Assembly: GCF_000196655.1 (NCBI RefSeq)
Contig: NC_014253.1
Location: forward strand, 124,001-188,000
DNA: 64,000 nucleotides
Source: Methanohalobium evestigatum Z-7303
GTDB lineage: Archaea > Halobacteriota > Methanosarcinia > Methanosarcinales > Methanosarcinaceae
Direction of reading: 5' to 3'
Translations under genes and position numbers: made by a program
Notes under the pieces: model-generated
Database searches by the model: none
What the model was told of the DNA's origin: nothing
What the model saw: only the letters and a program-made list of their open reading frames with translations
In this document: piece by piece, positions 1 to 64,000 of the stretch
How positions within the stretch are numbered: the stretch's first letter is position 1
Layout: each line of letters begins with the position of its first letter

Positions 1-86
1 ATATTTGATTTCAGGATTCCGCGAATGAGGGAACTCCCCATTTTTCCTGTGCCTATTAATCCTATGTTTTTATTTTTTAGTCCCAT
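1..86 (-). CDS. proC: Pyrroline-5-carboxylate reductase, N-terminal part (runs off left edge)
   Basis: Only the first 28 codons are inside the window, read leftward from the ATG at 86-84. They encode a Rossmann start with the NAD(P)-binding pattern GLIGTGKMGSSL at residues 9-20, which is characteristic of ProC, the NADPH-dependent enzyme that makes proline from pyrroline-5-carboxylate. The rest of the gene lies left of base 1. Other members of the same Rossmann superfamily could start in a similar way, but the GTGKMGSSLIRG wording is typical of ProC. Confidence 0.72.
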   Translation of the reverse strand, partial: MGLKNKNIGLIGTGKMGSSLIRGILKSN

Positions 87-172
87 ATCAATACCTTTTA
101 AAATTTGAAGTAAAAAATTTGTTAAAATAATTGAGAGATAAACAATCTGATAAACTTTTTGAAAACCTGTAA

Positions 173-682
173 TCACTCACGTTTTATTTTTACAATGTCT
201 CCAAGTGTGGTATTTTTGGATTTATTATCTTCGCCAGTATCGACATCTTCAACCTTTTCAGTAAGCTTTATATTGAGAGTATGTTCAAGTTTTTTGCGTA
301 CAGAATCTTCAGGAGTGATCTCTCCACGTTCTATCTTTTTGATAAGTGATTCTTTCTCTTTTATTTTGGCAGCCAATTCTTCCAGTGTCCATTCAAGACG
401 TTCTCTTGTGTCTCTTATAATCTGGTCATAATCTTCTACCAGATCATATGCTGGACCTTCAAACCTGGTTTTTTTAGTTGCTGGTTTTTTCTCGGGTTTT
501 TTGGTAGCCGATTTTTTGCCGGTGTTTGTTTGTTGTTTTGTTTGTGTTCTGGTCTCAACACTTGTGCCATACTGTGCACATATTGAACAAACTTCAAGTT
601 CGCTTCCTTCAATATTTACTTTAGTAGGTTTGCCTTTGATTTCTGTACCACATATTTCGCATTGTACTTGTGTTGTTTGCAT
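173..682 (-). CDS. Archaeal multiprotein bridging factor 1 (aMBF1)
   Basis: 169 residues. The N-terminus carries a zinc ribbon (CEICG near residue 8 and CSIC near residue 32). A basic, low-complexity linker rich in K, T and P follows (about 45-75), then an HTH_3/Xre-type helix-turn-helix (about 80-150) with the typical MBF1 core RERLEWTLEELAAKI and KKIERGEITP. This order of domains is that of archaeal MBF1, a transcription-associated factor that also binds the small ribosomal subunit. It stands alone on the minus strand, divergent from PAN across about 210 bases. Confidence 0.9.
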   Translation of the reverse strand: MQTTQVQCEICGTEIKGKPTKVNIEGSELEVCSICAQYGTSVETRTQTKQQTNTGKKSATKKPEKKPATKKTRFEGPAYDLVEDYDQIIRDTRERLEWTLEELAAKIKEKESLIKKIERGEITPEDSVRKKLEHTLNIKLTEKVEDVDTGEDNKSKNTTLGDIVKIKRE

Positions 683-891
683 TTCGTATCAACTCTACAA
701 ACGTTCTCAAAATCCACTAAAAAAGGGTATATTACGTATATACTTAAATAATAATCGGAGCTTAATGTTAAATTTTCTACCGAGTAATATAAATATGTCC
801 CTTCGCAATAACACAATTTGTCATGAATATTTATTAGAAACCATTCGAAAGGGATATATATCGTCTAATCTTATATAATAATTAGAGCTTT

Positions 892-2232
892 ATGAGCGAG
901 ACTACTAATGAAGACATAGATGAAAATAAATACGAAATTACTGAAGAAAATATGAATGAGAATAATTACAAATACAATATCAACAAAGACAGATTTGATG
1001 AAAACGAAAATTCTTATGAATATTTGGCTGATAACGAGGGGGACTTTTCCAAATATCTACTGGACCGCATGAAACAACTTGAGCATCGGAACAGTCGTCT
1101 CAATGAGCAGTACAATCAAATTGAGTCTGAAAAACGTTATGTTGAAAATCAAAAGCTCAAATACGAACGTGAAGTTCGCAAATTACAGGCTGAAATAGAC
1201 CGGTTGAAATCATCTCCATTAATTATTGGAACAGTAATGGATGTACTCGATAATGGTAAATTAATGGTAAGAAGCAGCACCGGTCCGCAGTTTATGGTCA
1301 GTATGTCCAAATACTTGGAAGATGAAGAAATAGAACCAGGAACAACAGTAGCACTTAACCAGCAGACTTTTGCTGTTGTTGATGTAGTCCAGTCTACAGA
1401 GGAGCCAATGGTATCTGCTATGGAAGTTATTGAATCCCAACAGGTGGATTATGACCAGATAGGTGGACTGGATGAACAGATAAAAGAAATAATTGAATCT
1501 GTAGAATATCCACTTACAAAACCAGAATCCTTTGCAAGAATAGGAATATCTGCTCCTAAAGGGATTTTGCTTGCAGGACCACCAGGTACTGGTAAAACAC
1601 TGCTTGCAAAGGCTGTTGCGCACAGAACCGATGCAAGTTTTATCAGAGTGGTAGGTTCTGAACTTGTTCAGAAATATATCGGTGAAGGTGCAAAACTTGT
1701 ACGGGAAGTTTTTGAAATGGCACGCAAAAAAGCACCGAGTATTGTATTCATTGATGAACTTGATGCTATAGCTGCAAAGCGTTTGAATGATACCAATGGA
1801 GCGGATAGGGAAGTTCAGAGGACATTGATGCAGCTTCTTGCAGAAATGGACGGGTTCGATGAAAGAGGAGATGTCCGAATTATCGCAGCTACCAACAGGT
1901 CTGATGTCCTTGATCCGGCAATACTTAGACCTGGTAGATTCGACCGGGTGATAACAGTACCGATGCCGGATGTTGAATCCAGAGAAAACATATTGCAGAT
2001 ACATACCAGAAACATGGCTGTTTCTGATAACATAGATTTCAAAAAGCTTGCAAACCTTACTGAAGGAGCAAGCGGTGCAGACCTGAGTGCTATAGCAATG
2101 GAAGCTGGAATGCTTGCTGTACGTAATGATAAGGGATCCGTAGAAACGGATGATTTCTTGAAAGCTGTAGATAAGGTTATGAATTCTGGAAACGAATCTA
2201 TTGAAATACAGCCAGAAGGTATGTTTGGCTAA
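892..2232 (+). CDS. pan: Proteasome-activating nucleotidase (PAN), AAA+ ATPase
   Basis: 446 residues. It has an acidic, Asn/Glu-rich N-terminal extension (1-50), a coiled coil (about 55-105), an OB-fold (about 110-190) and a AAA+ module with Walker A GPPGTGKT (229-236), Walker B FIDELDA (286-292) and the second region of homology ending in RPGRFDR. PAN unfolds proteins and feeds them to the 20S proteasome. The last three residues are MFG, where gate-opening ATPases usually end in hydrophobic-Tyr-X; Phe replaces Tyr. A TATA-like stretch lies at about 853-862 and the ATG has no clear ribosome-binding site, so a short or absent leader is likely. The acidic first 50 residues are unusually long, and a start further in cannot be excluded. 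Confidence 0.95.
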
Positions 2233-2427
2233 ATATTAACCTCTGGTTAATTTTATAATCTTTTTTTTACTTTACCAATAAATTAGACTATGGTATAAAC
2301 TGAAATTAACTATTTATATGATTCTGTATTAGTGATATTTACTCTACTGAACTATTTTCCACAGGGTTATTTATATCATAGGTAACTAATGTAATATTAT
2401 CCAATAGTAGTGGTCAGGTGTTGTTTT

Positions 2428-2745
2428 ATGGATTCTCTCCAGCTTAAAATAAAACATAGATTGCAGAAGTTCATCGAAAAGGATGAAGATGGAGTTCGTA
2501 GTAATATATTATGTGTGTTTTTAAATAAAAATAAATTAACTATTGATGACTTATATTCAATCATAACAACCAAATATAATATATCCCGGAATTCTGTTGC
2601 ATCAATGGTGGGGTATATACAATCCAAATTGGGTATAATCCAGTCGTATAAAAAGGACTACAAGTCTCCTACAGTATATTATTTGAAAGATAAATATGCT
2701 TTTATAATAAAAATGGTTCTTAAACAAAAATTTACTGTAAGTTAA
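2428..2745 (+). CDS. DUF2551-like methanogen protein, winged-helix type
   Basis: 105 residues from the ATG at 2428. I chose it over the in-frame GTG at 2410 because AGGTG at 2415-2419 is a well-placed ribosome-binding site. The protein is basic and looks like a winged helix: a helical start (KHRLQKFIEKDEDGVRSNIL), a recognition-helix-like ISRNSVASMVGYIQSKLGII and a tail resembling a wing. The sequence resembles a small family found in methanogenic archaea (DUF2551). A DNA-binding regulator is inferred only from shape, and no target is evident. Confidence 0.7.
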   Translation: MDSLQLKIKHRLQKFIEKDEDGVRSNILCVFLNKNKLTIDDLYSIITTKYNISRNSVASMVGYIQSKLGIIQSYKKDYKSPTVYYLKDKYAFIIKMVLKQKFTVS

Positions 2746-2762
2746 TCATTTTATCCTATTTT

Positions 2763-3014
2763 TTACATTTCGTTAGCCAGTGAATGCGCCCATCCTGTGC
2801 CGTCACATGACCTACAAGGTTTATCGGTGTCTATTCTGTCCACACTGTTTCCGTTACACCATGCACAGCTGTTAGCCGGTTGTGCAACCAGTACACTTCC
2901 AAGTCCTTCACAAATTCTACATGGTCTCTCATGAGTGCTTCTGTCATTACCGGTTCCTCTGCACCAGCCACAGGTTTCCGGACTGTAATTAATATTGATG
3001 TATACATTACTCAT
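2763..3014 (-). CDS. DnaJ-like zinc-finger protein (four CxxCxG-type knuckles)
   Basis: 83 residues almost entirely made of four knuckles: CGWCRGTG, CRICEGLG, CAWCNGNS and CRSCDGTG. They are spaced as in the cysteine-rich domain of DnaJ/Hsp40, which binds two zinc ions. There is no J-domain, so this is a free-standing zinc protein, perhaps a chaperone-like or redox-sensing accessory. The third knuckle has lost the final glycine (NGNS). It ends just downstream of the convergent DUF2551 gene. Confidence 0.75.
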   Translation of the reverse strand: MSNVYININYSPETCGWCRGTGNDRSTHERPCRICEGLGSVLVAQPANSCAWCNGNSVDRIDTDKPCRSCDGTGWAHSLANEM

Positions 3015-3184
3015 GTACTTAACCTCGTGTATTTTTATGGTTTAATCTCCTTATTTAGTTTCTCATTTTAAAATAAGGTAAATGGTCTTTTAATTTTGTA
3101 TTTATAGCTACAAATCACAATTTTTATGTACCTAAATAGATATAAGATTTAAAAGTATATTATAAAATCTATTACAGGTATAAT

Positions 3185-3286
3185 ATGGCCTCAGACGAAG
3201 TTTCCCCGGCAACCCTGAGAAGTGTAATGTGGGTTATGTTTGCAATGTGGATTATAACTATTATTGTAGGATTGTTAATATTCTAA
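3185..3286 (+). CDS. Single-span membrane microprotein (33 aa)
   Basis: An ATG-TAA frame of 33 codons encodes a short polar N-terminus (MASDEVSPATLRS) followed by one strongly hydrophobic helix, VMWVMFAMWIITIIVGLLIF. The coding sequence is visibly less AT-rich than the flanks on both sides. It lies alone between the zinc-knuckle gene (minus) and the DUF99 gene (plus). Small proteins of this form are common in methanogens and are often missed. I do not recognise a family. Confidence 0.5.
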   Translation: MASDEVSPATLRSVMWVMFAMWIITIIVGLLIF

Positions 3287-3382
3287 TATAAGTTTCTCTC
3301 CACATATAAAACAGAAATCAATAATATGTTGTTTTCTTGGTTTTTGTAGATGCATCTTTTTTTAATTTAAAATTATAATGGA

Positions 3383-3997
3383 GTGGGAAATATATCTGAT
3401 AAAAACACCAGACTTCATATAAAATCAGAGATAAGGGTACTGGGAATTGATGATTCTGCACTTCTTAGTGACAGGATAATGATAGTTGGAGCAGTATTTC
3501 GGGGTGGTGACTGGCTGGACGGTGTACTGCGTTCTGAAATCACCCGTGATGGTATGGATGGTACAGATACTATAATACAGATGGTTAAACCGAGCAAACA
3601 TTTTGTACAACTCAGGGTAATCATGCTTGATGGTATAACATTTGGCGGATTCAATCCCATTGATATTGTAAAGTTAAACGAGGAGACAGGTTTGCCGGTG
3701 GTAGCTATAATGCGTAAGTACCCTGATTTTGAAAAGATAGAATCAGCACTTAAATATCTTCCAGAACCAGAAAAACGGATGGATATTATTAAAAAGGCAG
3801 GAAAAATTGCAGAAGTAACCACTTATGCCGACCAGAGAGGCAGCCCTTTATACATCCAGTGGTCGGGGTTAGAAGAAGAAGATGCTCGCCGTATTGTACA
3901 GCAAACATCTACAAGAAGTAACATCCCTGAACCTTTAAGAGTAGCGCACCTTATAGCCACAGGCATAGTATTCGGGGAGTCCCGGGGTAAGGCCTGA
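3383..3997 (+). CDS. DUF99 family protein (UPF0215, endonuclease V-like fold)
   Basis: 204 residues from a GTG start. It has the features of the archaeal DUF99/UPF0215 family: IRVLGIDDSAL near the N-terminus, VGAVFRGGDWLDGVL in the middle of the first half, the strand-loop VIMLDGITFGGFNPID, and the C-terminal PEPLRVAHLIATGI. The family has a fold related to endonuclease V, and its function is not established. No clear ribosome-binding site precedes the GTG; a nearby ATG at 3378 is out of frame. It stands alone and converges on glmM. Confidence 0.85.
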   Translation: MGNISDKNTRLHIKSEIRVLGIDDSALLSDRIMIVGAVFRGGDWLDGVLRSEITRDGMDGTDTIIQMVKPSKHFVQLRVIMLDGITFGGFNPIDIVKLNEETGLPVVAIMRKYPDFEKIESALKYLPEPEKRMDIIKKAGKIAEVTTYADQRGSPLYIQWSGLEEEDARRIVQQTSTRSNIPEPLRVAHLIATGIVFGESRGKA

Positions 3998-4002
3998 TAC
4001 TA

Positions 4003-5352
4003 TTATTCACAATTTTTAATCCAAAGAGCACCGTTTTCCATAAGTTTTTCTGCTCTGCTCATTGTTTTTGATTCAGCGTATACTCTTATTATTGGTTCTG
4101 TTCCTGATGGTCTTACAAGAACCCATCCATCTTCAAACCATACTTTGACACCATCTATTGTATCAATTTTGATACCTACATTATCTTCATGTACCTTTTT
4201 CTTTATACATTCCATGGTGTGTTCCAGATTATTGCAGGGTATCTTTGTTTTGGAATTATAATATTCAGGAACATCTTCAGCAAGCTTTGACAGTGGTGTA
4301 CCTGATGCCATTATTTCAAGTAGCTTTGCACATGACATTGCACCGTCCCTGCAGTATTGATGTTCTGGGAATATTAGCCCACCATTACCTTCTCCACCAA
4401 ATACAGCGTTCATCTCCATCATTTTCCGGGCTACATTTATGGAACCTACAGCAGTCCAGATAAGTTCAACACCTGCTTCCTTTGCAACATCAGCCATACG
4501 CTGGGAAGAGCTTACAGGGGTTACAATTGGTCCTTTTTTCTGGTTCAATATATTCTTAGCCACCAATGAAAGCAGTACTTCTTCATCTACAAAGTTCCCG
4601 TTTTCATCTGTAAACACAGCGCGATCTGCATCACCATCCTGTGCGACGCCCATATCAGCACCGCTGAGGCGTATAATTTCTGAAAGTTCTTCCAATACGT
4701 CTGGAGTAGGTTCAGGATTTCTCCATGGGAATGTGCCATCAATCTGGGCATTGATTGTTATCACTTCACAACCCAGTTTTCTGAGCAAAAAGGGGAGAGT
4801 GAGTGAACCTGCACCACATCCTGTATCCACTACAACCTTGAAATTCTGCTTTTGGATTTTTTCCGCATCTACTGAATTAATGATACCTTTTATGTAATAA
4901 TCGTTAACATTATGATCTGTCTGCAAATTACCTGTATTTTCCCATCCTGCATTATTATATTGTTTTGAATAATAGATATTTTCCACTTCTTTTTCCCCTT
5001 CTCGAGAAAATTCAGTTCCATCACCATCTATCAATTTAATCCCGTTATATTCTCGAGGATTATGGGATGCAGTAATAATTATACCTGCATCAGTTCTGGT
5101 ATTTTTTATGTAGTACTGTATAGATGGTGTAGGTACCATATCGACATCAATAACTGATAGTCCTGAAGAAAGAGAACCTGATATAGCAGCATATTTGATC
5201 ATGTTTCCTGAAACCCTTGTGTCCCTTCCTATGGCTACAGTAGCATTATTGCCCAAATAAGTACCAAGACTTTTAGCAATATCAACAGCAAGTTCAGGTG
5301 TGATTTCTTCGTTGGCTATACCCCTGACTCCATTAGTTCCAAATAATCCCAT
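4003..5352 (-). CDS. glmM: Phosphoglucosamine mutase / phosphohexomutase, archaeal type
   Basis: 449 residues, the usual length of archaeal alpha-D-phosphohexomutases. Visible motifs are the N-terminal GTNGVRG, the catalytic phosphoserine loop TASHNP (Ser96), the metal-binding loop DGDADR (about 240-245) and the C-terminal phosphate-binding loop RPSGTEP. GlmM converts glucosamine-6-phosphate to glucosamine-1-phosphate on the way to UDP-GlcNAc. Archaeal members can also act on mannose or glucose phosphates, so the exact sugar is inferred. It is a cytosolic enzyme in a single-gene unit. Confidence 0.92.
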   Translation of the reverse strand: MGLFGTNGVRGIANEEITPELAVDIAKSLGTYLGNNATVAIGRDTRVSGNMIKYAAISGSLSSGLSVIDVDMVPTPSIQYYIKNTRTDAGIIITASHNPREYNGIKLIDGDGTEFSREGEKEVENIYYSKQYNNAGWENTGNLQTDHNVNDYYIKGIINSVDAEKIQKQNFKVVVDTGCGAGSLTLPFLLRKLGCEVITINAQIDGTFPWRNPEPTPDVLEELSEIIRLSGADMGVAQDGDADRAVFTDENGNFVDEEVLLSLVAKNILNQKKGPIVTPVSSSQRMADVAKEAGVELIWTAVGSINVARKMMEMNAVFGGEGNGGLIFPEHQYCRDGAMSCAKLLEIMASGTPLSKLAEDVPEYYNSKTKIPCNNLEHTMECIKKKVHEDNVGIKIDTIDGVKVWFEDGWVLVRPSGTEPIIRVYAESKTMSRAEKLMENGALWIKNCE

Positions 5353-5520
5353 TTATATCCACCACTGTAATCATTTTGTTTTGTTATCAGTTCTGATTTT
5401 TTATTTGTAAGGACAATTCATTTGTAACATATTTAGATTTATGGATACCTTTATACATCAAATCCTTACATCAGTATTTAGTATAAACATTATTGAAGTA
5501 TAATAATAACCAGAGTTAAC

Positions 5521-5910
5521 ATGGATTCGGATATAAGAATAAGGGAAGCTACTAATGTAGATTTGTTATCTGTTCGGTTGCTTCTGTCCACCTGTTTTCT
5601 CGAGATGGATGATGTAGCTATAGATGATTTTATTGTTGCTGAAACCATTGATAGAACAAAAATAATCGGTATAGCCGCAGAAGTAAACCAAAACCATCCC
5701 GAGATTCATACAGTTGCAGTGCATCCAAATTACCGGGCGAAAGGCATTGGCTCAAAACTTGTAAGGTATATTCTGAACAGACAGCCAGAGCAAAGAGAAA
5801 GAATTTATGTACATACTGTTGCACCTGAATTTTTTAATAAACTCGGGTTTTTAAGGGCGGATGAAGTATATTATAGAGGATATATAACTATGTATTATCC
5901 TTTAATATAA
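5521..5910 (+). CDS. GNAT-family N-acetyltransferase
   Basis: 129 residues. The acetyl-CoA binding signature is clear: VAVHPNYRAKGIGSKLVRYIL, with R-A-K-G-I-G matching the family Q/RxxGxG/A, followed by the beta-bulge region and a C-terminal EFFNKLGF. It is at the short end for the family but shows the complete core. The substrate cannot be predicted from sequence. It is divergent from glmM and stands alone. Confidence 0.85.
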   Translation: MDSDIRIREATNVDLLSVRLLLSTCFLEMDDVAIDDFIVAETIDRTKIIGIAAEVNQNHPEIHTVAVHPNYRAKGIGSKLVRYILNRQPEQRERIYVHTVAPEFFNKLGFLRADEVYYRGYITMYYPLI

Positions 5911-5919
5911 AAACTGACT

Positions 5920-6045
5920 GCTCTCCCACGACTAAACTATATATCCAGCTTATCGACAGGAGTTAACAATTTTCACTGTTGGATGGTGATTTACTTTTAA
6001 ACTCTTGTTCTCCATCTGGATACCCCTCCAAATCGAAGGCTTAAG
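5920..6045 (-). mobile_element. Possible decayed right end of an IS200/IS605-type (TnpB) element
   Basis: In the 340-base gap between the GNAT and DUF166 genes, the minus strand has a short open tail ending in a stop near 5960. It is followed by GTCGTGGGAGAGCAGTCAG, which resembles the right ends of archaeal IS200/IS605-type elements. No intact transposase or TnpB core is present. The remainder of the gap (about 6050-6249) is AT-rich and shows only promoter-like sequence before the DUF166 gene. This is a pattern-based guess. Confidence 0.3.
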
Positions 6046-6249
6046 AGTTGAAGCCTGTTTATTTTTATTGGTTTCGTTTCTAAATATCTATAACTGACAC
6101 TTACTCCTCTTTTTTTATCTGATGTCAGTTACGTAACAAATTTACGTAAATAAATTACTTAATATTTTTTGTTTATAAAATTCAGATTAAAAAAACATCT
6201 ACAGTAAGGATAATCAATTAATATATTAAACACAGAATAGGTTGGCAGA

Positions 6250-7005
6250 ATGAAAATCAGTGTATTATACACCGGAGCATTTGGTGAGAAAGTAATAGGC
6301 AACCTTATCAATAATACAAATTTTTGTACTTCTTGTGGTGAGTTACTCTGTGACCACTGCCGAAGTGTACGTAAAGGTATATCTCATTTGATAGTACAAA
6401 CATATGAGTTCCAAGAGGATCTGCCCGAGTTAATTGATGACCCTGCAGAATATATTCCTGAAAATTTGTCAGAAACAGACCTTATTCTTGCCATTGATTT
6501 GCATCCTGATTTATTGACCGTACTTCCAGAAATAGCCAGAAGAACAAAATCTTCAGCAGTTATATCACCTGTTGAGAGACCCCAACTTGCACCACCGGGA
6601 CTTGTCGAGCAGGTGAAACATGAACTTGAAAATGCAGGAGTAGAAGCAGAGTTCCCTAAGCCTTTTTGCTCTCTCGAAAAAACCGGTAAAAAAATAATAG
6701 ACCAGTTTGTTGATTTGGGTTTTGGAAGACCGCTGTTAAAAATAGAACTGAATACAGACAACGATACTTTCAGGTTCGTCCGTGTATTAAGGGATGCACC
6801 ATGCGGTTCGACATGGTTTGTAGCCAAACAACTTACAGGTACAGATGTAGATAATTACAAAGAAACGGTTTCAAAAGCCCATCATTCTTATCCGTGCACA
6901 GCAAGCATGGAAAAGGATGTAGAATTGGGTGATACCATTTTGCATCAGGCAGGATTTATAATACGAAAAAGTGTAGAAGAAGGGATGTCGGAAAATAATG
7001 GATAA
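6250..7005 (+). CDS. DUF166 family protein
   Basis: 251 residues. The start MKISVLYTGAFGEKVIGNLIN, the cysteine-rich segment CTSCGELLCDHC (about 28-40), ADLHP-like LILAIDLHPDLL, the SPVERPQLAPPGL loop and the conserved RDAPCGSTWFVAKQL near residue 185 match the archaeal DUF166 family, once described as thymidylate-synthase-like. The paired cysteines suggest metal binding. Its last codons overlap the next gene by 8 bases, so the two are probably co-translated. Confidence 0.85.
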   Translation: MKISVLYTGAFGEKVIGNLINNTNFCTSCGELLCDHCRSVRKGISHLIVQTYEFQEDLPELIDDPAEYIPENLSETDLILAIDLHPDLLTVLPEIARRTKSSAVISPVERPQLAPPGLVEQVKHELENAGVEAEFPKPFCSLEKTGKKIIDQFVDLGFGRPLLKIELNTDNDTFRFVRVLRDAPCGSTWFVAKQLTGTDVDNYKETVSKAHHSYPCTASMEKDVELGDTILHQAGFIIRKSVEEGMSENNG

Positions 7006-7375
7006 CAGAACCAATAATATTGACAAGGGACTGGAAATTATCGCGGCACTGGATGTTAATCAGTTACAACCGATTGAACTCAGGGATATTTTATATTATA
7101 CAGTTGCGAAAAATTACGAGGTTGTAGATGAAATTTTATCGTCTGCGATTGGTGAAGGTATAGTGGAAAAAAGAGATGATATCTATCATTTAAATCCTGA
7201 AGCATCTTCACTTGAATTCGAAAAACCCAGAATAATAAAACAGGATGACAAAAGTAGATGTAAACTCTGCGGAAAGTCCTTAAATACCAGCTACTATATT
7301 GAATTTGAATCGGACACTATTGGTCCTTATGGTTCAACCTGTGTCAGAAAAATTCATCTAAACTACATTGATTAA
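6998..7375 (+). CDS. Winged-helix protein with C-terminal zinc ribbon
   Basis: 125 residues. The first about 75 residues look like a winged helix (ELRDILYYTVAKNYEVVDEILSS then a wing ending EKRDDIYHL). The tail contains CKLCGKSL and a later single Cys in YGSTCVRKIHL, forming a probable zinc site. It overlaps DUF166 by 8 bases and is probably expressed with it. It could be a regulator or a nucleic-acid-binding partner of DUF166. I do not recognise a named family with certainty. Confidence 0.7.
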   Translation: MDNRTNNIDKGLEIIAALDVNQLQPIELRDILYYTVAKNYEVVDEILSSAIGEGIVEKRDDIYHLNPEASSLEFEKPRIIKQDDKSRCKLCGKSLNTSYYIEFESDTIGPYGSTCVRKIHLNYID

Positions 7376-7384
7376 AACTTAGGT

Positions 7385-7804
7385 TTATTGCTCGAATATT
7401 TCCAGAACTCCGGGTATATCAAACGCAATCGCATCTGCTGACTGATCTATCATGAGGTTAACCATGCCCTCTGAACCCATTGTCCTGAAATCGGTTCTAA
7501 GACCAAATATCATTTTTCCCTTTGCATAGGCGTATCCGATTTCCCATGCAGTACCTGAATCAACATCTGCACCATCAAGGACTGCAAGAATTATATCCGA
7601 ATCATCGATGATTTCAACATTATTCTGGAATATATAATTTTGTTTATGTTCATGACGCATATCTACAGTATCTTCTGTATGTTCCTGCGGCAGGTATACA
7701 GGAAATCCTTTTTTAGCGACGGCATCTCTTAATTTTTTGTTAAAATCCAGTTCACCTTCAGAAAACAGAGGTCCTGCGATGTATACTTTTTTGCTGGTGT
7801 CCAA
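7385..7804 (-). CDS. Nucleoside 2-deoxyribosyltransferase family protein
   Basis: 139 residues from a TTG start. AGGTGAT sits 6 bases upstream as a good ribosome-binding site, and there is no ATG alternative. The start KVYIAGPLFSEGE, the middle DDSDIILAVLDGADVDSGTAWEIGYAYAKGK with the catalytic Glu of the GTAWEIG loop, and the length all fit the nucleoside 2-deoxyribosyltransferase fold. Family members cleave or exchange bases of deoxynucleosides or hydrolyse deoxynucleoside 5'-monophosphates. The exact substrate is unknown. It converges on the gene at 6998-7375. Confidence 0.82.
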   Translation of the reverse strand: MDTSKKVYIAGPLFSEGELDFNKKLRDAVAKKGFPVYLPQEHTEDTVDMRHEHKQNYIFQNNVEIIDDSDIILAVLDGADVDSGTAWEIGYAYAKGKMIFGLRTDFRTMGSEGMVNLMIDQSADAIAFDIPGVLEIFEQ

Positions 7805-7958
7805 TTATATCACCTTATGTTCTATGATTTAGGTTCTATTTGGGTTTAACTAGATTAGGTTGGGTATAATTGACCTTTTTGGATAATAGTTTTTTAAGAT
7901 AGTGTGATATATACACTGATAACTGATAATATACAATATTGTAAAATGGGGTTTGTAA

Positions 7959-9410
7959 ATGATAAACTATGACCTTATTATAATCGGAACTGGTTCTGGA
8001 ATGAATTTTGTAAATGCTATTATCGATAGTAACCCAGAAATTAAAATCGCAGTAATTGATAAGGATGCACCTGGGGGAATATGCCTCACAAGAGGCTGTA
8101 TTCCCTCCAAATTATTGATTTACCCTGCAGAACTTATAAGAGATATTGAATCGGCTGAACGTTTCGGGATTAATGTAGATATACAAAATATTGATTTTAA
8201 AAACATTATGGATAATATGAGGGATAAAATATCATCTGACATCAATATGATTAGACAAGGGTTGTCAGAAAGCAAAAATGTGGATTATTATCCAGAATCA
8301 GCAGAATTTGTGGAACCTTATACAATGAAAGTAGGCAACGAAACTATATATTCTGATATGATTTTTATCTGTACAGGGTCAAAGCCTGTAATTCCGCCTG
8401 TTAAAAGTCTAAATGAAGTGGGGTATCTGACAAGTGATACAGTCCTTGAAATGGATAATCTTCCTGGAAGTATAGCTGTCATAGGTGGGGGATATATAGC
8501 CGCTGAATACGGTCATTTCTTTTCAGCAATGGGTTCAAATGTGACTCTGATAGGACGCAATCCTCAGTTTGTTCCCGAAGAAGAACCTGAAATATCGGCT
8601 CTTGCTACGAATAAAATGTCTGGCTATATGAACCTCTATACCAACCATGAAGCTGTTGAAGTTCAAAATGAAGATAACAAAAAGAAGGTAATTTTTAAGG
8701 ATAGAGGTAGTGGAGAGCATAAAGAGATAACAGTGGATGATATACTGGTAGCCACCGGCAGAGGTCCGAATACAGATATACTACGCCCTGAAAAAGGGGG
8801 TATAGAAACCGATGAAAAAGGCTGGATAAAAGTAGATGACCATCTTGAAACGTCCAAACCCAATGTTTGGGCATTAGGAGATGCAAATGGCAAATATCTT
8901 CTCAAACACGTGGCAAATTATGAATCCAATGTTGTATATCAGAATGCAATATTAAATCGTAATATAGAGGTGGATTATCATGCAGTGCCCCATGCTGTTT
9001 TTTCCCATCCTGAAATTGCTTCAGTGGGTTTGAAAGAAAAGGAAGCTGTTGAAATATACGGGGAAGATAATATAATCATCGGATTTTACAGTTATGAGGA
9101 GACTGCCAAGGGTCAGGCAATGAAGGTTCAGGATGATTTTGTAAAAATTATCATGGAATATAGTTCAGAAAAAATCCTTGGAGCGCATATAATAGGTCCT
9201 TATGCATCGATTTTAATTCACCAGATAATACCTTTAATGTATACACCAGACCAGAGCGCTGCTCCAATCATGGACAGTATGACGATTCATCCATCACTTA
9301 GCGAAGTTGTTACAAATGCGTTCTATTTCCTGATGCCTGTTCATCATTATCACCATATACTTGAACATCTGGGATTGGATGAATACACTGGTTATAGAAC
9401 CGGTCAATAA
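7959..9410 (+). CDS. FAD-dependent pyridine nucleotide-disulfide oxidoreductase (dihydrolipoamide dehydrogenase/mercuric reductase-like)
   Basis: 483 residues with the full class I disulfide reductase layout: FAD-binding GTGSGM at the N-terminus, the redox-active disulfide CLTRGC (about residues 47-52), NAD(P)-binding GGGYIAAEYG (about 178-187), the second FAD motif VWALGDANG, and the C-terminal dimer-interface TIHPSLSEVV with the catalytic His. Methanogens lack 2-oxoacid dehydrogenase complexes, so a role as lipoamide dehydrogenase is doubtful. A mercuric-reductase-like or thiol/CoA-disulfide role is as plausible. It stands alone, with a hairpin terminator just after the stop. Confidence 0.85.
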   Translation: MINYDLIIIGTGSGMNFVNAIIDSNPEIKIAVIDKDAPGGICLTRGCIPSKLLIYPAELIRDIESAERFGINVDIQNIDFKNIMDNMRDKISSDINMIRQGLSESKNVDYYPESAEFVEPYTMKVGNETIYSDMIFICTGSKPVIPPVKSLNEVGYLTSDTVLEMDNLPGSIAVIGGGYIAAEYGHFFSAMGSNVTLIGRNPQFVPEEEPEISALATNKMSGYMNLYTNHEAVEVQNEDNKKKVIFKDRGSGEHKEITVDDILVATGRGPNTDILRPEKGGIETDEKGWIKVDDHLETSKPNVWALGDANGKYLLKHVANYESNVVYQNAILNRNIEVDYHAVPHAVFSHPEIASVGLKEKEAVEIYGEDNIIIGFYSYEETAKGQAMKVQDDFVKIIMEYSSEKILGAHIIGPYASILIHQIIPLMYTPDQSAAPIMDSMTIHPSLSEVVTNAFYFLMPVHHYHHILEHLGLDEYTGYRTGQ

Positions 9411-9415
9411 AAAAT

Positions 9416-9443
9416 AAAAGGATTTATTTTGCTTAATCCTTTT
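9416..9443 (+). terminator. Hairpin terminator after the disulfide oxidoreductase gene
   Basis: A perfect 9-bp inverted repeat, AAAAGGATT (9416-9424) and AATCCTTTT (9435-9443), with a 10-base loop starts 6 bases after the TAA and ends in a T-rich run. It could serve transcripts from both sides. Confidence 0.55.
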
Positions 9444-9500
9444 ATCCAAATATATCCTTTTTCAAGTGTAATTAAAATATGGACTTATCAAAGGTATAGT

Positions 9501-9534
9501 TTATGCTAGTATAAAGATTATGCTAGTATAAAGA
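9501..9534. repeat. Perfect 17-bp tandem duplication
   Basis: TTATGCTAGTATAAAGA occurs twice back to back (9501-9517 and 9518-9534), immediately downstream of the permease stop codon at 9541-9539. It may be a simple slippage duplication. Confidence 0.8.
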
Positions 9535-9538
9535 TGGG

Positions 9539-10468
9539 TTAGAAAATAAAATTAAACACAATACCCATCAATGTGATTCCCAGCCCAACTATACCGGCAT
9601 AGGCAATTATTAGTTGTTTTTTCATAACTTTTTTAAGCATAACAAATTCCGGGAAGGATAATGCTGCAACAGACATCATGAATGCAAGTGAAGTGCCAAC
9701 AGGCAGTCCTTTGCCAACCAGACTTTCTATTACAGGAATAACACCCATTATATTGGTATATATTGGGATTCCTACTATAACAGCACCAGGTACCGCAAGT
9801 GAACCTGTTAAATAACTTGTTATGATTTCCTGTGGGACAAATCCGTGGATAAGTGCACCCAAACCTACACCTATCAGTACATAAGGTATGATTTGTTTAA
9901 CAATATTCTTGGCTTCAGTGTAGGCTATATTGCACCTTTCCCTGATGGATACATCTTCCTCACAATAGGTTTGGGCACCAAAATCGAATTTTTCAACATA
10001 TTTATCAAATCCAAGATTGTTTAGTAAAAACCCTCCAAATGAACCTACAACTACACCTCCAAGTACATATAAACCGGTAATTTTCCAGCCGAGTGTCCCC
10101 AAAAGGACCACAATAGCGGCTTCATTTACCATAGGTGATACAAAAAGGAATGTAATAATCATACCAAATGGCACACCTGCACTGACAAACCCGAGAAATA
10201 GGGGGATTGTTGAACAGGAGCAAAAAGGAGATACAATTCCCAAAAGTGCAGCTATACCATATCCAAATATACTATGTTTACCTTTAAGATAATCTCTTAA
10301 TTTTTCAGGGGCGAGATAAGTTCTCAGAAAACCAATCCCAAATATAACAAGAAGTAATATAGTAATAATTTTTAGGCTATCATATATCCAAAAATGCAGG
10401 GCTTCAGCAGCATTACCCGTTAAACCGGTTAGAGATACGATATAATCTGCTATTATTTCAAATACCAT
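9539..10468 (-). CDS. Predicted permease, DUF318/YraQ-ArsP family
   Basis: 309 residues and about eight predicted membrane segments, all strongly hydrophobic. The family signature PFCSCSTIPLFLGFVSAGVP (about residues 78-98) contains the paired cysteines seen in DUF318 permeases, a group that includes the organoarsenical exporter ArsP. A second half begins after a cytoplasmic loop (about 160-190, containing TYCEEDVSIRERCN). The substrate here is unknown; metal or metalloid export is possible. A perfect 10-bp palindrome lies about 55-80 bases upstream of the start and is a likely operator. Confidence 0.85.
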   Translation of the reverse strand: MVFEIIADYIVSLTGLTGNAAEALHFWIYDSLKIITILLLVIFGIGFLRTYLAPEKLRDYLKGKHSIFGYGIAALLGIVSPFCSCSTIPLFLGFVSAGVPFGMIITFLFVSPMVNEAAIVVLLGTLGWKITGLYVLGGVVVGSFGGFLLNNLGFDKYVEKFDFGAQTYCEEDVSIRERCNIAYTEAKNIVKQIIPYVLIGVGLGALIHGFVPQEIITSYLTGSLAVPGAVIVGIPIYTNIMGVIPVIESLVGKGLPVGTSLAFMMSVAALSFPEFVMLKKVMKKQLIIAYAGIVGLGITLMGIVFNFIF

Positions 10469-10520
10469 GTTTTATATGCCTCATTCTTATTTTAGGTTAT
10501 AGTGGTCTTATATCAGTATT

Positions 10521-10546
10521 ATTATTTCAAATATTATTGAAATAAT
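10521..10546 (-). promoter_or_regulatory. Palindromic operator candidate upstream of the permease
   Basis: Perfect inverted repeat ATTATTTCAA (10521-10530), 6-base spacer, TTGAAATAAT (10537-10546). It lies 53-78 bases upstream of the permease ATG, the right place for a dimeric winged-helix repressor such as ArsR/SmtB. No regulator gene is adjacent, so the regulator would act from elsewhere. It is also about 150 bases from the divergent HyuA-type gene. Confidence 0.5.
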
Positions 10547-10694
10547 TACTTATATGTTGTCATCTGTGCTAAGAAATTGTCAAGTTAACACTGATACAGC
10601 AACACGACATGTTTATAAAAGCATCACACAATATCTGATAGGGATTAAAAGCAGTTATATAAATTAGTTATAATGATTAAATGAGGAGTTTGAT

Positions 10695-12632
10695 ATGGAA
10701 TACAGTCTTGGTATTGATGCAGGGGGGACCTACACTGATGTTGTAATAATGAGAAACCATGATGGTGTCATTGTAGATTTTTATAAATCATTAACAACCT
10801 ATCCAGACCTTGTAGAAGGAGTAAAAAATGCAATCGATGGATTGGACTGTTCTTATTTAAAGGGTGTTAACATTGTTTCTGTTTCTACTACCCTGGCTAC
10901 CAATACAGTACTTGAAAATACCGGATATCCAGTGGGTTTGGTACTTGTAGGAGATTATGAAGTTCCTGAGGATTTAGATGTAGAACACTATATTGTAGTA
11001 AGTGGAGGGCATACCACAAGAGGTGATGAGGCTTCCAAGCTGGATGAAGAGAAGGTGGAAGATTTTATCAAAAACGTAAAAGACAAAGTATCAGCATTTG
11101 CAGTGTCATCCTATTTCAGTGTGAGAAATCCCGATCATGAATTAAGAGTTAAGCAAAAAATCAAGGAATTAACTGATTACCCTGTTGTTTGCGGTCACGA
11201 ACTCTCTCAAGACCTTGGAGTATATGAAAGAGGTATTACTGCCTATTTAAACGCTCAACTATTGCCCATTACTACTAAATTTATAGATTCTGTTAAATAC
11301 GAGATTGAGAGGAGAGGTATAGACGCTAAAATGCGGATGTTAAAATGTGATGGGTCTATAGTTGGAATTAATGAGGCACTTGAGAAACCAATAGAATTGA
11401 TATTTTCAGGTCCTTCAGCCAGTCTTATGGGCGCAGCATATCTGACAAATCTTGATAGTTGTGCAGTAGTTGATATTGGTGGAACAAGTACAGATGTATC
11501 TTTGATGGAAAACGGACTTCCTGAACTGGTAGATACCGGTGCAGTTGTAGGAGGTTGGCAGACAAAAGTAAGAGCACTTCGAATGGAAACGTCTGCAATG
11601 GGTGGAGATAGCCATGTGTGGGTAAAAAACCAGACTATTCGTATAGGACCAAGAAGAGTAACTCCTTTATGTGTGGCAGCAGAAACCTATCCTGGATTGG
11701 TAAACAAATTAAAAAAAGAGAGGATATCCTCCAGTAAACAGTTGACAGAAAATATCCAGCCTACAAAATTTTATGTTAAGACCAGAGAAAAACCTGTCAA
11801 CCTTACTGAATCCGAAAGTCGGATACTTGAATTAATCGAAAACAATGAACCAGCATCTATAAATGAGATATTTAGAGAAACCTTTACCCCTGATATATAT
11901 CTAAATTCGCTTATTCAGAAACGTTTGATTCAGCCAATAGGGTTTACACCAACCGATGCTTTACATATTCTTGGGGATTATGAATATTGGAATATTAATG
12001 CGTCCCATATCGGAGCAACTCTTTTATCACGGCTGGTAAATACATTAAACTATAAATTCTGTGGGCAGGTAAAAGATAAAGTTACACATAACCTTGCTTT
12101 GAATCTTACATCTTTTGTTCTCAAAAATGTAGACAGGTCAGAAATCGATAAAATTCTTCATGATAGTCATCTTTCCAAAATTAAAATCCTAATACCGCTT
12201 ATTTTAATAGGGGCATCAGCACAGGTTTATCAAAACAATTTAAAAAAATCAATAGATGCTGACATTAGAGTTCCAGAATTTGCAGAAGTGGGGAATGCAG
12301 TTGGTGCAATAGCTGGAAAAGGTGTAAAGAGAGTCTATATATTAATTAAATCTGTATATGATTATGAAAACAATATGATGAAAGCTGTTGTTTTTTCACC
12401 TGGTAGAAGAGATGAGTTTTACGACTATGATGAAGCGTTAGAATTTACAAAAAAGAGAGGTCATGAATTGATATTTAATTATATGGATGAAGCGGGGTTG
12501 GATAAAAATGGTGTAAAAATAGAAATGAATAGAGATGATATTTCCATGGATGGAAGCAGTAGGACACCAGTTGAAACAAATCTTGTTTTTGTTGGTGTGT
12601 GGAACATCAACTATAAAAAGAGTAAAAAATGA
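10695..12632 (+). CDS. Hydantoinase/oxoprolinase (HyuA-type) family protein
   Basis: 645 residues, preceded by GGAG 8 bases before the ATG. The ASKHA-type ATP-binding fold is seen at both ends of the first half: GIDAGGTYTDVV (5-16) and VVDIGGTSTDVSLM (about 258-271), with SGPSASLMGAAYL between them. The C-terminal third contains GNAVGAIAGKGV. These are the motifs of the A subunit of N-methylhydantoinases and 5-oxoprolinases, ATP-dependent ring-opening amidohydrolases. No B subunit is adjacent; methanogens commonly carry this HyuA-like protein alone, and its reaction there is unknown. Confidence 0.85.
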   Translation: MEYSLGIDAGGTYTDVVIMRNHDGVIVDFYKSLTTYPDLVEGVKNAIDGLDCSYLKGVNIVSVSTTLATNTVLENTGYPVGLVLVGDYEVPEDLDVEHYIVVSGGHTTRGDEASKLDEEKVEDFIKNVKDKVSAFAVSSYFSVRNPDHELRVKQKIKELTDYPVVCGHELSQDLGVYERGITAYLNAQLLPITTKFIDSVKYEIERRGIDAKMRMLKCDGSIVGINEALEKPIELIFSGPSASLMGAAYLTNLDSCAVVDIGGTSTDVSLMENGLPELVDTGAVVGGWQTKVRALRMETSAMGGDSHVWVKNQTIRIGPRRVTPLCVAAETYPGLVNKLKKERISSSKQLTENIQPTKFYVKTREKPVNLTESESRILELIENNEPASINEIFRETFTPDIYLNSLIQKRLIQPIGFTPTDALHILGDYEYWNINASHIGATLLSRLVNTLNYKFCGQVKDKVTHNLALNLTSFVLKNVDRSEIDKILHDSHLSKIKILIPLILIGASAQVYQNNLKKSIDADIRVPEFAEVGNAVGAIAGKGVKRVYILIKSVYDYENNMMKAVVFSPGRRDEFYDYDEALEFTKKRGHELIFNYMDEAGLDKNGVKIEMNRDDISMDGSSRTPVETNLVFVGVWNINYKKSKK

Positions 12633-12644
12633 GAATGGATTAAT

Positions 12645-13781
12645 TTATTTTAACACATCCATCCTTATTTTCTGAATATTTGTGCATACTTTACCCGCAA
12701 GGTTGGAAGACATTTGAGACCATATAGGTAGGCTCAATACATGTTCTGATAATTCGTCTGTTACCGGCAGGTCGGTTTCTGACTGTGCATGTTCAGAATA
12801 AGCCTGCTGTCTGTGTACTGGTGGATAATAGTTTTTTTTGGTCTCAATATTAACTTCGGATAGTTTATCTGACAGTTCATCTCTTGTCATACCAAATTCA
12901 TCAGGATTTATAGATATGGCAAAATCGTTATAAGCACTCCTTGAATGTTCGGTTATTTTCTGGAATGAGATTCCTGGTATATTTCCCAAGACATTTCTGT
13001 ATTTTGTGACTACTCCGTTACGTGACCTGATGTTTTTCTCGATATTCTGTAGGGAATAATTGGCAAGGACAGCATTAAATTCCGACATTCTTGCATTAAA
13101 AGCAGGGAATCTGGAACTTAGTTCATTTTCATCTCCATAATTCCTTCCGGCCAAAAGATAATCTTTCAAATCATCATCGTTTGTTGTAACTATCCCTCCT
13201 TCACCTACAAAATTTGATGTTGATGGGTTCAGGCTGAATATTTCCGCGTTTCCAAAATTACCTATGTATTCGTTGTGGTATTTTGAACCCAGAGCATGTG
13301 CAGCATCAAAATACAATTTAAGGTTGTTATCTTCTGCTATTTGTTGCAGTTTCTCTATATCACACGGATTTCCGAATATATGTGCACCACAAATAGCAGA
13401 TGTGTTTTCGGTAATATTTTCTTCAACTTTATCAGGATCGATTGTCCATGTCTCGGGGTCGATGTCAACAAATTTTAATTTTAATCCGTTCCATAAAACA
13501 GTATCTGCAGACGAATGGAAATCAAATCCTGGAAGTATCACTTCTCCGTTTAACCCCATACTTTTGATTGTTAGCATCATTCCAGCAGTAGAACTTGATA
13601 CTGCTACAGCGTGTTCGACTCCCAGATATTCAGCAACAGTATTTTCCAACTCTTCTACATGCTTGGCATTAGTAGTTTTACCTTCTTCCAGAATCTCGGA
13701 TATATCAGGAGCGATTGTTTCAAATTCTGGTACAATGGGTTTTGTAATTGGTATTGATTTATAATAGATTTCGGCTGACAT
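12645..13781 (-). CDS. DegT/DnrJ/EryC1/StrS-family protein lacking the PLP-anchoring lysine
   Basis: 378 residues with the full fold-type I architecture: SSSTAGMML near residue 63, VILPGFDFHSSADTV (81-95), DAAHALGSKYHNEYIG (159-174) with the PLP-ring aspartate, and GEGGIVTT (193-200). Family enzymes carry a Schiff-base lysine in a SLxPTK-like loop just before GEGG. Here that loop reads FSLNPSTSNFVGEGG, so the lysine position is Thr188 (ACA at 13220-13218). The frame is otherwise intact. Active members are aminotransferases making amino sugars; this one cannot use the usual chemistry and may be a pseudoenzyme or a PLP-independent isomerase/dehydratase-like relative. It converges on the HyuA-type gene. 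Confidence 0.85.
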   Translation of the reverse strand: MSAEIYYKSIPITKPIVPEFETIAPDISEILEEGKTTNAKHVEELENTVAEYLGVEHAVAVSSSTAGMMLTIKSMGLNGEVILPGFDFHSSADTVLWNGLKLKFVDIDPETWTIDPDKVEENITENTSAICGAHIFGNPCDIEKLQQIAEDNNLKLYFDAAHALGSKYHNEYIGNFGNAEIFSLNPSTSNFVGEGGIVTTNDDDLKDYLLAGRNYGDENELSSRFPAFNARMSEFNAVLANYSLQNIEKNIRSRNGVVTKYRNVLGNIPGISFQKITEHSRSAYNDFAISINPDEFGMTRDELSDKLSEVNIETKKNYYPPVHRQQAYSEHAQSETDLPVTDELSEHVLSLPIWSQMSSNLAGKVCTNIQKIRMDVLK

Positions 13782-13969
13782 AGTATCACTTACTTGATGT
13801 TTGTTTTAAACTGTAATATATCCTCTGTAGTAGAAAAATCTTGCTTTATTTTAAAGTTACCTGATGTTTATTTAACAGAATACAATTGCCAGTATATAAA
13901 AAAATTAATTTCTGTTTACCAGTTTTAGATTAAAATAAGGAATGAATCAAGGTGATATTATTTATTGAA

Positions 13970-15211
13970 TCACTCAAATTTGCTCATATAATTATTATAT
14001 GCCCTGATATATTCGGCATGAGGCCATATAAGTGGAATTGTAATGTATGCAAGTCCATCCTGCCATTTTGGGTGGTTTCTTGTTTGTTCAATCATTTTGA
14101 TTTTGCTATCTCTTAAGATTTCAGCATTGGTGTAATCTTCCACCCAAAGTTCAAAGCGCTGTATAGTGGATATATGTTCAGGCATCTGGTAATCATGAGC
14201 CATGTCCACCACCCATCCAAGGTATTTTTCTGCCAATTCCTGGTCGTTATTCTCTATAAAGTGGTTTGCCAGTTCACAGGTAAAATGACACCAAGGTCCA
14301 TAACCACCGTTGTTACGGTTCCAATGTTCAGGATAACGGTTCAATCCTCCAATTTCATCATCCCAAAGGTGTCTGTGAATACGTTTAACAGTTGCTTGGG
14401 TTTTCATATCATGGTTGCTGATTAATTCAAAATATGCAGGTGCATATTCAGCGGCATCAACATCTATAACACTGGATGCAAAGGCATCATATGCTATAGG
14501 TTTGCTGTTTTTGTCTTTTACGCGTATGCATTTTATAAATGACCGCCTTCTGGGACTGTACATCCGTGTTAATATGGCATTTTTGACCTTTTCTGCTTCA
14601 TTTTTCCATCTATCCAGTTCATTATCATCAGCACCAATGGCTTTACCCATTTCCACTGCTGAAAGAATTCCTGCACAACAGGCAGAATTTGCATAAATTT
14701 CAAATCCGTGTTCGTATGCAGGGTATTCATGGATACTGTTTATAGTATGGATAAGGTCTACTTCCTCATTTTTATTCATCAGTATGAATTCAACAGCATT
14801 TCGTATGGTGCTCCAGTATTTTAATACAAAATCCCTGTCTGCCATTTCTTCAAAAAATGAACCACCTGTTGCTTCAAAGTATTTACCCAGTGTATAAAGC
14901 ACCAATCCGGTACCATCAATCTGTAGATCCTTATAACTGGCATCATTTCCATCAATATCGTACCGTTGTGAGAACTCACCCAATGGTTTCTGGGCACTAA
15001 GTATAAACTCTAATCCTAATCTTGCCTGATCCATTAACTCGGCAGAAATCGCACCGAGTATAGCTATTGAATGGTCTCTTGGGTATATAAAAGGATATCT
15101 GGTTCCCGGGGGGCTCGCGTAGAATCCTCCATTCTCATGCTGGTTTTTTTTCAGGATTTTCACGCTGTTTTCATATAATTTATGCGCTTCCATTCGGTTC
15201 AAAGGGCTCAC
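13970..15211 (-). CDS. GH15-like (alpha/alpha)6-barrel glycoside hydrolase
   Basis: 413 residues without a signal peptide. Motifs include YPRDHSIAILGAI (about 44-56), LQIDGTGLVLYTLGKY (about 116-131), HEYPAYEHGFEIYANSACC (about 161-179, the region carrying the general acid in GH15) and the late GYGPWCHFT. This matches the glucoamylase/trehalase-like GH15 fold. The start overlaps the end of the gene at 15208-15744 by 4 bases (ATGA-type coupling). Its position next to gpgP suggests a role in glucose-containing solutes or storage sugars, but that is inference from position. Confidence 0.75.
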   Translation of the reverse strand: MSPLNRMEAHKLYENSVKILKKNQHENGGFYASPPGTRYPFIYPRDHSIAILGAISAELMDQARLGLEFILSAQKPLGEFSQRYDIDGNDASYKDLQIDGTGLVLYTLGKYFEATGGSFFEEMADRDFVLKYWSTIRNAVEFILMNKNEEVDLIHTINSIHEYPAYEHGFEIYANSACCAGILSAVEMGKAIGADDNELDRWKNEAEKVKNAILTRMYSPRRRSFIKCIRVKDKNSKPIAYDAFASSVIDVDAAEYAPAYFELISNHDMKTQATVKRIHRHLWDDEIGGLNRYPEHWNRNNGGYGPWCHFTCELANHFIENNDQELAEKYLGWVVDMAHDYQMPEHISTIQRFELWVEDYTNAEILRDSKIKMIEQTRNHPKWQDGLAYITIPLIWPHAEYIRAYNNYMSKFE

Positions 15212-15744
15212 TCCGTATTAGCTGGTTCTATTTTAAACACACAATAGGCTTTTTCAAGATATTTATCGACCTCTTCTCTGGTCATATTTACCTTTTCTAT
15301 TGCTTGTTCGTTATATGCTATATAATCATAATCTTTCATTGGAGACCTACAACCCAGATTAAAGATTTTAAAACCTGCCATTTCGGCCCTTCTTTTAACA
15401 TAACTGTAATGAAGGACACCCAGTATATTGGATAATGCGGGATAATCCCAGGGGTTATCAGAATTGTCTCGTTTTTTATCAGAAACTTCAATTACCTGTT
15501 TGAATTGTGCAGGTTGTTCGCCATAGATTTCGATAAATTCAATCAATTCTCCCCCGAAGGGGCAGATGGGTAAATAGAGTATATTGTCATCACGTCCCCC
15601 TTCAAATCCAGCTCCCTCTATTTCAGCAAGGTCTTTGCCTATATCTTCAAGCCATTTCAAGGTTTTTTCAGGACCATCAAGGTCCACCATTTTTAACACA
15701 CCGGTTAAAAGTGCTTTAGGCAACATATTTTCAAGTCTTATCAT
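15208..15744 (-). CDS. Conserved methanogen protein of unknown function
   Basis: 178 residues. Not recognised beyond being coupled to the GH15-like gene by a 4-base overlap. It is a soluble alpha/beta protein with a cysteine in PICPFGGELIEF (about residue 60) and another in NLGCRSPMKDYDY (about 130), both in conserved-looking turns. The last third is charged and helical. The tight coupling suggests that it works with, or is expressed in step with, the glycoside hydrolase. Confidence 0.65.
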   Translation of the reverse strand: MIRLENMLPKALLTGVLKMVDLDGPEKTLKWLEDIGKDLAEIEGAGFEGGRDDNILYLPICPFGGELIEFIEIYGEQPAQFKQVIEVSDKKRDNSDNPWDYPALSNILGVLHYSYVKRRAEMAGFKIFNLGCRSPMKDYDYIAYNEQAIEKVNMTREEVDKYLEKAYCVFKIEPANTE

Positions 15745-15801
15745 ACAGTACTCTCCCCTACTAAATTTGTATTATATTGTATAAAATATTATCAATCCGT
15801 A

Positions 15802-16611
15802 TTATCTGGATATCAAATTAATTATCGCCTGATTCCATCCTTTTGGACCAATTCCCTCAATCCTGTTTATTTTACTGTCTGTAATGGAATCGTCGTGTTT
15901 ACCCCCGGGTTTTTGGACAAGGTACGGTATATCTACCGATTTTAGCATCGGGTAATCATTTAAACTGTCTCCAAGGCCTACAGTTTGTAGGTTTCCGAAT
16001 TGTTTTTCGTATATGTCTGATAATATCTCTACTGCTTTACCTTTATCATTATCACCAATTAGATGCCAGTATCTCCCCCCTCTGGTATAATTTAGACCAT
16101 GTGATTTTATAATCTCGATTATCCTGTCTGCTACATTTTTTTCTTCCCCTTTAACTTTAAAAGCTTCATCATACTCCCGCATCTTTGCGAGTCGAGCAGA
16201 TTCAATATCTAACCCAGTATCTTTGCTTACATTTTCATCATCAAGATCTCCAAAACCGAGAATTTCTACATCAACTGAACTTTTAATATCCTCAAGAACT
16301 TGTCTTAATTTTGGATACTCAGTGCCAAGTTCAATAATATTGTAATTTTTGTAGGTTATGGTATAATCATAATCTACATCAAAATACCCTTTTGGTATGA
16401 AAATGGCACCTCCATTTTCGGATATAAACGGATGTGGAGAATTCAGTTTCTTAACATAAACTTCTATTTCTGCTCTTGTTTTGCTTGTGCAGATTATTAG
16501 TGGTATGTTATGTTTTTCCAGTAATTCAAGTGCGGGTTTTGCAGGTTCATAGGAATAGGTATCGTGGTCTATAAGTGTTCCATCAAGGTCTGTATATACA
16601 ACATAATTCAT
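15802..16611 (-). CDS. gpgP: Glucosyl-3-phosphoglycerate phosphatase (HAD, MpgP/GpgP type)
   Basis: 269 residues of the HAD superfamily Cof/MPGP type: motif I DLDGTL (8-13), motif II ICTSKTRAEI (about 58-67), the ISENGGAIFIP strand, and motif IV GLGDSLNDYPML (about 212-223). These match mannosyl/glucosyl-3-phosphoglycerate phosphatase, which removes phosphate to give the compatible solute mannosyl- or glucosylglycerate. The gpgS-type synthase at 60409-61638 makes glucosylglycerate the better guess. The start overlaps the MscS gene end by 4 bases, linking solute synthesis to an osmotic valve. Confidence 0.82.
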   Translation of the reverse strand: MNYVVYTDLDGTLIDHDTYSYEPAKPALELLEKHNIPLIICTSKTRAEIEVYVKKLNSPHPFISENGGAIFIPKGYFDVDYDYTITYKNYNIIELGTEYPKLRQVLEDIKSSVDVEILGFGDLDDENVSKDTGLDIESARLAKMREYDEAFKVKGEEKNVADRIIEIIKSHGLNYTRGGRYWHLIGDNDKGKAVEILSDIYEKQFGNLQTVGLGDSLNDYPMLKSVDIPYLVQKPGGKHDDSITDSKINRIEGIGPKGWNQAIINLISR

Positions 16612-17516
16612 TTATTTTCCCTATATAACTGTTCCTTTTCTTCCATAATATCTTTTTTGTAGACAATAGTGCGATATGGGAACGGAATCTCTATGCCTTC
16701 AGCATCGAACCTTTTCTTTATTGCTTCTCTTAATTCACATCCAGTTGTATAGGCTATGCCTCTGGTAACAATCCATACAAACAAGCGAAGGTTGACGGCA
16801 AAGTCACCACATTCGGTAACATATACCTCAATTCCTTCATCCTTACTGGACATAGGGTGGTAATTGATTATATCTTCATATCTCATTACATTGGGATGTT
16901 TTCTTGCCTCTTCGATCATTATAGACTTAGCATGGTCAATATCAGAATCATAGCTGATACCCATATCAATTGGCCATAAAACAGTTGAATCTTCAATAGT
17001 CCAGTTGATTATCGACTGATCGCTAATTATATGGTTTGGTATCATAAGCCTGCGATTATCCCATGTATTTACAACTGTATGTCCGAGTGTAATGTCAGTG
17101 ACCGTTCCATATTCATTATTTATATTCACACGGTCGCCTACCCTGAAAGGTCTGAAAGTAGCAAGGGATACTCCTGCTATTACATTTGACAGTGTGCTCT
17201 GTGCAGCCATACCAACGACAATTCCTGCAAAACCCGCACCTGCAAACAAAGCAAGTGATATATTACGTAAGAATGGTACACTTAATATAATGACAATTAT
17301 ACCTGCAAAATAGACGAGAGCAACACTGATTCGCCTTACGAGACCATATACGGTTTCGTCAATGACCATTTTTTTACTTACAATACCAAAATAGGTTTTG
17401 AGTGCTCTGTCCACTATTTTTGCTATAATAAATGATGCTATTATAACAGCTAATACAAACACAAGGTTTGCAAGGTTTTTCATTAGCCATTCAGGTATAT
17501 ATTCTTCAAGTACCAT
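16608..17516 (-). CDS. MscS-family mechanosensitive channel
   Basis: 302 residues. Three N-terminal membrane spans (about 15-35, 60-85, 90-115) end in the Gly/Ala-rich pore helix GAGFAGIVVGMAAQSTLSN, followed by the beta domain with FRPFRVGDRVNI and a C-terminal mixed domain (EIPFPYRTIVYKK). This is the usual small-conductance layout, opening under membrane tension to release solutes after hypo-osmotic shock. Its ATG-TGA overlap with gpgP makes a two-gene osmotic unit. The 500 bases upstream hold the edge of the accessory island. Confidence 0.92.
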   Translation of the reverse strand: MVLEEYIPEWLMKNLANLVFVLAVIIASFIIAKIVDRALKTYFGIVSKKMVIDETVYGLVRRISVALVYFAGIIVIILSVPFLRNISLALFAGAGFAGIVVGMAAQSTLSNVIAGVSLATFRPFRVGDRVNINNEYGTVTDITLGHTVVNTWDNRRLMIPNHIISDQSIINWTIEDSTVLWPIDMGISYDSDIDHAKSIMIEEARKHPNVMRYEDIINYHPMSSKDEGIEVYVTECGDFAVNLRLFVWIVTRGIAYTTGCELREAIKKRFDAEGIEIPFPYRTIVYKKDIMEEKEQLYRENK

Positions 17517-18025
17517 TCTTCTCCAGTTTAAAAATTATTGTATATTTATTAAGGTAAAATTATTATTTATATTTTTATAGCTTATGTTTCCTGCAGGATT
17601 TTGTCAAGATACAAAAAAGTACTTTTATAAATAGCATATTCTATTAATGCGTACTATTTACATTAGGAATAAATGTAGATAAGTAATTCTGGTTATATTT
17701 ATTTAATCTTAACATAATAATTAGTTTTATATTAGGTATTCTTTCTCTTTTATTGAGAACAGTCGTTTAATTGACCTTATAAGGATTAATTTGAATAATA
17801 TAAAGCATTAGATAAATAATGAGAATTATCTCTTTTTGAAAATTAGAAATGCATTTTAATTATGATATCCAATACAAAATGGTAAGGTGGAATTGGTAGC
17901 TAAGAACCTCTATTTTTTACTGTAGAGGGTAATTGTCAACAAGTTTTATTGTTAAACTTTAAGCTACCTTTTAGAATATTTTAACTTAAGTTTTTAATTT
18001 TTATTTTAAGTTGATATATACACCC
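17517..18025. other. Gene-free island edge with a TATA box and a structured segment
   Basis: No credible reading frame. A good archaeal TATA box on the plus strand (TTTATAAATA, 17624-17633) faces the structured stretch at 17881-17968 and no protein gene, so a short non-coding transcript is possible. The segment around 17826-17850 (ATCTCTTTTTGAAAATTAG) resembles ATTCTCTTTTTGAATATTAG at about 48919-48940; its meaning is unclear. This is the junction between the osmotic genes and the recombinase-led island. Confidence 0.5.
17895..17968. ncRNA. Candidate three-way-junction RNA or attachment-site structure
   Basis: An outer stem GGTAGCT (17895-17901)/AGCTACC (17962-17968) encloses two hairpins: CCTCTA (17907-17912)/TAGAGG (17923-17928) and AACAA (17938-17942)/TTGTT (17949-17953). 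It lies 58 bases beyond the recombinase stop. The preceding AGGTGGAATTGGTAG looks like the D-arm of some tRNAs, but no complete cloverleaf forms. It may be a decayed tRNA, the recombinase's attachment site, or a small RNA. Confidence 0.3.
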
Positions 18026-19174
18026 TTAACCATTATATTCTTTCAGCATTTCTGCTAGTTCTGGATTGTTGGCAATCATTTCCATTAATTTGTTTATCAC
18101 TTCGTTTCTTTTTTCATCTATTTCTATGGCGTTTGTAATGTCTAACGCTGCGCCGCAAACATTGCAAAATTTAGCAGTGGTTTCATTCATCTTTCCACAT
18201 CTTGGGCAGTATCTATTAGTGAATTCAGAATCATCTTTTTCGTCTTCTTCGTCTTCTTTGCCATGTATTTTGTCAATTGCATGGTCCAGATCTTGCCCAG
18301 AGAGATGGACATAGATAGCTGGCATTCGAGACCCGTGTTCCCATCCCATGTAAGATTCTAATTGTGAAGGTGTTAAATGATTGGCTAGAAATGTGCTTCG
18401 TGAATGTCTAAATAAATGTGGATGTATATCTTTTTGAATTTGTGCTTTTTCAGCGGCGATTTTTAGAACTCTACGGACGCCCTGATATTTTAGTGGTTGG
18501 TTTTTGATTTTACTGAGCCATACAGGTGCGTTTTGGTTTTCTTTTTCAGGGTGATTATTTAACCATGAAGTTATATATGGTGTGCTTGCAATCAGTTTTA
18601 TTCTTCTTGCGCCAGTTTTACCATCTAGTCTAAGATATGTGCCGTCTCGTTTATTAAAATCGATATCTTTTATTCTGAGTTCTGACAAATCACCTACCCT
18701 GGCAGCTGATTCGTATAATACTGACATCAATGCTTTATCTCTTAAACTAGATGTTGAATCAATCATCATCTTAGCTTCATGTTCTGTGATTAAATCTTCA
18801 GGAAGTTTATGTTGGTTGGAATTTTTTCCTGTTTTTATAATGTCGGTAGGAACATCCAATTCCATATCTTTGATGAATTTCTTAAGATTAACTCTGTACA
18901 AGTTTTTTGTACTGGGTTTATATCCAGATTGTTCAATTTTACCTAGCAGGGATATAATGTCATCCTTGTCAAAATTTTCAATAGGCTTTTCACACATTTT
19001 CGATATCTGGTTCAAATTGTTTAGGTAATTGAGAACAGTATGTGGGCTTGAGGATTTGGCAAATAATATGTTTTTGTATTTAAGTATTAGATTTTTATTT
19101 TCTTCACAGTATGTTTCTCCACGTATTTGTTTTTCCATATTTTTCAGTTTTTTATCTTCACCATGAAAAGTCAT
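18026..19174 (-). CDS. Tyrosine recombinase with C-terminal zinc ribbon
   Basis: 382 residues, with AGGAGTGA placed 6 bases before the ATG. It has a SAM-like core-binding domain (about 25-110) and a catalytic domain with Arg in ESAARVGDLSELR, HLFRHS (His-x-x-Arg), the second His in GWEHGS and the nucleophile Tyr in AIYVHLSG. After the catalytic domain an acidic linker leads to a zinc ribbon, CPRCG...CNVCG (about 325-345), an uncommon addition to this family. It marks the left end of the accessory island and probably integrated it. A small co-directional gene lies upstream. Confidence 0.9.
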   Translation of the reverse strand: MTFHGEDKKLKNMEKQIRGETYCEENKNLILKYKNILFAKSSSPHTVLNYLNNLNQISKMCEKPIENFDKDDIISLLGKIEQSGYKPSTKNLYRVNLKKFIKDMELDVPTDIIKTGKNSNQHKLPEDLITEHEAKMMIDSTSSLRDKALMSVLYESAARVGDLSELRIKDIDFNKRDGTYLRLDGKTGARRIKLIASTPYITSWLNNHPEKENQNAPVWLSKIKNQPLKYQGVRRVLKIAAEKAQIQKDIHPHLFRHSRSTFLANHLTPSQLESYMGWEHGSRMPAIYVHLSGQDLDHAIDKIHGKEDEEDEKDDSEFTNRYCPRCGKMNETTAKFCNVCGAALDITNAIEIDEKRNEVINKLMEMIANNPELAEMLKEYNG

Positions 19175-19251
19175 TGTTTGTCACTCCTTTTTCAGTTATA
19201 ATAATGAATTTCTTTACAAGGAATCATCCTTGCAAAGTATAATTCTCAGTT

Positions 19252-19497
19252 TTAATTTGAGTTGGCTACTAACTTCAGAATCTTGACGGCTTTTCTTTCC
19301 CAATCGTTTCCGAATTTTTCCATGAATTCTATCCACTCTTGGTTATCTTCACAATACTGAGCGATTGAGATTTGGTCACTCTCTAGTATATTTAAAGATC
19401 TTTTATGACCATCTTCATCTACAAATCTTATTTTTTTATTTTCTTGGCTATGCTTTCTGTTTTTATTGTTTTTACAATCGTTTTTCAATGGAATCAC
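19252..19497 (-). CDS. Small charged protein upstream of the recombinase
   Basis: 81 residues from GTG (a TTG at 19488 with GGTGA upstream is an alternative start). It has a lysine/asparagine-rich N-terminus and a helical C-terminal half (AQYCEDNQEWIEFMEKFG). Not recognised. Its position directly before the recombinase suggests an accessory such as an excision or regulatory factor; there is no motif support. Confidence 0.45.
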   Translation of the reverse strand: MIPLKNDCKNNKNRKHSQENKKIRFVDEDGHKRSLNILESDQISIAQYCEDNQEWIEFMEKFGNDWERKAVKILKLVANSN

Positions 19498-19781
19498 CGT
19501 TGTTTGTTTGTTTTTTATTTCTACGTGATAATCATCTACAAAAACTAAAAACTTGTTTTAATTACATCTTGTGAATTTGTAAAATCAAGGTGTTAGTTTT
19601 TGTAGCTAAAAAATCAGACAACTCTCATAATTTATATAATTTTTGGAGGATTCGATATAAACGTGGTATTGGAATTTGGTATAATTCTCAATATAAACTA
19701 TATACTTGAGTTTCATGTATAATAAAAAATTAAGTTACAAGTCCTATAGATTAGTCGTAAAATCTATTAAAATGAAGTAAT

Positions 19782-20612
19782 ATGTTAACCTATATGACAG
19801 ATATAGGTTCTGATATACCTGAAGCTCCTTTAGGTAGAAATCCTACGTTGAGAAAAGAGGCTTTAAAGTATTATGTAGAAAAAAATGATATAATAGCAAA
19901 TAACGATTTGCTTAAACACTTAAATTCTAAAAATATAAGTACTGATTATAAAAACCTACACAAGTTACATTTAAAAAAGATGCAATATCTTTTGGAAGGA
20001 CCATTGCCTGCAGGTATCAGTGATAGTGGAAGAGCAGTGGTGGGCTATAAATTGAAAAAAAATCTAACCACATTAAGATTCCTACTGACATATGTTTATG
20101 ATGAATCCAATTACTATATGTTAATGAATTCAGATTTTTATCATGAAATGATACCACAGGTGATAGAACATTTAGATAAAAAATTAGTTGAAATGGAGGA
20201 TACTGGAGTATATGAACATGAGGTAAATATTTTGGAAAAGCAATTAAAATATACAGTACTAGGATTGAACTTTATTTTATCTTCAACTGACAATTATATA
20301 AAGTGTTTAAGACAATTTGATGAAGACCTAGAATATGACCTTTCATAGTTCGATAATTGCCTAGTAGCGGGATACCAAATTGGGTCAGGTAAAAAATTGA
20401 TTTTAGGGCAATATGATGATGAGTACATAGGAAATATGAGAATCAAGTTGAGAGAATATATCTCTAATAATAAAATAATTTATTTAATGTATAGGTTTAT
20501 GAACATAGATGCTTATTCAGGATATATTTATTCAGATGATTATAAAAGCGATAATGAAACAATTAAAGAGCAACTATTAGAACCGTTTGAAATGATGACA
20601 AATATGAAATAA
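19782..20612 (+). CDS. Unknown island protein with an in-frame TAG codon (possible pyrrolysine readthrough)
   Basis: Codons 1-188 are open from ATG 19782. Codon 189 is TAG (20346-20348), and the same frame then stays open for 87 more codons to TAA (20610-20612), giving 276 residues if read through. The first part looks like a winged-helix region (about 15-80, RKEALKYYVEKNDIIANNDLL), then a helical domain. The residues after the TAG (FDNCLVAGYQIGSGKK, LREYISNNKIIYLMYRF) have normal protein character. No other convincing gene in the window stops at TAG. If TAG is simply a stop, the product is 188 aa followed by a remnant. Function unknown. Confidence 0.5.
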
Positions 20613-20913
20613 ATTTTACCTGGATATAATATGATAATTCACTGTATGTTAAGGGTATAAAAAATGTTACAGGACCATTGGACGAAATAGATAATTCATA
20701 GAACTTACTTAATAATCAAGTTATTTGGGAGAATTCTTAAGAGGAATCAAATCTGCAGGGGGCGTTTTCCCAACTCCTAACCCCTACAATCTAAATATCT
20801 TTAAAGTTTCTATAAAGATTAATACATTTTTAGGATGTATTAGATTATACTGGTGAATCCTGTTATTTTAATCTGGATGATATTGATTTAATAGGATATC
20901 TACAGTACCAAGA
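20613..20913. other. Gene-free stretch with a short coding-like remnant
   Basis: No complete gene. One plus-strand frame (about 20627-20740) reads like protein (YVKGIKNVTGPLDEIDNS, then a TAG at 20699-20701, then NLLNNQVIWENS and a stop) but has no start codon and is in a different frame from the preceding gene, so it is probably a broken continuation. The rest is AT-rich apart from a short GC-rich patch at 20754-20786. Confidence 0.4.
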
Positions 20914-23900
20914 TTAGCTTATTTTAAAGCTAAACTCCTTCATAAATGGGAAATTAATACTTGCTTTTAACACTGTAAGGTTTACACCATTTCTGCTGCC
21001 AAAATCCAGATCAAATGATTTTTCTTTCCCATATTTCCTACAAAAATCAACCAGATTCAACATATGATGGAGGCCATTAGATGCATCTTCATTCTGTAAA
21101 AGTTCTACTGATGGTTCAAGTAATGGACGGGGTAAAAACAATACACATTTGGATTTTGCTCTTGTAACAGATACATTCAATCTATTCAAACTGTAAATAA
21201 ACTCAGCTTCGTTTAGTGCAGTTTCAACATCGCTTACACCATAGCTTACAATAACTGCCTGTGTCTCCTGACCCTGCATTTTGTCAACAGTATCTACAAA
21301 TGGATAATGGCTCCAGCTCCTTAAAGAATCCAGATGATTATGTATAGTCTTTATCTGGGAATGATGGGGACTCACAATAAAAAGTCCATCTTTCCAAAAT
21401 TTCCTGTCTCCTTCTTCATTATTCGGATAATATCTCCAATCTTCAGATAACAGGTTATTACGAAGCAAAACCGATAACCTTGCTACGATTTCTGCTTCAA
21501 TCTCGTTTTCAACAGATGCCTGAACATTCTCTAAAATACAAACGGTTAAAGGATACTCTGAATCAACTATAGATTCTAGCAATTTCTCATAAGAATCAGG
21601 TAAACCATTAGCTTGTAAAGGTGTTCCCAATTCCAGTTTCTGTAAACCTATATTATCTGTTGCAGGAATATAATCTAATCCGTACAGAGTCTCTGCAGAA
21701 AATCTAGATAACGTTTTGTTCATACGCCAGTTTTCAAGAAGTTGTTGTGTATATGGATTATTTTCATTATCCCTGCGACGCAGATATGAAAAAATAGAGT
21801 CATGTAAACTTGGCAATCCTTCATCAGATTCTGGATAATCAACATTGATTATAGGCGGAAGTTGCAGATCATCACCTGCAAGGACCAACCTTTTTCCGTA
21901 ATCAATTATAGACATCCCAAGCGCTATTTCAGCAGGTTTGACCTGGGATGCTTCATCAACAATAAGCATATCTATGGTTGGTATTTTCCTACCAACTTTA
22001 TCCAGACTATTAACAGTGCCCCCGACTACTAAATGTTGGAAGTTTAATAAATCGTCCACTTCATATTCTTGACACACTTGTAGTGATTCTTTACTAGGAG
22101 CAGTTTTTGCGGATTTTAATTTATAAACGGGTAAATTATCGAAATCATAATCTTTCGAAATTTCCTGGATTTTTAGAAGAAGATTTTCGATAGCAGCGTG
22201 TGTAGATGCAGTGATTGCTATATGGAATCTATAACCATTATTTTTCCACGTTTTCAAGATGTTAAGAACAGATTTTGCAAGGAAATAGGTTTTACCAGTA
22301 CCAGGTGGACCCCAAACAAGAGTTAAACGGTTTTTAACCATATGCTCAAAAGCTTTCATCTGACTAGATGTAAATCCAGATGAATCACTCAAACAAAGAG
22401 CTTCGTTTAATAGATTGTCAGCTTCATACATTGGTTTGTTAAACGTTTGTGGTGTCCTTATAAGTTCCAGAAATCCGCTATCATCCTGTTCATCCAGTTC
22501 ACTTAATTTTCTCATAATCCGTCTGGATGTAAAATCTGTAAACCTTGGGTGAAGAACTGCTTTATCTCCAGTATTGAAATGTTCCTGGTTTTTATTATAT
22601 TTGACATCCAGATATAACAATTTCAATTTCCCATCTTTGGGGTCCACTTTCTTTTCATCTATGATTGCAAAGTTTACACCTGTATTTCTAGAATCGTTTA
22701 TCTCAGAACGGAAAGTGTAATCATCGAATGATATCTGCGCTTTTTCTCCCTCTTCATTATCAGGCACCAAAATATGACTGAACTCTTCATTTTTCTCAAA
22801 AAGAGTATAATCGATAGGTTTTGTAACTCTCCAAATGTTTAAACCCATACACTCGACAGGTACACTGATGCCTTCTCTGATTCGTTCTGGTTTAGGAAGA
22901 GATCGTTTTTCGCGGATATCCATAGCAGTCATATAAGATTCATATCGAGTTATAAATGACAGCTGTGAAAGTTCCTTATTTTCAAAATAGTAAGAATCCG
23001 GTATCTTGAATTTCTGAGACCATGTAATCAATTTATCCTTTGCAATATAACGCAAACCTTCCAATACACTACTCGTTGCAAGTAGCCTTTTCGAAAGTTC
23101 GTTCTTTATCCAGTCTACAGCTTCAGGTCTAGTTCCATCCCATACCATTGTGATAGTATCGGATTTCATGACATTACTCTGTTCGAACCAGAATAGGTCA
23201 CTAGGTTCAAAATCATAATTAAAATCAGGACTCTGGAGAACCTTAGATATCTCTGGTAATCTTAATGAAAATGGAACTGGTAAACTTACGAGCTGGTCTA
23301 TCTCATTTGTTAGAATTACTATTGGGTGTTTTATTTCTGTAGGTGGGTGTTCTACTTGTCCTGCTAAGTTTGTATTCTGGAAATAGAAAAGTAACCTGAG
23401 GGCTATAGGTGCCATTTCGGATTCTTTGGTAAATTCATTAAGGAGGTCATAGAATAATTGGAGTTCATAACTGTCAAAAACATAAGTCTGAAGCGATTTT
23501 TGTTCAGTCCATTCTCTTTCACGGTTATAATCGTGCAAAGTTTTTAGTTCATCATATAAATCAATTAGAAACTTTTTCTGGATTTCAGTACATTCATCTG
23601 GATAACTGGCGATGTAGATTTTTTCATTTGATGTATTTTCATATACCTGTTTTCCTTTAAACCTTCTATACCCTATTGAATATATCCTGGATGAAACTGG
23701 GTCATTTTGTATCGTGATGAATAATGCTACACTTTCATTAATCGGTAGATTCAATGAAACTCTGCCTGTAAGGACCGGCTCATTATTTTTTAAAGCTTGA
23801 GTGGTAGTTAATAACTTGTGTTTCTGATTTCTAAGGGACCCACAATCTTCCAGGTAGTTTTCAGCATCATCATTTTTTAAAAACGATTCTAATTCAGATA

Positions 23901-24747
23901 GTGAATTTACAGATAACCTGTCATTACATAGGTACTTTTTACCGTTTGAAGATAAATAAGGAATCATTGATACTGATTCATTCTTCTCTGCTTCTGATTT
24001 GCAGTGTCTATAGAATTCACATAATTCACATCTATGATATAAATGCCAGGATAATTTATCAATAGGTGATTCTAGGATAACAGGTAAATGGTTCCGAAGA
24101 AAATCTTCCACCATCTTAATATCGAAATGCAGGTCAAATAATTCAGGTTCATCTTGTTCATAAAGCCAGATGCCTGCTTGTTTTAGATCTACTTCAATGT
24201 CATAACCCTGTTCTTTCAAGGATTCTTGCAGCATCAATGAATATAGCGCTGTTTGGACTCGGTGGCTAGGTGTTATATCTTCGCTGGCTTTTATATCTAT
24301 TATTTGCAGCACATATTTTCCATTATTTTCTACAAGCCTTATTAAATCAGGCCTACATGGTGGGAATCTGCATAGATCTGATGAGAGGTTATATTTTTTT
24401 AAAAACTGTTCAGGAACGTGTATTGTAGGTTGGTATATATTGTGACCTGACTTTATATCCTTGATAATTTTTAAGGTTTCATCAAATGTGTGAGCTCTTT
24501 CATTTAATGCACCTTCACCATCAGGGACTATAACATTATCTACTAATTTTTCAGTAATTACTTCTTCTTCCCATTCAATGCCTGCTTTTAATAAAACTCT
24601 CATTATAGGGTTTTGATCCTGTTCTATTTTAGGAATGCCTTCATTATTCCTTTCATCTAAAGGTGTAGCATGATACCGGAGATAACGTTCACAATCATGG
24701 TAGAAATATCGTGCAATTAAAGAGGGATTCAGGTTGGATTTAGTCAT
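20914..24747 (-). CDS. Cas4/RecB-like nuclease fused to SF1 helicase (Dna2/UPF1-like)
   Basis: About 1277 residues from ATG 24747 (a TTG two codons upstream is less likely). The N-terminal third is a PD-(D/E)xK nuclease of the Cas4/RecB type with an Fe-S-like cysteine set: DCERYL near residue 18, and CELC plus a further Cys near 240-255. The C-terminal third is a superfamily 1 helicase: Walker A GPPGTGKT (about 813-820), IVDEASQ (about 930), GDDLQLPP, and late motifs VDKMQGQE and VSVTRAKSK. This is the layout of Dna2-like nuclease-helicases and of the TM0106-type RecB nuclease family. It is the first large gene in the island, convergent with the 19.8-20.6 kb gene and divergent from the 25-31 kb cluster. 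Confidence 0.85.
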   Translation of the reverse strand: MTKSNLNPSLIARYFYHDCERYLRYHATPLDERNNEGIPKIEQDQNPIMRVLLKAGIEWEEEVITEKLVDNVIVPDGEGALNERAHTFDETLKIIKDIKSGHNIYQPTIHVPEQFLKKYNLSSDLCRFPPCRPDLIRLVENNGKYVLQIIDIKASEDITPSHRVQTALYSLMLQESLKEQGYDIEVDLKQAGIWLYEQDEPELFDLHFDIKMVEDFLRNHLPVILESPIDKLSWHLYHRCELCEFYRHCKSEAEKNESVSMIPYLSSNGKKYLCNDRLSVNSLSELESFLKNDDAENYLEDCGSLRNQKHKLLTTTQALKNNEPVLTGRVSLNLPINESVALFITIQNDPVSSRIYSIGYRRFKGKQVYENTSNEKIYIASYPDECTEIQKKFLIDLYDELKTLHDYNREREWTEQKSLQTYVFDSYELQLFYDLLNEFTKESEMAPIALRLLFYFQNTNLAGQVEHPPTEIKHPIVILTNEIDQLVSLPVPFSLRLPEISKVLQSPDFNYDFEPSDLFWFEQSNVMKSDTITMVWDGTRPEAVDWIKNELSKRLLATSSVLEGLRYIAKDKLITWSQKFKIPDSYYFENKELSQLSFITRYESYMTAMDIREKRSLPKPERIREGISVPVECMGLNIWRVTKPIDYTLFEKNEEFSHILVPDNEEGEKAQISFDDYTFRSEINDSRNTGVNFAIIDEKKVDPKDGKLKLLYLDVKYNKNQEHFNTGDKAVLHPRFTDFTSRRIMRKLSELDEQDDSGFLELIRTPQTFNKPMYEADNLLNEALCLSDSSGFTSSQMKAFEHMVKNRLTLVWGPPGTGKTYFLAKSVLNILKTWKNNGYRFHIAITASTHAAIENLLLKIQEISKDYDFDNLPVYKLKSAKTAPSKESLQVCQEYEVDDLLNFQHLVVGGTVNSLDKVGRKIPTIDMLIVDEASQVKPAEIALGMSIIDYGKRLVLAGDDLQLPPIINVDYPESDEGLPSLHDSIFSYLRRRDNENNPYTQQLLENWRMNKTLSRFSAETLYGLDYIPATDNIGLQKLELGTPLQANGLPDSYEKLLESIVDSEYPLTVCILENVQASVENEIEAEIVARLSVLLRNNLLSEDWRYYPNNEEGDRKFWKDGLFIVSPHHSQIKTIHNHLDSLRSWSHYPFVDTVDKMQGQETQAVIVSYGVSDVETALNEAEFIYSLNRLNVSVTRAKSKCVLFLPRPLLEPSVELLQNEDASNGLHHMLNLVDFCRKYGKEKSFDLDFGSRNGVNLTVLKASINFPFMKEFSFKIS

Positions 24748-24883
24748 GGTCAATTTTTGATTAGGATTGATTATTTAATAATATTCGCTTCATAAGATTG
24801 AACTTAAATTAGGTGATATATTTTGCTTCTTTTTGGTTAAAAACTATGTACATCACACCGACTAACTAACTATAACAATGCAA

Positions 24884-24898
24884 AATTATATATATTAA
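24884..24898 (+). promoter_or_regulatory. TATA-box promoter of the 25-31 kb cluster
   Basis: AATTATATATATTAA, a near-consensus archaeal TATA element, lies about 80 bases upstream of the first gene of the cluster (ATG 24977) and faces it. AACAGGAGT just before that ATG is a good ribosome-binding site. Confidence 0.55.
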
Positions 24899-24976
24899 TT
24901 TGTACCATGTCTCTATTACTAACAACTAGTGTTTTTTAGTTATAAGTCATGTTACATATGAACAGGAGTAAAGAAT

Positions 24977-25837
24977 ATGCAACAATGTATAAAATGTGGT
25001 TATAAAAAAAGAGGTTCGGAATCTAATTATATATGTGAAGATTGCCAAAAATTTTCAGAAATATTTGATAAGTTATGGAATGAAGTAAATTATATTTTTA
25101 ACAATTTAGAAATCATTAACCCTGAAACTGATAAAGTATTAAAATTTTTATCAGACACTGCTTTTGTAACAAAGGATAACCCCCAAACTCGTATTTATTA
25201 TAAAATATCATCTTTGATTATTAATAAAGCTTGGAATCGTGAAGATACTATAAATGAAGTTGAGGTTAACAAATACACAAATACTACTAAAAATTTATTA
25301 GAAGCGCTGAAAGTATTTGAGGAACTTGGAATTGTAAAAATAGAATATTCGGGTTATGAAAGAATATTGAAAATACAAAATAAAGCATTTAAAGTAGCTA
25401 ATGCTTGGAGATCAAGTGAAAGTTTAGATAATCAACTTATTGAGAGGGTTGCTCAAATCTTTGCAGGTTATGTTTTATTTTACATACTTCAGCTTATGAA
25501 TAATATAAGCGATGTTAGTGACTTAGATAATTTGCCTTACAACAAACGGCAACGAACACTTTGGGTCACCCTTATGTCTCTTTTATCAAAACCTTATGAT
25601 GGTGACGCAAAAATAAATGAAAACGATATATCGAAATATTTGAGAAAACGAGGAATCGCCTCTGGAACAGATTTAAAAATCAAACAATCCTTGCACAATA
25701 TGACTGAAAATCCTACAGGATTAATAAAAAACGTAAAAACTGATGATGATGGTTATAGGGTATATGAATATTCTGATTATGTTGTAAATGAATTTGAAAG
25801 AATAAGAAATGGAAGAACAAGACATAGAGTTGAATAA
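24977..25837 (+). CDS. Zinc-finger/winged-helix protein, first gene of the SMC-PAPS cluster
   Basis: 286 residues. The N-terminus has a four-cysteine zinc ribbon (C4, C7, C20, C23). The middle looks like a winged helix (about 75-130, TNTTKNLLEALKVFEELGIVKIEYSG), and another helix-turn-helix-like stretch follows at about 215-255 (ENDISKYLRKRGIASGTDLKIKQSLHNM). The family is not recognised. It is the promoter-proximal gene, with 2 bases to the next ATG, so it is co-translated with the AAA+ gene and may be its DNA- or RNA-binding partner or the operon's regulator. Confidence 0.65.
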   Translation: MQQCIKCGYKKRGSESNYICEDCQKFSEIFDKLWNEVNYIFNNLEIINPETDKVLKFLSDTAFVTKDNPQTRIYYKISSLIINKAWNREDTINEVEVNKYTNTTKNLLEALKVFEELGIVKIEYSGYERILKIQNKAFKVANAWRSSESLDNQLIERVAQIFAGYVLFYILQLMNNISDVSDLDNLPYNKRQRTLWVTLMSLLSKPYDGDAKINENDISKYLRKRGIASGTDLKIKQSLHNMTENPTGLIKNVKTDDDGYRVYEYSDYVVNEFERIRNGRTRHRVE

Positions 25838-25839
25838 AT

Positions 25840-26622
25840 ATGAATAACGATGATTCAGAAAATAAAATAACATTACAAACAAGTAAAGATATAAATGGCA
25901 TAGAATTGTTATCGCAATTAAAACCAACTAAAGAAAAAATAAGGAAAACTTGTAGTTATTTTTTTAAGGGAAAATATGAAGGCAATGATGTACCTTTTAG
26001 AGGTTTCATCTTATTAGGACCACCTGGAACAGGGAAAACTGAAGTAATTAGGCAAGTAGCTAAAGAAATTGATAAAAATTTACAAGTTCACAATATTATA
26101 ACTTATTTTGCATTAGTTGATGGTGCTAATATAGCTGCGCCAAAATGGGGAGATGCAGAAAAGAATTTAAAAGATGTATTTCAGAAAATAAATTATTTAA
26201 ATCAAGGAGAAGGAAATTCTAATAAAATAATATTATTATTTGATGACATTGAAAGCTTGGTTCTCAAAAGAGGTGCAGACCTTGCTAAAGAATGGCACTA
26301 TTCTATAAATTCTATACTATTTCATGAGTTAGATAAAATCAATCCTTCTAATGTAATTATGTGTGCTACTTCAAATAAACCTGAATTAGTAGATGATGCT
26401 ATACTTACTAGATTATATCCTATAGATGTACCTTCTTTGCCTATAGACCAATTAATAGTTAAAGTTGAAAATATTCTTAATAATTCAGGAGTAACAGGCG
26501 ATGATTTTGAACTCGTAAAATCTAATATTCAAAAAAGGTTAGAAACTTTGGAGAATCCTACAATAAGAGATGCACAGCATTTTACAATAGTTGAATGCAT
26601 AGAAAACGAGGTCTGGAAATGA
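25840..26622 (+). CDS. AAA+ ATPase of the SMC-PAPS cluster
   Basis: 260 residues, essentially a single AAA+ module of the FtsH/Cdc48/ClpX-like classical clade: Walker A GPPGTGKT (60-67), Walker B ILLFDD (131-136), sensor 1 in VIMCATSNKP, and an arginine in ILTRLYPIDVP. The Walker B ends in Asp-Asp instead of Asp-Glu. No separate N-terminal substrate domain is present, so targeting probably depends on its neighbours. Its stop overlaps the next start (ATGA), indicating translational coupling. Confidence 0.8.
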   Translation: MNNDDSENKITLQTSKDINGIELLSQLKPTKEKIRKTCSYFFKGKYEGNDVPFRGFILLGPPGTGKTEVIRQVAKEIDKNLQVHNIITYFALVDGANIAAPKWGDAEKNLKDVFQKINYLNQGEGNSNKIILLFDDIESLVLKRGADLAKEWHYSINSILFHELDKINPSNVIMCATSNKPELVDDAILTRLYPIDVPSLPIDQLIVKVENILNNSGVTGDDFELVKSNIQKRLETLENPTIRDAQHFTIVECIENEVWK

Positions 26623-27380
26623 AACATGTAGAAGATCTGCCACCGTTTGGAAATTTAGGTATATATGTATACTTTGAAAATTATACTAATAACCATCCCT
26701 ACAAAACTCAACAACTTTTAGATGGTACATATCCTGAATATAATGAACTAATAGATCTGATTAAATCTATCCTCAATAATGTTAATTTAGAATTGAAACC
26801 TAAAACATATAGCCTTTTAAGAACTATGATAGGTAACCGTGGACGTACTTTTGGTGCATCTCATACATATAAGTATAATTTGAACGACAATAGTGAATTA
26901 AAGCAAATTTTAAATTTGGTAAATGAATGGTTTCAAAATCAAAATCTATATTGGATTAGAGATTTTGATGTAGTATATTGTAAAAATGCACAAAAAAGGA
27001 TTGATGATTTACCATTATTTGGTTATTTAAAAGTAAGTATTTATTTTGATGGTTATGGCCAATATTATCAAAATGAAACTAGAAAGAAATTAATGGGAGT
27101 AGAAGGTGAATCACATAAAGTTAGAGGGTTAAGTGATTATGTTTATAATAAAACATCACCGAAAAATTATACATTGACACCTAAAACATTCAGCCTTTTA
27201 AGATACACTATTGGAAATAAAGGTCGTTCTTTTGGAGCAGCACATACATACAAATATTCAGTAAACAACTCTAAAGAGTTAGAAGAAATCATAAACAAAA
27301 TTAATGAATGGTTCAATAATACAGGTATTAATTGGTGGGATGATTTAGACATAGAGACATGTGAAACTATTAAATGGTGA
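26619..27380 (+). CDS. Protein of two tandem copies of an unknown ~120-aa domain
   Basis: 253 residues from the ATG overlapping the AAA+ stop (26619); an ATG at 26595 is upstream but inside the AAA+ gene. The protein is an internal duplication. Copy 1 (about 4-125) and copy 2 (about 128-250) both start with DLPxFGxL and share PKT[YF]SLLR, IGN[RK]GR[ST]FGA[SA]HTYKY and a closing NEWF...D[FL]D segment. Fold and function are not recognised. The conserved GRxFGAxH motif, with Arg and His, could be a nucleotide- or nucleic-acid-binding or catalytic site. The gene looks AT-rich like the rest of the cluster. Confidence 0.7.
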   Translation: MKHVEDLPPFGNLGIYVYFENYTNNHPYKTQQLLDGTYPEYNELIDLIKSILNNVNLELKPKTYSLLRTMIGNRGRTFGASHTYKYNLNDNSELKQILNLVNEWFQNQNLYWIRDFDVVYCKNAQKRIDDLPLFGYLKVSIYFDGYGQYYQNETRKKLMGVEGESHKVRGLSDYVYNKTSPKNYTLTPKTFSLLRYTIGNKGRSFGAAHTYKYSVNNSKELEEIINKINEWFNNTGINWWDDLDIETCETIKW

Positions 27381-27466
27381 TTATATTGAAACTTGATAAA
27401 AAAGAAATACGTAAAAAAATTGAAAATGAAAACACAGATAAAAAATCCATAAAAAAATTTTCTTGA
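27374..27466 (+). CDS. Possible 30-aa basic microprotein
   Basis: ATG 27374 overlaps the end of the duplicated-domain gene, and the frame runs 30 codons (MVIILKLDKKEIRKKIENEN...). It is very lysine-rich. A further gap of about 50 bases separates it from the SMC-type gene. Translational overlap favours reality, but the composition is what AT-rich filler also gives. Confidence 0.25.
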   Translation: MVIILKLDKKEIRKKIENENTDKKSIKKFS

Positions 27467-27514
27467 TAAGACTTTGGAATCAATAGCTTCTAATCATAAA
27501 TAAAGGTGAACTCT

Positions 27515-29419
27515 ATGATTTGTAATTTAGATTTAAAAGATGTAGGCGGTTTAAGAGGAGAAAACAATTTTTCATTTGAAAGTGGAAAAGCAAATAAAAT
27601 TTTAGGTTCAAATGCAGTTGGAAAAACATCGTTAATAAAGGGTATGGTTTCTGTTTTATCAATACCTCCAAGTGGTACATTTCTAAAATATGGTGATGAT
27701 GCCGAGCGGTTGGGTATAAAAGGCGATGAATTAAGTGTCCATGAGGGGTTTGTTAATATTTACTCGGATTCTGCACAAGTTAAACTTTCATATGATAGCA
27801 TCGAGGATACTTATACAGTTGAACCAGATGGTACTGTAATAGAGTCTCCAGATGGAAATGAGAAATTTTTGCTTACTGGAGTAGTTATGGATAACTCTCG
27901 TGTAGTTCAACAATTAAAGTATGGTGAAAATAGTCATTTTGGTTGGTTTATAAACCAATTATCGTTTGCTGACAATTATGAAGAATTATATAACCTTGCA
28001 CAGTCTTATATTAACGACATAACTTCTAAAAAAACATCTTTGAATAAAAGAAAATCAAAGGCAAAAGAATTAGCGTCTGAATTAGAAAAAGTAAAAAAGC
28101 AGAAAGAAGAAATTGATCAAGATCGGGAAGAGATTAGCAAGAAAGTAAATGATAATGATATAAGAGAAATTGTAGAAGAAAGAAAAAGTATATTCGAAAA
28201 AATACAAAATTTCCATAGAGATTTGAATGATATCTATAACAGAATAAATAACAAAAAAACTAAAATCCAGAAAAAGGAAGAAATTGTTAATGAATTAAAT
28301 GAAAATCTTTCTAACTTGAACAAAGAAATTGAAGGTTTAGATGTATCCAATTATAAGAAAAAATTTGATCAAAAAGTGAATGAAAACACTTCAAAAATAG
28401 AATCATTAAAAGAAGATAAAGCAGAAGTTAATGCCAGTATAAATCTATTTCAGTCTGCAAAATTAAAATTGAAAAACGAAAACAAAAGTGAAACAACATG
28501 TATTTTGTGTGAACAAGGAAATTTGAATATAAACGTAATAGATAAAACATTGGAATCACTTAACGATAAAAAACGTAATATTGAATCAGAAATTCAATCA
28601 TTAAATGAAGAAATTGCAATAATGAAAAACAAACTTAATAACTTAGAATCTGAAAAAAATAAAAAAGAACAAGAAATATTTCGATTGGAACATGAACTTG
28701 AGGATACTAAAAGTGATTTAAAAACTTTAAGAAACGAAGTAAAAAATGATGATGATTTAAAAAATGAAAAGGAACAAACTTTAAAAGAATTAGAAAATGA
28801 ATACGAAAGATTAAAAGAATTAGCTAAAGGAGATATAGTTAAAAAGATAGATGAACTTGAAGCAAAAAGTTCAGAATTACAAGAAGAAATAGGCAGTATA
28901 AATGAGAAAATAAGATCAACAACTGGTGAAGAAGTTATTTATGGTGAAAATGTCGATACTGATACTGCACTCGCTATTTATAATGATTGGTTATATTATT
29001 TGGAAGAGCTAAAAGAATTTGCTAATGAAATGTACAGTTCTCATAGAAACGAAGCACGTAAAAAATTTAATGAAAAAATCTCTGTTTTGATAGAAGATTT
29101 AGGGTTTGAAGGAATAAAATCTATTTGGCTAAATAATGAAGACAGATTAATGGTTGAAAGAGAAAATGAACAACCTCAACCCGTTGGATCTTTAGCTCTT
29201 TCTGAAAAATGTATGGTTGCTATTTTGTTACAACTAAGTATGAAAGAAGCCTATTTGCCTGACATACCATTTTTCGTTGTTGATGATATATTACAAGACT
29301 TTGACGATAATAAAAAGAAAAAAGTTATAAATTATCTCGGTAATGTTGCACAGGAGAAAAATATGTTCATAGTAATGTCTCTATTGGACGAAACTCAACC
29401 AGAAGTTGTAATAAACTAA
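27515..29419 (+). CDS. SMC-related ATPase with zinc-hook-like CxxC (archaea-specific SMC-related family)
   Basis: 634 residues from ATG 27515, preceded by AGGTGA; an in-frame GTG at 27506 is less likely. It has an N-terminal ATPase lobe with P-loop GSNAVGKT (about 31-38), a long coiled coil (about 165-500) folded at TCILCEQG (Cys329 and Cys332, Rad50-like hook), and a C-terminal lobe with the signature region LALSEKCMVAILL and Walker B FFVVDDILQDFD (about 585). The opening DLKDVGGL and the C-terminal layout resemble the archaea-specific SMC-related proteins of haloarchaea. DndD is an alternative comparison because of the PAPS-reductase-like gene downstream. Confidence 0.8.
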   Translation: MICNLDLKDVGGLRGENNFSFESGKANKILGSNAVGKTSLIKGMVSVLSIPPSGTFLKYGDDAERLGIKGDELSVHEGFVNIYSDSAQVKLSYDSIEDTYTVEPDGTVIESPDGNEKFLLTGVVMDNSRVVQQLKYGENSHFGWFINQLSFADNYEELYNLAQSYINDITSKKTSLNKRKSKAKELASELEKVKKQKEEIDQDREEISKKVNDNDIREIVEERKSIFEKIQNFHRDLNDIYNRINNKKTKIQKKEEIVNELNENLSNLNKEIEGLDVSNYKKKFDQKVNENTSKIESLKEDKAEVNASINLFQSAKLKLKNENKSETTCILCEQGNLNINVIDKTLESLNDKKRNIESEIQSLNEEIAIMKNKLNNLESEKNKKEQEIFRLEHELEDTKSDLKTLRNEVKNDDDLKNEKEQTLKELENEYERLKELAKGDIVKKIDELEAKSSELQEEIGSINEKIRSTTGEEVIYGENVDTDTALAIYNDWLYYLEELKEFANEMYSSHRNEARKKFNEKISVLIEDLGFEGIKSIWLNNEDRLMVERENEQPQPVGSLALSEKCMVAILLQLSMKEAYLPDIPFFVVDDILQDFDDNKKKKVINYLGNVAQEKNMFIVMSLLDETQPEVVIN

Positions 29420-29465
29420 AGTGAAGTTTAAAAAATGGGGACTATACACTATGGGGGATTAATAA

Positions 29466-30269
29466 ATGCCAAAATGTCAACTTTGTAACGGAACTATTAG
29501 CAACGGAAAATACCATGATATATGTGATTTAACAATATTCCAATTAGATGAAATTAAAAGTTTATACAGAAATGGTGGTGCACCTGATTGGCTAAGTGAA
29601 GCACTTGGTGAATTATCATGGATATATGAAAATAATACTAGAACATCTCCATATTTCAATGTTGCCTCTGAAATAGCAGAAATGTTTATAATAGGAGGTT
29701 ATGACAAATTAAACAGAGTAGAAATAAAAGAATTAGACCTTACTGTTTCAGCGGAAAGAGAGATATTAGAATTATTAAAAAAAGGTGAAATATTAGATTA
29801 TGATGATGTTAATATTTATTCCGGTGAAATGATTAATAAGTCAAAAAATATAGTTAATAAAGGAGAAAAATTATCCGATCAAGATTCAGAAGTTAGTAGG
29901 AAAGAAATGTATGGTTTTTTAGCTGTCTGTCTAACATCTTCCTTAATAGAATCAAGTACCTATGGTTTACCTAAAAAAGCTTTAGCAATTTTTTATTTAT
30001 TATCTGGACAAATGATATACTCTAATCAAGGTGATTTAAAAGTAAGTAATGAAGCTTTTAAATATGCATTTAAAGTATTAACTCCGACTCAAAGAAACCG
30101 TATAACTCGTATTTTGGCAGGTTTTCATCCAAGTGGTTCTTCAAGAATAATAGACAATATTGATATAAATGGTAATGTTTACTTAAAACCTAAGATGATT
30201 AACTATATTGATCGGATGCGAGAACTTTATAGATCAAGATCAAGGGATTCAAGAGATCGAGAATATTAA
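29466..30269 (+). CDS. Zinc-finger protein of unknown function between the SMC-related and PAPS-reductase-like genes
   Basis: 267 residues. The N-terminus CQLCNG...HDIC (C4, C7, H17, C20) is a probable zinc site, similar in placement to that of the first gene in the cluster. The rest is soluble and mostly helical (SWIYENN, KEMYGFLAVCLTSSLIESSTYGLPKKALAIFYLLSG). The C-terminus is rich in Arg-Ser-Asp. It starts 46 bases after the SMC-type gene and probably shares its transcript. No family recognised. Confidence 0.65.
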   Translation: MPKCQLCNGTISNGKYHDICDLTIFQLDEIKSLYRNGGAPDWLSEALGELSWIYENNTRTSPYFNVASEIAEMFIIGGYDKLNRVEIKELDLTVSAEREILELLKKGEILDYDDVNIYSGEMINKSKNIVNKGEKLSDQDSEVSRKEMYGFLAVCLTSSLIESSTYGLPKKALAIFYLLSGQMIYSNQGDLKVSNEAFKYAFKVLTPTQRNRITRILAGFHPSGSSRIIDNIDINGNVYLKPKMINYIDRMRELYRSRSRDSRDREY

Positions 30270-30290
30270 TTTTATAATTTTTTAACAAGG

Positions 30291-30325
30291 AAAATATATA
30301 AACCTTGAGACCCATACTTTGGGTC
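30291..30325 (+). promoter_or_regulatory. Promoter and palindrome immediately before the PAPS-reductase-like gene
   Basis: A TATA box AAATATATAAA (about 30292-30302) sits about 25-35 bases before the ATG at 30327, so transcription should begin at or next to the start codon (leaderless mRNA). A palindrome GACCCA (30309-30314)-TACTT-TGGGTC (30320-30325) fills the space between TATA box and ATG. It is well placed to be a repressor site over the transcription start. Confidence 0.5.
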
Positions 30326-30326
30326 C

Positions 30327-31460
30327 ATGGATTTATTATCTAAGGAAGTAGAAGCAATATCATTTTTATATCAACAATCTGAAAATAGAAAACTAGCGGT
30401 AAGCTTTTCTGGTGGAAAAGATAGTCTAGTAGTACTAGATTTATGTACAAGAGTAGGAATTGAAAAAGTTGTTTTTTCAGATACTACTATAGAATTCAAA
30501 GAAAACCTCAATTTTATAAAGACAGTGGAGAAAGTTTATGGTATAAAGATTGATGTTGTTAGTTCTAATAACGATTTTTTTGACGTTGTCGATAGAGTTG
30601 GTTTCCCATCAAGAAGGTTAAGATGGTGTTGTGACGTTTTTAAATTTGGTCCACTTGCTAAATATGCAATAGATAAAAACCTTGATGGATATGTTACTGG
30701 TTTAAGGAGAGCAGAAGCTAAAACCAGAGCAGATTACTTTGATGTAGATAATAATCAAATGGTTCCAATTTCACAAATTAACCCCATTTTAAATTGGGAG
30801 GAAGATGATGTTTGGGAATACATAAATGAGCATAATTTACCTATTAATCCATTGTACGAATATTTTGACAGAATAGGATGTTGGTGTTGTCCATTCCAAA
30901 GCATGACTGAATGGGATACTCTAGAAAAATATTTTCCTGAATTAATGGAAAAATTGGAGGCTAAATTAGATCAATTTGCTGACCAAATAGGGATTAAAGA
31001 CAAAGAACAATTTATAAAAGAAAAAAAATGGACAGGTTGGGCGACTGCCCAAAGTAAATCTCCTGCTGGTACAAGGAAACTTTGCGATTCTGGTGAAAAA
31101 AATACAATTGACTTAGGGTTTTTTGGAAACTCGGAAAAAGAAGTCAAAAAAATCTCTAAACTGCTTCCTATATTAACAGATGATTACTTTACAATAGGCA
31201 AATCATTAAGAATAACTGTAGATAAAAACAAAAAACAAAGAGTGAATACTCTTATTGAAAAATGTATGAACTGTGTAGGTTGTGGTGCATGTACTGCTTT
31301 ATGTCCACTCGGTGCATTATATGTTGAAAATGGTCTAATAACTGTAGATGAAAACCTATGTACAAAATGTGAAAAATGCCTTAGTACTAAAGTTTTAAGA
31401 GGTGCATGTATTGTAAGGAATTATGCGCCTAATAGAAAGACGATTACATCGTATCATTAA
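30327..31460 (+). CDS. PAPS reductase/ATP-PPi-loop protein fused to a two-[4Fe-4S] ferredoxin (DndC/CysH-like)
   Basis: 377 residues. The N-terminal PP-loop SGGKDS (28-33) activates a substrate with ATP; RRLRWCCDVFK (96-106) and GCWCCPF (184-190) supply the extra cysteines typical of archaeal CysH-type and DndC proteins. A bacterial-type ferredoxin domain follows (about 312-365) with CMNCVGCGACTALCP and CTKCEKC. In relatives this chemistry reduces sulfate or inserts sulfur into nucleic acid (DndC, TtcA-like). Here, with an SMC-type ATPase and a AAA+ protein, sulfur or nucleotide chemistry in defence is a fair inference, but no DndE, DndB or cysteine desulfurase is present. Confidence 0.8.
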   Translation: MDLLSKEVEAISFLYQQSENRKLAVSFSGGKDSLVVLDLCTRVGIEKVVFSDTTIEFKENLNFIKTVEKVYGIKIDVVSSNNDFFDVVDRVGFPSRRLRWCCDVFKFGPLAKYAIDKNLDGYVTGLRRAEAKTRADYFDVDNNQMVPISQINPILNWEEDDVWEYINEHNLPINPLYEYFDRIGCWCCPFQSMTEWDTLEKYFPELMEKLEAKLDQFADQIGIKDKEQFIKEKKWTGWATAQSKSPAGTRKLCDSGEKNTIDLGFFGNSEKEVKKISKLLPILTDDYFTIGKSLRITVDKNKKQRVNTLIEKCMNCVGCGACTALCPLGALYVENGLITVDENLCTKCEKCLSTKVLRGACIVRNYAPNRKTITSYH

Positions 31461-31867
31461 TTAATTATTTACGAACAATCAACAAACCCATTATCATCTA
31501 GGATAGAATTTTTTCATAACAAAAGCATTCCCCTATGTTAAATAGTTAGAATATAAAATCAACAGTTCTCTTTTTTGTTACACTATAAAAATCATATTCA
31601 AATCCAAGGAATACATAATGATTCTTTTTCTAAATGAGAACATATGATTTCATTCGCTTTTCAATTTCTTCTTTTGTTTCCTTATAAAGATTGCTTCAAA
31701 TTTCCAATTAATTGGTTTATTTCCAGAATATTATTGGGGAGTACTATTTAAAAATTAATATAAAAAATCTAGAGCGAGACTTTAACATATTTTAACCTAT
31801 GAAAATAATTGTTTAAAACAAAAGTACTTAATAGTTTGCTAACGTTTTTTTGATTGGGAGTGGTAAT
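31461..31867. other. Gene-free AT-rich stretch after the PAPS-reductase-like gene
   Basis: No complete gene. A minus-strand stretch near 31630-31690 reads KETKEEIEKRMKSYVLI but has no start and is stopped on both sides, so it is at most a remnant. No hairpin or repeat stands out. The end holds the start region of the next gene. Confidence 0.4.
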
Positions 31868-32710
31868 TTGACAGCTGGTATAGGCGAAATAGTACATGAA
31901 TCATTAAAGTTAGGTAGCAATGAATATTATAATTATTTAAAAAAAGCATCTAATAAAACTAATATAAATTATTGGCCAGAACCATCTGTTAACCGTTGGA
32001 CTTTGAAAATGGATATAGAAATGGCAAAGGCTATGTCAGAAGGGTACATAGACGATGGTGTAAATGTATTTCCTTGTATTATGAGCTCCCATTCAAATTC
32101 AATAGCTTTACAAAATGAATTTGAAAAATATCCTAAATTAATTACTTACAGTAATATAAATAATACTAATGAAAGGACTTATATTCCAGTTAATAATCCA
32201 AATGAATCTCGTCCATTAAGTAAAATAGGATTTAATATAAAAAAAGATATTATTTCTAAAATTAAATCAGGAATAATTCCATTTAAATATAAATATTTGG
32301 CCTCTCTTGTGTCTATATATCATATTAGAAACGATATTAAAGTCTGGGATGACATATGTAACAGTGGTTTATTTGATATTTGGAGTCCTACAGCACCATT
32401 TAGCAATATATATGGAAAAAAGGATCCAATTATACTATTAATTCGAGTATATGAATTAGAAAATGAATATCCACATAAACATATAGATTTCAAAGCATCA
32501 CCATATTTTGGAAAATTAATGGGGGATACAGTATTTGAAAACATTAAACCAGTAATAGATAATGATAATTTTTTAAATAAAACTAAAAAATTAGATACGA
32601 TCTTATTAAAAAATGATGCTTTACGATATAAAGAGATCTTTTTAAATGAAGAGGCAACGGAAGATTATGAAGAAGGATATTATGTTAAAAACTTACATGT
32701 AACAATATAA
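31868..32710 (+). CDS. Island protein resembling no recognised family
   Basis: 280 residues if started at TTG 31868, which has GGGAGTGG 5-12 bases upstream; TTG 31850 is the other in-frame option and there is no ATG nearby. It is soluble, with no membrane segment and no clear enzymatic motif. Notable stretches are YWPEPSVNRWTLKMDIEMAKAMSEGY (start) and SYMPCI-like VFPCIMSSHSNS. It sits alone between the PAPS-reductase-like gene and a decayed fragment. Codon choice is strongly AT-rich. Possibly a further member of the 25-31 kb cluster, but a 400-base gap separates them. Confidence 0.55.
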   Translation: MTAGIGEIVHESLKLGSNEYYNYLKKASNKTNINYWPEPSVNRWTLKMDIEMAKAMSEGYIDDGVNVFPCIMSSHSNSIALQNEFEKYPKLITYSNINNTNERTYIPVNNPNESRPLSKIGFNIKKDIISKIKSGIIPFKYKYLASLVSIYHIRNDIKVWDDICNSGLFDIWSPTAPFSNIYGKKDPIILLIRVYELENEYPHKHIDFKASPYFGKLMGDTVFENIKPVIDNDNFLNKTKKLDTILLKNDALRYKEIFLNEEATEDYEEGYYVKNLHVTI

Positions 32711-33055
32711 TATTTAAGAGAATTAGTTATAATTCGAAGTTAGTTAACGATTAAACTTTATAGTAATATCATTGATTGCATTCAATATCGTCCAATGGTA
32801 TAAATTTGAATTTTTCATTTAATATCTTATTTTGGAGTTTGATTAATTTGTCACAATCAGTATCATCCAGAATTAATCTTTAATGTTAATGATGAATATT
32901 AAATTAGCTGTATGATTCCGCTGTTAAACTATTTTTAATAATTCTAACTAATTTCGGCTTTGAACATAAAGCCGGACTGACTATAAATTCAGAAGGTTTA
33001 TGGTCAAAACCATTGATTTCAAAAAATTTAAAATATATGAAATTCTACACAAATT
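32711..33055. other. Gene-free stretch with a hairpin and a coding remnant
   Basis: Contains a minus-strand remnant (separate entry, 32769-32879) and a hairpin CGGCTTT-GAACAT-AAAGCCG at about 32955-32974 that may terminate transcripts. Otherwise AT-rich, leading into the inverted repeat at 33056. Confidence 0.4.
32769..32879 (-). pseudogene. Short C-terminal gene remnant
   Basis: A 36-codon open stretch without a start codon (preceded by an in-frame TAA) reads LILDDTDCDKLIKLQNKILN then a charged tail ending in ECNQ. The composition is protein-like, which suggests the broken end of a former gene. The family is not recognised. Confidence 0.3.
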
Positions 33056-33105
33056 ATGTAGGTAAAGTTTATATATAGACAATTAAATGTTAAGTTTACC
33101 TACAT
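33056..33105 (+). promoter_or_regulatory. TATA promoter framed by a perfect 11-bp inverted repeat
   Basis: ATGTAGGTAAA (33056-33066) and TTTACCTACAT (33095-33105) are perfect inverted copies. Between them lies the TATA box GTTTATATATAG (33067-33078), and 20 bases after the right arm is the ATG of a small LEA-like gene (33125). The right arm covers the expected transcription start, so a dimeric repressor bound at both arms, or a 5' mRNA hairpin, could control this gene. Confidence 0.6.
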
Positions 33106-33124
33106 AAAAAGGAGGATTTAAATA

Positions 33125-33256
33125 ATGAGTAAAAAAAATAATATGGATAAAAAAGCAGCATCTAGGATACAAAGCAACTTAGATAAAAAAGGTAAAGATC
33201 AAGAGGGTAAGAGAAGAACGCAATCTTCAGCTGATAGAAATGCAAAACAAAAGTGA
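33125..33256 (+). CDS. Small hydrophilic stress protein, seed-maturation (SMP/LEA)-like
   Basis: 43 residues, preceded by a strong ribosome-binding site (AAAGGAGG, 7 bases before the ATG). The product is very hydrophilic and Lys/Asn/Gln-rich, with the pattern KKAASRIQSN...KGK...QSSADRNA. This resembles the seed-maturation (SMP) repeat found in late-embryogenesis-abundant proteins and in many short archaeal and bacterial proteins (AAxRIQSAEAK...GS.AAxAQSAADRN). Such proteins are linked to desiccation or osmotic stress. The flanking inverted repeat suggests tight regulation. Confidence 0.65.
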   Translation: MSKKNNMDKKAASRIQSNLDKKGKDQEGKRRTQSSADRNAKQK

Positions 33257-33366
33257 AAATTAAAAATCATCTTTTTTTTATTTTATCAGGCTGGATGAAA
33301 GTAAATGAGAATAATATTTAGATTGCTATTAATTATATTTTAAGCTAATAAAGCTGGAGTTTGCTT

Positions 33367-34944
33367 ATGCATAACGATTACAGGTTAACAGCAAAAGAAT
33401 TACAGGTACTAAAACATTTTGTTCTTAACGAAAGCAATAATATTGATGATGTACATTTTGAATACAGAAGCTTTTATAGTTACCCAGGACGTATTGAAAA
33501 TGACATTAATTCTTGGTCAAACATTAAAGTATCCAGAGTTCATGCTAAAGAAATATGTGAAAAATTTATCGTTATGAACCTACTTGCTTTTGAAGATGTA
33601 TCTGAATCGAAAAGATACTATTTCCTAAAACCCGGGATTGAAACATTAAGAAATGTCATTCATCTATTCTACCGAAATTTGGATGATAAAGAATATTTTA
33701 CCCTTTTTAGACAAAGTTATATACAGAGCAAAATAAATGATAAACTTGTTATCTATGAGTTGAATAAAAGGGGCATAACATTTAGAAAAAAACTTGATAT
33801 CATCGATTGGCCAGAAGACGAAGCCAAAGAGCTACTGCAAAAAAATCCTGAATTAAGCTCAATTTCTTTTGAGAAATATATGCAAAAAAAACTTGGAGCA
33901 AAAGATAAATTTGGAAAACAACTGAAAGGCCCCCATGATATTAAGTTTGACATCAAATTTCCTGTTTTAGATATATCCAATAAAAACATGATACACAATA
34001 TTAATGACATAGAACATTTCAACAAAGATTTATTCAGTATTTATCCTGATTTAAAACAATATCCAAGTGCAATTTATAATCATTATCAGGCCAAACAAGA
34101 AAATTATCTTATACTGCCAATATTATTATTTATAAAAGTATCACACAATGCGTTAAAATATTTTTTATGTGATGAATGGCCATCAGATAAAACTGAATTT
34201 TTTTGGTACGCTGATGATTCACTAGATCATAAGTTTTTATTCTTTATGAATGATTTAATGGTTTTATCTTTTAAAGATATGGCATTTAACAAAGGATCAG
34301 CTGGGATGTTATTAATTAATAATGCATGTTTTAATGGAATTCTTACATTAATAAATGGAGAAGAGGAAAATAAATTATGTTTCTTTGAACTCCATAACGA
34401 CTTTCGGAAATATTATTTTGACAGCATACTTTACCAACCAGGAGGCCTTCGACCAATGGATATTGGTATAACTATTAATAATAAATTATACATCTATAAA
34501 ATTAATTCTATCATTGACAACTTTAAATTAAAAAGCAGTAATGTTTCTCATGCGAAAGACGAACTTTCTGATATGATATTGAATTACTTGAAAAATGACA
34601 ATAACCCTATTATCAAAACAATAAAAAGTTATTTGCCCAACCAATTAAACAATGCTATAAATTACTGTGATACCTCAAATATTTCAAGAACAGCAAAGAC
34701 AATGATTAAACGGGCAATTGAAAATGAATTGAGATGGGTTTTAATCAAAGAAGATTGGAACCATCTCTCTTATAATGATTTATCAGAGACCTCTATTAAA
34801 AAATTAAGTGATTATAGGTCAGTTTTAGAGGCAAACAAAGAACATATGGATTCTGGAATAGATACTGTTCCTTATAAATTAGATGCTGGTGGATCTATTT
34901 TTCATGATGTCTTTGGAGAGGATCACCCCTTTTTTGAAAATTAA
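33367..34944 (+). CDS. Large island protein of unknown function
   Basis: 525 residues from ATG 33367 (GGAG about 8 bases upstream; a TTG two codons earlier is less likely). No recognised domain. The N-terminal 120 residues look like a winged-helix region (LTAKELQVLKHFVLNE, HAKEICEKFIVMNLLAFEDV). The middle is mixed alpha/beta with many aromatic residues (FFWYADDSLDHKFLFFMNDL), and the C-terminal 120 residues are helical. It faces the convergent PLD-like gene with a 60-base gap, and its AT-rich composition matches the island. Confidence 0.6.
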   Translation: MHNDYRLTAKELQVLKHFVLNESNNIDDVHFEYRSFYSYPGRIENDINSWSNIKVSRVHAKEICEKFIVMNLLAFEDVSESKRYYFLKPGIETLRNVIHLFYRNLDDKEYFTLFRQSYIQSKINDKLVIYELNKRGITFRKKLDIIDWPEDEAKELLQKNPELSSISFEKYMQKKLGAKDKFGKQLKGPHDIKFDIKFPVLDISNKNMIHNINDIEHFNKDLFSIYPDLKQYPSAIYNHYQAKQENYLILPILLFIKVSHNALKYFLCDEWPSDKTEFFWYADDSLDHKFLFFMNDLMVLSFKDMAFNKGSAGMLLINNACFNGILTLINGEEENKLCFFELHNDFRKYYFDSILYQPGGLRPMDIGITINNKLYIYKINSIIDNFKLKSSNVSHAKDELSDMILNYLKNDNNPIIKTIKSYLPNQLNNAINYCDTSNISRTAKTMIKRAIENELRWVLIKEDWNHLSYNDLSETSIKKLSDYRSVLEANKEHMDSGIDTVPYKLDAGGSIFHDVFGEDHPFFEN

Positions 34945-35003
34945 TTTTTAATTAATAATGAAGTAGAGATAATAATTATATTCAAAGATTTGGTTTTAGT
35001 TAA

Positions 35004-36839
35004 TTATTTTTTCTTCTTTTTCTTTTTACCTGGTATAAGTTCGTCGTTTAAATAAACAATGGCTTGCAGCTCTTTTTGATCTTTAATATGTGCCATGTCC
35101 CAGCTACCCAGTGCTACAAAATCCGAATTGAAAATGAGGCGTGGATGCCACATCCTTTCTTTGTAAATCGGACATTTAGCTACCATTAATGATTTGTGAT
35201 TATCGAGGCGACTCACACCCTGTATACGTATTTCAGCCGACAGACTTGCAAGTTTCTTGATATCAAGATGTGATGTATAGATTTTTATCCCTTTTTGTCG
35301 TGCAGCTGATTTAATCAACCCATAATACGGCCATTTAGTGGTTTTGCCATGAAAGTTTGCAAGGATGCCCAGTCTATTCTTGAATAATGGTTTTATTTTC
35401 TTCCATTCATGTATGAATGATGATTGTTTTCCTTGGCCAAGATAATATATCATATTGTAAAACGTACTATGTATCATATCTTTCAGTGGATGATCTTCAA
35501 AATTGATTATGATGTAAGACTCCCTTTTATTACCCATGTAACTTGTCGTCGCCATTGAATGTATTATTAGATTTTCCGAATCAAGAACAGCTTTTGCATG
35601 ATTCCGGTCAGCGTAGATAACTTCACTACCATGTTCTTTGAAAATGTCTATAGTTTTATTATGCTGTTCGTCAGCTTTGTTATCAGCTACCAGAAGATCC
35701 GGGAACTCTCTGATATAATCTGTCATTGTTTGTCTACATTTACCCGTTAGGATAGCTGAAGATTTCATTGCATGTCTTCTCCATGTCATCCCAAAATAAT
35801 CCAGACCCACTGTAACCTTGATGTGTGGAGCTATTTCATAATTCTTCAAATTGTTAATATATACTGGTTCGTACATATATGAATACCAATTAGACAAATT
35901 TTTTTTCTTTCTTTTCTCACTGGTATTTTTCAATTGGGACAGCACCAAATTATGAGAATTTACGTCAATCTTAGGAAATTCTATAACTTCAGGCAGTTCA
36001 GCAGTATCACCATCATTGGTCCTTGTTAAATAATATGACCAGTTTTCAGTTTTCACATCACTACAAATTTCAGCTTCATGATAAGTAACATAAGCGAAAT
36101 GGTCTACCTTTTCTGAATAATATATTAGACCAGCGATGATTGCAGATACTCTTTTCATCATACCCATAGAAATGGCTGGACAATATAATGTCATGTTTTT
36201 ATTTACACATTCTTTCATTGCTTCAGCCAATCTTATCTCTATACCGATGCTGTTTTCGTGCATTTCGGTCAATACGAAACCATGTTTTCCATCAATAATC
36301 AAATCAAATGGATACGATCCAAGTTCAACATCATATCCTTTGTTTTTGTAATAGTTTTTCAGAAATTCGATATGCCTTACTGAAAATTCTCTTGACTCTG
36401 TATTGTTGTGGTAAAAACCCATTGACATTGTATCCGGGCTGGTAGCAAATGTGTTTCCATAATAGTATTTGCCAAGTGGATTTAAAAAATGTGGTGTGAT
36501 TTTATAAGTGGTTCCATCATGTTTCTTAAATGACATTTTAACGTAATTTATTATTCTAGCATTGATTAAATCAAGTCTTGCTCTCGAATATTGTTCAGTA
36601 GTGATTTTTTTACCTTTTTTCTTGCTTGCGATTCGAGCTACTACCGGCATATACGGTTCCGCTGGTATGAACTCTAGGATATCAAAATTGTCTTGATTTT
36701 TCATCAATTGTCGGGTAACACTCCCTATGTAATTCCAGGATTGTTTACTTTTTTTCTCATCACGTCGGTGAAAAGTTACATCCTCGAGCCATTCTGCATA
36801 TCTCTGGTTAGGACCTTTAGGTGGTTCATTCATATACAT
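35004..36839 (-). CDS. Phospholipase D-like protein with two HKD-type motifs
   Basis: 611 residues. Two HKD-like motifs sit in the C-terminal half: HAKAVLDSENLIIHS (His414, Lys416) and HPRLIFNSDFVALGSWD (His565, Arg567). The second has Arg in place of Lys but is otherwise a good match, including GS. This is the two-motif arrangement of PLD-superfamily nucleases and phosphodiesterases. Around residues 175-215 a segment FDLIIDGKHGFVLTEMHENS resembles a nuclease beta-hairpin, less certainly. The last seven residues are lysines, probably non-specific nucleic-acid contacts. The island context favours a defence nuclease; the substrate is unknown. Confidence 0.65.
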   Translation of the reverse strand: MYMNEPPKGPNQRYAEWLEDVTFHRRDEKKSKQSWNYIGSVTRQLMKNQDNFDILEFIPAEPYMPVVARIASKKKGKKITTEQYSRARLDLINARIINYVKMSFKKHDGTTYKITPHFLNPLGKYYYGNTFATSPDTMSMGFYHNNTESREFSVRHIEFLKNYYKNKGYDVELGSYPFDLIIDGKHGFVLTEMHENSIGIEIRLAEAMKECVNKNMTLYCPAISMGMMKRVSAIIAGLIYYSEKVDHFAYVTYHEAEICSDVKTENWSYYLTRTNDGDTAELPEVIEFPKIDVNSHNLVLSQLKNTSEKRKKKNLSNWYSYMYEPVYINNLKNYEIAPHIKVTVGLDYFGMTWRRHAMKSSAILTGKCRQTMTDYIREFPDLLVADNKADEQHNKTIDIFKEHGSEVIYADRNHAKAVLDSENLIIHSMATTSYMGNKRESYIIINFEDHPLKDMIHSTFYNMIYYLGQGKQSSFIHEWKKIKPLFKNRLGILANFHGKTTKWPYYGLIKSAARQKGIKIYTSHLDIKKLASLSAEIRIQGVSRLDNHKSLMVAKCPIYKERMWHPRLIFNSDFVALGSWDMAHIKDQKELQAIVYLNDELIPGKKKKKKK

Positions 36840-37500
36840 ATTATCAACTGCTAAATTTTTTAAAAATAAATTTCTAAACTAAATTTAATTTCTTAAATGG
36901 TTTAGTTATAAAACTGAGAAATAACTTTGAAATTCAATTATCTTTACGTTAGTTTTCATTAATGAGAAAGAGAGTAGAAGGATAAAGTACGAGCTCCTCA
37001 AGACTCGTCATGGGTGGCCTGCTCACCCATGAAACAGGACGAATATCCAACAGTAATATCGCCGAAGCAATATTATGCCAGATATGTGTCCTGCCGTGGT
37101 CTTATTATATTCGCATTGCCGCCGAAGCAACAATACGCCTATAACAGTGTCCACGCTTTGGGGCTAGAGCTCAACACCCAGAGACCTGCAGCCCTGTGAA
37201 TACTAGTGACAGGCGATTCCTGACTGGGCAACAGGCATGAAGCATTTCATAGCCAGTCTTCACGGTTGAAGACATATTATAATATGTTAAATGTTATATA
37301 TAAATCTTTTTTAATATATTTTTAATGTTTAAAATTTTTGAGGTTTTCGCTCAATTTTTACAGAATATAATATCAAATACTGTCAATATTAATTTTTTAC
37401 ATTAATTAATAATGAAGAAGAGTGTAATTTGCTTATCTAGTTAATACACCCACCAACTTTGGAAATTTTGTTTAGTATATTGGTTAATATATAGAAAAGG
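36840..37500. other. Gene-free stretch holding the candidate structured RNA
   Basis: The flanks are AT-rich, but 36989-37273 is conspicuously GC-richer and full of hairpins (separate entry). A 61-codon GTG-started frame at 37014-37199 coincides with that structure and is more likely a by-product of it. From 37280 to 37500 nothing is visible except T-runs that could end an RNA reading rightward. Confidence 0.55.
36989..37273. ncRNA. Candidate structured non-coding RNA with twin hairpins
   Basis: A series of stems can be drawn in order: ACGAG 36989/CTCGT 37004; CATGGGTG 37009/CACCCATG 37024; a long hairpin CAGGAC 37035/GTCCTG 37088 + ATATC 37043/GATAT 37081 + TAATAT 37054/ATATTA 37070; a second long hairpin CGTGG 37095/CCACG 37151 + TTATA 37105/TATAA 37140 + CGCATTG 37112/CAATACG 37131 (one mismatch); GGGCT 37161/AGCCC 37190; and GTCTTCA 37256/TGAAGAC 37267 with loop CGGT. 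The two long hairpins have different stem sequences but the same loop CGCCGAAGCA. The region is much richer in G+C than its surroundings. Not recognised as RNase P, SRP or a tRNA. Strand undecided; T-runs to the right favour plus. Confidence 0.55.
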
Positions 37501-37740
37501 TTATATCAATGTTAAAGTAACAACAATAATAATTATTGTAAAACTGGAAAAAATAATAATTTTTAGGTGTTTACTATATTTTTTAACCACTATATATGAG
37601 TAAGCTGTACTCAAAACACAATCATTTAACAATTCACTGTTTCTAATTGATAGCTTTTGTATATAATCAGGGTATTTGAGCTTAGTTTTTAGATTTACAA
37701 TGACTTCTGGATTTTTTTTAATTCCATATAAAAAAACCAT
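37501..37740 (-). CDS. Small tail-anchored-like membrane protein
   Basis: 79 residues. It has a soluble basic N-terminal part (KNPEVIVNLKTKLKYPDYIQKL) and one C-terminal hydrophobic helix (IIIFSSFTIIIIVVTLTLI). It is divergent from the Mrr-like gene with 39 bases between the starts. No family recognised. Its closeness to a nuclease gene leaves open a membrane partner, but it may also be chance coding in AT-rich DNA. Confidence 0.4.
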   Translation of the reverse strand: MVFLYGIKKNPEVIVNLKTKLKYPDYIQKLSIRNSELLNDCVLSTAYSYIVVKKYSKHLKIIIFSSFTIIIIVVTLTLI

Positions 37741-37779
37741 ACAATCAATTGATAATTTAAAAATACAGGAGTTAAAAAT

Positions 37780-38928
37780 ATGTATAGAAAAGAAAAAATA
37801 AAAACACTGATTGTTGAACCTCTTACAGAAGAAATTTTAGATGAGAGTTTTGACCAAATATCTACAAGTGATTCATTGAAACAGTTGAGTAAATTTGAAA
37901 CGGAAGCATTAGAATGTCTATTGGTAAAATATGACCAAGAGCCTGATAAAAGAGATAAAATTATAGAAGCACTGAATAGTGGTTTCAATAATACAGCTTC
38001 CGATTTTATTGTCAGTAAAATATTGGAAATTGACCCAGATACAGATAATAATTCTATAGAACACCAGCAAAATCTTGAAATCCTTCAGAATTTATCGGAA
38101 ATATCTGTTACAAACGCTATTATTAAAGCTATATACCATAATCATTATAAATTTGAAAACAATAACAGAGCAAATGACTTGATAGATCTACTGACTGATA
38201 GAAGTTTTTTAACGGTATCATTACTCATCGATTTCATTTACAACAATAGTAAATACCTTGATTTATTAATAATAGATAAGTTTACAATGATATTTCACAG
38301 TGTCGGTTCATTGTCAGTAAGGTCTCTCTTACATTCTTTAGATGATTATGACTGGTCTGAAAGGTGTCTAGAATACATCAAAGGCATAATTGTCGATTTT
38401 GGAGATGAATCAGTTATACCACTATTGACTTACATGAAAACATGTAGTTACGAAAACAAACTGATTGCAGCAGAGATAATGGATATGATAGGACACGTAA
38501 GTGCAATGCGAATTGTTGAAGCCCTAAACGATACAGAACCAACTATGAAGCTGCCTCATTTCCATAAACTGCAAGACCTTAAGAGTCATGAATTAGAAAA
38601 AGTGGTTTACAACCTCTATGAAGCTATGTACTATCATGTCGATTTCACGGAATATCAAGACCAGGGAGGAGATATAATTGCTACAAAACTAGGTAAAGAA
38701 AGAATTATCATACAGGTAAAAAGTCACAAAAACAACAAGGATGGGAATAGGATATCAAATTTCGCGGTGCAGCAAGTTAAAACGGCTCAAAATGTATATT
38801 TTGCAACTAAGTGTGTTGTAGTAGCGAATAATTATTTTTCACCTGCAGCTGTTGAATTAGCAAGAGCAAATAATGTTGAATTGATAGATATCGATTCACT
38901 GCAAGCATTAGTTGATAATTATTTATAA
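37780..38928 (+). CDS. Mrr-like restriction endonuclease with helical N-terminal domain
   Basis: 382 residues. The first about 280 residues are repeated helices of HEAT/ARM character (FETEALECLLVKYDQEPDKR, SVIPLLTYMKTCSYENKLIA). The C-terminal 95 residues are an Mrr_cat PD-(D/E)xK nuclease with QGGDIIATKLGKERIIIQVKSH (Asp and Gln-x-Lys) and AAVELARANNVELIDIDSL. Mrr nucleases cut modified DNA. The HEAT-like module may sense a partner or substrate. No methylase is adjacent, consistent with a modification-dependent enzyme. A hairpin with a T-run follows at 39041. Confidence 0.78.
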   Translation: MYRKEKIKTLIVEPLTEEILDESFDQISTSDSLKQLSKFETEALECLLVKYDQEPDKRDKIIEALNSGFNNTASDFIVSKILEIDPDTDNNSIEHQQNLEILQNLSEISVTNAIIKAIYHNHYKFENNNRANDLIDLLTDRSFLTVSLLIDFIYNNSKYLDLLIIDKFTMIFHSVGSLSVRSLLHSLDDYDWSERCLEYIKGIIVDFGDESVIPLLTYMKTCSYENKLIAAEIMDMIGHVSAMRIVEALNDTEPTMKLPHFHKLQDLKSHELEKVVYNLYEAMYYHVDFTEYQDQGGDIIATKLGKERIIIQVKSHKNNKDGNRISNFAVQQVKTAQNVYFATKCVVVANNYFSPAAVELARANNVELIDIDSLQALVDNYL

Positions 38929-39516
38929 ATCGTTCAGTGCTACAAATCGATGTACAAAAAACCATACAAAAAATACAATCAACTATATGTTGGTTGTACT
39001 AAAGAGCGAGTTGGGGAGACAAGGATAAGTAAGTGGGGTTATAGAGGACCATGAAAGAATGGGGGAGTAACCTGGTCCTCTATTTTTTTAGATGAAATTC
39101 TACATTATTTAGAAGTTGAAATTCTAATGTTGTTGCATTTGATATCAAACTTCATTCAAACGGCCAAGGTTAATTTTAACGTCGTTGTAAGTTTTGTTAA
39201 ATTTTGCAGGCTTTTTTGGATATAACTCAGTATTTAATATCTACTAATATTAACAACTAATAAATGAAGTTTTACAATTGTTATATTTGAACAATTTAAC
39301 TGTGATTAACTATTATAGGGAATAAAAAAGTAAATAATCTGGGATATTTCAAAAGCGTTGACAATTTAAAATACCTAACTAAATAGGTATATAAAGTCAC
39401 CAACGACACACAAAAAATCTCTATAGTAAAAAGGTTAGGTTGTGGAGGATATCAGAATTAGAGAGCTTAATTTTAGAACTTTACTCAGTGTTTTTTGTGA
39501 ATCTAGCCAAATTTTA
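38929..39516. other. Gene-free stretch between the Mrr-like gene and IS630
   Basis: Contains the strong hairpin at 39041-39089 (separate entry) and otherwise AT-rich DNA without a credible gene. A TATA-like run (AAATAGGTATATAAAG, about 39382-39397) points right but no gene follows before the IS element; the element may have split a former gene or promoter region. Confidence 0.4.
39041..39089 (+). terminator. Strong hairpin with T-run (terminator or small RNA end)
   Basis: Perfect 11-bp stem ATAGAGGACCA (39041-39051)/TGGTCCTCTAT (39073-39083) with a 21-base loop, followed by TTTTTT. It lies 110 bases after the Mrr-like stop. The loop is G-rich (AATGGGGGAG), which would also suit the end of an independent small RNA. 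Confidence 0.5.
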
Positions 39517-40722
39517 TAGTGGCACATCACACTTCAATTGACGGATAAAGACGTTTCAATTTAACTCTTGCATCAGATGTAGTAAATTGCCAATTGATTT
39601 TGCAGTATTTCTCATTTCTATATGATTCCCATGCTCTGATTTCGTTAATGAAACCTGTATATCGCCAATTCTTCGATTTAAACATTGTTTGTTCAACACG
39701 TTCAACTCGATTTCAGCCATATTTAACCAGCTTCCGTGCTTAGGGGTAAAAACCAATTCGAATCTATCAAGGAGTTGTTTTGCTTTCTCGGGATGGAAAG
39801 CCTCATAAAAAGAGCCAGGTGTATGAGTATTGTAATTATCCATGATCAATGTGATCCGTTTAGCAGAATTATATTTTGTTGCGATTTTTTCAATAAATTG
39901 AACCCAATCTTTCTTGGTTTTTCGTTTTGTTATTTGCACGATCCTTTCTCCAGTTAGTGGTTCGCAAGCCATGAATATATTGCAACTACACTTTCGTCGG
40001 TATTCATAATCATATTTTTCAGGCTTACCAGCTGAGGCCTGTATCTTATTCCGTGTTTCAGAGATCAGTTGTTTAGGCGATTCATCCATACAAACCACGG
40101 GGAACAACTCAGAATAACTACGCTTATAAACATCTAATACCATTTCCATCTGTGCGACAAACGAACTGTTTTGTTCCGGAGGTATAACCCAACCTACTTT
40201 TTTCCAGGGTTTAAGTTCGTTTTTTTTAAAACTCTCTTTATCGATTCATATGAAATACTATCTATGTATTCTAATTCTACCACTTTGTCAGCTAATAATC
40301 GCAATGAACATTGACTATGACCTTGTGATGGGTCGGAACAACTCAGAGCAATGATATGTGCTTCCATGTCACCATCAATTTTCTTTTCATAGGTTCGCTC
40401 ATATTCCTTACCATTTAAAGCCATATCGAGCCCGTCTTCAACAAACCTCTTTTTCACACGGTCAATTTTCCTCATACCGATATTAAGCACACTGGAAACG
40501 ACTTCGTTCGTATGCTTTTGTTTCTGATACTCCCCTTCATCACAGTTTAGTAAAATCAATGCATTCTGGTACTTCTGAGATTTATGTTTCCCCTTTGAAA
40601 CAATGGCTTCTAATTCTTTCCTTTCTTCTTTGGAAAGTGTGATAATGAATTTCTTTGCATATACATATATTGTATGTTATATGTAATAAAGATTACATCT
40701 TTTTTACTGTGACTTTACACTA
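39517..40722 (-). mobile_element. IS630-family insertion sequence
   Basis: About 1.2 kb. The proposed ends are imperfect inverted repeats beginning TAGTG: left 39517-39533 (TAGTGGCACATCACACT) and right 40706-40722 (reverse complement TAGTGTAAAGTCACAGT), 11 of 17 positions equal. Beginning with TA fits the TA target preference of the IS630/mariner group. The transposase (separate entry) is on the minus strand. Confidence 0.7.
39556..40676 (-). CDS. IS630 transposase in two overlapping frames
   Basis: ORFA (to 40194) encodes the helix-turn-helix part: an N-terminus ITLSKEERKELEAIVSKGKH, then ALILLNCDEGE. ORFB (40149-39556) encodes the DDE core, with VVCMDESPKQL (first Asp), LIMDNYNTHTPG (second Asp) and GSWLNMAEIELN (Glu). 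The two join by a -1 shift at a run of eight A (complement of about 40220-40227): the shifted frame reads KNELKPWKKVGWVIPPEQNS across the gap. Programmed -1 shifting at such runs is known in IS630. No ATG, GTG or TTG start precedes the conserved N-terminus; the first in-frame start candidate is TTG 40559, so the 5' end may be damaged. Confidence 0.75.
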
Positions 40723-40816
40723 GTTTTGAGATTTTTATATCTCAGCAAATTTTTTAATATCAAGGTTTTGTGGTCATTTTGCATTTGTGAGAGTTTTTAA
40801 ATAGAATACAGGTTTG

Positions 40817-40947
40817 GGCTTTGTAGAAATGCTTGATATTCGAATGTTCATCTAAATCTACAATATATTTAAATGTGGTTTCGAATATTGATATTATTTG
40901 TAAATTTTGCCGATTGGTGCCGAATTCAGTAGGTTTTCTACAGAGCC
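40817..40947. mobile_element. 131-bp MITE related to the nearby IS5-family element
   Basis: Terminal inverted repeats GGCTTTGTAGAAA (40817-40829) and TTTCTACAGAGCC (40935-40947) match the ends of the IS at 46.8-48.4 kb. Perfect 8-bp target duplications CAGGTTTG flank it (40809-40816 and 40948-40955). There is no coding capacity for a transposase, so it must be moved in trans by the IS5-family transposase. Confidence 0.85.
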
Positions 40948-41094
40948 CAGGTTTGGACATCCACGAAAAATTCCAATCAAATCTGTATGTGACAGTATCA
41001 AGTGCTATATGTCTGAGTTTTCATACCAATATCATTATGGATTTTAAAACATTAATAACAAATGAAACTAATAAGACGTGTATATACAATCTTG

Positions 41095-41191
41095 GTTGAA
41101 CAAAAACCTAGATAGAATTGAAAGTTTTCAATCAGCTCCTATAACCTGTAATTCTATTTCCGTTAAAATCAGACCTAGTAGGGATTGAAAG
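41095..41191 (+). CRISPR. Two-repeat CRISPR relic, no cas genes
   Basis: A 30-base repeat with typical archaeal ends (GTTAAAATCAGACC at the start, GGGATTGAAAG at the end) lies at 41162-41191. A degenerate copy (GTTGAACA..., ending in AATTGAAAG) is at 41095-41124. The 37-base interval between them is normal spacer length. The 8 terminal bases ATTGAAAG are the classic 5' handle of type I/III crRNAs. No further repeat follows and no cas gene is in the window, so this is an orphan remnant or an isolated mini-array. Confidence 0.6.
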
Positions 41192-41310
41192 TCAGTTATG
41201 AAAACCATATCAGCTTTTTTTAGGGTTTTTCCTGGTACAAAGATAAAAAGTTTTATAATGTAAGAATATTATCTATATATGAAAAATAATAATTTGGTGG
41301 TATATTAGAA

Positions 41311-42051
41311 ATGGAATATTTTGACGAATTAGACAAAAATCTAAATGATAGTATAGGATCTGACGACTTGAAAAATACGATTGATAGTTACCCATGTTCA
41401 CTTTATAATAAGCTATTAAACACTTCAAAATACTACTTTTACAATCTGTTTACTCAATGGATGAAAGATTTAGAAGAATCAGGATTCTGGGATGAATCTA
41501 AAGGTTCCATTAATGGACATAAAATAAGATACAATTTAGCTAATAAAGCCTTTGATGCTGGCACTAAAACTTTCAGTTCTCGTGGATTGTATGTGTGGGG
41601 TGTAGGTGAGAAACCAAGATACGTTGGTAAAACTGACAAAACATTAAGGAAAAGGTTTAAAAGCCGTTATTTATGGGGAGATGGAGTTCCTAAACAATGT
41701 GAATTATTTAGATTAATTTTGAATAAATATACTAATAAAGATGTTAAAAAGAAATACGACATTTTCAGAGACAAGTCAAAAAATAAAGAAATCATAGATG
41801 ACGAATTATCAACTCTTAAAAACGATCTTGAAATCACCAGTGTAAATTCTTTTTCACGTCTGGTTGGAGCCTTGGATTTTGCAACCTACGCAGATAAAGA
41901 AGATGATTTATGGTTTGCAGTATTACCAATCGAAGAGAAAAATAAAGATTATCTGGATGTAATGGAAACTTTCATGATATTAGCTGCTAATGAATACAAT
42001 TATGAAAATGGATATCCATATTTACTCAATAGAGATAAAGTAGTAAAATAA
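41311..42051 (+). CDS. GIY-YIG nuclease-domain protein
   Basis: 246 residues. Residues 91-118 contain the GIY-YIG pair as GLYVWGVGEKPRYVG (Gly-Leu-Tyr and Tyr-Val-Gly) followed by KTDKTLRKRFKSRY with the expected Arg, and a Glu in LDVMETFMILAANEYN (about 217-232) can serve as the metal-binding residue. Most family members are homing or restriction endonucleases. The N-terminal 85 residues are helical and may bind DNA or a partner. It lies just upstream of the restriction-modification pair but points the opposite way from it. Confidence 0.7.
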   Translation: MEYFDELDKNLNDSIGSDDLKNTIDSYPCSLYNKLLNTSKYYFYNLFTQWMKDLEESGFWDESKGSINGHKIRYNLANKAFDAGTKTFSSRGLYVWGVGEKPRYVGKTDKTLRKRFKSRYLWGDGVPKQCELFRLILNKYTNKDVKKKYDIFRDKSKNKEIIDDELSTLKNDLEITSVNSFSRLVGALDFATYADKEDDLWFAVLPIEEKNKDYLDVMETFMILAANEYNYENGYPYLLNRDKVVK

Positions 42052-42203
42052 TATGGGCATTATCCATCAATTAATCAAAACGACGATTTCCAGGATAATA
42101 TGAATCAACCTCTGCATATACTGCTAGGACCAATGCCAACTGTATTTTGTTGATAGGAAGATGCAGGAGCAGAATGTATGATTATAAGTGGAGTATCTTT
42201 TGA

Positions 42204-42620
42204 ATGAAACCGGAAGAAAATAATCTTTCTTATTATAATATGGTACTTGAATATCAAGAAAAGGAAAGAAAGAGACTACATGATATAATCGAGAATAAAA
42301 AACTTACTAGAAATACAGCAGACAGTTTACATGAACTTGTTGATGAATTCCTAACTAAAAATTATCGTGGGATATCTCAAAATGAAAGATGGAAACTGCA
42401 TTATAGTTTAAAGGAAAGAATATCCTATAAAAAAGTATTCTCTCCTGTTAGTAAAATTGAAGAATCTGAATTCGATGACATAACAGAACAATTAGAGATT
42501 TGTTTTAATACTTTCCTCGATCAATCAGTAGAAAAACAGAAAAAAGATAGCTTGTTTGATGAAATAAAATTTTATTTACGTGACTTTAATTTTCTAAACT
42601 TCAATTTTCTAAAAAAATAA
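42204..42620 (+). CDS. Hypothetical helical protein
   Basis: 138 residues from ATG, with GGAG 10 bases upstream. It is highly charged and helical (LEYQEKERKRLHDIIENKKL, NERWKLHYSLKERI), with a Phe/Asn/Leu-rich repeat at the end (FNFLNFNFLKK). Not recognised. It is co-directional with the GIY-YIG gene and converges on the specificity-subunit gene. Confidence 0.5.
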   Translation: MKPEENNLSYYNMVLEYQEKERKRLHDIIENKKLTRNTADSLHELVDEFLTKNYRGISQNERWKLHYSLKERISYKKVFSPVSKIEESEFDDITEQLEICFNTFLDQSVEKQKKDSLFDEIKFYLRDFNFLNFNFLKK

Positions 42621-42750
42621 CAGCCTATAAGCTTTGCATTCATTACTTTAACCGGTGTATATTGTTTAATGGGAGATGTAGGAGAAGAGAATTTTAACGA
42701 GATATTAAAACGTTGTAAACTATATCTCCTATTATATCAATCTCATTTAT

Positions 42751-44199
42751 TTAATTATTAATCTGAGATTTTAGCCATCCATCTGCAGTTTTTTCATCTT
42801 GTTCAATAGCAATTTCCACTGATCTTTTGGCACAGTTTAACATTTTTTTAGCTTGCTTATGTGAATTTAACGATTTAATTATTTTTTGTTGAATTTTTAA
42901 ACGTTTTTCTTCTGGTAAAATTGGTATTAATACATTTTTTACTTGTTTTGGTCTCCAATGAATAATAACTGAACCACCCACATCACGGTTAATTTGTTCT
43001 TTTAAAATTATAGAATTAAGGACCAATGTTAAATACTCATTATTAATTTCTTTATGTTTATTCTTTGACCCTATAGTTATGTTCTTTAGTCTAAGAACAC
43101 CTTCAGAAACAATCATTTTTTTTGGTTGTTCAGTTAAATAATGAGCTATTCCAGGTGTTGCATCTTTAGTAAAAAGGATTTCATCTTTTTGTGGTTGACA
43201 ATGCTTAATATCAGAATATAAACTTTCTGATATATATTTTTCTTCTTTGATTTCAAATGGACTTATATCACTAACACGTACAAAGGGTATTCCCTCATCA
43301 AGGTATTCATTTCTCCCAACTTCTAAACCTTTTTCTAGTGTAACCACATTACCTAGAATATCCCAACCACCTTTATAGTTTTTAATAGCATTAACAATTT
43401 CCTCATATTTAGGTTGATAATATTCCGCATCAATACGTTCAGACTTTATGGTGTCAGAAAAGTTCTTGACAAAGGTTAATTTATGTTTTGGTTTCCATTT
43501 ATCTAAACCTAGTTCTTCTAGAAGATTTTTTTTGCATTCCTTGAATACTTTCTTAGAATACTTTGAATATTCAATATACAAATTTATAGCCTTGGCAACA
43601 TTTTTTTGGAAATTATGTGAAAAAATAGGTACTAAAACACTTCTAGTTGATTCCTTGTCTATACTTAAAGGTACTGCACCTGTGACTCTTTGCATAAGTT
43701 GATTCTGACCATATTTACCTGCAAGGTAAGAGTACAGGTAATAATTATTTATTTTTTCATTTGTACGAATCATAAATTGATTCATACCTAAGGATTGTTT
43801 TTTTTCGATTGGTGGTATAAGGTAGGCTTTCCCAGCATTACCTATCTTATTTATAATTATTTCGCCACCATATACTTTTGTTTTTTCTAAAAATTCATAG
43901 GCATGCTTGTTAATATATATTATATCGTTTTCAAAATCATCTTTCTCTATATCAACTGTTCTAATCATGTGAGCATAATCTGGTTCTGACTTTAACTCAA
44001 CATTTTTTCTCAGTGTTTTATAACTCCCATTAGCGTGATAATCAGTTAAAACTTTGATTAAATCTCGAAGTTCTTTGTAATTATTACTTTTGATTAAACG
44101 TTCAGTAGATAAAAATTCGGGGTGAAAGTACTCAGCGTCAAACCTAAAATGTTTGGAAGAACTTTTAACATTTAAGAAAGATATGATTGATTTTTGCAC
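42751..44199 (-). CDS. Restriction-modification specificity subunit (HsdS/BcgIB-like)
   Basis: 482 residues from a GTG directly after the TAA of the upstream gene. It has two target-recognition domains (about 15-215 and 240-455), each followed by a helical spacer; VRVSDISPFEIKEEKYI and KTKVYGGEIIINKIGNAGKAYL are typical TRD strands. Two TRDs imply a bipartite DNA target. Paired with a fused nuclease-methylase rather than separate HsdM and HsdR, it best fits the type IIB BcgI arrangement. Confidence 0.85.
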   Translation of the reverse strand: MQKSIISFLNVKSSSKHFRFDAEYFHPEFLSTERLIKSNNYKELRDLIKVLTDYHANGSYKTLRKNVELKSEPDYAHMIRTVDIEKDDFENDIIYINKHAYEFLEKTKVYGGEIIINKIGNAGKAYLIPPIEKKQSLGMNQFMIRTNEKINNYYLYSYLAGKYGQNQLMQRVTGAVPLSIDKESTRSVLVPIFSHNFQKNVAKAINLYIEYSKYSKKVFKECKKNLLEELGLDKWKPKHKLTFVKNFSDTIKSERIDAEYYQPKYEEIVNAIKNYKGGWDILGNVVTLEKGLEVGRNEYLDEGIPFVRVSDISPFEIKEEKYISESLYSDIKHCQPQKDEILFTKDATPGIAHYLTEQPKKMIVSEGVLRLKNITIGSKNKHKEINNEYLTLVLNSIILKEQINRDVGGSVIIHWRPKQVKNVLIPILPEEKRLKIQQKIIKSLNSHKQAKKMLNCAKRSVEIAIEQDEKTADGWLKSQINN

Positions 44200-46260
44200 T
44201 TAATCCCCCTCCCAAAAAGATAGTCTTTCATCTTTTGCCCAGCTTATAAATTCCTCAGCAATACCATCTGGCAATTCGCCACCATGATTGTGCAAGTCAT
44301 GATTAACAATCAAATGTCCATTTTTGTCTAATTTATATTGACCATTTTCATCATGTACATATAGATAGTCTCCAGAATTATCTTTACCTGTTTTTTCAGA
44401 AACAGCAAAAAATATTGGATAATCTTCAACAACAGGACAAAGTTCATTATCCCACTTTTGAACGAATAATATACTTGTTTTAGTACCAGCATGAGGTTTG
44501 AATGTATTTTGATCTAAACTTACAACAGCCAAAATGCGTGCGTGTTCAGAAATGAATTCACGGATACGCTCATCTGAACTGTTATTTAAGCGACCTTGTG
44601 GTAAAACGATAGCCATACGTCCACCTGATTTTAGGAAATCAAGGTTTCTCTCTATAAAAAGAATATCTCTTCCAATTTTACTATATGCTTTTCCATTATT
44701 TTTGAATCCAAGTTCATATTTATGAATGATCCGAGATTCTTTGATATCACCAGCAAAAGGAGGATTTGCCATCAAAACATCAAAATCAAAGTCTTTGTTA
44801 CTGTTTCTACTTTCTCTTAACTTTTCTAATCTATTGTAACCAGATCCATATGTTTGTGACCAATTGTGGTTATTCACATATTCGTTCCAACGCTCATAGT
44901 CAAGCGAATTTAAATGTAGTACATTTGTTTCCCCATCTCCAGCAATCAAGTTCAATGTTCTGGCTACTCTTACTGTTTTTTCATCAAAATCAATTCCAAA
45001 AACTTTCAATATATCTTCTTGGTCTTCATCCGAAATTTCGGTATTTTCAAAAAGGTGACCTGTAAGATGGAAAATTGTATGTACAGGAAAACCACAACTA
45101 CCAGCTGCTGGGTCAATCATATACTCTCCCCTTTTTGGATTCAGCATTTTGACACACATATCAATAACATGTCGGGGAGTAAAATACTGTCCTTTTTCAC
45201 CTTTTGCACTTTTATTAACAAGATATTCAAAAGCTTCATCAATCACAAGCAAATTGGAATTGAATAATTTAACATCCTGCAAACTGGAAATACAAACCGA
45301 TAGATGGCTACTACTTAATTCGAATCTTGAACTATCCTGGAATATACCACGCCATTTTTCTTTAGCACTGTCAAACAAAGATTGTATTTTATTATATAAT
45401 TCAATTTCTGTTTGTCCTGTATTACGAAATTCCATTACACGACAATTCCGATCATTGAAATTTTCGAGAGTTTGTTTAACTAGTTCATAATTTGCCCTTT
45501 CTTCATCATTAAGTTCATTATCAAGGAAACCTTCAATTCTATTTTTGTCATGTTGACTTAAAGTTTCATCATAAAGCTTGGTAAATATAAGTTTAAAAAC
45601 TTCTTCGAAAACATCAACACCAGCGTTTGCCAGAACTTCATCTTCCATGTCTAGAATAATATCTTTTAAAGATTTACGTTCATTAGCAATTTTATCATTG
45701 ATTATAAGGTCTTTTAATGTGAATCTTTCTCTGGTTATATCTCCAAGGGTCTGATTAACGTTTGGAATGTCGGTAATATCTATAAAATAATTTGGTTCTT
45801 TACGGTGGTAATGAGATATCTGTTCTCCATTTGTCCATATACCAATAGGTGCACCAGTAGCATTACAATAAGAACGTAGTTGGTCTTTTCCATCTTTAAG
45901 TTTAGGTTTTTTTAATTCAACAATAATGTAAGGTGTTTCTGGACTGTCCCTATCAAAAATAACAATGTCAGAATTTTTTGTTTCTCGACCAAAACTTACT
46001 GGATATTCAAAAGCAAAACGATTTTTGGGATATTCATATTTGTCCATCAACCTTTTAGCATAAAGTTGACGTACAATTTCTTCTGGTTTTAGTTGGATTT
46101 CCCTATCTCGTATAATACAAGTGATATATGGTTTTTCATTGCCATTGACTACCTTAGTATAAATTCTACCTTTTAAGTCGTTAACTTCTTCTTCTTCAAA
46201 TAATGATAAACTATAATTACTGTCATTAAGTATAGTCTGTATAATATCTTCGTGATTCAT
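44200..46260 (-). CDS. Fused restriction nuclease and N6-adenine methylase (BcgIA-like)
   Basis: 686 residues from ATG 46260 (AGGGG upstream; a TTG ten codons earlier is less likely). The N-terminal domain is a PD-(D/E)xK nuclease of the HsdR_N type: NSDIVIFDRDSPETPYIIVELKKPK (about 97-121). After a helical linker comes an HsdM-like gamma-class methylase with the SAM motif DPAAGSCGFPV (about 390) and the catalytic NPPF (about 498). Such one-chain nuclease-methylases work with a separate S subunit, here the next gene, and cut on both sides of the site in BcgI. Both catalytic sites look intact. Confidence 0.85.
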   Translation of the reverse strand: MNHEDIIQTILNDSNYSLSLFEEEEVNDLKGRIYTKVVNGNEKPYITCIIRDREIQLKPEEIVRQLYAKRLMDKYEYPKNRFAFEYPVSFGRETKNSDIVIFDRDSPETPYIIVELKKPKLKDGKDQLRSYCNATGAPIGIWTNGEQISHYHRKEPNYFIDITDIPNVNQTLGDITRERFTLKDLIINDKIANERKSLKDIILDMEDEVLANAGVDVFEEVFKLIFTKLYDETLSQHDKNRIEGFLDNELNDEERANYELVKQTLENFNDRNCRVMEFRNTGQTEIELYNKIQSLFDSAKEKWRGIFQDSSRFELSSSHLSVCISSLQDVKLFNSNLLVIDEAFEYLVNKSAKGEKGQYFTPRHVIDMCVKMLNPKRGEYMIDPAAGSCGFPVHTIFHLTGHLFENTEISDEDQEDILKVFGIDFDEKTVRVARTLNLIAGDGETNVLHLNSLDYERWNEYVNNHNWSQTYGSGYNRLEKLRESRNSNKDFDFDVLMANPPFAGDIKESRIIHKYELGFKNNGKAYSKIGRDILFIERNLDFLKSGGRMAIVLPQGRLNNSSDERIREFISEHARILAVVSLDQNTFKPHAGTKTSILFVQKWDNELCPVVEDYPIFFAVSEKTGKDNSGDYLYVHDENGQYKLDKNGHLIVNHDLHNHGGELPDGIAEEFISWAKDERLSFWEGD

Positions 46261-46523
46261 TTGGACCCCTGATTGATTTGTTAATACCAAATCTAAATAA
46301 TAATCATAAATTTATAGTAGCTACTTTGATATTTATTCAACTAAATTAATATTTCTATATTAACATAATTATGAATGTAGTAAACAAATTGGTTTTTCTA
46401 TTTGAAATCTAATTCTTTTATTTACTGTCCTGATAGATGTCATCTGTACTTTGTTGAAGAGGAGAAGCAAAAACAGAAACAGAAGATGTAAATACATAAA
46501 TCGTTTTTGGGGAGTAGTTGATT

Positions 46524-46730
46524 ATGGTTAAAATAATTCAAAATTACTTATATTCTATTCTTTGGAAAATTGGATCTATGATAAGCAGGAAAATTTTGCA
46601 ACGACAAGTTAATAATAAGTTAGAGATAAAAATTGACCCATACAAATCCACTGAAATACAGATCTTAAGAAAGCAAAATCTAACTTTTTTACAAATGAAC
46701 CTGCCAAGTAACATAAATTATCAGTCCTAA
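46524..46730 (+). CDS. Small basic hypothetical protein
   Basis: 68 residues from ATG 46524, with GGGGAG 9 bases upstream. It has an amphipathic or membrane-tending N-terminus (IIQNYLYSILWKIGSMI) and a basic middle. Not recognised. It is divergent from the RM operon and ends 64 bases before the IS5-family element. Confidence 0.4.
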   Translation: MVKIIQNYLYSILWKIGSMISRKILQRQVNNKLEIKIDPYKSTEIQILRKQNLTFLQMNLPSNINYQS

Positions 46731-46771
46731 GCAGCAGATTTTCTGGTTATTTCATGATTGGATAAATGCCA

Positions 46772-47719
46772 TTAATAAATAAAGTAATAATTTGGCTCTG
46801 TAGAAATCCTCAAATAAACAATAATTTTAACCTTGACAAATCTGTCAAGGTTGTATACAACAACCTTTAAAATTATCTCTTTAACTTGGTTTCGGTATAT
46901 TCTTGCTCTGATTTCTTCACCATATTTGCGTTTTAGTACAGAATTAGAAGTCTCAGACATGCTCCTTTTACGATGCAAAGCCACATCAAAATCCTCAATC
47001 ATTAACCTTCGGTATCGACCCTTGATCCTCTTGCGTTTTCTATCCTTTACAGGAATTATAGCAATGGAACCCAGTTCATCTCTTACCAGTTTATGGATAT
47101 CTTCCGAGTCATAGGCTTTATCCATGACATAGAATTCCGATTTCCGGATTCTATGACATTGTTTCAACAATGTCACTGCATGTTTAGTATCATGTACTGG
47201 TCTACCAGAGACCTTGACACCGATAATAACCAAATTACTGGTATCCACAGCGATACTAGTTTTCAGGAATGAATGTCGTTTCTTATCGGTTCTTAACGAG
47301 TAATAGTAACTGCAGTGTCCACTCGTGAACCCCGTAGAATCCACGGCAGTGACCTCGATTCTTTCACCATGAGAATAAAAGAGTTTGATTGTTTGATGTA
47401 ACAGTCTGTTGAGGAGGATAGTTCTAATTCTGGTCACGAATTTATGGAGGGTTGTGAAATGGGGTATCTGTTTGAGACCGAGTTTAGTCTGGACTTTGTC
47501 CATCAACTCTACAAGTTCAACGATATCCCTGTAATCCTCGTTGAGGTATTCTTTGAGCAGCACCAGCGCCAACAACTGGTGCTGTGTATAGGTTCTCTTG
47601 GAATACTTGCAGCTGTAGATTTCAAGTCTTGAGTTGCCCGATACAGCTAAAGCTGTATCGATAAAGTTTAAGTACTTATTAGATGAAATATTACCTGTGT
47701 GCTTATTGCACAAACACAT
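46772..47719 (-). CDS. IS5-family (ISH1-type) transposase
   Basis: 315 residues with a DDE core: AVDSTGFTSGH (first Asp, about 122), YVMDKAYDSEDIH (second Asp, about 195) and SMSETSNSVLKRKYGEEI (Glu, about 258). GGGGG precedes the ATG. The reading frame passes through the left inverted repeat and uses a TAA at 46772-46774, outside the element, as its stop, so the last seven residues come from flanking DNA. Confidence 0.85.
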   Translation of the reverse strand: MCLCNKHTGNISSNKYLNFIDTALAVSGNSRLEIYSCKYSKRTYTQHQLLALVLLKEYLNEDYRDIVELVELMDKVQTKLGLKQIPHFTTLHKFVTRIRTILLNRLLHQTIKLFYSHGERIEVTAVDSTGFTSGHCSYYYSLRTDKKRHSFLKTSIAVDTSNLVIIGVKVSGRPVHDTKHAVTLLKQCHRIRKSEFYVMDKAYDSEDIHKLVRDELGSIAIIPVKDRKRKRIKGRYRRLMIEDFDVALHRKRSMSETSNSVLKRKYGEEIRARIYRNQVKEIILKVVVYNLDRFVKVKIIVYLRISTEPNYYFIY

Positions 47720-48403
47720 CGGCCCCCTTGTTATTTTAGTGGTAAATAATAACTCAGGGGGTCATCCCTTTAAAACTCTTACATCACAGTAGTAAATCAA
47801 ATCAAAAATCAGATTTTCTACAGAGCCAAATTAGCCTTATTATTTATGTATTATGTATTCGTGTTTAATTTGAGATTTCGGAATCCATACTGATTTTAAA
47901 ACATAATCAAGTATTAAATAATCGCCATCAACTTCATTAAGTACAACTGATTTATTACTTAATACTATATTATTTTCTTTCAAATATTCATGTAGTATAT
48001 AGAAATAAATCTCATATTCAGATGTCTTTTCGACTGATATCTGTTTGTAATAGTCACTATTTTGCAATCCCCTTCCTCCTGTACAAGCAAATTACACAAA
48101 AAGTTATTTGACACAAAAGGTAGTTCCAAAGGGTTGCAAAAAAAAAGAGTTAATGGTCAGTGACCTGCACTATCTTTGAAGCTTACTATATAATATAGAA
48201 ACTACTGATACGTTCGCTTTTTGCTAAGAAAAAATTAATTTCTAAATATACTATAATATATGGTAGTGATATCTTATATATTTTTTGCAAAGATTGATAT
48301 TGTTCAGTTAATGGAACACATTAATTTATTTTCAATTTGAATCATTTTAGATATGACGATTTAGAGTTAGATATCAAGTCAAAGTTAGGTTTTCTACAGA
48401 GCC
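46794..48403 (-). mobile_element. IS5-family element with a duplicated right end and about 580 bp of passenger DNA
   Basis: The left end GGCTCTGTAGAAA is at 46794-46806. Two right ends exist: TTTCTACAGAGCC at 47815-47827 (core IS of 1034 bp) and again at 48391-48403. A perfect 8-bp direct repeat AATAATTT flanks only the larger unit (46786-46793 and 48404-48411). The sequence after the inner end (AAATTAGC) does not match. The most direct reading is that the unit moved as 1610 bp using the outer end, carrying the DNA between the two right ends. Confidence 0.75.
47840..48067 (-). CDS. Passenger hypothetical protein inside the extended IS
   Basis: 75 residues, between the inner and outer right ends of the IS. 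An acidic/aromatic N-terminus (YYKQISVEKTSEYEIYFYIL) leads to a beta-rich second half (VVLNEVDGDYLILDYVLKSV). Not recognised. It may be a gene fragment captured by the element; the rest of the passenger (48068-48390) has no gene. Confidence 0.4.
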   Translation of the reverse strand: MQNSDYYKQISVEKTSEYEIYFYILHEYLKENNIVLSNKSVVLNEVDGDYLILDYVLKSVWIPKSQIKHEYIIHK

Positions 48404-48415
48404 AATAATTTGATT

Positions 48416-48526
48416 TTACAATTCATCTTTTTGATGTTCTCGCTTTACTACCATCATAAGTATAATTAATCCAATGATAATTAAATTACCTAATGTGCTA
48501 ATCCAGTATGCAGTTGTTGTGTCCAT
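48416..48526 (-). CDS. Small membrane protein or the end of a broken one
   Basis: 36 codons from ATG 48526 give MDTTTAYWIS, a hydrophobic helix LGNLIIIGLIILMMVV and a charged tail KREHQKDEL. The same frame is open upstream for about 26 more codons with a second hydrophobic stretch (VVGLFGYLFLTDIAV) but no start codon, so it may be the C-terminus of a larger lost membrane protein next to the IS. Confidence 0.35.
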   Translation of the reverse strand: MDTTTAYWISTLGNLIIIGLIILMMVVKREHQKDEL

Positions 48527-49180
48527 GGAAGAGTAAAGGGGCGATAATTGAAAATTTTTTACAGCAATATCTGTGAGAAATAAATATCCAAATAACCCTA
48601 CTACACATTAAAAAGAAAAAATGAGATAATTCCATAGGTGAAAAATATATAAAATCCTAATCATTCAATATAACTCCACGATGTAAATATCGATATCCAT
48701 GATTTAGTATTTATAGTCTATGGGATTTAACAATATGTGATATTGCAGCTATTCTATAGTTCATGTATTTACTTATGTTGTTTTTAGTAAAATCTTTGAT
48801 AAATTTAGATCTCATCTGATATCCCCATTTTTTATAATGTTCACAAGGTTATATTAACTGATTACTGATGTTCTATGATTATAATTTTGTTTAATGTCAG
48901 ACAAAACCAATATAAAATTATTCTCTTTTTGAATATTAGTAAAAATAGCTATTAATAGAAAAGTAGACAATATTAAATGTATAAATTTCTACTGATTTAA
49001 AAAATTACTTGTTTAAATATTTAATAGTAGAAAAGTAAATAATATTAAAATATATACTGATGTCATTCTGAAATTATTTTGAAAATTTAATTTCCACTTT
49101 CTTTGTGTTAAATTTTCATGGTGCATTTGTTGACACCTTTAAAATGTTGCCATTTGCTTTTATAAATACGAAATAATGGA
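48527..49180. other. Gene-free stretch with imperfect direct repeats
   Basis: No credible gene. Two similar segments lie at 48952-48996 and 49021-49060 (both start TTAATAG, continue with AAAAGTA and ATATTAAA, and end ACTGAT). Their role is unclear; they could be iterons or remnants of a duplication. The right part leads into the decayed tail of the amidotransferase pseudogene. Confidence 0.4.
48952..49060. repeat. Pair of imperfect direct repeats
   Basis: Copy 1 is 48952-48996 and copy 2 is 49021-49060, offset by about 70 bases and sharing TTAATAG, AGAAAAGTA, AATATTAAA and ACTGAT in order, with small gaps between. There is no adjacent replication gene. Confidence 0.5.
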
Positions 49181-50251
49181 TTAATTATCCATTATTGTCA
49201 GTATCTTTTCCCTTTTTTCAGGATTAGTGTAAAAAGTTGCATCCTCATGACTCCTTTACACTATCTCTTTTATCTTGCTTTATATAACCATCAAAAACTA
49301 ATGAATTAATAGCTTTTTTTACATCATCAATAGATCCTGAAGTTTCTACATTAATATCTTTCAAACTTAATCTATGGAGATGATTTCTTAATATTCAAGT
49401 ATTCCTTTATTAGTTTCTGTGGGGTGGTCAAAGTCACGTTTATTAGAATAAATTATTTCTCCGTCTTTAAAGACAATCAGTTCACCAGGTTCAAAACTTT
49501 CCCAATATTCATTGGTAAGTCTTTTTGTTGCTACAACGTAACCTGTTTGGTCGTCATATTTTTCCTCATCAAGTTTGATTTTTAACTCTTCATCACTTAA
49601 ATTAGCTTTATCATATGGTGGCTTTCTGTGAAGGTAATAAAGGTTATTATGGTGCCCATTATTATCTTGATAACAAAACAAATATTCAGAATCTGAAAAT
49701 ATACAATTTAATTTTCCGTTTTCGTTAACCTCATTAAGTTTGTTTGAAAGCCACTCAAAGTTCTCCTTACCGTTTCCAGAATCCCACTGAGTTATACCAT
49801 TTTCCTCTATACAACCTAAAATATGGCAAAAAATATTTTCTGAATCTGTTACACCCATAGGTATAAATCTGCCCTTGTTGAAATCATCCTTGTTATTATT
49901 AAATGTACCATTATGAGCAAATATATATTCACAACCATTTAATTCTCTTGAAAAAGGATGTGTATTTTTGTGACCAAAATTTTTTTTAGAGCTTTTTCTA
50001 ACGTGCGATATAATTAGTTTAGACTCTAATTTTTGATAATCTGTTAAAAAACTGGAAAGATTGCTTTTCTTTGAGTTTATAGGTTCTTTAATAATCTGAG
50101 CAGATTTTTCTGATTTATTTTTATTATTTGCAACTGGATAATAAGCAATCCCCCAGCCATCAGGATTTTGTTCACCTTTACTACGAAAACCTGTGAAAGA
50201 AATACTTGGTTTTATACTTATGTTAAATGATAATCCTAACAATTCACACAT
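49181..50251 (-). pseudogene. Class II glutamine amidotransferase paralogue, frameshifted tail
   Basis: From ATG 50251 (GGAGAG upstream; longer in-frame starts overlap an IS-like hairpin) the product begins MCELLG, with Cys2 as the amidotransferase nucleophile, and stays open to 49388. The intact paralogue at 50393-51475 goes on into a winged helix; here the same tail is present in other frames: RNHLHRLSLKDINVETSGSI and DDVKKAINSLVFDGYIKQDK after a 1-base loss near 49393, then HEDATFYTNP after a second shift near 49250, ending at 49181. The catalytic domain may still be made, without the C-terminal helix-turn-helix. Confidence 0.7.
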
Positions 50252-50299
50252 TTTTTTACTCTCCAGCGATTTTTTCAATGGTACATTGATTTCCCTCAT

Positions 50300-50342
50300 C
50301 AAACTGAAGCATGAAGTGCTTCAGTTTGGGGAGGGTAGTTGA
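50300..50342 (+). repeat. Perfect 12-bp hairpin resembling an IS200/IS605 right end
   Basis: CAAACTGAAGCA (50300-50311), loop TGAAG, TGCTTCAGTTTG (50317-50328), followed by GGGAGGGTAGTTGAC. This resembles right ends of archaeal IS200/IS605 (TnpB) elements, whose transcript forms the 3' part of the guide RNA. No transposase remains, so it is a relic sitting between the two amidotransferase paralogues. Confidence 0.5.
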
Positions 50343-50392
50343 CCTATTATTTAATCTTACATGGGGCACCTATTTTTAGCATTCTACAATAT

Positions 50393-51475
50393 TCAAATAT
50401 AGTTTCTCTTTATAGGGTTGGTATAAAATGTTGCTTTTTCATGATTACAGCTTACCCTGTCTCTCCTATCTTGTCTTATATAACCATCAAAGAGTAGAGA
50501 ATTAATAGCTCGTTTTACTTCATGGATAGAACCTGAAGATAATTGACTAATGTGATTCAAACTTACTCTATGTGAGTGACTTCTCAATACTGCAAGGATT
50601 TCCCTTTCAATACTTATTGGATTTTTATTTGGATGCTCAATATAACATTTATTTGAATAGATTAAAGACCCATTCTTAAATACAAGAAGTTCACCAGGCT
50701 CGAAATCTATCCAGTTCTCATCAGTAAGCTTTTTTGTTGCTATAACGTAACCTGTTTGATTGTCATCTTTTTCTTCATCAAGGTCAATTTCTAAATCATT
50801 ATCACTTAACCGAATAGTACCGTTTGGTGGTTTTCTATTTATATAACAGAGTTTATTGAATAGGTTATTATCTTGATAACAAAACAAATATTCAGAATCT
50901 GAAAATATACAATTTAATTTTCCGTTTTCGTTAATCTCATTAAGTTTGTTTGAAAGCCATTCGAAGCTCTCAAAGTCCCATTGAGCTATACCATGTTCCT
51001 CTATACAATTTAAAAGATAGCAAAAAATATTCTCTGAATCAGTACTTCCAATAGGTGTAAATTTACCTGTACTGGATAATCTTTTGTTCTGAATGGTTCC
51101 ATTATGAGCGAAAACATATTCTTTACCGTACAATTCCCTTGAAAAAGGGTGTGTGTTTGTATGATTTTTTTTTCCTTTGGTACTTTTCCTCAAATGAGAA
51201 ATTATCAATTTTGATTCTATTTTTTGGTGATTAATTAAAAATCTGGAAAGTTTGCTATTTTCTGGTTTAATAGGTTCTTTAATAATCTGGGCAGATTTTT
51301 CTGATTTATATTTATTTGGCACATATTTACCTGATGATTTATTTTTAGTATATGCAACTGGATAATAAGCAATCCCCCAACCATCAGGATTTTGTTCACC
51401 TTTACTACGAAAACCTGTGAAAGAAATACTTGGTTTTATACTTATGTTAAATGATAATCCTAACAATTCGCACAT
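50393..51475 (-). CDS. Class II glutamine amidotransferase fused to a winged helix
   Basis: 360 residues, with GGAG upstream of ATG 51475. Removal of Met exposes Cys2 of MCELLG, the Ntn-type nucleophile; FRSKGEQNPDGWGIAYYP, HLRKSTKGKKNHTNTHPF and FAHNGTIQNK are the conserved loops of YafJ-like class II amidotransferases, which hydrolyse glutamine and pass ammonia on. Residues about 285-345 form a winged helix (SHRVSLNHISQLSSGSIHEV). No synthetase domain is present, so an acceptor enzyme or a regulatory role is unknown. It sits between two methylase-related loci. Confidence 0.78.
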   Translation of the reverse strand: MCELLGLSFNISIKPSISFTGFRSKGEQNPDGWGIAYYPVAYTKNKSSGKYVPNKYKSEKSAQIIKEPIKPENSKLSRFLINHQKIESKLIISHLRKSTKGKKNHTNTHPFSRELYGKEYVFAHNGTIQNKRLSSTGKFTPIGSTDSENIFCYLLNCIEEHGIAQWDFESFEWLSNKLNEINENGKLNCIFSDSEYLFCYQDNNLFNKLCYINRKPPNGTIRLSDNDLEIDLDEEKDDNQTGYVIATKKLTDENWIDFEPGELLVFKNGSLIYSNKCYIEHPNKNPISIEREILAVLRSHSHRVSLNHISQLSSGSIHEVKRAINSLLFDGYIRQDRRDRVSCNHEKATFYTNPIKRNYI

Positions 51476-51534
51476 TTTTCTAATTCTCCAGTGTTAATTT
51501 TTATAAATCCATATTCTCAGTGTTTTCAAGTTTT

Positions 51535-51828
51535 TCACCGTCGGCTTTTACTGCTTTTAAATACAATTTCCCCTGCGCTTGATCGTATACGTGTTTTGGG
51601 GTTATCATATGGGTATATATAAGGAACATCATCATTATGGTCTACAAACACATAATACCATCTTCCATTTTCAGATTTGAAATGGAAAACTGGAAATCCA
51701 TCGTAGAATACATTTGATATAGATGATTCTAGTGCACATCCTTTACAGCAATTAATTGGTTTAGCATCAGCTTCTTTAGATGGTACTATTACAGTTTCTT
51801 TTTCATGGCCGCATATTTCGCATTCCAT
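51535..51828 (-). CDS. Small zinc-ribbon protein
   Basis: 97 residues from ATG 51828 (MECEICG; an in-frame start nine codons earlier is possible). N-terminal C-x2-C and a second pair in NCCKGC form a zinc ribbon (about 3-35). A beta-rich C-terminal half follows (GFPVFHFKSENGRWYYVFV). Not recognised. It is co-directional with, and 60 bases upstream of, the amidotransferase gene. Confidence 0.6.
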   Translation of the reverse strand: MECEICGHEKETVIVPSKEADAKPINCCKGCALESSISNVFYDGFPVFHFKSENGRWYYVFVDHNDDVPYIYPYDNPKTRIRSSAGEIVFKSSKSRR

Positions 51829-52074
51829 TGGTATCCTACTCCATATATAAAACATCTATTTTTATAATTGACTACTGTTTATTAATAATAGAGTTCTATT
51901 ATTTAGAATATTGGATTATAATATTATTTATAGTTTATGGTGATAAAAACTCCATTATTCAGTTTAAAAAATTAATAAGTGATTGTCCCTTATTTAGGAT
52001 ATGAAGATTGATTTAGAAAAAAATTATCCGATTCATCATCTCAGAATTAAAAAAGGTGTATGGCTTTGAGCCAC

Positions 52075-53523
52075 TCAATCATCATATCCTTTATCTAAAT
52101 TCAACGCACTATATGTATCATGTATATTGTTTATTAACTCGTTTTTATCATTCTGAATCTCTCTTAGCCTAGATAATGCATCGTTTGGATTGATGACATC
52201 ACTTTCTATTGGTTCTGGTAAAATATAGGAAGAAACATCAAGAGAAAAATTATGTTTCTCGATTTTTTCTATAGGGACAACCGAAGAAAAATTATCTTCA
52301 TCTTTAAAAGACTGGTAGGTGCTTACAATATTATCAATATGTTTATATTTAATAACGTTCCTTGTCACTTCTGTTTTTCTTGGCCTATATTCCCTAGAGG
52401 CATCTATAAATAACACTTGGTTCCTACGTTCTTCTCTTTTATTTTTATTAATAATCAACAAAGAATAAGAGGTAGCAGTAGAACGTAAAACTTTAGGAGG
52501 CAATGATATCACAGATTCTATTAAATCGTCTCTTTTAAGCATCAATTGTTTGATTTTCGTCTCTTTCTCATTTGTTCTAGAAAGACTATTGTTTGGAACA
52601 AGTACCCCCATCATACCGTCTTTTTTCAGTGATGCTACCATATGTTCAATATAGGCATAATCTCCTTTTTTCTGCGGAGGTACGCCATATGAGAATCTTC
52701 TATATGGGTCATATTTTGCAAATTCATATCCCCAATCTTTTATTATAGGATAAGAACCCAACACTCTATCAAATTTTCTAACTCCATCTCCATCTTCAGT
52801 TAAGAATTGAGGGTTAAAAATCAGATTTCCAGATTTTACTTGTGCCTTAAAAAAGTCATTGAAATACAAGTTTAACATGGTTGTTAGACGATACTCTTTG
52901 TTAGGAGATTGACCATATAGATATGGTTCATCAAATTCTCCTGTACACTCCTTTATGTAATTTCCCGATCTAACAAGAAAAGTCCCCAAAGTGCAAAATG
53001 GTTCATAAACTGTCATATCCTTATCTATATTTAATAATTTAACAACAAGGTACGCTAGCTTACGAGGAGTGAAAACGTCAAACAATCTTTCAAAATCATA
53101 ATTTGGTTCCAGATTTTCATTGTATAACTCTATTGATGACAGTGAATCAATAATAGATTTCCAAATCTCATTTTTATGATGAACATTACCTAATTCATTT
53201 GATTCAAAATCTAAGCTGTCGAAAACACCTTTTATTTCAGGATTTTTCATTTCAAGTTCTTCGAAAGCATTATTCAGTAAATTTCCAATATCATTATATG
53301 ATGATTTTATATTTGTCCAATATGCAGAAGCAGGTAATACAATATGTTTTACTCCATGTTCATATTGTTCTGAAAGTTTTTTCAATAACATTAAACTTAA
53401 AACATGATTTATCGGATTACTAATAGGAAGATATTCAGTTTTCAGTCCTAACTTATTGTGTAAGTTTTTGCCAAACTTTTTATTTAAATTTTTTTCGAAA
53501 TTGTTAGTGAAATCTTCTTCCAT
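52075..53523 (-). CDS. HsdM-like protein with degenerate catalytic motifs (pseudo-methylase)
   Basis: 482 residues aligning in layout with type I HsdM: helical N-terminus, FDVFTPRKLAYLVVKLL before the SAM fold, and the region ending KGDYAYIEHMVASLKKDG that in HsdM reads NANFAWxQHMxxHLKPGG. The SAM motif normally DPACGSGGF is EPFCTLGTF (174-182), and the catalytic NPPF is replaced by GSYPI (256-260). The frame is intact, so this looks like a retained protein that no longer methylates. It starts right after the half-size specificity subunit. Confidence 0.78.
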   Translation of the reverse strand: MEEDFTNNFEKNLNKKFGKNLHNKLGLKTEYLPISNPINHVLSLMLLKKLSEQYEHGVKHIVLPASAYWTNIKSSYNDIGNLLNNAFEELEMKNPEIKGVFDSLDFESNELGNVHHKNEIWKSIIDSLSSIELYNENLEPNYDFERLFDVFTPRKLAYLVVKLLNIDKDMTVYEPFCTLGTFLVRSGNYIKECTGEFDEPYLYGQSPNKEYRLTTMLNLYFNDFFKAQVKSGNLIFNPQFLTEDGDGVRKFDRVLGSYPIIKDWGYEFAKYDPYRRFSYGVPPQKKGDYAYIEHMVASLKKDGMMGVLVPNNSLSRTNEKETKIKQLMLKRDDLIESVISLPPKVLRSTATSYSLLIINKNKREERRNQVLFIDASREYRPRKTEVTRNVIKYKHIDNIVSTYQSFKDEDNFSSVVPIEKIEKHNFSLDVSSYILPEPIESDVINPNDALSRLREIQNDKNELINNIHDTYSALNLDKGYDD

Positions 53524-54138
53524 TTAGTACCCTCTGAAATACTTAAAAGCTACTGATTTCTTCATTTTCTCTGTAAATTCTTTTTCTTCTCTTAAACGTA
53601 ACTTATAATCTTGTATTGCTTCAAGATATTTGTCGAATTTATTTTGGTCATCTAAATTTGGCACTGGTATATCTAACTCCTTCAACTCCTTTATAGGTAT
53701 TGATTTTATTTTTGTACCTTTTGAAATTCGTTCTAAAGATATTTGTCCTTGAGGGCTATTAAAGTATTCAGATAGCACCCTTGGTAATATTTTATTATTA
53801 ACTCTTAAAGCAACAAGATTTAGGCTAATAACATAACCTTTATTTTCTATACCAGAAGGAGCCACAGCAGATTTAAAATCTGACCCCCTTATAGGTATTA
53901 TTACATCTCCCTTTTTTGGTTTTGGTTTTTCAAAATCTGATTTTTTCACATTGCATTCTTCGGTAGATTTAAGGTCAACAATGCCATCTTCTAAGTTTTT
54001 TATATTAACCATAAAAACATTTATTTTTTCAGTATCATTAGAATTATCTTCACGAGTTTTTGCTATGCCTCTTATTAATTTATTTGATTCCAACAAATTT
54101 TTTAGTTTTATTGTTTCTGTAATATCTGAACACCTCAA
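53524..54138 (-). CDS. Half-size specificity subunit (single TRD, HsdS-like)
   Basis: 204 residues from TTG (GAGGTG overlaps the first codons; the start is uncertain). One target-recognition domain (about 10-165, with KPKKGDVIIPIRGSDFKSAV and LSEYFNSPQGQISLERIS) and one helical spacer ending KKSVAFKYFRGY. Half S subunits dimerise to read a symmetric site. Its stop is adjacent to the ATG of the pseudo-methylase. Together they could form a DNA-recognising but non-methylating complex. Confidence 0.72.
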   Translation of the reverse strand: MRCSDITETIKLKNLLESNKLIRGIAKTREDNSNDTEKINVFMVNIKNLEDGIVDLKSTEECNVKKSDFEKPKPKKGDVIIPIRGSDFKSAVAPSGIENKGYVISLNLVALRVNNKILPRVLSEYFNSPQGQISLERISKGTKIKSIPIKELKELDIPVPNLDDQNKFDKYLEAIQDYKLRLREEKEFTEKMKKSVAFKYFRGY

Positions 54139-54400
54139 ATAATGGTTCTAAATATTATCAAAATAATAATTAATTATTAATATATCTTAATAAACTTCTA
54201 TTATAAATTATGTTTATTTAAAAATAATGGTTCGTTTGACTTAATGAATCAGTCCTTTATAACCAAGAAAATAATTTCGATTTTATACATTTTGATAAAA
54301 TTTTAATCAAGAATAAATTAGTGTTTCCAACCTTAGTTATTCAAATATGAGGTTCAAACAATTTGTTATCTTTCCTTTATTAAAAAGATAAAGTAGTTGA

Positions 54401-55162
54401 TCAGTGCTTATATAGAAGCACGGTAAAGTTGTCTTTCGAACTCATAAAGGCTTTTTCAGAAATTTCTGCAACGACTTCACGTGGATTATTTCCAAAGATA
54501 TTATCTTTGATTGAGCTAATGATATCTTCTTTGTATATATAATCATGAATCCCATCACTGGTAAGTATTATCGAATCACCCGAAATTAAATCGACTTTAT
54601 AGGTGTCTACAGTGAAATTGCCCGTAATAGAACAGGTTAACATATTGTTTAAAGGATGGTTCTTAACATCATCTTTATTGATGATGCCTTCATCAAATAG
54701 ATATTGGGGGTATGTATGTTCTTTTGTTTTCAATTTTACATTCCCACCCTTATCGATGACGAATGCTTTACTGTCACCAGTATTTGCGATTACTGCTATA
54801 TCATCTTTTATTACTGAAGAGACTAAGGTAGTATCCATACCAACTTTCTCGCCAACTGATTCTTTATTTATAACTTCTCTGACTTTTTGATGGGCCACTT
54901 TAAGAAAATTGATAACATCTTCAGTTTCCATTTCACCTACTGGATAACTATACATCATGTTAGTTATTTCATGTACAGCCAGATTTGAAGCAACTTCTCC
55001 CGCATTGTTACCACCTACACCATCTGCAACGGCTAACAAAAAGGGTTCATTGTAATCAAAGTGCACAATGGTATAGTTGTCTTCATTGTGTTGCCGGTTC
55101 TAGCCTTTATCACTATAACCTGCACCTTTTGAAAACGTTAATAATTTCTTTGCATCTATCAT
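54401..55162 (-). CDS. PP2C-type Ser/Thr phosphatase with an in-frame TAG codon
   Basis: From ATG 55162 the frame is open except for TAG at codon 21 (55102-55100). Read through it, the product is 253 residues, the normal size of stand-alone PP2C. Motifs lie on both sides: SDKG(TAG)NRQHNED (17-28) with metal ligands Glu and Asp, VADGVGG (about 45-51), ANTGDSKAF, LTSDGIHD and KDNFTVLL. Starting after the TAG (GTG 55066) would lose motif 1 and the catalytic site. Either TAG is decoded (pyrrolysine in this lineage) or this is a recent nonsense mutation. It lies 260 bases upstream of the specificity subunit, same direction. Confidence 0.72.
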
Positions 55163-55171
55163 TTTATTGAT

Positions 55172-55476
55172 TCACAAACCTGTTTTATGGGTTCCCATGC
55201 TCTTCTTGTCTGGAGGTATATTCAAAACATCAGAACCATAGAAAGCCTTGAATGGACTGCTGAATAGTTTCAATACCTTTATTTACTGTTTCCATACTCC
55301 CCTTTTCCGAGGTTCTGTTTCAACTGACCATGGTCACCACTCTCAGAATCACCTTTATTTATCCTTTGACCAGGGTTGATACAGATTTCCATGAAGTCAT
55401 CTTCAAACTGCTCTTCCCATTCAGCCAAAATCTTATCTGTTTCTTTAAATTTTTCTAAATTAGTCATTGGACTCAC
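55172..55476 (-). CDS. Small acidic protein, possibly frameshifted
   Basis: The frame 55476-55279 gives 65 residues (EKFKETDKILAEWEEQFEDDF, then a Gly/Asn/Lys-rich end). Past its stop, protein-like sequence continues in other frames (NKGIETIQQSIQ, then FYGSDVLNIPPDKKS) to a stop at 55172, suggesting frameshifts in a longer former gene. Not recognised. It is next to, and co-directional with, the PP2C gene. Confidence 0.35.
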
Positions 55477-55558
55477 CTTTACTCTTAATCATTTTGTAAG
55501 GTTCTCCTTTTTAACATTTGTATCATAGATATATCCCTCATCAACATAATAAAGTAAA

Positions 55559-55995
55559 TCAAACTGGTTGATATTGGCCTATCTCTATTGCATTCACAAA
55601 AATGTCCAGTGGGACATATCTTCTTCCTTCACCATCATCCAAAAACCTATTCAAGTTTCTCTTCACTGTTTCTTTAAGTAGTATATAGGTTGCTCTCAAC
55701 TCAGCGTCATATGCCCAAATCATTATACTCATTTATAAGCCTTATACATTTATCTTTACTCTTCAGAGTTCCATAAATGATGATATTTCATTTGCTTCCT
55801 CATTTAAGTAACCACTACTACTGCCATTATAATCTGGCAATTCTCATTTATATTATCATTATTAACATAATTGAACTCATTGGCTTTTTCACCAAGCATC
55901 TTATAAAGTCCACCTTTACTACTACCATGAGCATCACAAAACAGTATCAGTTTTGGCTTCTCATTATCATCCTAGGATAACAACATACAAACCAT
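55559..55995 (-). pseudogene. Decayed gene(s) upstream of the PP2C gene
   Basis: Several protein-like pieces in shifting frames: from ATG 55995, MVCMLLS, a TAG at 55974-55972, then EKPKLILFCDAHGSSKGGLY to a stop at 55804; then YLNEEANEISSF and SKDKCIRLINEYNDLG in other frames; then a 54-codon frame 55723-55559 (MIWAYDAELRATYILLKETV). LILFCDAHGSS is faintly like the metal-site strand of von Willebrand A domains, which often accompany PP2C genes; this is weak. Confidence 0.35.
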
Positions 55996-56356
55996 GGAGA
56001 GTTTTGTCTGTGGATTTTAAAAACAAAACGAATTTGTATTTTTTTTATGTTACATGAAACATGAAAAATTAACAATTCTCATAATTTAAGAATTTGTAAC
56101 TTTTTTTATTAATTATAGATATGTATTAAATATTATATCATTGGAAATTTGTCTCGCTGTTCTCAATTTCAACTGTAAATGACGAAAAACCACTTATTGT
56201 GATGAAATGTAGGGTAACAATATCCAAAATAACAAGAATTAGATTTGATTTTGGGATAAAAATATGATTTTTTCACAGTTTAAAGAATTAATGTAATTAG
56301 TACTTTTTAGGAAAAAATATTATTATAAATAGTACAATCATTAATCAGGACTTTGG
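55996..56356. other. Right edge of the island and promoter of hel308
   Basis: No gene. A TATA box ATTATAAATA (about 56322-56331) lies 25-35 bases before the hel308 ATG (56357), which predicts a leaderless or near-leaderless transcript. I saw no clear copy of the recombinase-end sequences here, so the right attachment site is not identified. Confidence 0.5.
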
Positions 56357-58558
56357 ATGGAAACCGGAAAACTTGAGCTGCCAGAATACGTTATACAATT
56401 TTATCTGGATACAGGAATAGAAAAACTATATCCACCACAGGCAGAAGCTGTAGAAAAAGGACTCTTGGATAACAAAAATTTACTTGCAGCTATACCTACA
56501 GCATCAGGCAAGACTCTGATATCAGAATTAGCCATGTTGAAATCAATATCTAATGGTGGTAAATGTTTATATATTGTCCCATTGCGGGCATTAGCATCTG
56601 AAAAATTTGAAAGGTTTAAACAATTCTCATCTATAGGAGTAAATATAGGTATATCTACTGGTGACTTTGATTCCACTGATGAGTGGCTGGGTTCAAACGA
56701 TATAATCGTTGCTACTTCTGAAAAAGCTGATTCGCTTTTAAGAAACGAAACGTCGTGGATGAAGGATATAACAACAATTGTGGTAGATGAGATACACCTT
56801 CTTGACTCTGCGGACAGGGGTCCAACTCTTGAGATAACTATCGCAAAACTCCTGCGCCTTAATCCAAATTCACAGATAATAGGACTGTCAGCAACGATAG
56901 GGAATGCAGAAGAAATTGCAGGATGGCTTGATGCTGAACTTGTCCAGAGCCAATGGCGCCCTATCGAACTATATGAAGGTGTATTCCTCGAGGATAACAT
57001 CAATTTCAAACAATCACAAAAACCAATTAAAAATATTGTTAAAGATACAGCAGTAAATCTTGTACTTGATACTATTGATGAGAACGGACAGTGCCTTGTT
57101 TTTGAAAGTAGCAGACGTAACTGTGCAGGATTTGCAAAAAAAGCAAAATCAAAGGTTGGGAAATCACTTGATAAAGGTCTCCTTGCCGAACTGAATAATA
57201 TTGCAGAAGAAGTGCTTGAAACCAGCGATACAGAAACTACAAAAGAACTTGCAAGTTGTATTAAAAGGGGTACAGCATTTCATCATGCAGGTTTAAATTC
57301 AGCACAAAGAAAAATAGTAGAGGACAATTTCAGAAATAACAAAATAAAGGTCATTTCCAGTACACCGACACTTGCTGCAGGTTTGAATTTGCCTGCAAGG
57401 CGGGTAATAGTAAGAAACTACAAACGTTATGACCCAAATTTTGGGATGCAGCCCATACCAGTCTTGGATTATAAACAGATGGCAGGAAGAGCTGGCAGAC
57501 CCAGTCTTGATCCTTATGGAGAATCAGTTCTTATATCACATACTTATAATGAATTTACAGACCTTCTGGACCGATATATCGATGCTGAACCAGAAGATAT
57601 ATTATCTAAATTAGGAACTGAAAATGCACTTCGAACCCATGTTCTTTCTACCATAGTTAATGGGTTTGCTACTACACGACAGGGCATGGTGGATTTTATG
57701 GGTTCGAGTTTTTTTGCATATCAGCAGCAAAAATGGAGTTTAATCGATGTAGTTGATGATTGTATCGAATTTCTGCAGGATAATGAAATGATAAAGGATG
57801 ATGGAGAACGCCTTTATGCAACACGGTTGGGGCAGGTTATCTCCACATTATACATAGACCCATTATCTGGTGCAATTATTATTGATAAACTTAAAAAAGC
57901 AGATAAAGTTACCGATATGACAATGCTGCATATAATCTGCAGTACTCCTGATATGCGTCAATTATACCTGCGGTCAAAAGAATATGAAAAAATTAACGAG
58001 TATGTGATGACTCATTCGGATGAATTTGTGGAAGTACCCAATCCATTCAAATCGATAGAATATGAATGGTTCCTTGGTGAGGTAAAAACTGCATTATTAA
58101 TCAATGAATGGATTGATGAAAAAACTCTGGATGATATTACTGCTGAATTTGGTGTAGGAGAGGGGGATATCAACGCACTTTCTGATATATCCGAATGGCT
58201 CATGCATTCAGCAGTAAATCTTGCAAACCTTACAGATTTGGATGCGGATAAAGCACAGGAACTTGAGAAACGTATACACCATGGTGTAAATAAAGACCTT
58301 ATACAACTGGTTTCTATAAGTAATATCGGAAGAGTGCGTGCACGTAAACTATACGAAGCAGGAATTCAGTCAGTATCTGATATTAAAAATACGAAGTTAC
58401 ATATTCTTTCAAATTATCTTGGTAGAAAAACCGCATATAAAGTACTTGAGCAGTTAGGTGTGGAACCAGAAGATAACCAGCAAATAGATGAAGAACCTGA
58501 ATCTATAAAATCCTATTCTGGTAATGACCAAGGTCAAAAAACATTCAATGATTTCTAA
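56357..58558 (+). CDS. hel308: Ski2-type DNA helicase Hel308
   Basis: 733 residues. It has a Q-motif-like YPPQAEAVEKG, Walker A IPTASGKT (46-53), DEIH (about 144-147), motif IV-VI region with HHAGLNSAQRK, STPTLAAGLNLPARRV and MAGRAGRP, then the winged helix, the ratchet domain and a C-terminal helix-hairpin-helix (SNIGRVRARKLYEAGI). This is the archaeal Hel308 layout, a 3'-5' helicase acting at stalled forks. It is core chromosome, 21 bases before hisD. Confidence 0.93.
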   Translation: METGKLELPEYVIQFYLDTGIEKLYPPQAEAVEKGLLDNKNLLAAIPTASGKTLISELAMLKSISNGGKCLYIVPLRALASEKFERFKQFSSIGVNIGISTGDFDSTDEWLGSNDIIVATSEKADSLLRNETSWMKDITTIVVDEIHLLDSADRGPTLEITIAKLLRLNPNSQIIGLSATIGNAEEIAGWLDAELVQSQWRPIELYEGVFLEDNINFKQSQKPIKNIVKDTAVNLVLDTIDENGQCLVFESSRRNCAGFAKKAKSKVGKSLDKGLLAELNNIAEEVLETSDTETTKELASCIKRGTAFHHAGLNSAQRKIVEDNFRNNKIKVISSTPTLAAGLNLPARRVIVRNYKRYDPNFGMQPIPVLDYKQMAGRAGRPSLDPYGESVLISHTYNEFTDLLDRYIDAEPEDILSKLGTENALRTHVLSTIVNGFATTRQGMVDFMGSSFFAYQQQKWSLIDVVDDCIEFLQDNEMIKDDGERLYATRLGQVISTLYIDPLSGAIIIDKLKKADKVTDMTMLHIICSTPDMRQLYLRSKEYEKINEYVMTHSDEFVEVPNPFKSIEYEWFLGEVKTALLINEWIDEKTLDDITAEFGVGEGDINALSDISEWLMHSAVNLANLTDLDADKAQELEKRIHHGVNKDLIQLVSISNIGRVRARKLYEAGIQSVSDIKNTKLHILSNYLGRKTAYKVLEQLGVEPEDNQQIDEEPESIKSYSGNDQGQKTFNDF

Positions 58559-58579
58559 ATTAATAAAGGGGCGATGGTA

Positions 58580-59860
58580 ATGCTTTATAAACACCTAAAA
58601 GATGTAACAGATGATGAAAAAAAGAAAATATTCTCCCGTGGAGGGGAGCTTGCAAATGTTGAGGATAAAGTTTCAGTTATTCTGGATGAAATTCATAACC
58701 ATGGGGATGAAGCACTTAAAAAATACACAAAACAATTTGATAATGCAGAGATTGAAAACATAGAAGTAAGCCGGCAGGAAATCGATGAAGCCTTCTATAA
58801 TGTGGATGAAGCCTTTATTAAACATCTTGAAACTGCTGCTTATAATATCAGAAAATATCATGAATCGCAATTACCCGCTCAAAAATGGATGTCAGAAACA
58901 TTACCGGGAATTGAACTGGGACAAAAAGTAACCCCTCTCAAAAATATAGGAGCCTATGTGCCGGGAGGTAGTGCGTCTTATCCATCCACTGCATTAATGA
59001 CAGTAATACCTGCAAAAGTTGCAGGCGTGGAAAATGTTTCTGTGTGTACACCACCAAGGTATGATGGAACAGTTCATCCTATAACACTGGCATCAGCAAG
59101 AATAGCAGGTGCAGACCATATCTATAGACTCGGAGGAGTGCAGGCTATTGGTGCACTGGCTTATGGGACGTCAAGTGTTAAAAAAGTCGATAAAATTGTA
59201 GGTCCGGGTAATGTTTTTGTAACTACTGCCAAAATGCAGGTCAGAAACAGAGTAGAAATTGATTTTCCTGCAGGTCCAAGTGAAGTGTTAATTATAGCTG
59301 ATGAATCTGCAGATGCCAAAATGGCTGCATCGGATATTGTTGCACAATTAGAACACGACCCTAATGCAGTATCAATTTTGATTACAACTTCCAAATCACT
59401 TGCAGAAAAAGTAAACCAAGAAGTTTTGTATCAGGCTAAATCTACTCCAAGAAATGATATAGTTAAAAAATCCCTTAAAAATGTAGTGATACTAATAGCG
59501 GATACTGTAGATTCCTGTATAGAGTTCTCTGATGAATTTGCTCCTGAACACCTTGAAATCATGGTTTATGATGATGAATACGTACTTAACAGAATTGAAA
59601 ACGCAGGTTCGATATTTGTAGGAAATTATAGTCCTGTAGCCGCCGGTGATTATGCTTCCGGTACGAACCATGTATTACCAACTTCCGGATATGCAAAAAT
59701 CTATTCAGGACTCAATGTCAATCATTTTATAAAATATTCAAGTATACAAAAAATCAGCAAAGAGGGATTGGAGAATATTAAAGATACCATCATTTCTATA
59801 TCCGAAGAAGAAGGGTTATATGCCCATTCCGACTCGGTAAAGACCAGATTTGATGAGTGA
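58580..59860 (+). CDS. hisD: Histidinol dehydrogenase
   Basis: 426 residues from ATG 58580 (GGGG 8-11 bases upstream; ATG 58574 is in frame but too close). Signatures are [11 protein letters not shown] (about 131), [48 protein letters not shown] and the zinc/active-site HDPNA and EFAPEHLE. HisD performs the last two steps of histidine synthesis, oxidising histidinol to histidine with NAD. It lies alone, downstream of hel308, as is usual for dispersed archaeal his genes. Confidence 0.95.
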
Positions 59861-59966
59861 CTTACAATATTTTTATAGTTTTTCATCGACAATTATTTAA
59901 AAGGTAATAACATATAATTGTTTAATAAGTTATTTTTTTGTACGAAAATTACAGGTGGGGTAGTAT

Positions 59967-60377
59967 ATGAAAATAAGAGTAGTTAGTTCAAGGGATGAAA
60001 TTCCCAAAATAGATTCAAATGAAAATGTAATCCATTTTGCTTTCAGACCTTCCAATAAAGATATATTCAGTCTGGTTAAAAGATGTCCCAATGTAGAGGT
60101 AATCCAGATACCAAGTTCTTACAGGAGCACACTTTCCAAATCAATTGAAATGTTTCTTGATATGCAAAACATAAAACTTATAGAGGGGGATGTTTGGGGT
60201 CACAGAAAGGATATAAATGAATATTACAGCATACCTCCAGCAGTAGTAGACAAAATAAAAGAGCTAAAATCCGAAGGCAAATCTAATGAAGATATCGCTG
60301 ATAAACTATCACGTGAAGGTAAAATGAACAAGGAAATGTTGAAATACGTATTAAGTAAAGAACAACTGAATCAATAA
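59967..60377 (+). CDS. DUF1699 family methanogen protein
   Basis: 136 residues. MKIRVVSSRDEIPKI at the start, FRPSNKDIFSLVKRCPNVEVIQIPSSYRSTLSKSIEMFL in the middle and GDVWGHRKDINEYYSIP near residue 75 fit the small archaeal DUF1699 family, found mainly in methanogens. The C-terminal third looks like a helix-turn-helix (SNEDIADKLSREGKMNKEML). Function unknown. It is followed by the convergent gpgS. Confidence 0.8.
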   Translation: MKIRVVSSRDEIPKIDSNENVIHFAFRPSNKDIFSLVKRCPNVEVIQIPSSYRSTLSKSIEMFLDMQNIKLIEGDVWGHRKDINEYYSIPPAVVDKIKELKSEGKSNEDIADKLSREGKMNKEMLKYVLSKEQLNQ

Positions 60378-60408
60378 ATGGGTATAGGATTATAAACATT
60401 TTTATTTT

Positions 60409-61638
60409 TTATTTTACTGAATTGTATTTACTGTGTTCAATACAATCTTCAAGTGCGGCATTCCTGAAACGTTTATTTAGATTTGGTATGGCTGATAAAG
60501 CGCGTTTCCAGTCAGGTAGCAATACTTCAGAGGTATCTTTGAAATAATCATTTTTCGACTGCTGTATAATTTTTGCAAAAGTATCCACATATATTTCTTC
60601 TTGGTGACGGTTGTATTTTAAGTCATTAAATATAGCATCTGCATGATACTGCCTTATTAAGTCTTGGGAAAATCGTTTGTATCTCACACTTATACTGTGT
60701 AAAAATGGTACTGATATTTGTATATTTGTATTTTCACCAAGCAGACGAATAAATGTTGTAAATATGTCATTTACCATTTTGGACAACCCTTCACTTACAT
60801 CAGAACCCATTGACTGATGTTTATGGTTGTAGAATCCGAGGTCTACTTGGGATATGCGTTTCATTGCGGTGTTCCTGTAAACTTCTCCAAGTAGTCCGAG
60901 TTCCAGTCCCCAGTCACTCGGAATCCTTATATTCATTGCAAGGTCTCGAGTCATTGCAAATTCTCCTGATAGTGGATATCTAAATGACTGGAGGTAATTC
61001 AGGAGGCTTGATGATCTGTCTATGTCTTTGATGACTGTTTCTATCAGTGGTTCAACAAATAACCGATGTACACGCCCAAACATCTGACTGCTTTCAGTGT
61101 CAATTCTTGAATAATATCCCTTGTTGTAGAAAAAATCAAGTTCTGGTTCGATGATGGGGTATAAAAGTTTGGCTGGTAAATATTTATCATAGGTTTTTAT
61201 ATCCGCATCGTGGAAAGCGATGGCATACCCATACAAACTTGCCACACCAATAGCTATCCAGACATCTTTGCCTTTACCAGAAAAAGATGTGATATCAAGT
61301 TCTTTTTCTTTCATGTCTTCTAATATATTCTGTATTCTTGGACCGTTACACCACACAACTATGTGAGGTATTTCCAGCTGTCCGAAAAAGTCCAGAACTT
61401 CTCTGTATTGGGCTGAGTTTTCAGCTGAAAGTGCAATTGTAATCTGTTTTAGGTAACTGCTTTTATTTAGCTGGTCAACGATAAGTTGTAGTGAATCGCT
61501 TTTGATTTCATCATAAAGCATTGGTATAATGACCACACCGGGTCTAACAAGCGATAATCTATTTATGCGTTCGGTAACATTTTGTCCGTTTATGCTGTAA
61601 TCATGGATAGTTGTAATCCTTTCCTGAGAAAAATCCAT
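60409..61638 (-). CDS. gpgS: Glucosyl-3-phosphoglycerate synthase (GT81-type)
   Basis: 409 residues. The GT-A fold with IPMLYDEI, SAENSAQYREVLDFF, GKGKDVWIAIGVASLYGYAI and the metal-binding FHDADIKTYD (about 142-151) matches glucosyl/mannosyl-3-phosphoglycerate synthases of the GpgS type known from Methanococcoides burtonii. It joins NDP-glucose to 3-phosphoglycerate; the phosphatase GpgP (15802-16611) then gives glucosylglycerate. The two genes are 44 kb apart here with the island between them. Confidence 0.85.
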   Translation of the reverse strand: MDFSQERITTIHDYSINGQNVTERINRLSLVRPGVVIIPMLYDEIKSDSLQLIVDQLNKSSYLKQITIALSAENSAQYREVLDFFGQLEIPHIVVWCNGPRIQNILEDMKEKELDITSFSGKGKDVWIAIGVASLYGYAIAFHDADIKTYDKYLPAKLLYPIIEPELDFFYNKGYYSRIDTESSQMFGRVHRLFVEPLIETVIKDIDRSSSLLNYLQSFRYPLSGEFAMTRDLAMNIRIPSDWGLELGLLGEVYRNTAMKRISQVDLGFYNHKHQSMGSDVSEGLSKMVNDIFTTFIRLLGENTNIQISVPFLHSISVRYKRFSQDLIRQYHADAIFNDLKYNRHQEEIYVDTFAKIIQQSKNDYFKDTSEVLLPDWKRALSAIPNLNKRFRNAALEDCIEHSKYNSVK

Positions 61639-61856
61639 TAATCAACCCCACAACTAAAACCCGTATTAATGATTATAAGTATATCAGTTACTTTTTAAGT
61701 AATTATCTACGTTTAACAAATCATATTTATATAAATACAATTAGGTTTATCCAGAATAAATAAGTTTGTGGTTAAATTTTTATAAAAACCTATATAAAAT
61801 TTTGTAAAAATTTCAAATTAAAAAATAGTTATAAGAGGCGAAAGCCCCTTTAAAAT

Positions 61857-63161
61857 TTATTCGTTGCCCAGTTTTTTGTTAAAATATTTATCATAAGCTG
61901 ACATATCAAAGTGTCCGTGTCCACTTAGATTGAAAAGAATGGTTTTTTCTTCACCGGTTTCTCTGCATTTTGTTGCTTCATCCATCGCACATTTTATGGC
62001 ATGAGATGATTCAGGTGCTGGCACAATACCTTCGGTTCTGGCAAATTTAACAGCAGAATCAAAAATCTCAACCTGGTGGTAGTTTCTGCCTTTCATCAAT
62101 CCGTCGTCATATAATCTGCTTATTATTGGTGAACATCCATGATACCTAAGTCCCCCCGAGTGAATGGACGGGGGTACAAAATCATGCCCCAGTGTGTACA
62201 TTTTAAGCAGTGGAGTCATCATTGCAGTATCTCCTGAATCGTATTTAAAGCTCCCTTCTGTAAGAGTGGGGCAGGCAGATGGTTCAACACCTATTATTTC
62301 TGGGTCATGTTTTTTGTTTATCTTATCCTTTATATACGGAAAACTGATTCCCGCAAGGTTACTGCCTCCGCCACAACATCCTATGACAATATCTGGGTAT
62401 TCATCAACTTTTTCTAACTGTTTCTGTGATTCAAGACCTATAACTGTTTGGTGTAGCATTACGTGATTTAAAACACTTCCAAGAGCGTATTTTGTATTAT
62501 CGTTCTCTGATGCATCTTCAATGGCTTCACTGATGGCAATGCCAAGACTTCCTGTTGTGTCAGGATATTGTTCGAGGAATTGTTGTCCAAATTTAGTTTC
62601 TTTACTGGGTGATGGAATAACAGTGGCTCCCCAGAGGTTGATTAAGGATTTTCTGAAGGGTTTTTGTTCAAAACTGGAGCGTACCATGTAAACCTTACAT
62701 TCCAAGTCAAAATAGTTGCAGGCAAGTGATAGTGCACTACCCCATTGTCCTGCACCGGTTTCGGTAGTTACCCTTTCATTACCTTCTTTCATGTTGTAGT
62801 ATACCTGTGCAATCGAGGTGTTGGGTTTGTGACTGCCTGCAGGGCTTACTCCTTCATTTTTGTAATAGATTTTTGCAGGGGTATCCAGCAATTCTTCAAG
62901 TCTATGGGCGCGGTGAAGTGGTGAAGGTCTCCATAACTTGTAGATATCGCGAATTTCTTCAGGAATATCTATATAATTGTCAGAAGACATCTCCTGCTCA
63001 ATTAATGATTTTGGAAATATTGATTCCAGTTCTTCTGGTTTTATTGGTTCTTTTGTTTCAGGGTTAAGTGGTGGTTCAACAGGAGTAGGAAGATCTGGCA
63101 ATATATTGTACCACTGCTTTGGCATTTCATTTTCATCAAGTAAAATTTTTGTTTGTTCCAT
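61857..63161 (-). CDS. trpB: Tryptophan synthase beta chain, TrpB2 type
   Basis: 434 residues from ATG 63161 (an in-frame GTG three codons earlier is possible). The long TrpB2 N-terminus ([20 protein letters not shown]), GSHKPNTS with the PLP lysine, TETGAGQWG, the glycine-rich [11 protein letters not shown] and the C-terminal LSGHGHFD are all present. TrpB2 makes tryptophan from indole and serine, often without a TrpA partner. No trpA is adjacent. It stands between gpgS and thiDN, same strand. A short GGC-GAAA-GCC hairpin follows its stop. Confidence 0.9.
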
Positions 63162-63243
63162 AGCAATCACTTATAATCCATTATTGTAAATATTAGTACA
63201 TTAGTGTAGTTGATTTATTATAAATCCATTTTGTTAATCGGTT

Positions 63244-64000
63244 TTAAACGCATTTTTCCGCAATTTTGATGGCTTTGTTAACAACATCTACTGCTGATTT
63301 GCCCAGTAAACGAACCATGGGTTCTTTACCAATACCACCTTTATCATATATTGCGTCAGGTACGGTGCCATAAGTACTTATTGCAAATGTAACTCCCCAA
63401 TCCATTGTGCTGGTTTCTTCCGGCTCATCAGCACGGTTGAATGACGAAATATCATATCCAATCTCGTTGCAAATGTCCAATATCCTTGGAGTATATTTAA
63501 TATTGATAGCAGACTTTATTTCAGGGTTGAATTTCATAGCCGCAAGAACAATCCTTGCAACATGACTGCTTGCTCCAAAATCAATAGATCCGACTGGTTT
63601 TGGATATTTTTTTAGATGTACAATTCGTCCCTCTACAGCAGCAACATCTGATATTTCTGATGCATTTGGAATCGCCATTGCTATATTGCTTCCCACTTCA
63701 GGTATCAGATTTGTAAACGCTTGGTTATTCTGTAACAGGTCCAGTGCATCCATTGAATTCTGGATAACTTTGTAGCGTTCAGAGTTGTCATGCAAATCTG
63801 CTAACTGGTTTACCGGATTAACTCCATTTCCTATATGAAGACTTTCTTTTATGGCGTTTTCAACAAACTGTTTTGCATATTTTGCAGCATCTTCAAGGCT
63901 GAAACCTTTATTTAGGTAAGATACAATTGCTGATGAGTAGGTACATCCTGAACCATGGGTACCTCCTTCAACAAATGAACCGTATATTACTGTAAAATCA
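63244..64000 (-). CDS. thiDN: Bifunctional HMP-P kinase / thiamine-phosphate synthase, ThiD-ThiN (5' end beyond window)
   Basis: The C-terminal about 250 residues are inside; the gene runs off the right edge. The first part is the end of a ThiD kinase, including the GTHGSGCTYSSAI anion-hole loop near 63950. From about 63790 on, the ThiN domain follows (MAIPNASEISDVAAVEGRI, PVGSIDFGASSHVARIV, MVRLLG). ThiN replaces bacterial ThiE in archaea, joining the pyrimidine and thiazole halves of thiamine. Same strand as trpB, about 80 bases apart. Confidence 0.88.
   Translation of the reverse strand, partial: DFTVIYGSFVEGGTHGSGCTYSSAIVSYLNKGFSLEDAAKYAKQFVENAIKESLHIGNGVNPVNQLADLHDNSERYKVIQNSMDALDLLQNNQAFTNLIPEVGSNIAMAIPNASEISDVAAVEGRIVHLKKYPKPVGSIDFGASSHVARIVLAAMKFNPEIKSAINIKYTPRILDICNEIGYDISSFNRADEPEETSTMDWGVTFAISTYGTVPDAIYDKGGIGKEPMVRLLGKSAVDVVNKAIKIAEKCV

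Follow-up and report, generated by a model that had tools for sequence, protein, structure and literature searches.

The run of genes at positions 24977–31460 of the window (the 64,000-nucleotide stretch of the Methanohalobium evestigatum Z-7303 genome analysed here) raises the question of whether an SMC-like ATPase and a PP-loop sulfur enzyme encoded on the same strand belong to one system and, if so, what that system does. The initial annotation counted five to seven same-strand genes, the first three tightly coupled. These genes are real: six open reading frames (A to F), all on the forward strand, were found at unchanged coordinates (Table 1); gene B starts at 25840 after the end of A at 25837, and C overlaps B by ATGA. 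The gap between C and D adds a seventh, small gene (s). For gene D, the ATG at 27515, which lies behind GGTG, is a more likely start than 27506. The domain assignments made at the outset also stand: B, described as a small AAA+ ATPase, matches the AAA family (PF00004) at 5e-19; C, described as a two-copy protein, has halves that are 42% identical; and F, described as a PP-loop/Fe-S protein, combines PAPS_reduct (1.7e-40) with a 4Fe-4S domain. The tentatively preferred reading, plausible although short of probable, is that this mobile archaeal cassette links an SMC-like, DNA-engaging complex with sulfur chemistry that acts on nucleic acid, thio-modification of DNA for self-marking or defence being its most likely form.

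Table 1. Genes of the cassette, in positions of the window
Gene	Coordinates	Strand	Features
A	24977..25837	+	N-terminal zinc site C4, C7, C20, C23; body assigned as winged-helix from its homology to E; C-terminal tail rich in arginine
B	25840..26622	+	Single-domain Cdc48/VCP-type AAA+ ATPase; Walker A GPPGTGKT, Walker B FDDIES
C	26619..27380	+	Two copies of a ~125-aa domain
s	27374..27503	+	Conserved helical protein of ~45 aa, here a remnant or frameshifted
D	27506..29419	+	ASRP-family SMC-like ATPase; zinc hook C332xxC335 (CILC), Walker A GSNAVGKT
E	29466..30269	+	Zinc site, two winged-helix segments, arginine-rich tail; paralogue of A
F	30327..31460	+	PAPS-reductase-like PP-loop (SGGKDS) domain, CC...CxxC cysteines, C-terminal 2x[4Fe-4S] ferredoxin; lacks the ECGLH tail

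The same gene order is found outside the source genome. The full order A-B-C-D-E-F is shared with Hydrothermarchaeum (L029) and the euryarchaeal MAG S2_100 (L030 and L043), and A-B-C-D-E with a divergent adjacent F is found in two Archaeoglobaceae (L027 and L028) and in MAG-54 (L035). Given that this order recurs in other phyla, the cassette is more than a chance arrangement, and an artefact confined to one genome can be rejected. F is present in every archaeal locus in which the cassette is not interrupted by a contig end. A Dehalococcoidia contig (L033) encodes only B-C'-D-E', among dnaA/obgE-type housekeeping genes, with A and F absent within about 32 kb; C' is equivalent to C by position only, homology between the two being undetectable. 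Thus, the core can do without F. The absence of A and F from this form is also a point against the preferred reading. The distribution is sparse: E, F and the D subfamily each match the same 3 of 393 Halobacteriota genomes, and the cassette is found in 2 of 59 Archaeoglobi and in 1 of 148 genomes of the Dehalococcoidia class. The cassette moves as a unit among distantly related archaea and has reached one bacterium (Chloroflexota). A literature search for this gene combination found no description.

The SMC-like protein with a CxxC hook had been listed as part of an undescribed-looking cluster, an impression that is weakened for this protein. With 354.8 bits against the profile NF045487 (cut-off 300), together with the zinc hook and an N-terminal Walker A motif, D is assigned to the archaea-specific SMC-related proteins (ASRPs; coalescin ClsN, Sph1-4), a described family for which no consensus gene neighbourhood has been reported (PMC9389158). 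Known ASRPs have roles in chromosome architecture and compartmentation or in cell shape (PMC9389158, PMC10869688), which counts against the preferred reading and raises the alternative that the cassette is a chromosome-architecture or stress module resembling coalescin or the RdfA-Sph3 pair that acts in cell shape, in which F would serve RNA thiolation or sulfur metabolism. However, known haloarchaeal members, some of them on plasmids, mostly adjoin RdfA, whereas the cassette D proteins have a fixed multi-gene setting that extends to a bacterium and form a clade of their own (100/100), separate from the ASRPs that are RdfA-linked or plasmid-borne. The idea that E is an RdfA homologue was rejected, as profile-profile comparison with hhalign gives a probability of 0.4%, which argues against an RdfA-Sph pair. 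Since patchy spread within families also points to an accessory role, an architectural function appears decidedly improbable.

The two zinc proteins of the initial annotation, A and E, are paralogues that align over their full length (hhalign probability 97.7%, E 2e-12). An AlphaFold2 model of the E orthologue from L029 (pLDDT 85.9) contains two winged-helix segments. Their matches to Nse1-Nse3-Nse4 (Z 6.0) and JetABC (Z 5.5) do not stand out from those to other winged-helix proteins. B is 38-53% identical to its relatives at seven other loci and shares with them an invariant, family-specific AKEWHYSIN motif. The domain of C, duplicated in the window, is single in the relatives examined; comparison of an AlphaFold2 model of the L029 orthologue (pLDDT 77.6) predicts a ferredoxin-like fold of generic topology. 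Searches of A, C and E against PHROGs yielded no family beyond chance. The gap between C and D holds a conserved gene of about 45 codons that is frameshifted in the window. Its frame opens at ATG 27374 and stops at 27466; after an A7 run (27451-27457), the 3' portion that matches the relatives, LDKTLESIASNHK, runs to 27503 in another frame. In six relatives, the corresponding position has a small ORF, 42-50 codons long. The small protein has no match above the cut-off in Pfam. The frameshift in s is a further point against the preferred reading. An RNA gene in this gap was rejected, given that no Rfam match was detected over 17000-36000, the predicted folds are weak and the small ORF accounts for the gap. 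The A/E paralogy, the fold of C, gene s and the placement of D among the ASRPs are new with respect to the initial annotation.

The combination of an SMC-like ATPase with winged-helix partners resembles Wadjet (JetABCD) and Smc5/6 (Nse1/Nse3) in structure only. The cassette could be a Wadjet- or Lamassu-like immune complex, in which D, the winged-helix proteins and the AAA+ ATPase would sense or extrude foreign DNA and F would be accessory or regulatory rather than DNA-modifying. Such a complex would fit the defence neighbours, the retention of B, D and E' without F in L033, the weak PADLOC matches of D to LmuB and JetC, and the matches of the winged helices of E to Nse1-Nse3-Nse4 and JetABC, among many others. 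The LmuB and JetC matches fall mostly in the coiled coil, however (21 bits for JetC), the winged-helix matches are generic, neither a JetD nor an LmuA nuclease is conserved in the cassette, and F is constant in uninterrupted archaeal loci; such an immune complex is rather unlikely. JetA, JetB and JetD have no match in the cassette, which argues against membership in Wadjet itself. In addition, D is about half as long and carries a zinc hook, no kleisin was identified, and two paralogous zinc-bearing winged-helix proteins are present.

For F, one possibility is an assimilatory APS/PAPS reductase, which would have weakened the case for a system. F is not such an enzyme: it has the PP-loop SGGKDS but lies outside the CysH proteins, which split from it at 100/99, and the catalytic ECGLH motif is absent from all six F proteins. 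F matches BrxP (1.8e-53, 179.9 bits) and, only distantly, SspD (5e-21, 73.6 bits). Its layout of a PP-loop PAPS-reductase domain, an extra region and a 4Fe-4S ferredoxin is shared with BrxP of BREX type 4 and with some SspD proteins (PMC12839542; loci L047 and L048). The phylogenetic tree does not group F with BrxP/SspD (AU p 0.057) and singles out no sister group for it, and the source genome also encodes PRK13795-type ferredoxin-fused PP-loop proteins with no known defence link; both observations count against the preferred reading. Like BREX type 4 and Ssp, the cassette combines this layout with an AAA+ ATPase, DNA-binding partners and sporadic occurrence in islands. Unlike them, it has no match to PglZ, BrxL or BrxC, which argues against BREX type 4, nor to SspB (DUF4007), SspC or SspE, which argues against Ssp; its motor is an ASRP, and B is of the Cdc48 rather than the Cdc6/Orc type.

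In the Dnd (DndABCDE) and archaeal PbeABCD systems, too, a PP-loop sulfur enzyme occurs together with a coiled-coil ATPase that has a zinc hook (DndD/CxC type). The claim that DndB and DndE are missing and that the genes are not Dnd proteins was borne out: neither A-F nor the downstream genes match PADLOC DndB, DndD or DndE at E 0.1, F reaches 29.3 bits against the DndC equivalog TIGR03183 (cut-off 290.4), and the source genome has no DndC match at E 1e-60. PbeA and PbeB are absent as well, and D is of the ASRP type. It is also correct that no desulfurase is linked to the cassette. This is no objection to sulfur chemistry, given that the source genome contains SufS- and IscS-like desulfurase-type genes and that many Dnd systems are thought to draw on housekeeping desulfurases (PMC10853773).

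The genomic context had been taken to favour defence or DNA modification. Defence genes recur near three loci: a type I RM system and Mrr, along with a tyrosine recombinase, in the window, a CBASS cyclase and NucC in L030, and a McrB-like AAA_5 protein in L035. The functional assignment stays conditional, however, since no nuclease or other restriction effector is conserved as a cassette member across loci, which is also a point against the preferred reading, and A and F are missing from the form in the one bacterium. The large Dna2-like gene at 20914-24753 was rejected as a partner because no comparable gene adjoins the cassette at the other loci examined. Integrase or resolvase genes near the cassette in the window, L027 and L028, ParA in L027, an Orc1/Cdc6-like gene in L028 and the plasmid-borne haloarchaeal ASRPs are compatible with a maintenance or partition module, in which the SMC-like/AAA+ complex would segregate or protect an integrative element. 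Such a module is improbable, given that scans of viral contigs with B and D and plasmid searches with A, C and E found none, that the Dehalococcoidia copy lies among housekeeping genes, and that the sulfur enzyme would be left unexplained.

The preferred reading, DNA thio-modification, draws on the conserved gene order, the matching occurrence of E, F and the D subfamily, the non-assimilatory character of F with its BrxP- and SspD-like layout, the desulfurase-type genes, the patchy distribution, and the defence and recombinase genes nearby, including recombinases at L027 and L028. Under it, a pair of D subunits linked through the zinc hook would form an ATP-driven clamp that A and E, perhaps as a heterodimer in place of KITE subunits, and the helical s protein would load on DNA, and the Cdc48-type remodeller B together with C would reset or load the complex. 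The PP-loop of F would adenylate the substrate, and F would pass to DNA sulfur supplied by host SufS/IscS and reduced via its ferredoxin domain. The sulfur step may be accessory, given that the Dehalococcoidia form lacks F. It is possible, with greater reservation, that all these proteins make up a new kind of system built on SMC. The ASRP clamp, the paralogous zinc/winged-helix pair as loaders, the Cdc48-type remodeller B, C with its ferredoxin fold and the helical s protein of ~45 aa would then guide F, as a redox-coupled PP-loop enzyme, so that sulfur is placed on DNA (or foreign DNA is trapped). The route would differ from those of Dnd, Ssp and BREX-4, and the system would have spread across archaeal phyla and into Chloroflexota.

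Thus, a single clade of ASRPs is tied to a constant set of several genes that includes a sulfur enzyme, often lies in defence-rich islands and extends to a bacterium; the cassette appears to be a system without earlier description in the literature searched that probably marks or guards DNA. If DNA is modified, the cassette would add a further independent way of marking DNA with sulfur, one in which an SMC-like clamp does the targeting; without such modification, it would still be a new SMC-AAA+ machine. Either way, the genes, and probably a cultured host, are named for a direct test.

All six open reading frames listed in the initial annotation, here A to F, were found on one strand (table). 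A and B are separated by 2 bases, B and C share an ATGA overlap, and a TATA-like stretch and GGAG lie 5' of A. This stretch is A+T-rich (GC 27-30% vs 35-37% at the window ends); the genome comprises two contigs (2,406,232 bases), of which the one carrying the window has 2,242,317 bases. The gap between C and D (110-146 bases) is itself a gene, s, encoding a small helical protein: in 6 relatives it holds a 42-50-codon frame that starts at or just past the C stop and ends at the D start. In the window, a stop at 27466 closes the frame begun at ATG 27374, and the matching end lies in a different frame, to 27503, past an A7 run; this frameshift may reflect decay, a sequencing error or slippage.

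Features of the cassette and its surroundings in the window
Feature	Position	Strand	Description
Tyrosine recombinase	18026-19174		
Dna2-like SF1 helicase	20914-24753		very large; Cas4/RecB-like segment; divergent from A
A	24977-25837	+	zinc/winged-helix
B	25840-26622	+	AAA+
C	26619-27380	+	two-domain
D	27506-29419	+	SMC-like
E	29466-30269	+	zinc/winged-helix
F	30327-31460	+	PP-loop/ferredoxin
Mrr nuclease	37780-38928		
Type I RM	42751-46290		

A search with E over 393 Halobacteriota genomes gives two matches beyond the window, both from Archaeoglobaceae (L027, L028), where the order A-B-C-D-E is the same and F is adjacent and divergent. When 84,980 species are scanned with an alignment of B, 8 loci come up, and these include both Archaeoglobaceae contigs. 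In Hydrothermarchaeum profundi (L029), A-B-C-D-E-F share a single strand, matching the window. S2_100 shows the cassette on two contigs: A-B-C-D runs up to the end of one (L030), and D-E-F opens the other (L043). In Thermoplasmata PFL9 (L032) a contig end follows A-B, and in the “Actinomycetota” MAG-54 (L035) the genes are arranged as in the Archaeoglobaceae, on a contig of 12.5 kb that may be misbinned. Dehalococcoidia CSMAG_2721 (L033) carries B-C'-D-E', where C' is a counterpart of C by position and E' is related to E remotely but over the full length. The recurrence of the gene order, which the initial annotation had proposed to examine, is thus borne out in other archaeal genomes (L027, L028, L029). 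E (E ≤0.01), F (≤1e-60) and cassette-type D (≤1e-60) each match the identical 3 of the 393 Halobacteriota genomes when only the best candidates per genome are scored, and the probability that this coincidence arose by chance is negligible. E is present in 2/59 Archaeoglobi genomes and in 1/148 within the class Dehalococcoidia. A close relative of B occurs in an Archaeoglobi MAG unaccompanied by the cassette (L031:4213-6192), followed by an unknown 380-aa gene, within a hydrogenase gene cluster.

The helicase next to A matches MkoA, DpdJ and PLuB-type helicases. L030 encodes a CD-NTase (7.5e-85), NucC (4.9e-96) and a NucS-like nuclease; the CD-NTase and NucC form a CBASS-type pair (L030:3667-5201) a few kb upstream of the cassette in this archaeal MAG. 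An McrB-like AAA_5 protein is a neighbor at L035, and recombinases were read from the sequence at L027 and L028. The exception is L033, with dnaA-, obgE-, gyrB- and nadD-like bacterial housekeeping genes, likewise read from sequence, in its flanks.

D belongs to the archaea-specific SMC-related proteins (ASRP; 354.8 bits vs the cut-off of 300), the family of coalescin and Sph, and contains a zinc hook, C332xxC335. At L033 the D protein, an ASRP relative, is encoded together with an AAA+ and a zinc protein (L033:9986-14143) on a 139-kb contig that is clearly bacterial; PMC9389158 noted only three bacterial ASRP cases, short and uncertain. Given the location of this D among bacterial housekeeping genes, the family is not strictly archaeal. 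A second ASRP is encoded on the smaller contig of the host genome (L001:1450-4125), ahead of a protein that can be aligned to haloarchaeal RdfA (18% identity, with cysteines in common); this methanogen thus has an Sph-RdfA-like pair.

B, an AAA+ ATPase with one domain (PF00004, 5e-19), comes nearest to Cdc48/VCP in a PDB profile search, with the motif AKEWHYSIN invariant in 8 relatives. For A, C and E, no family reaches significance in Pfam, NCBIfam, PADLOC or PHROGs. Within C, the two halves are 42% identical. Ribosomal proteins with the ferredoxin-like fold make up most of the top structural matches to the model of its L029 orthologue (pLDDT 77.6; Z 8.7, rmsd 4.7, 97 residues); this fold is a widespread one. 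A and E are full-length paralogues (hhalign 97.7%, E 2e-12), both with zinc-type cysteines at the start and an arginine/glutamate-rich tail. The model of E (L029 orthologue, pLDDT 85.9) contains two winged-helix segments; its structural neighbors are winged helices generally, with Nse1-Nse3-Nse4 (Z 6.0) and JetABC (Z 5.5) not above the rest.

F combines a PAPS-reductase/PP-loop domain (1.7e-40) with a C-terminal ferredoxin. ECGLH is absent from all 6 F proteins, which retain SGGKDS, cysteines in the pattern CC...CxxC and the ferredoxin. Clustering with assimilatory reductases, which the initial annotation had raised, is not observed: the CysH group, with both CysH copies of the host, is separated at 100/99 and, together with the absence of ECGLH, this rules out an assimilatory reductase. 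These two copies (L014, L015; at 835345 and 1456980 of the larger contig) are near-identical (tree branches 0.014, 0.012). The tree gives F no firm sister group: the F proteins occupy one side of a branch with support of only 81/40, and their union with BrxP and Treponema SspD is not shown but also falls short of firm rejection (AU p 0.057). BREX-4 BrxP and some SspD proteins are known to have this layout of PP-loop, extra region and ferredoxin (PMC12839542); it is also found at L047, adjoining BREX-4 pglZ and brxL, at L048, adjoining DUF4007 and a class-V aminotransferase, and in two PRK13795-type proteins of the host. The closest non-cassette relative of F found (291 bits) is on a Methanobacterium congolense plasmid (L046:7962-9107), without A-E. 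SufS- and IscS-like proteins, assigned by sequence motifs, are encoded in the host genome, so a sulfur donor exists.

Most likely, D would form a clamp that A and E, with s, put onto DNA and that B, with C, remodels, with F delivering sulfur to a nucleic acid, most likely DNA. The data show the gene families, their order and co-occurrence and the A/E paralogy, whereas the complex, its target, the sulfur product and a role in defence are inferred from these. Two points chiefly weaken this mechanism: the bacterial form (L033), if functional, does so lacking F and A, and the cassette contains no conserved nuclease. On the defining features tested, the cassette qualifies neither as Dnd, Ssp, BREX-4 or Wadjet nor as an RdfA-Sph pair; D alone qualifies, as an ASRP. 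Searches of the open literature, covering few subscription papers or preprints, gave no description of this gene combination. We place the cassette with the DNA systems that pair an SMC-like protein with a sulfur enzyme, and there is a real chance that it represents a separate, new kind.
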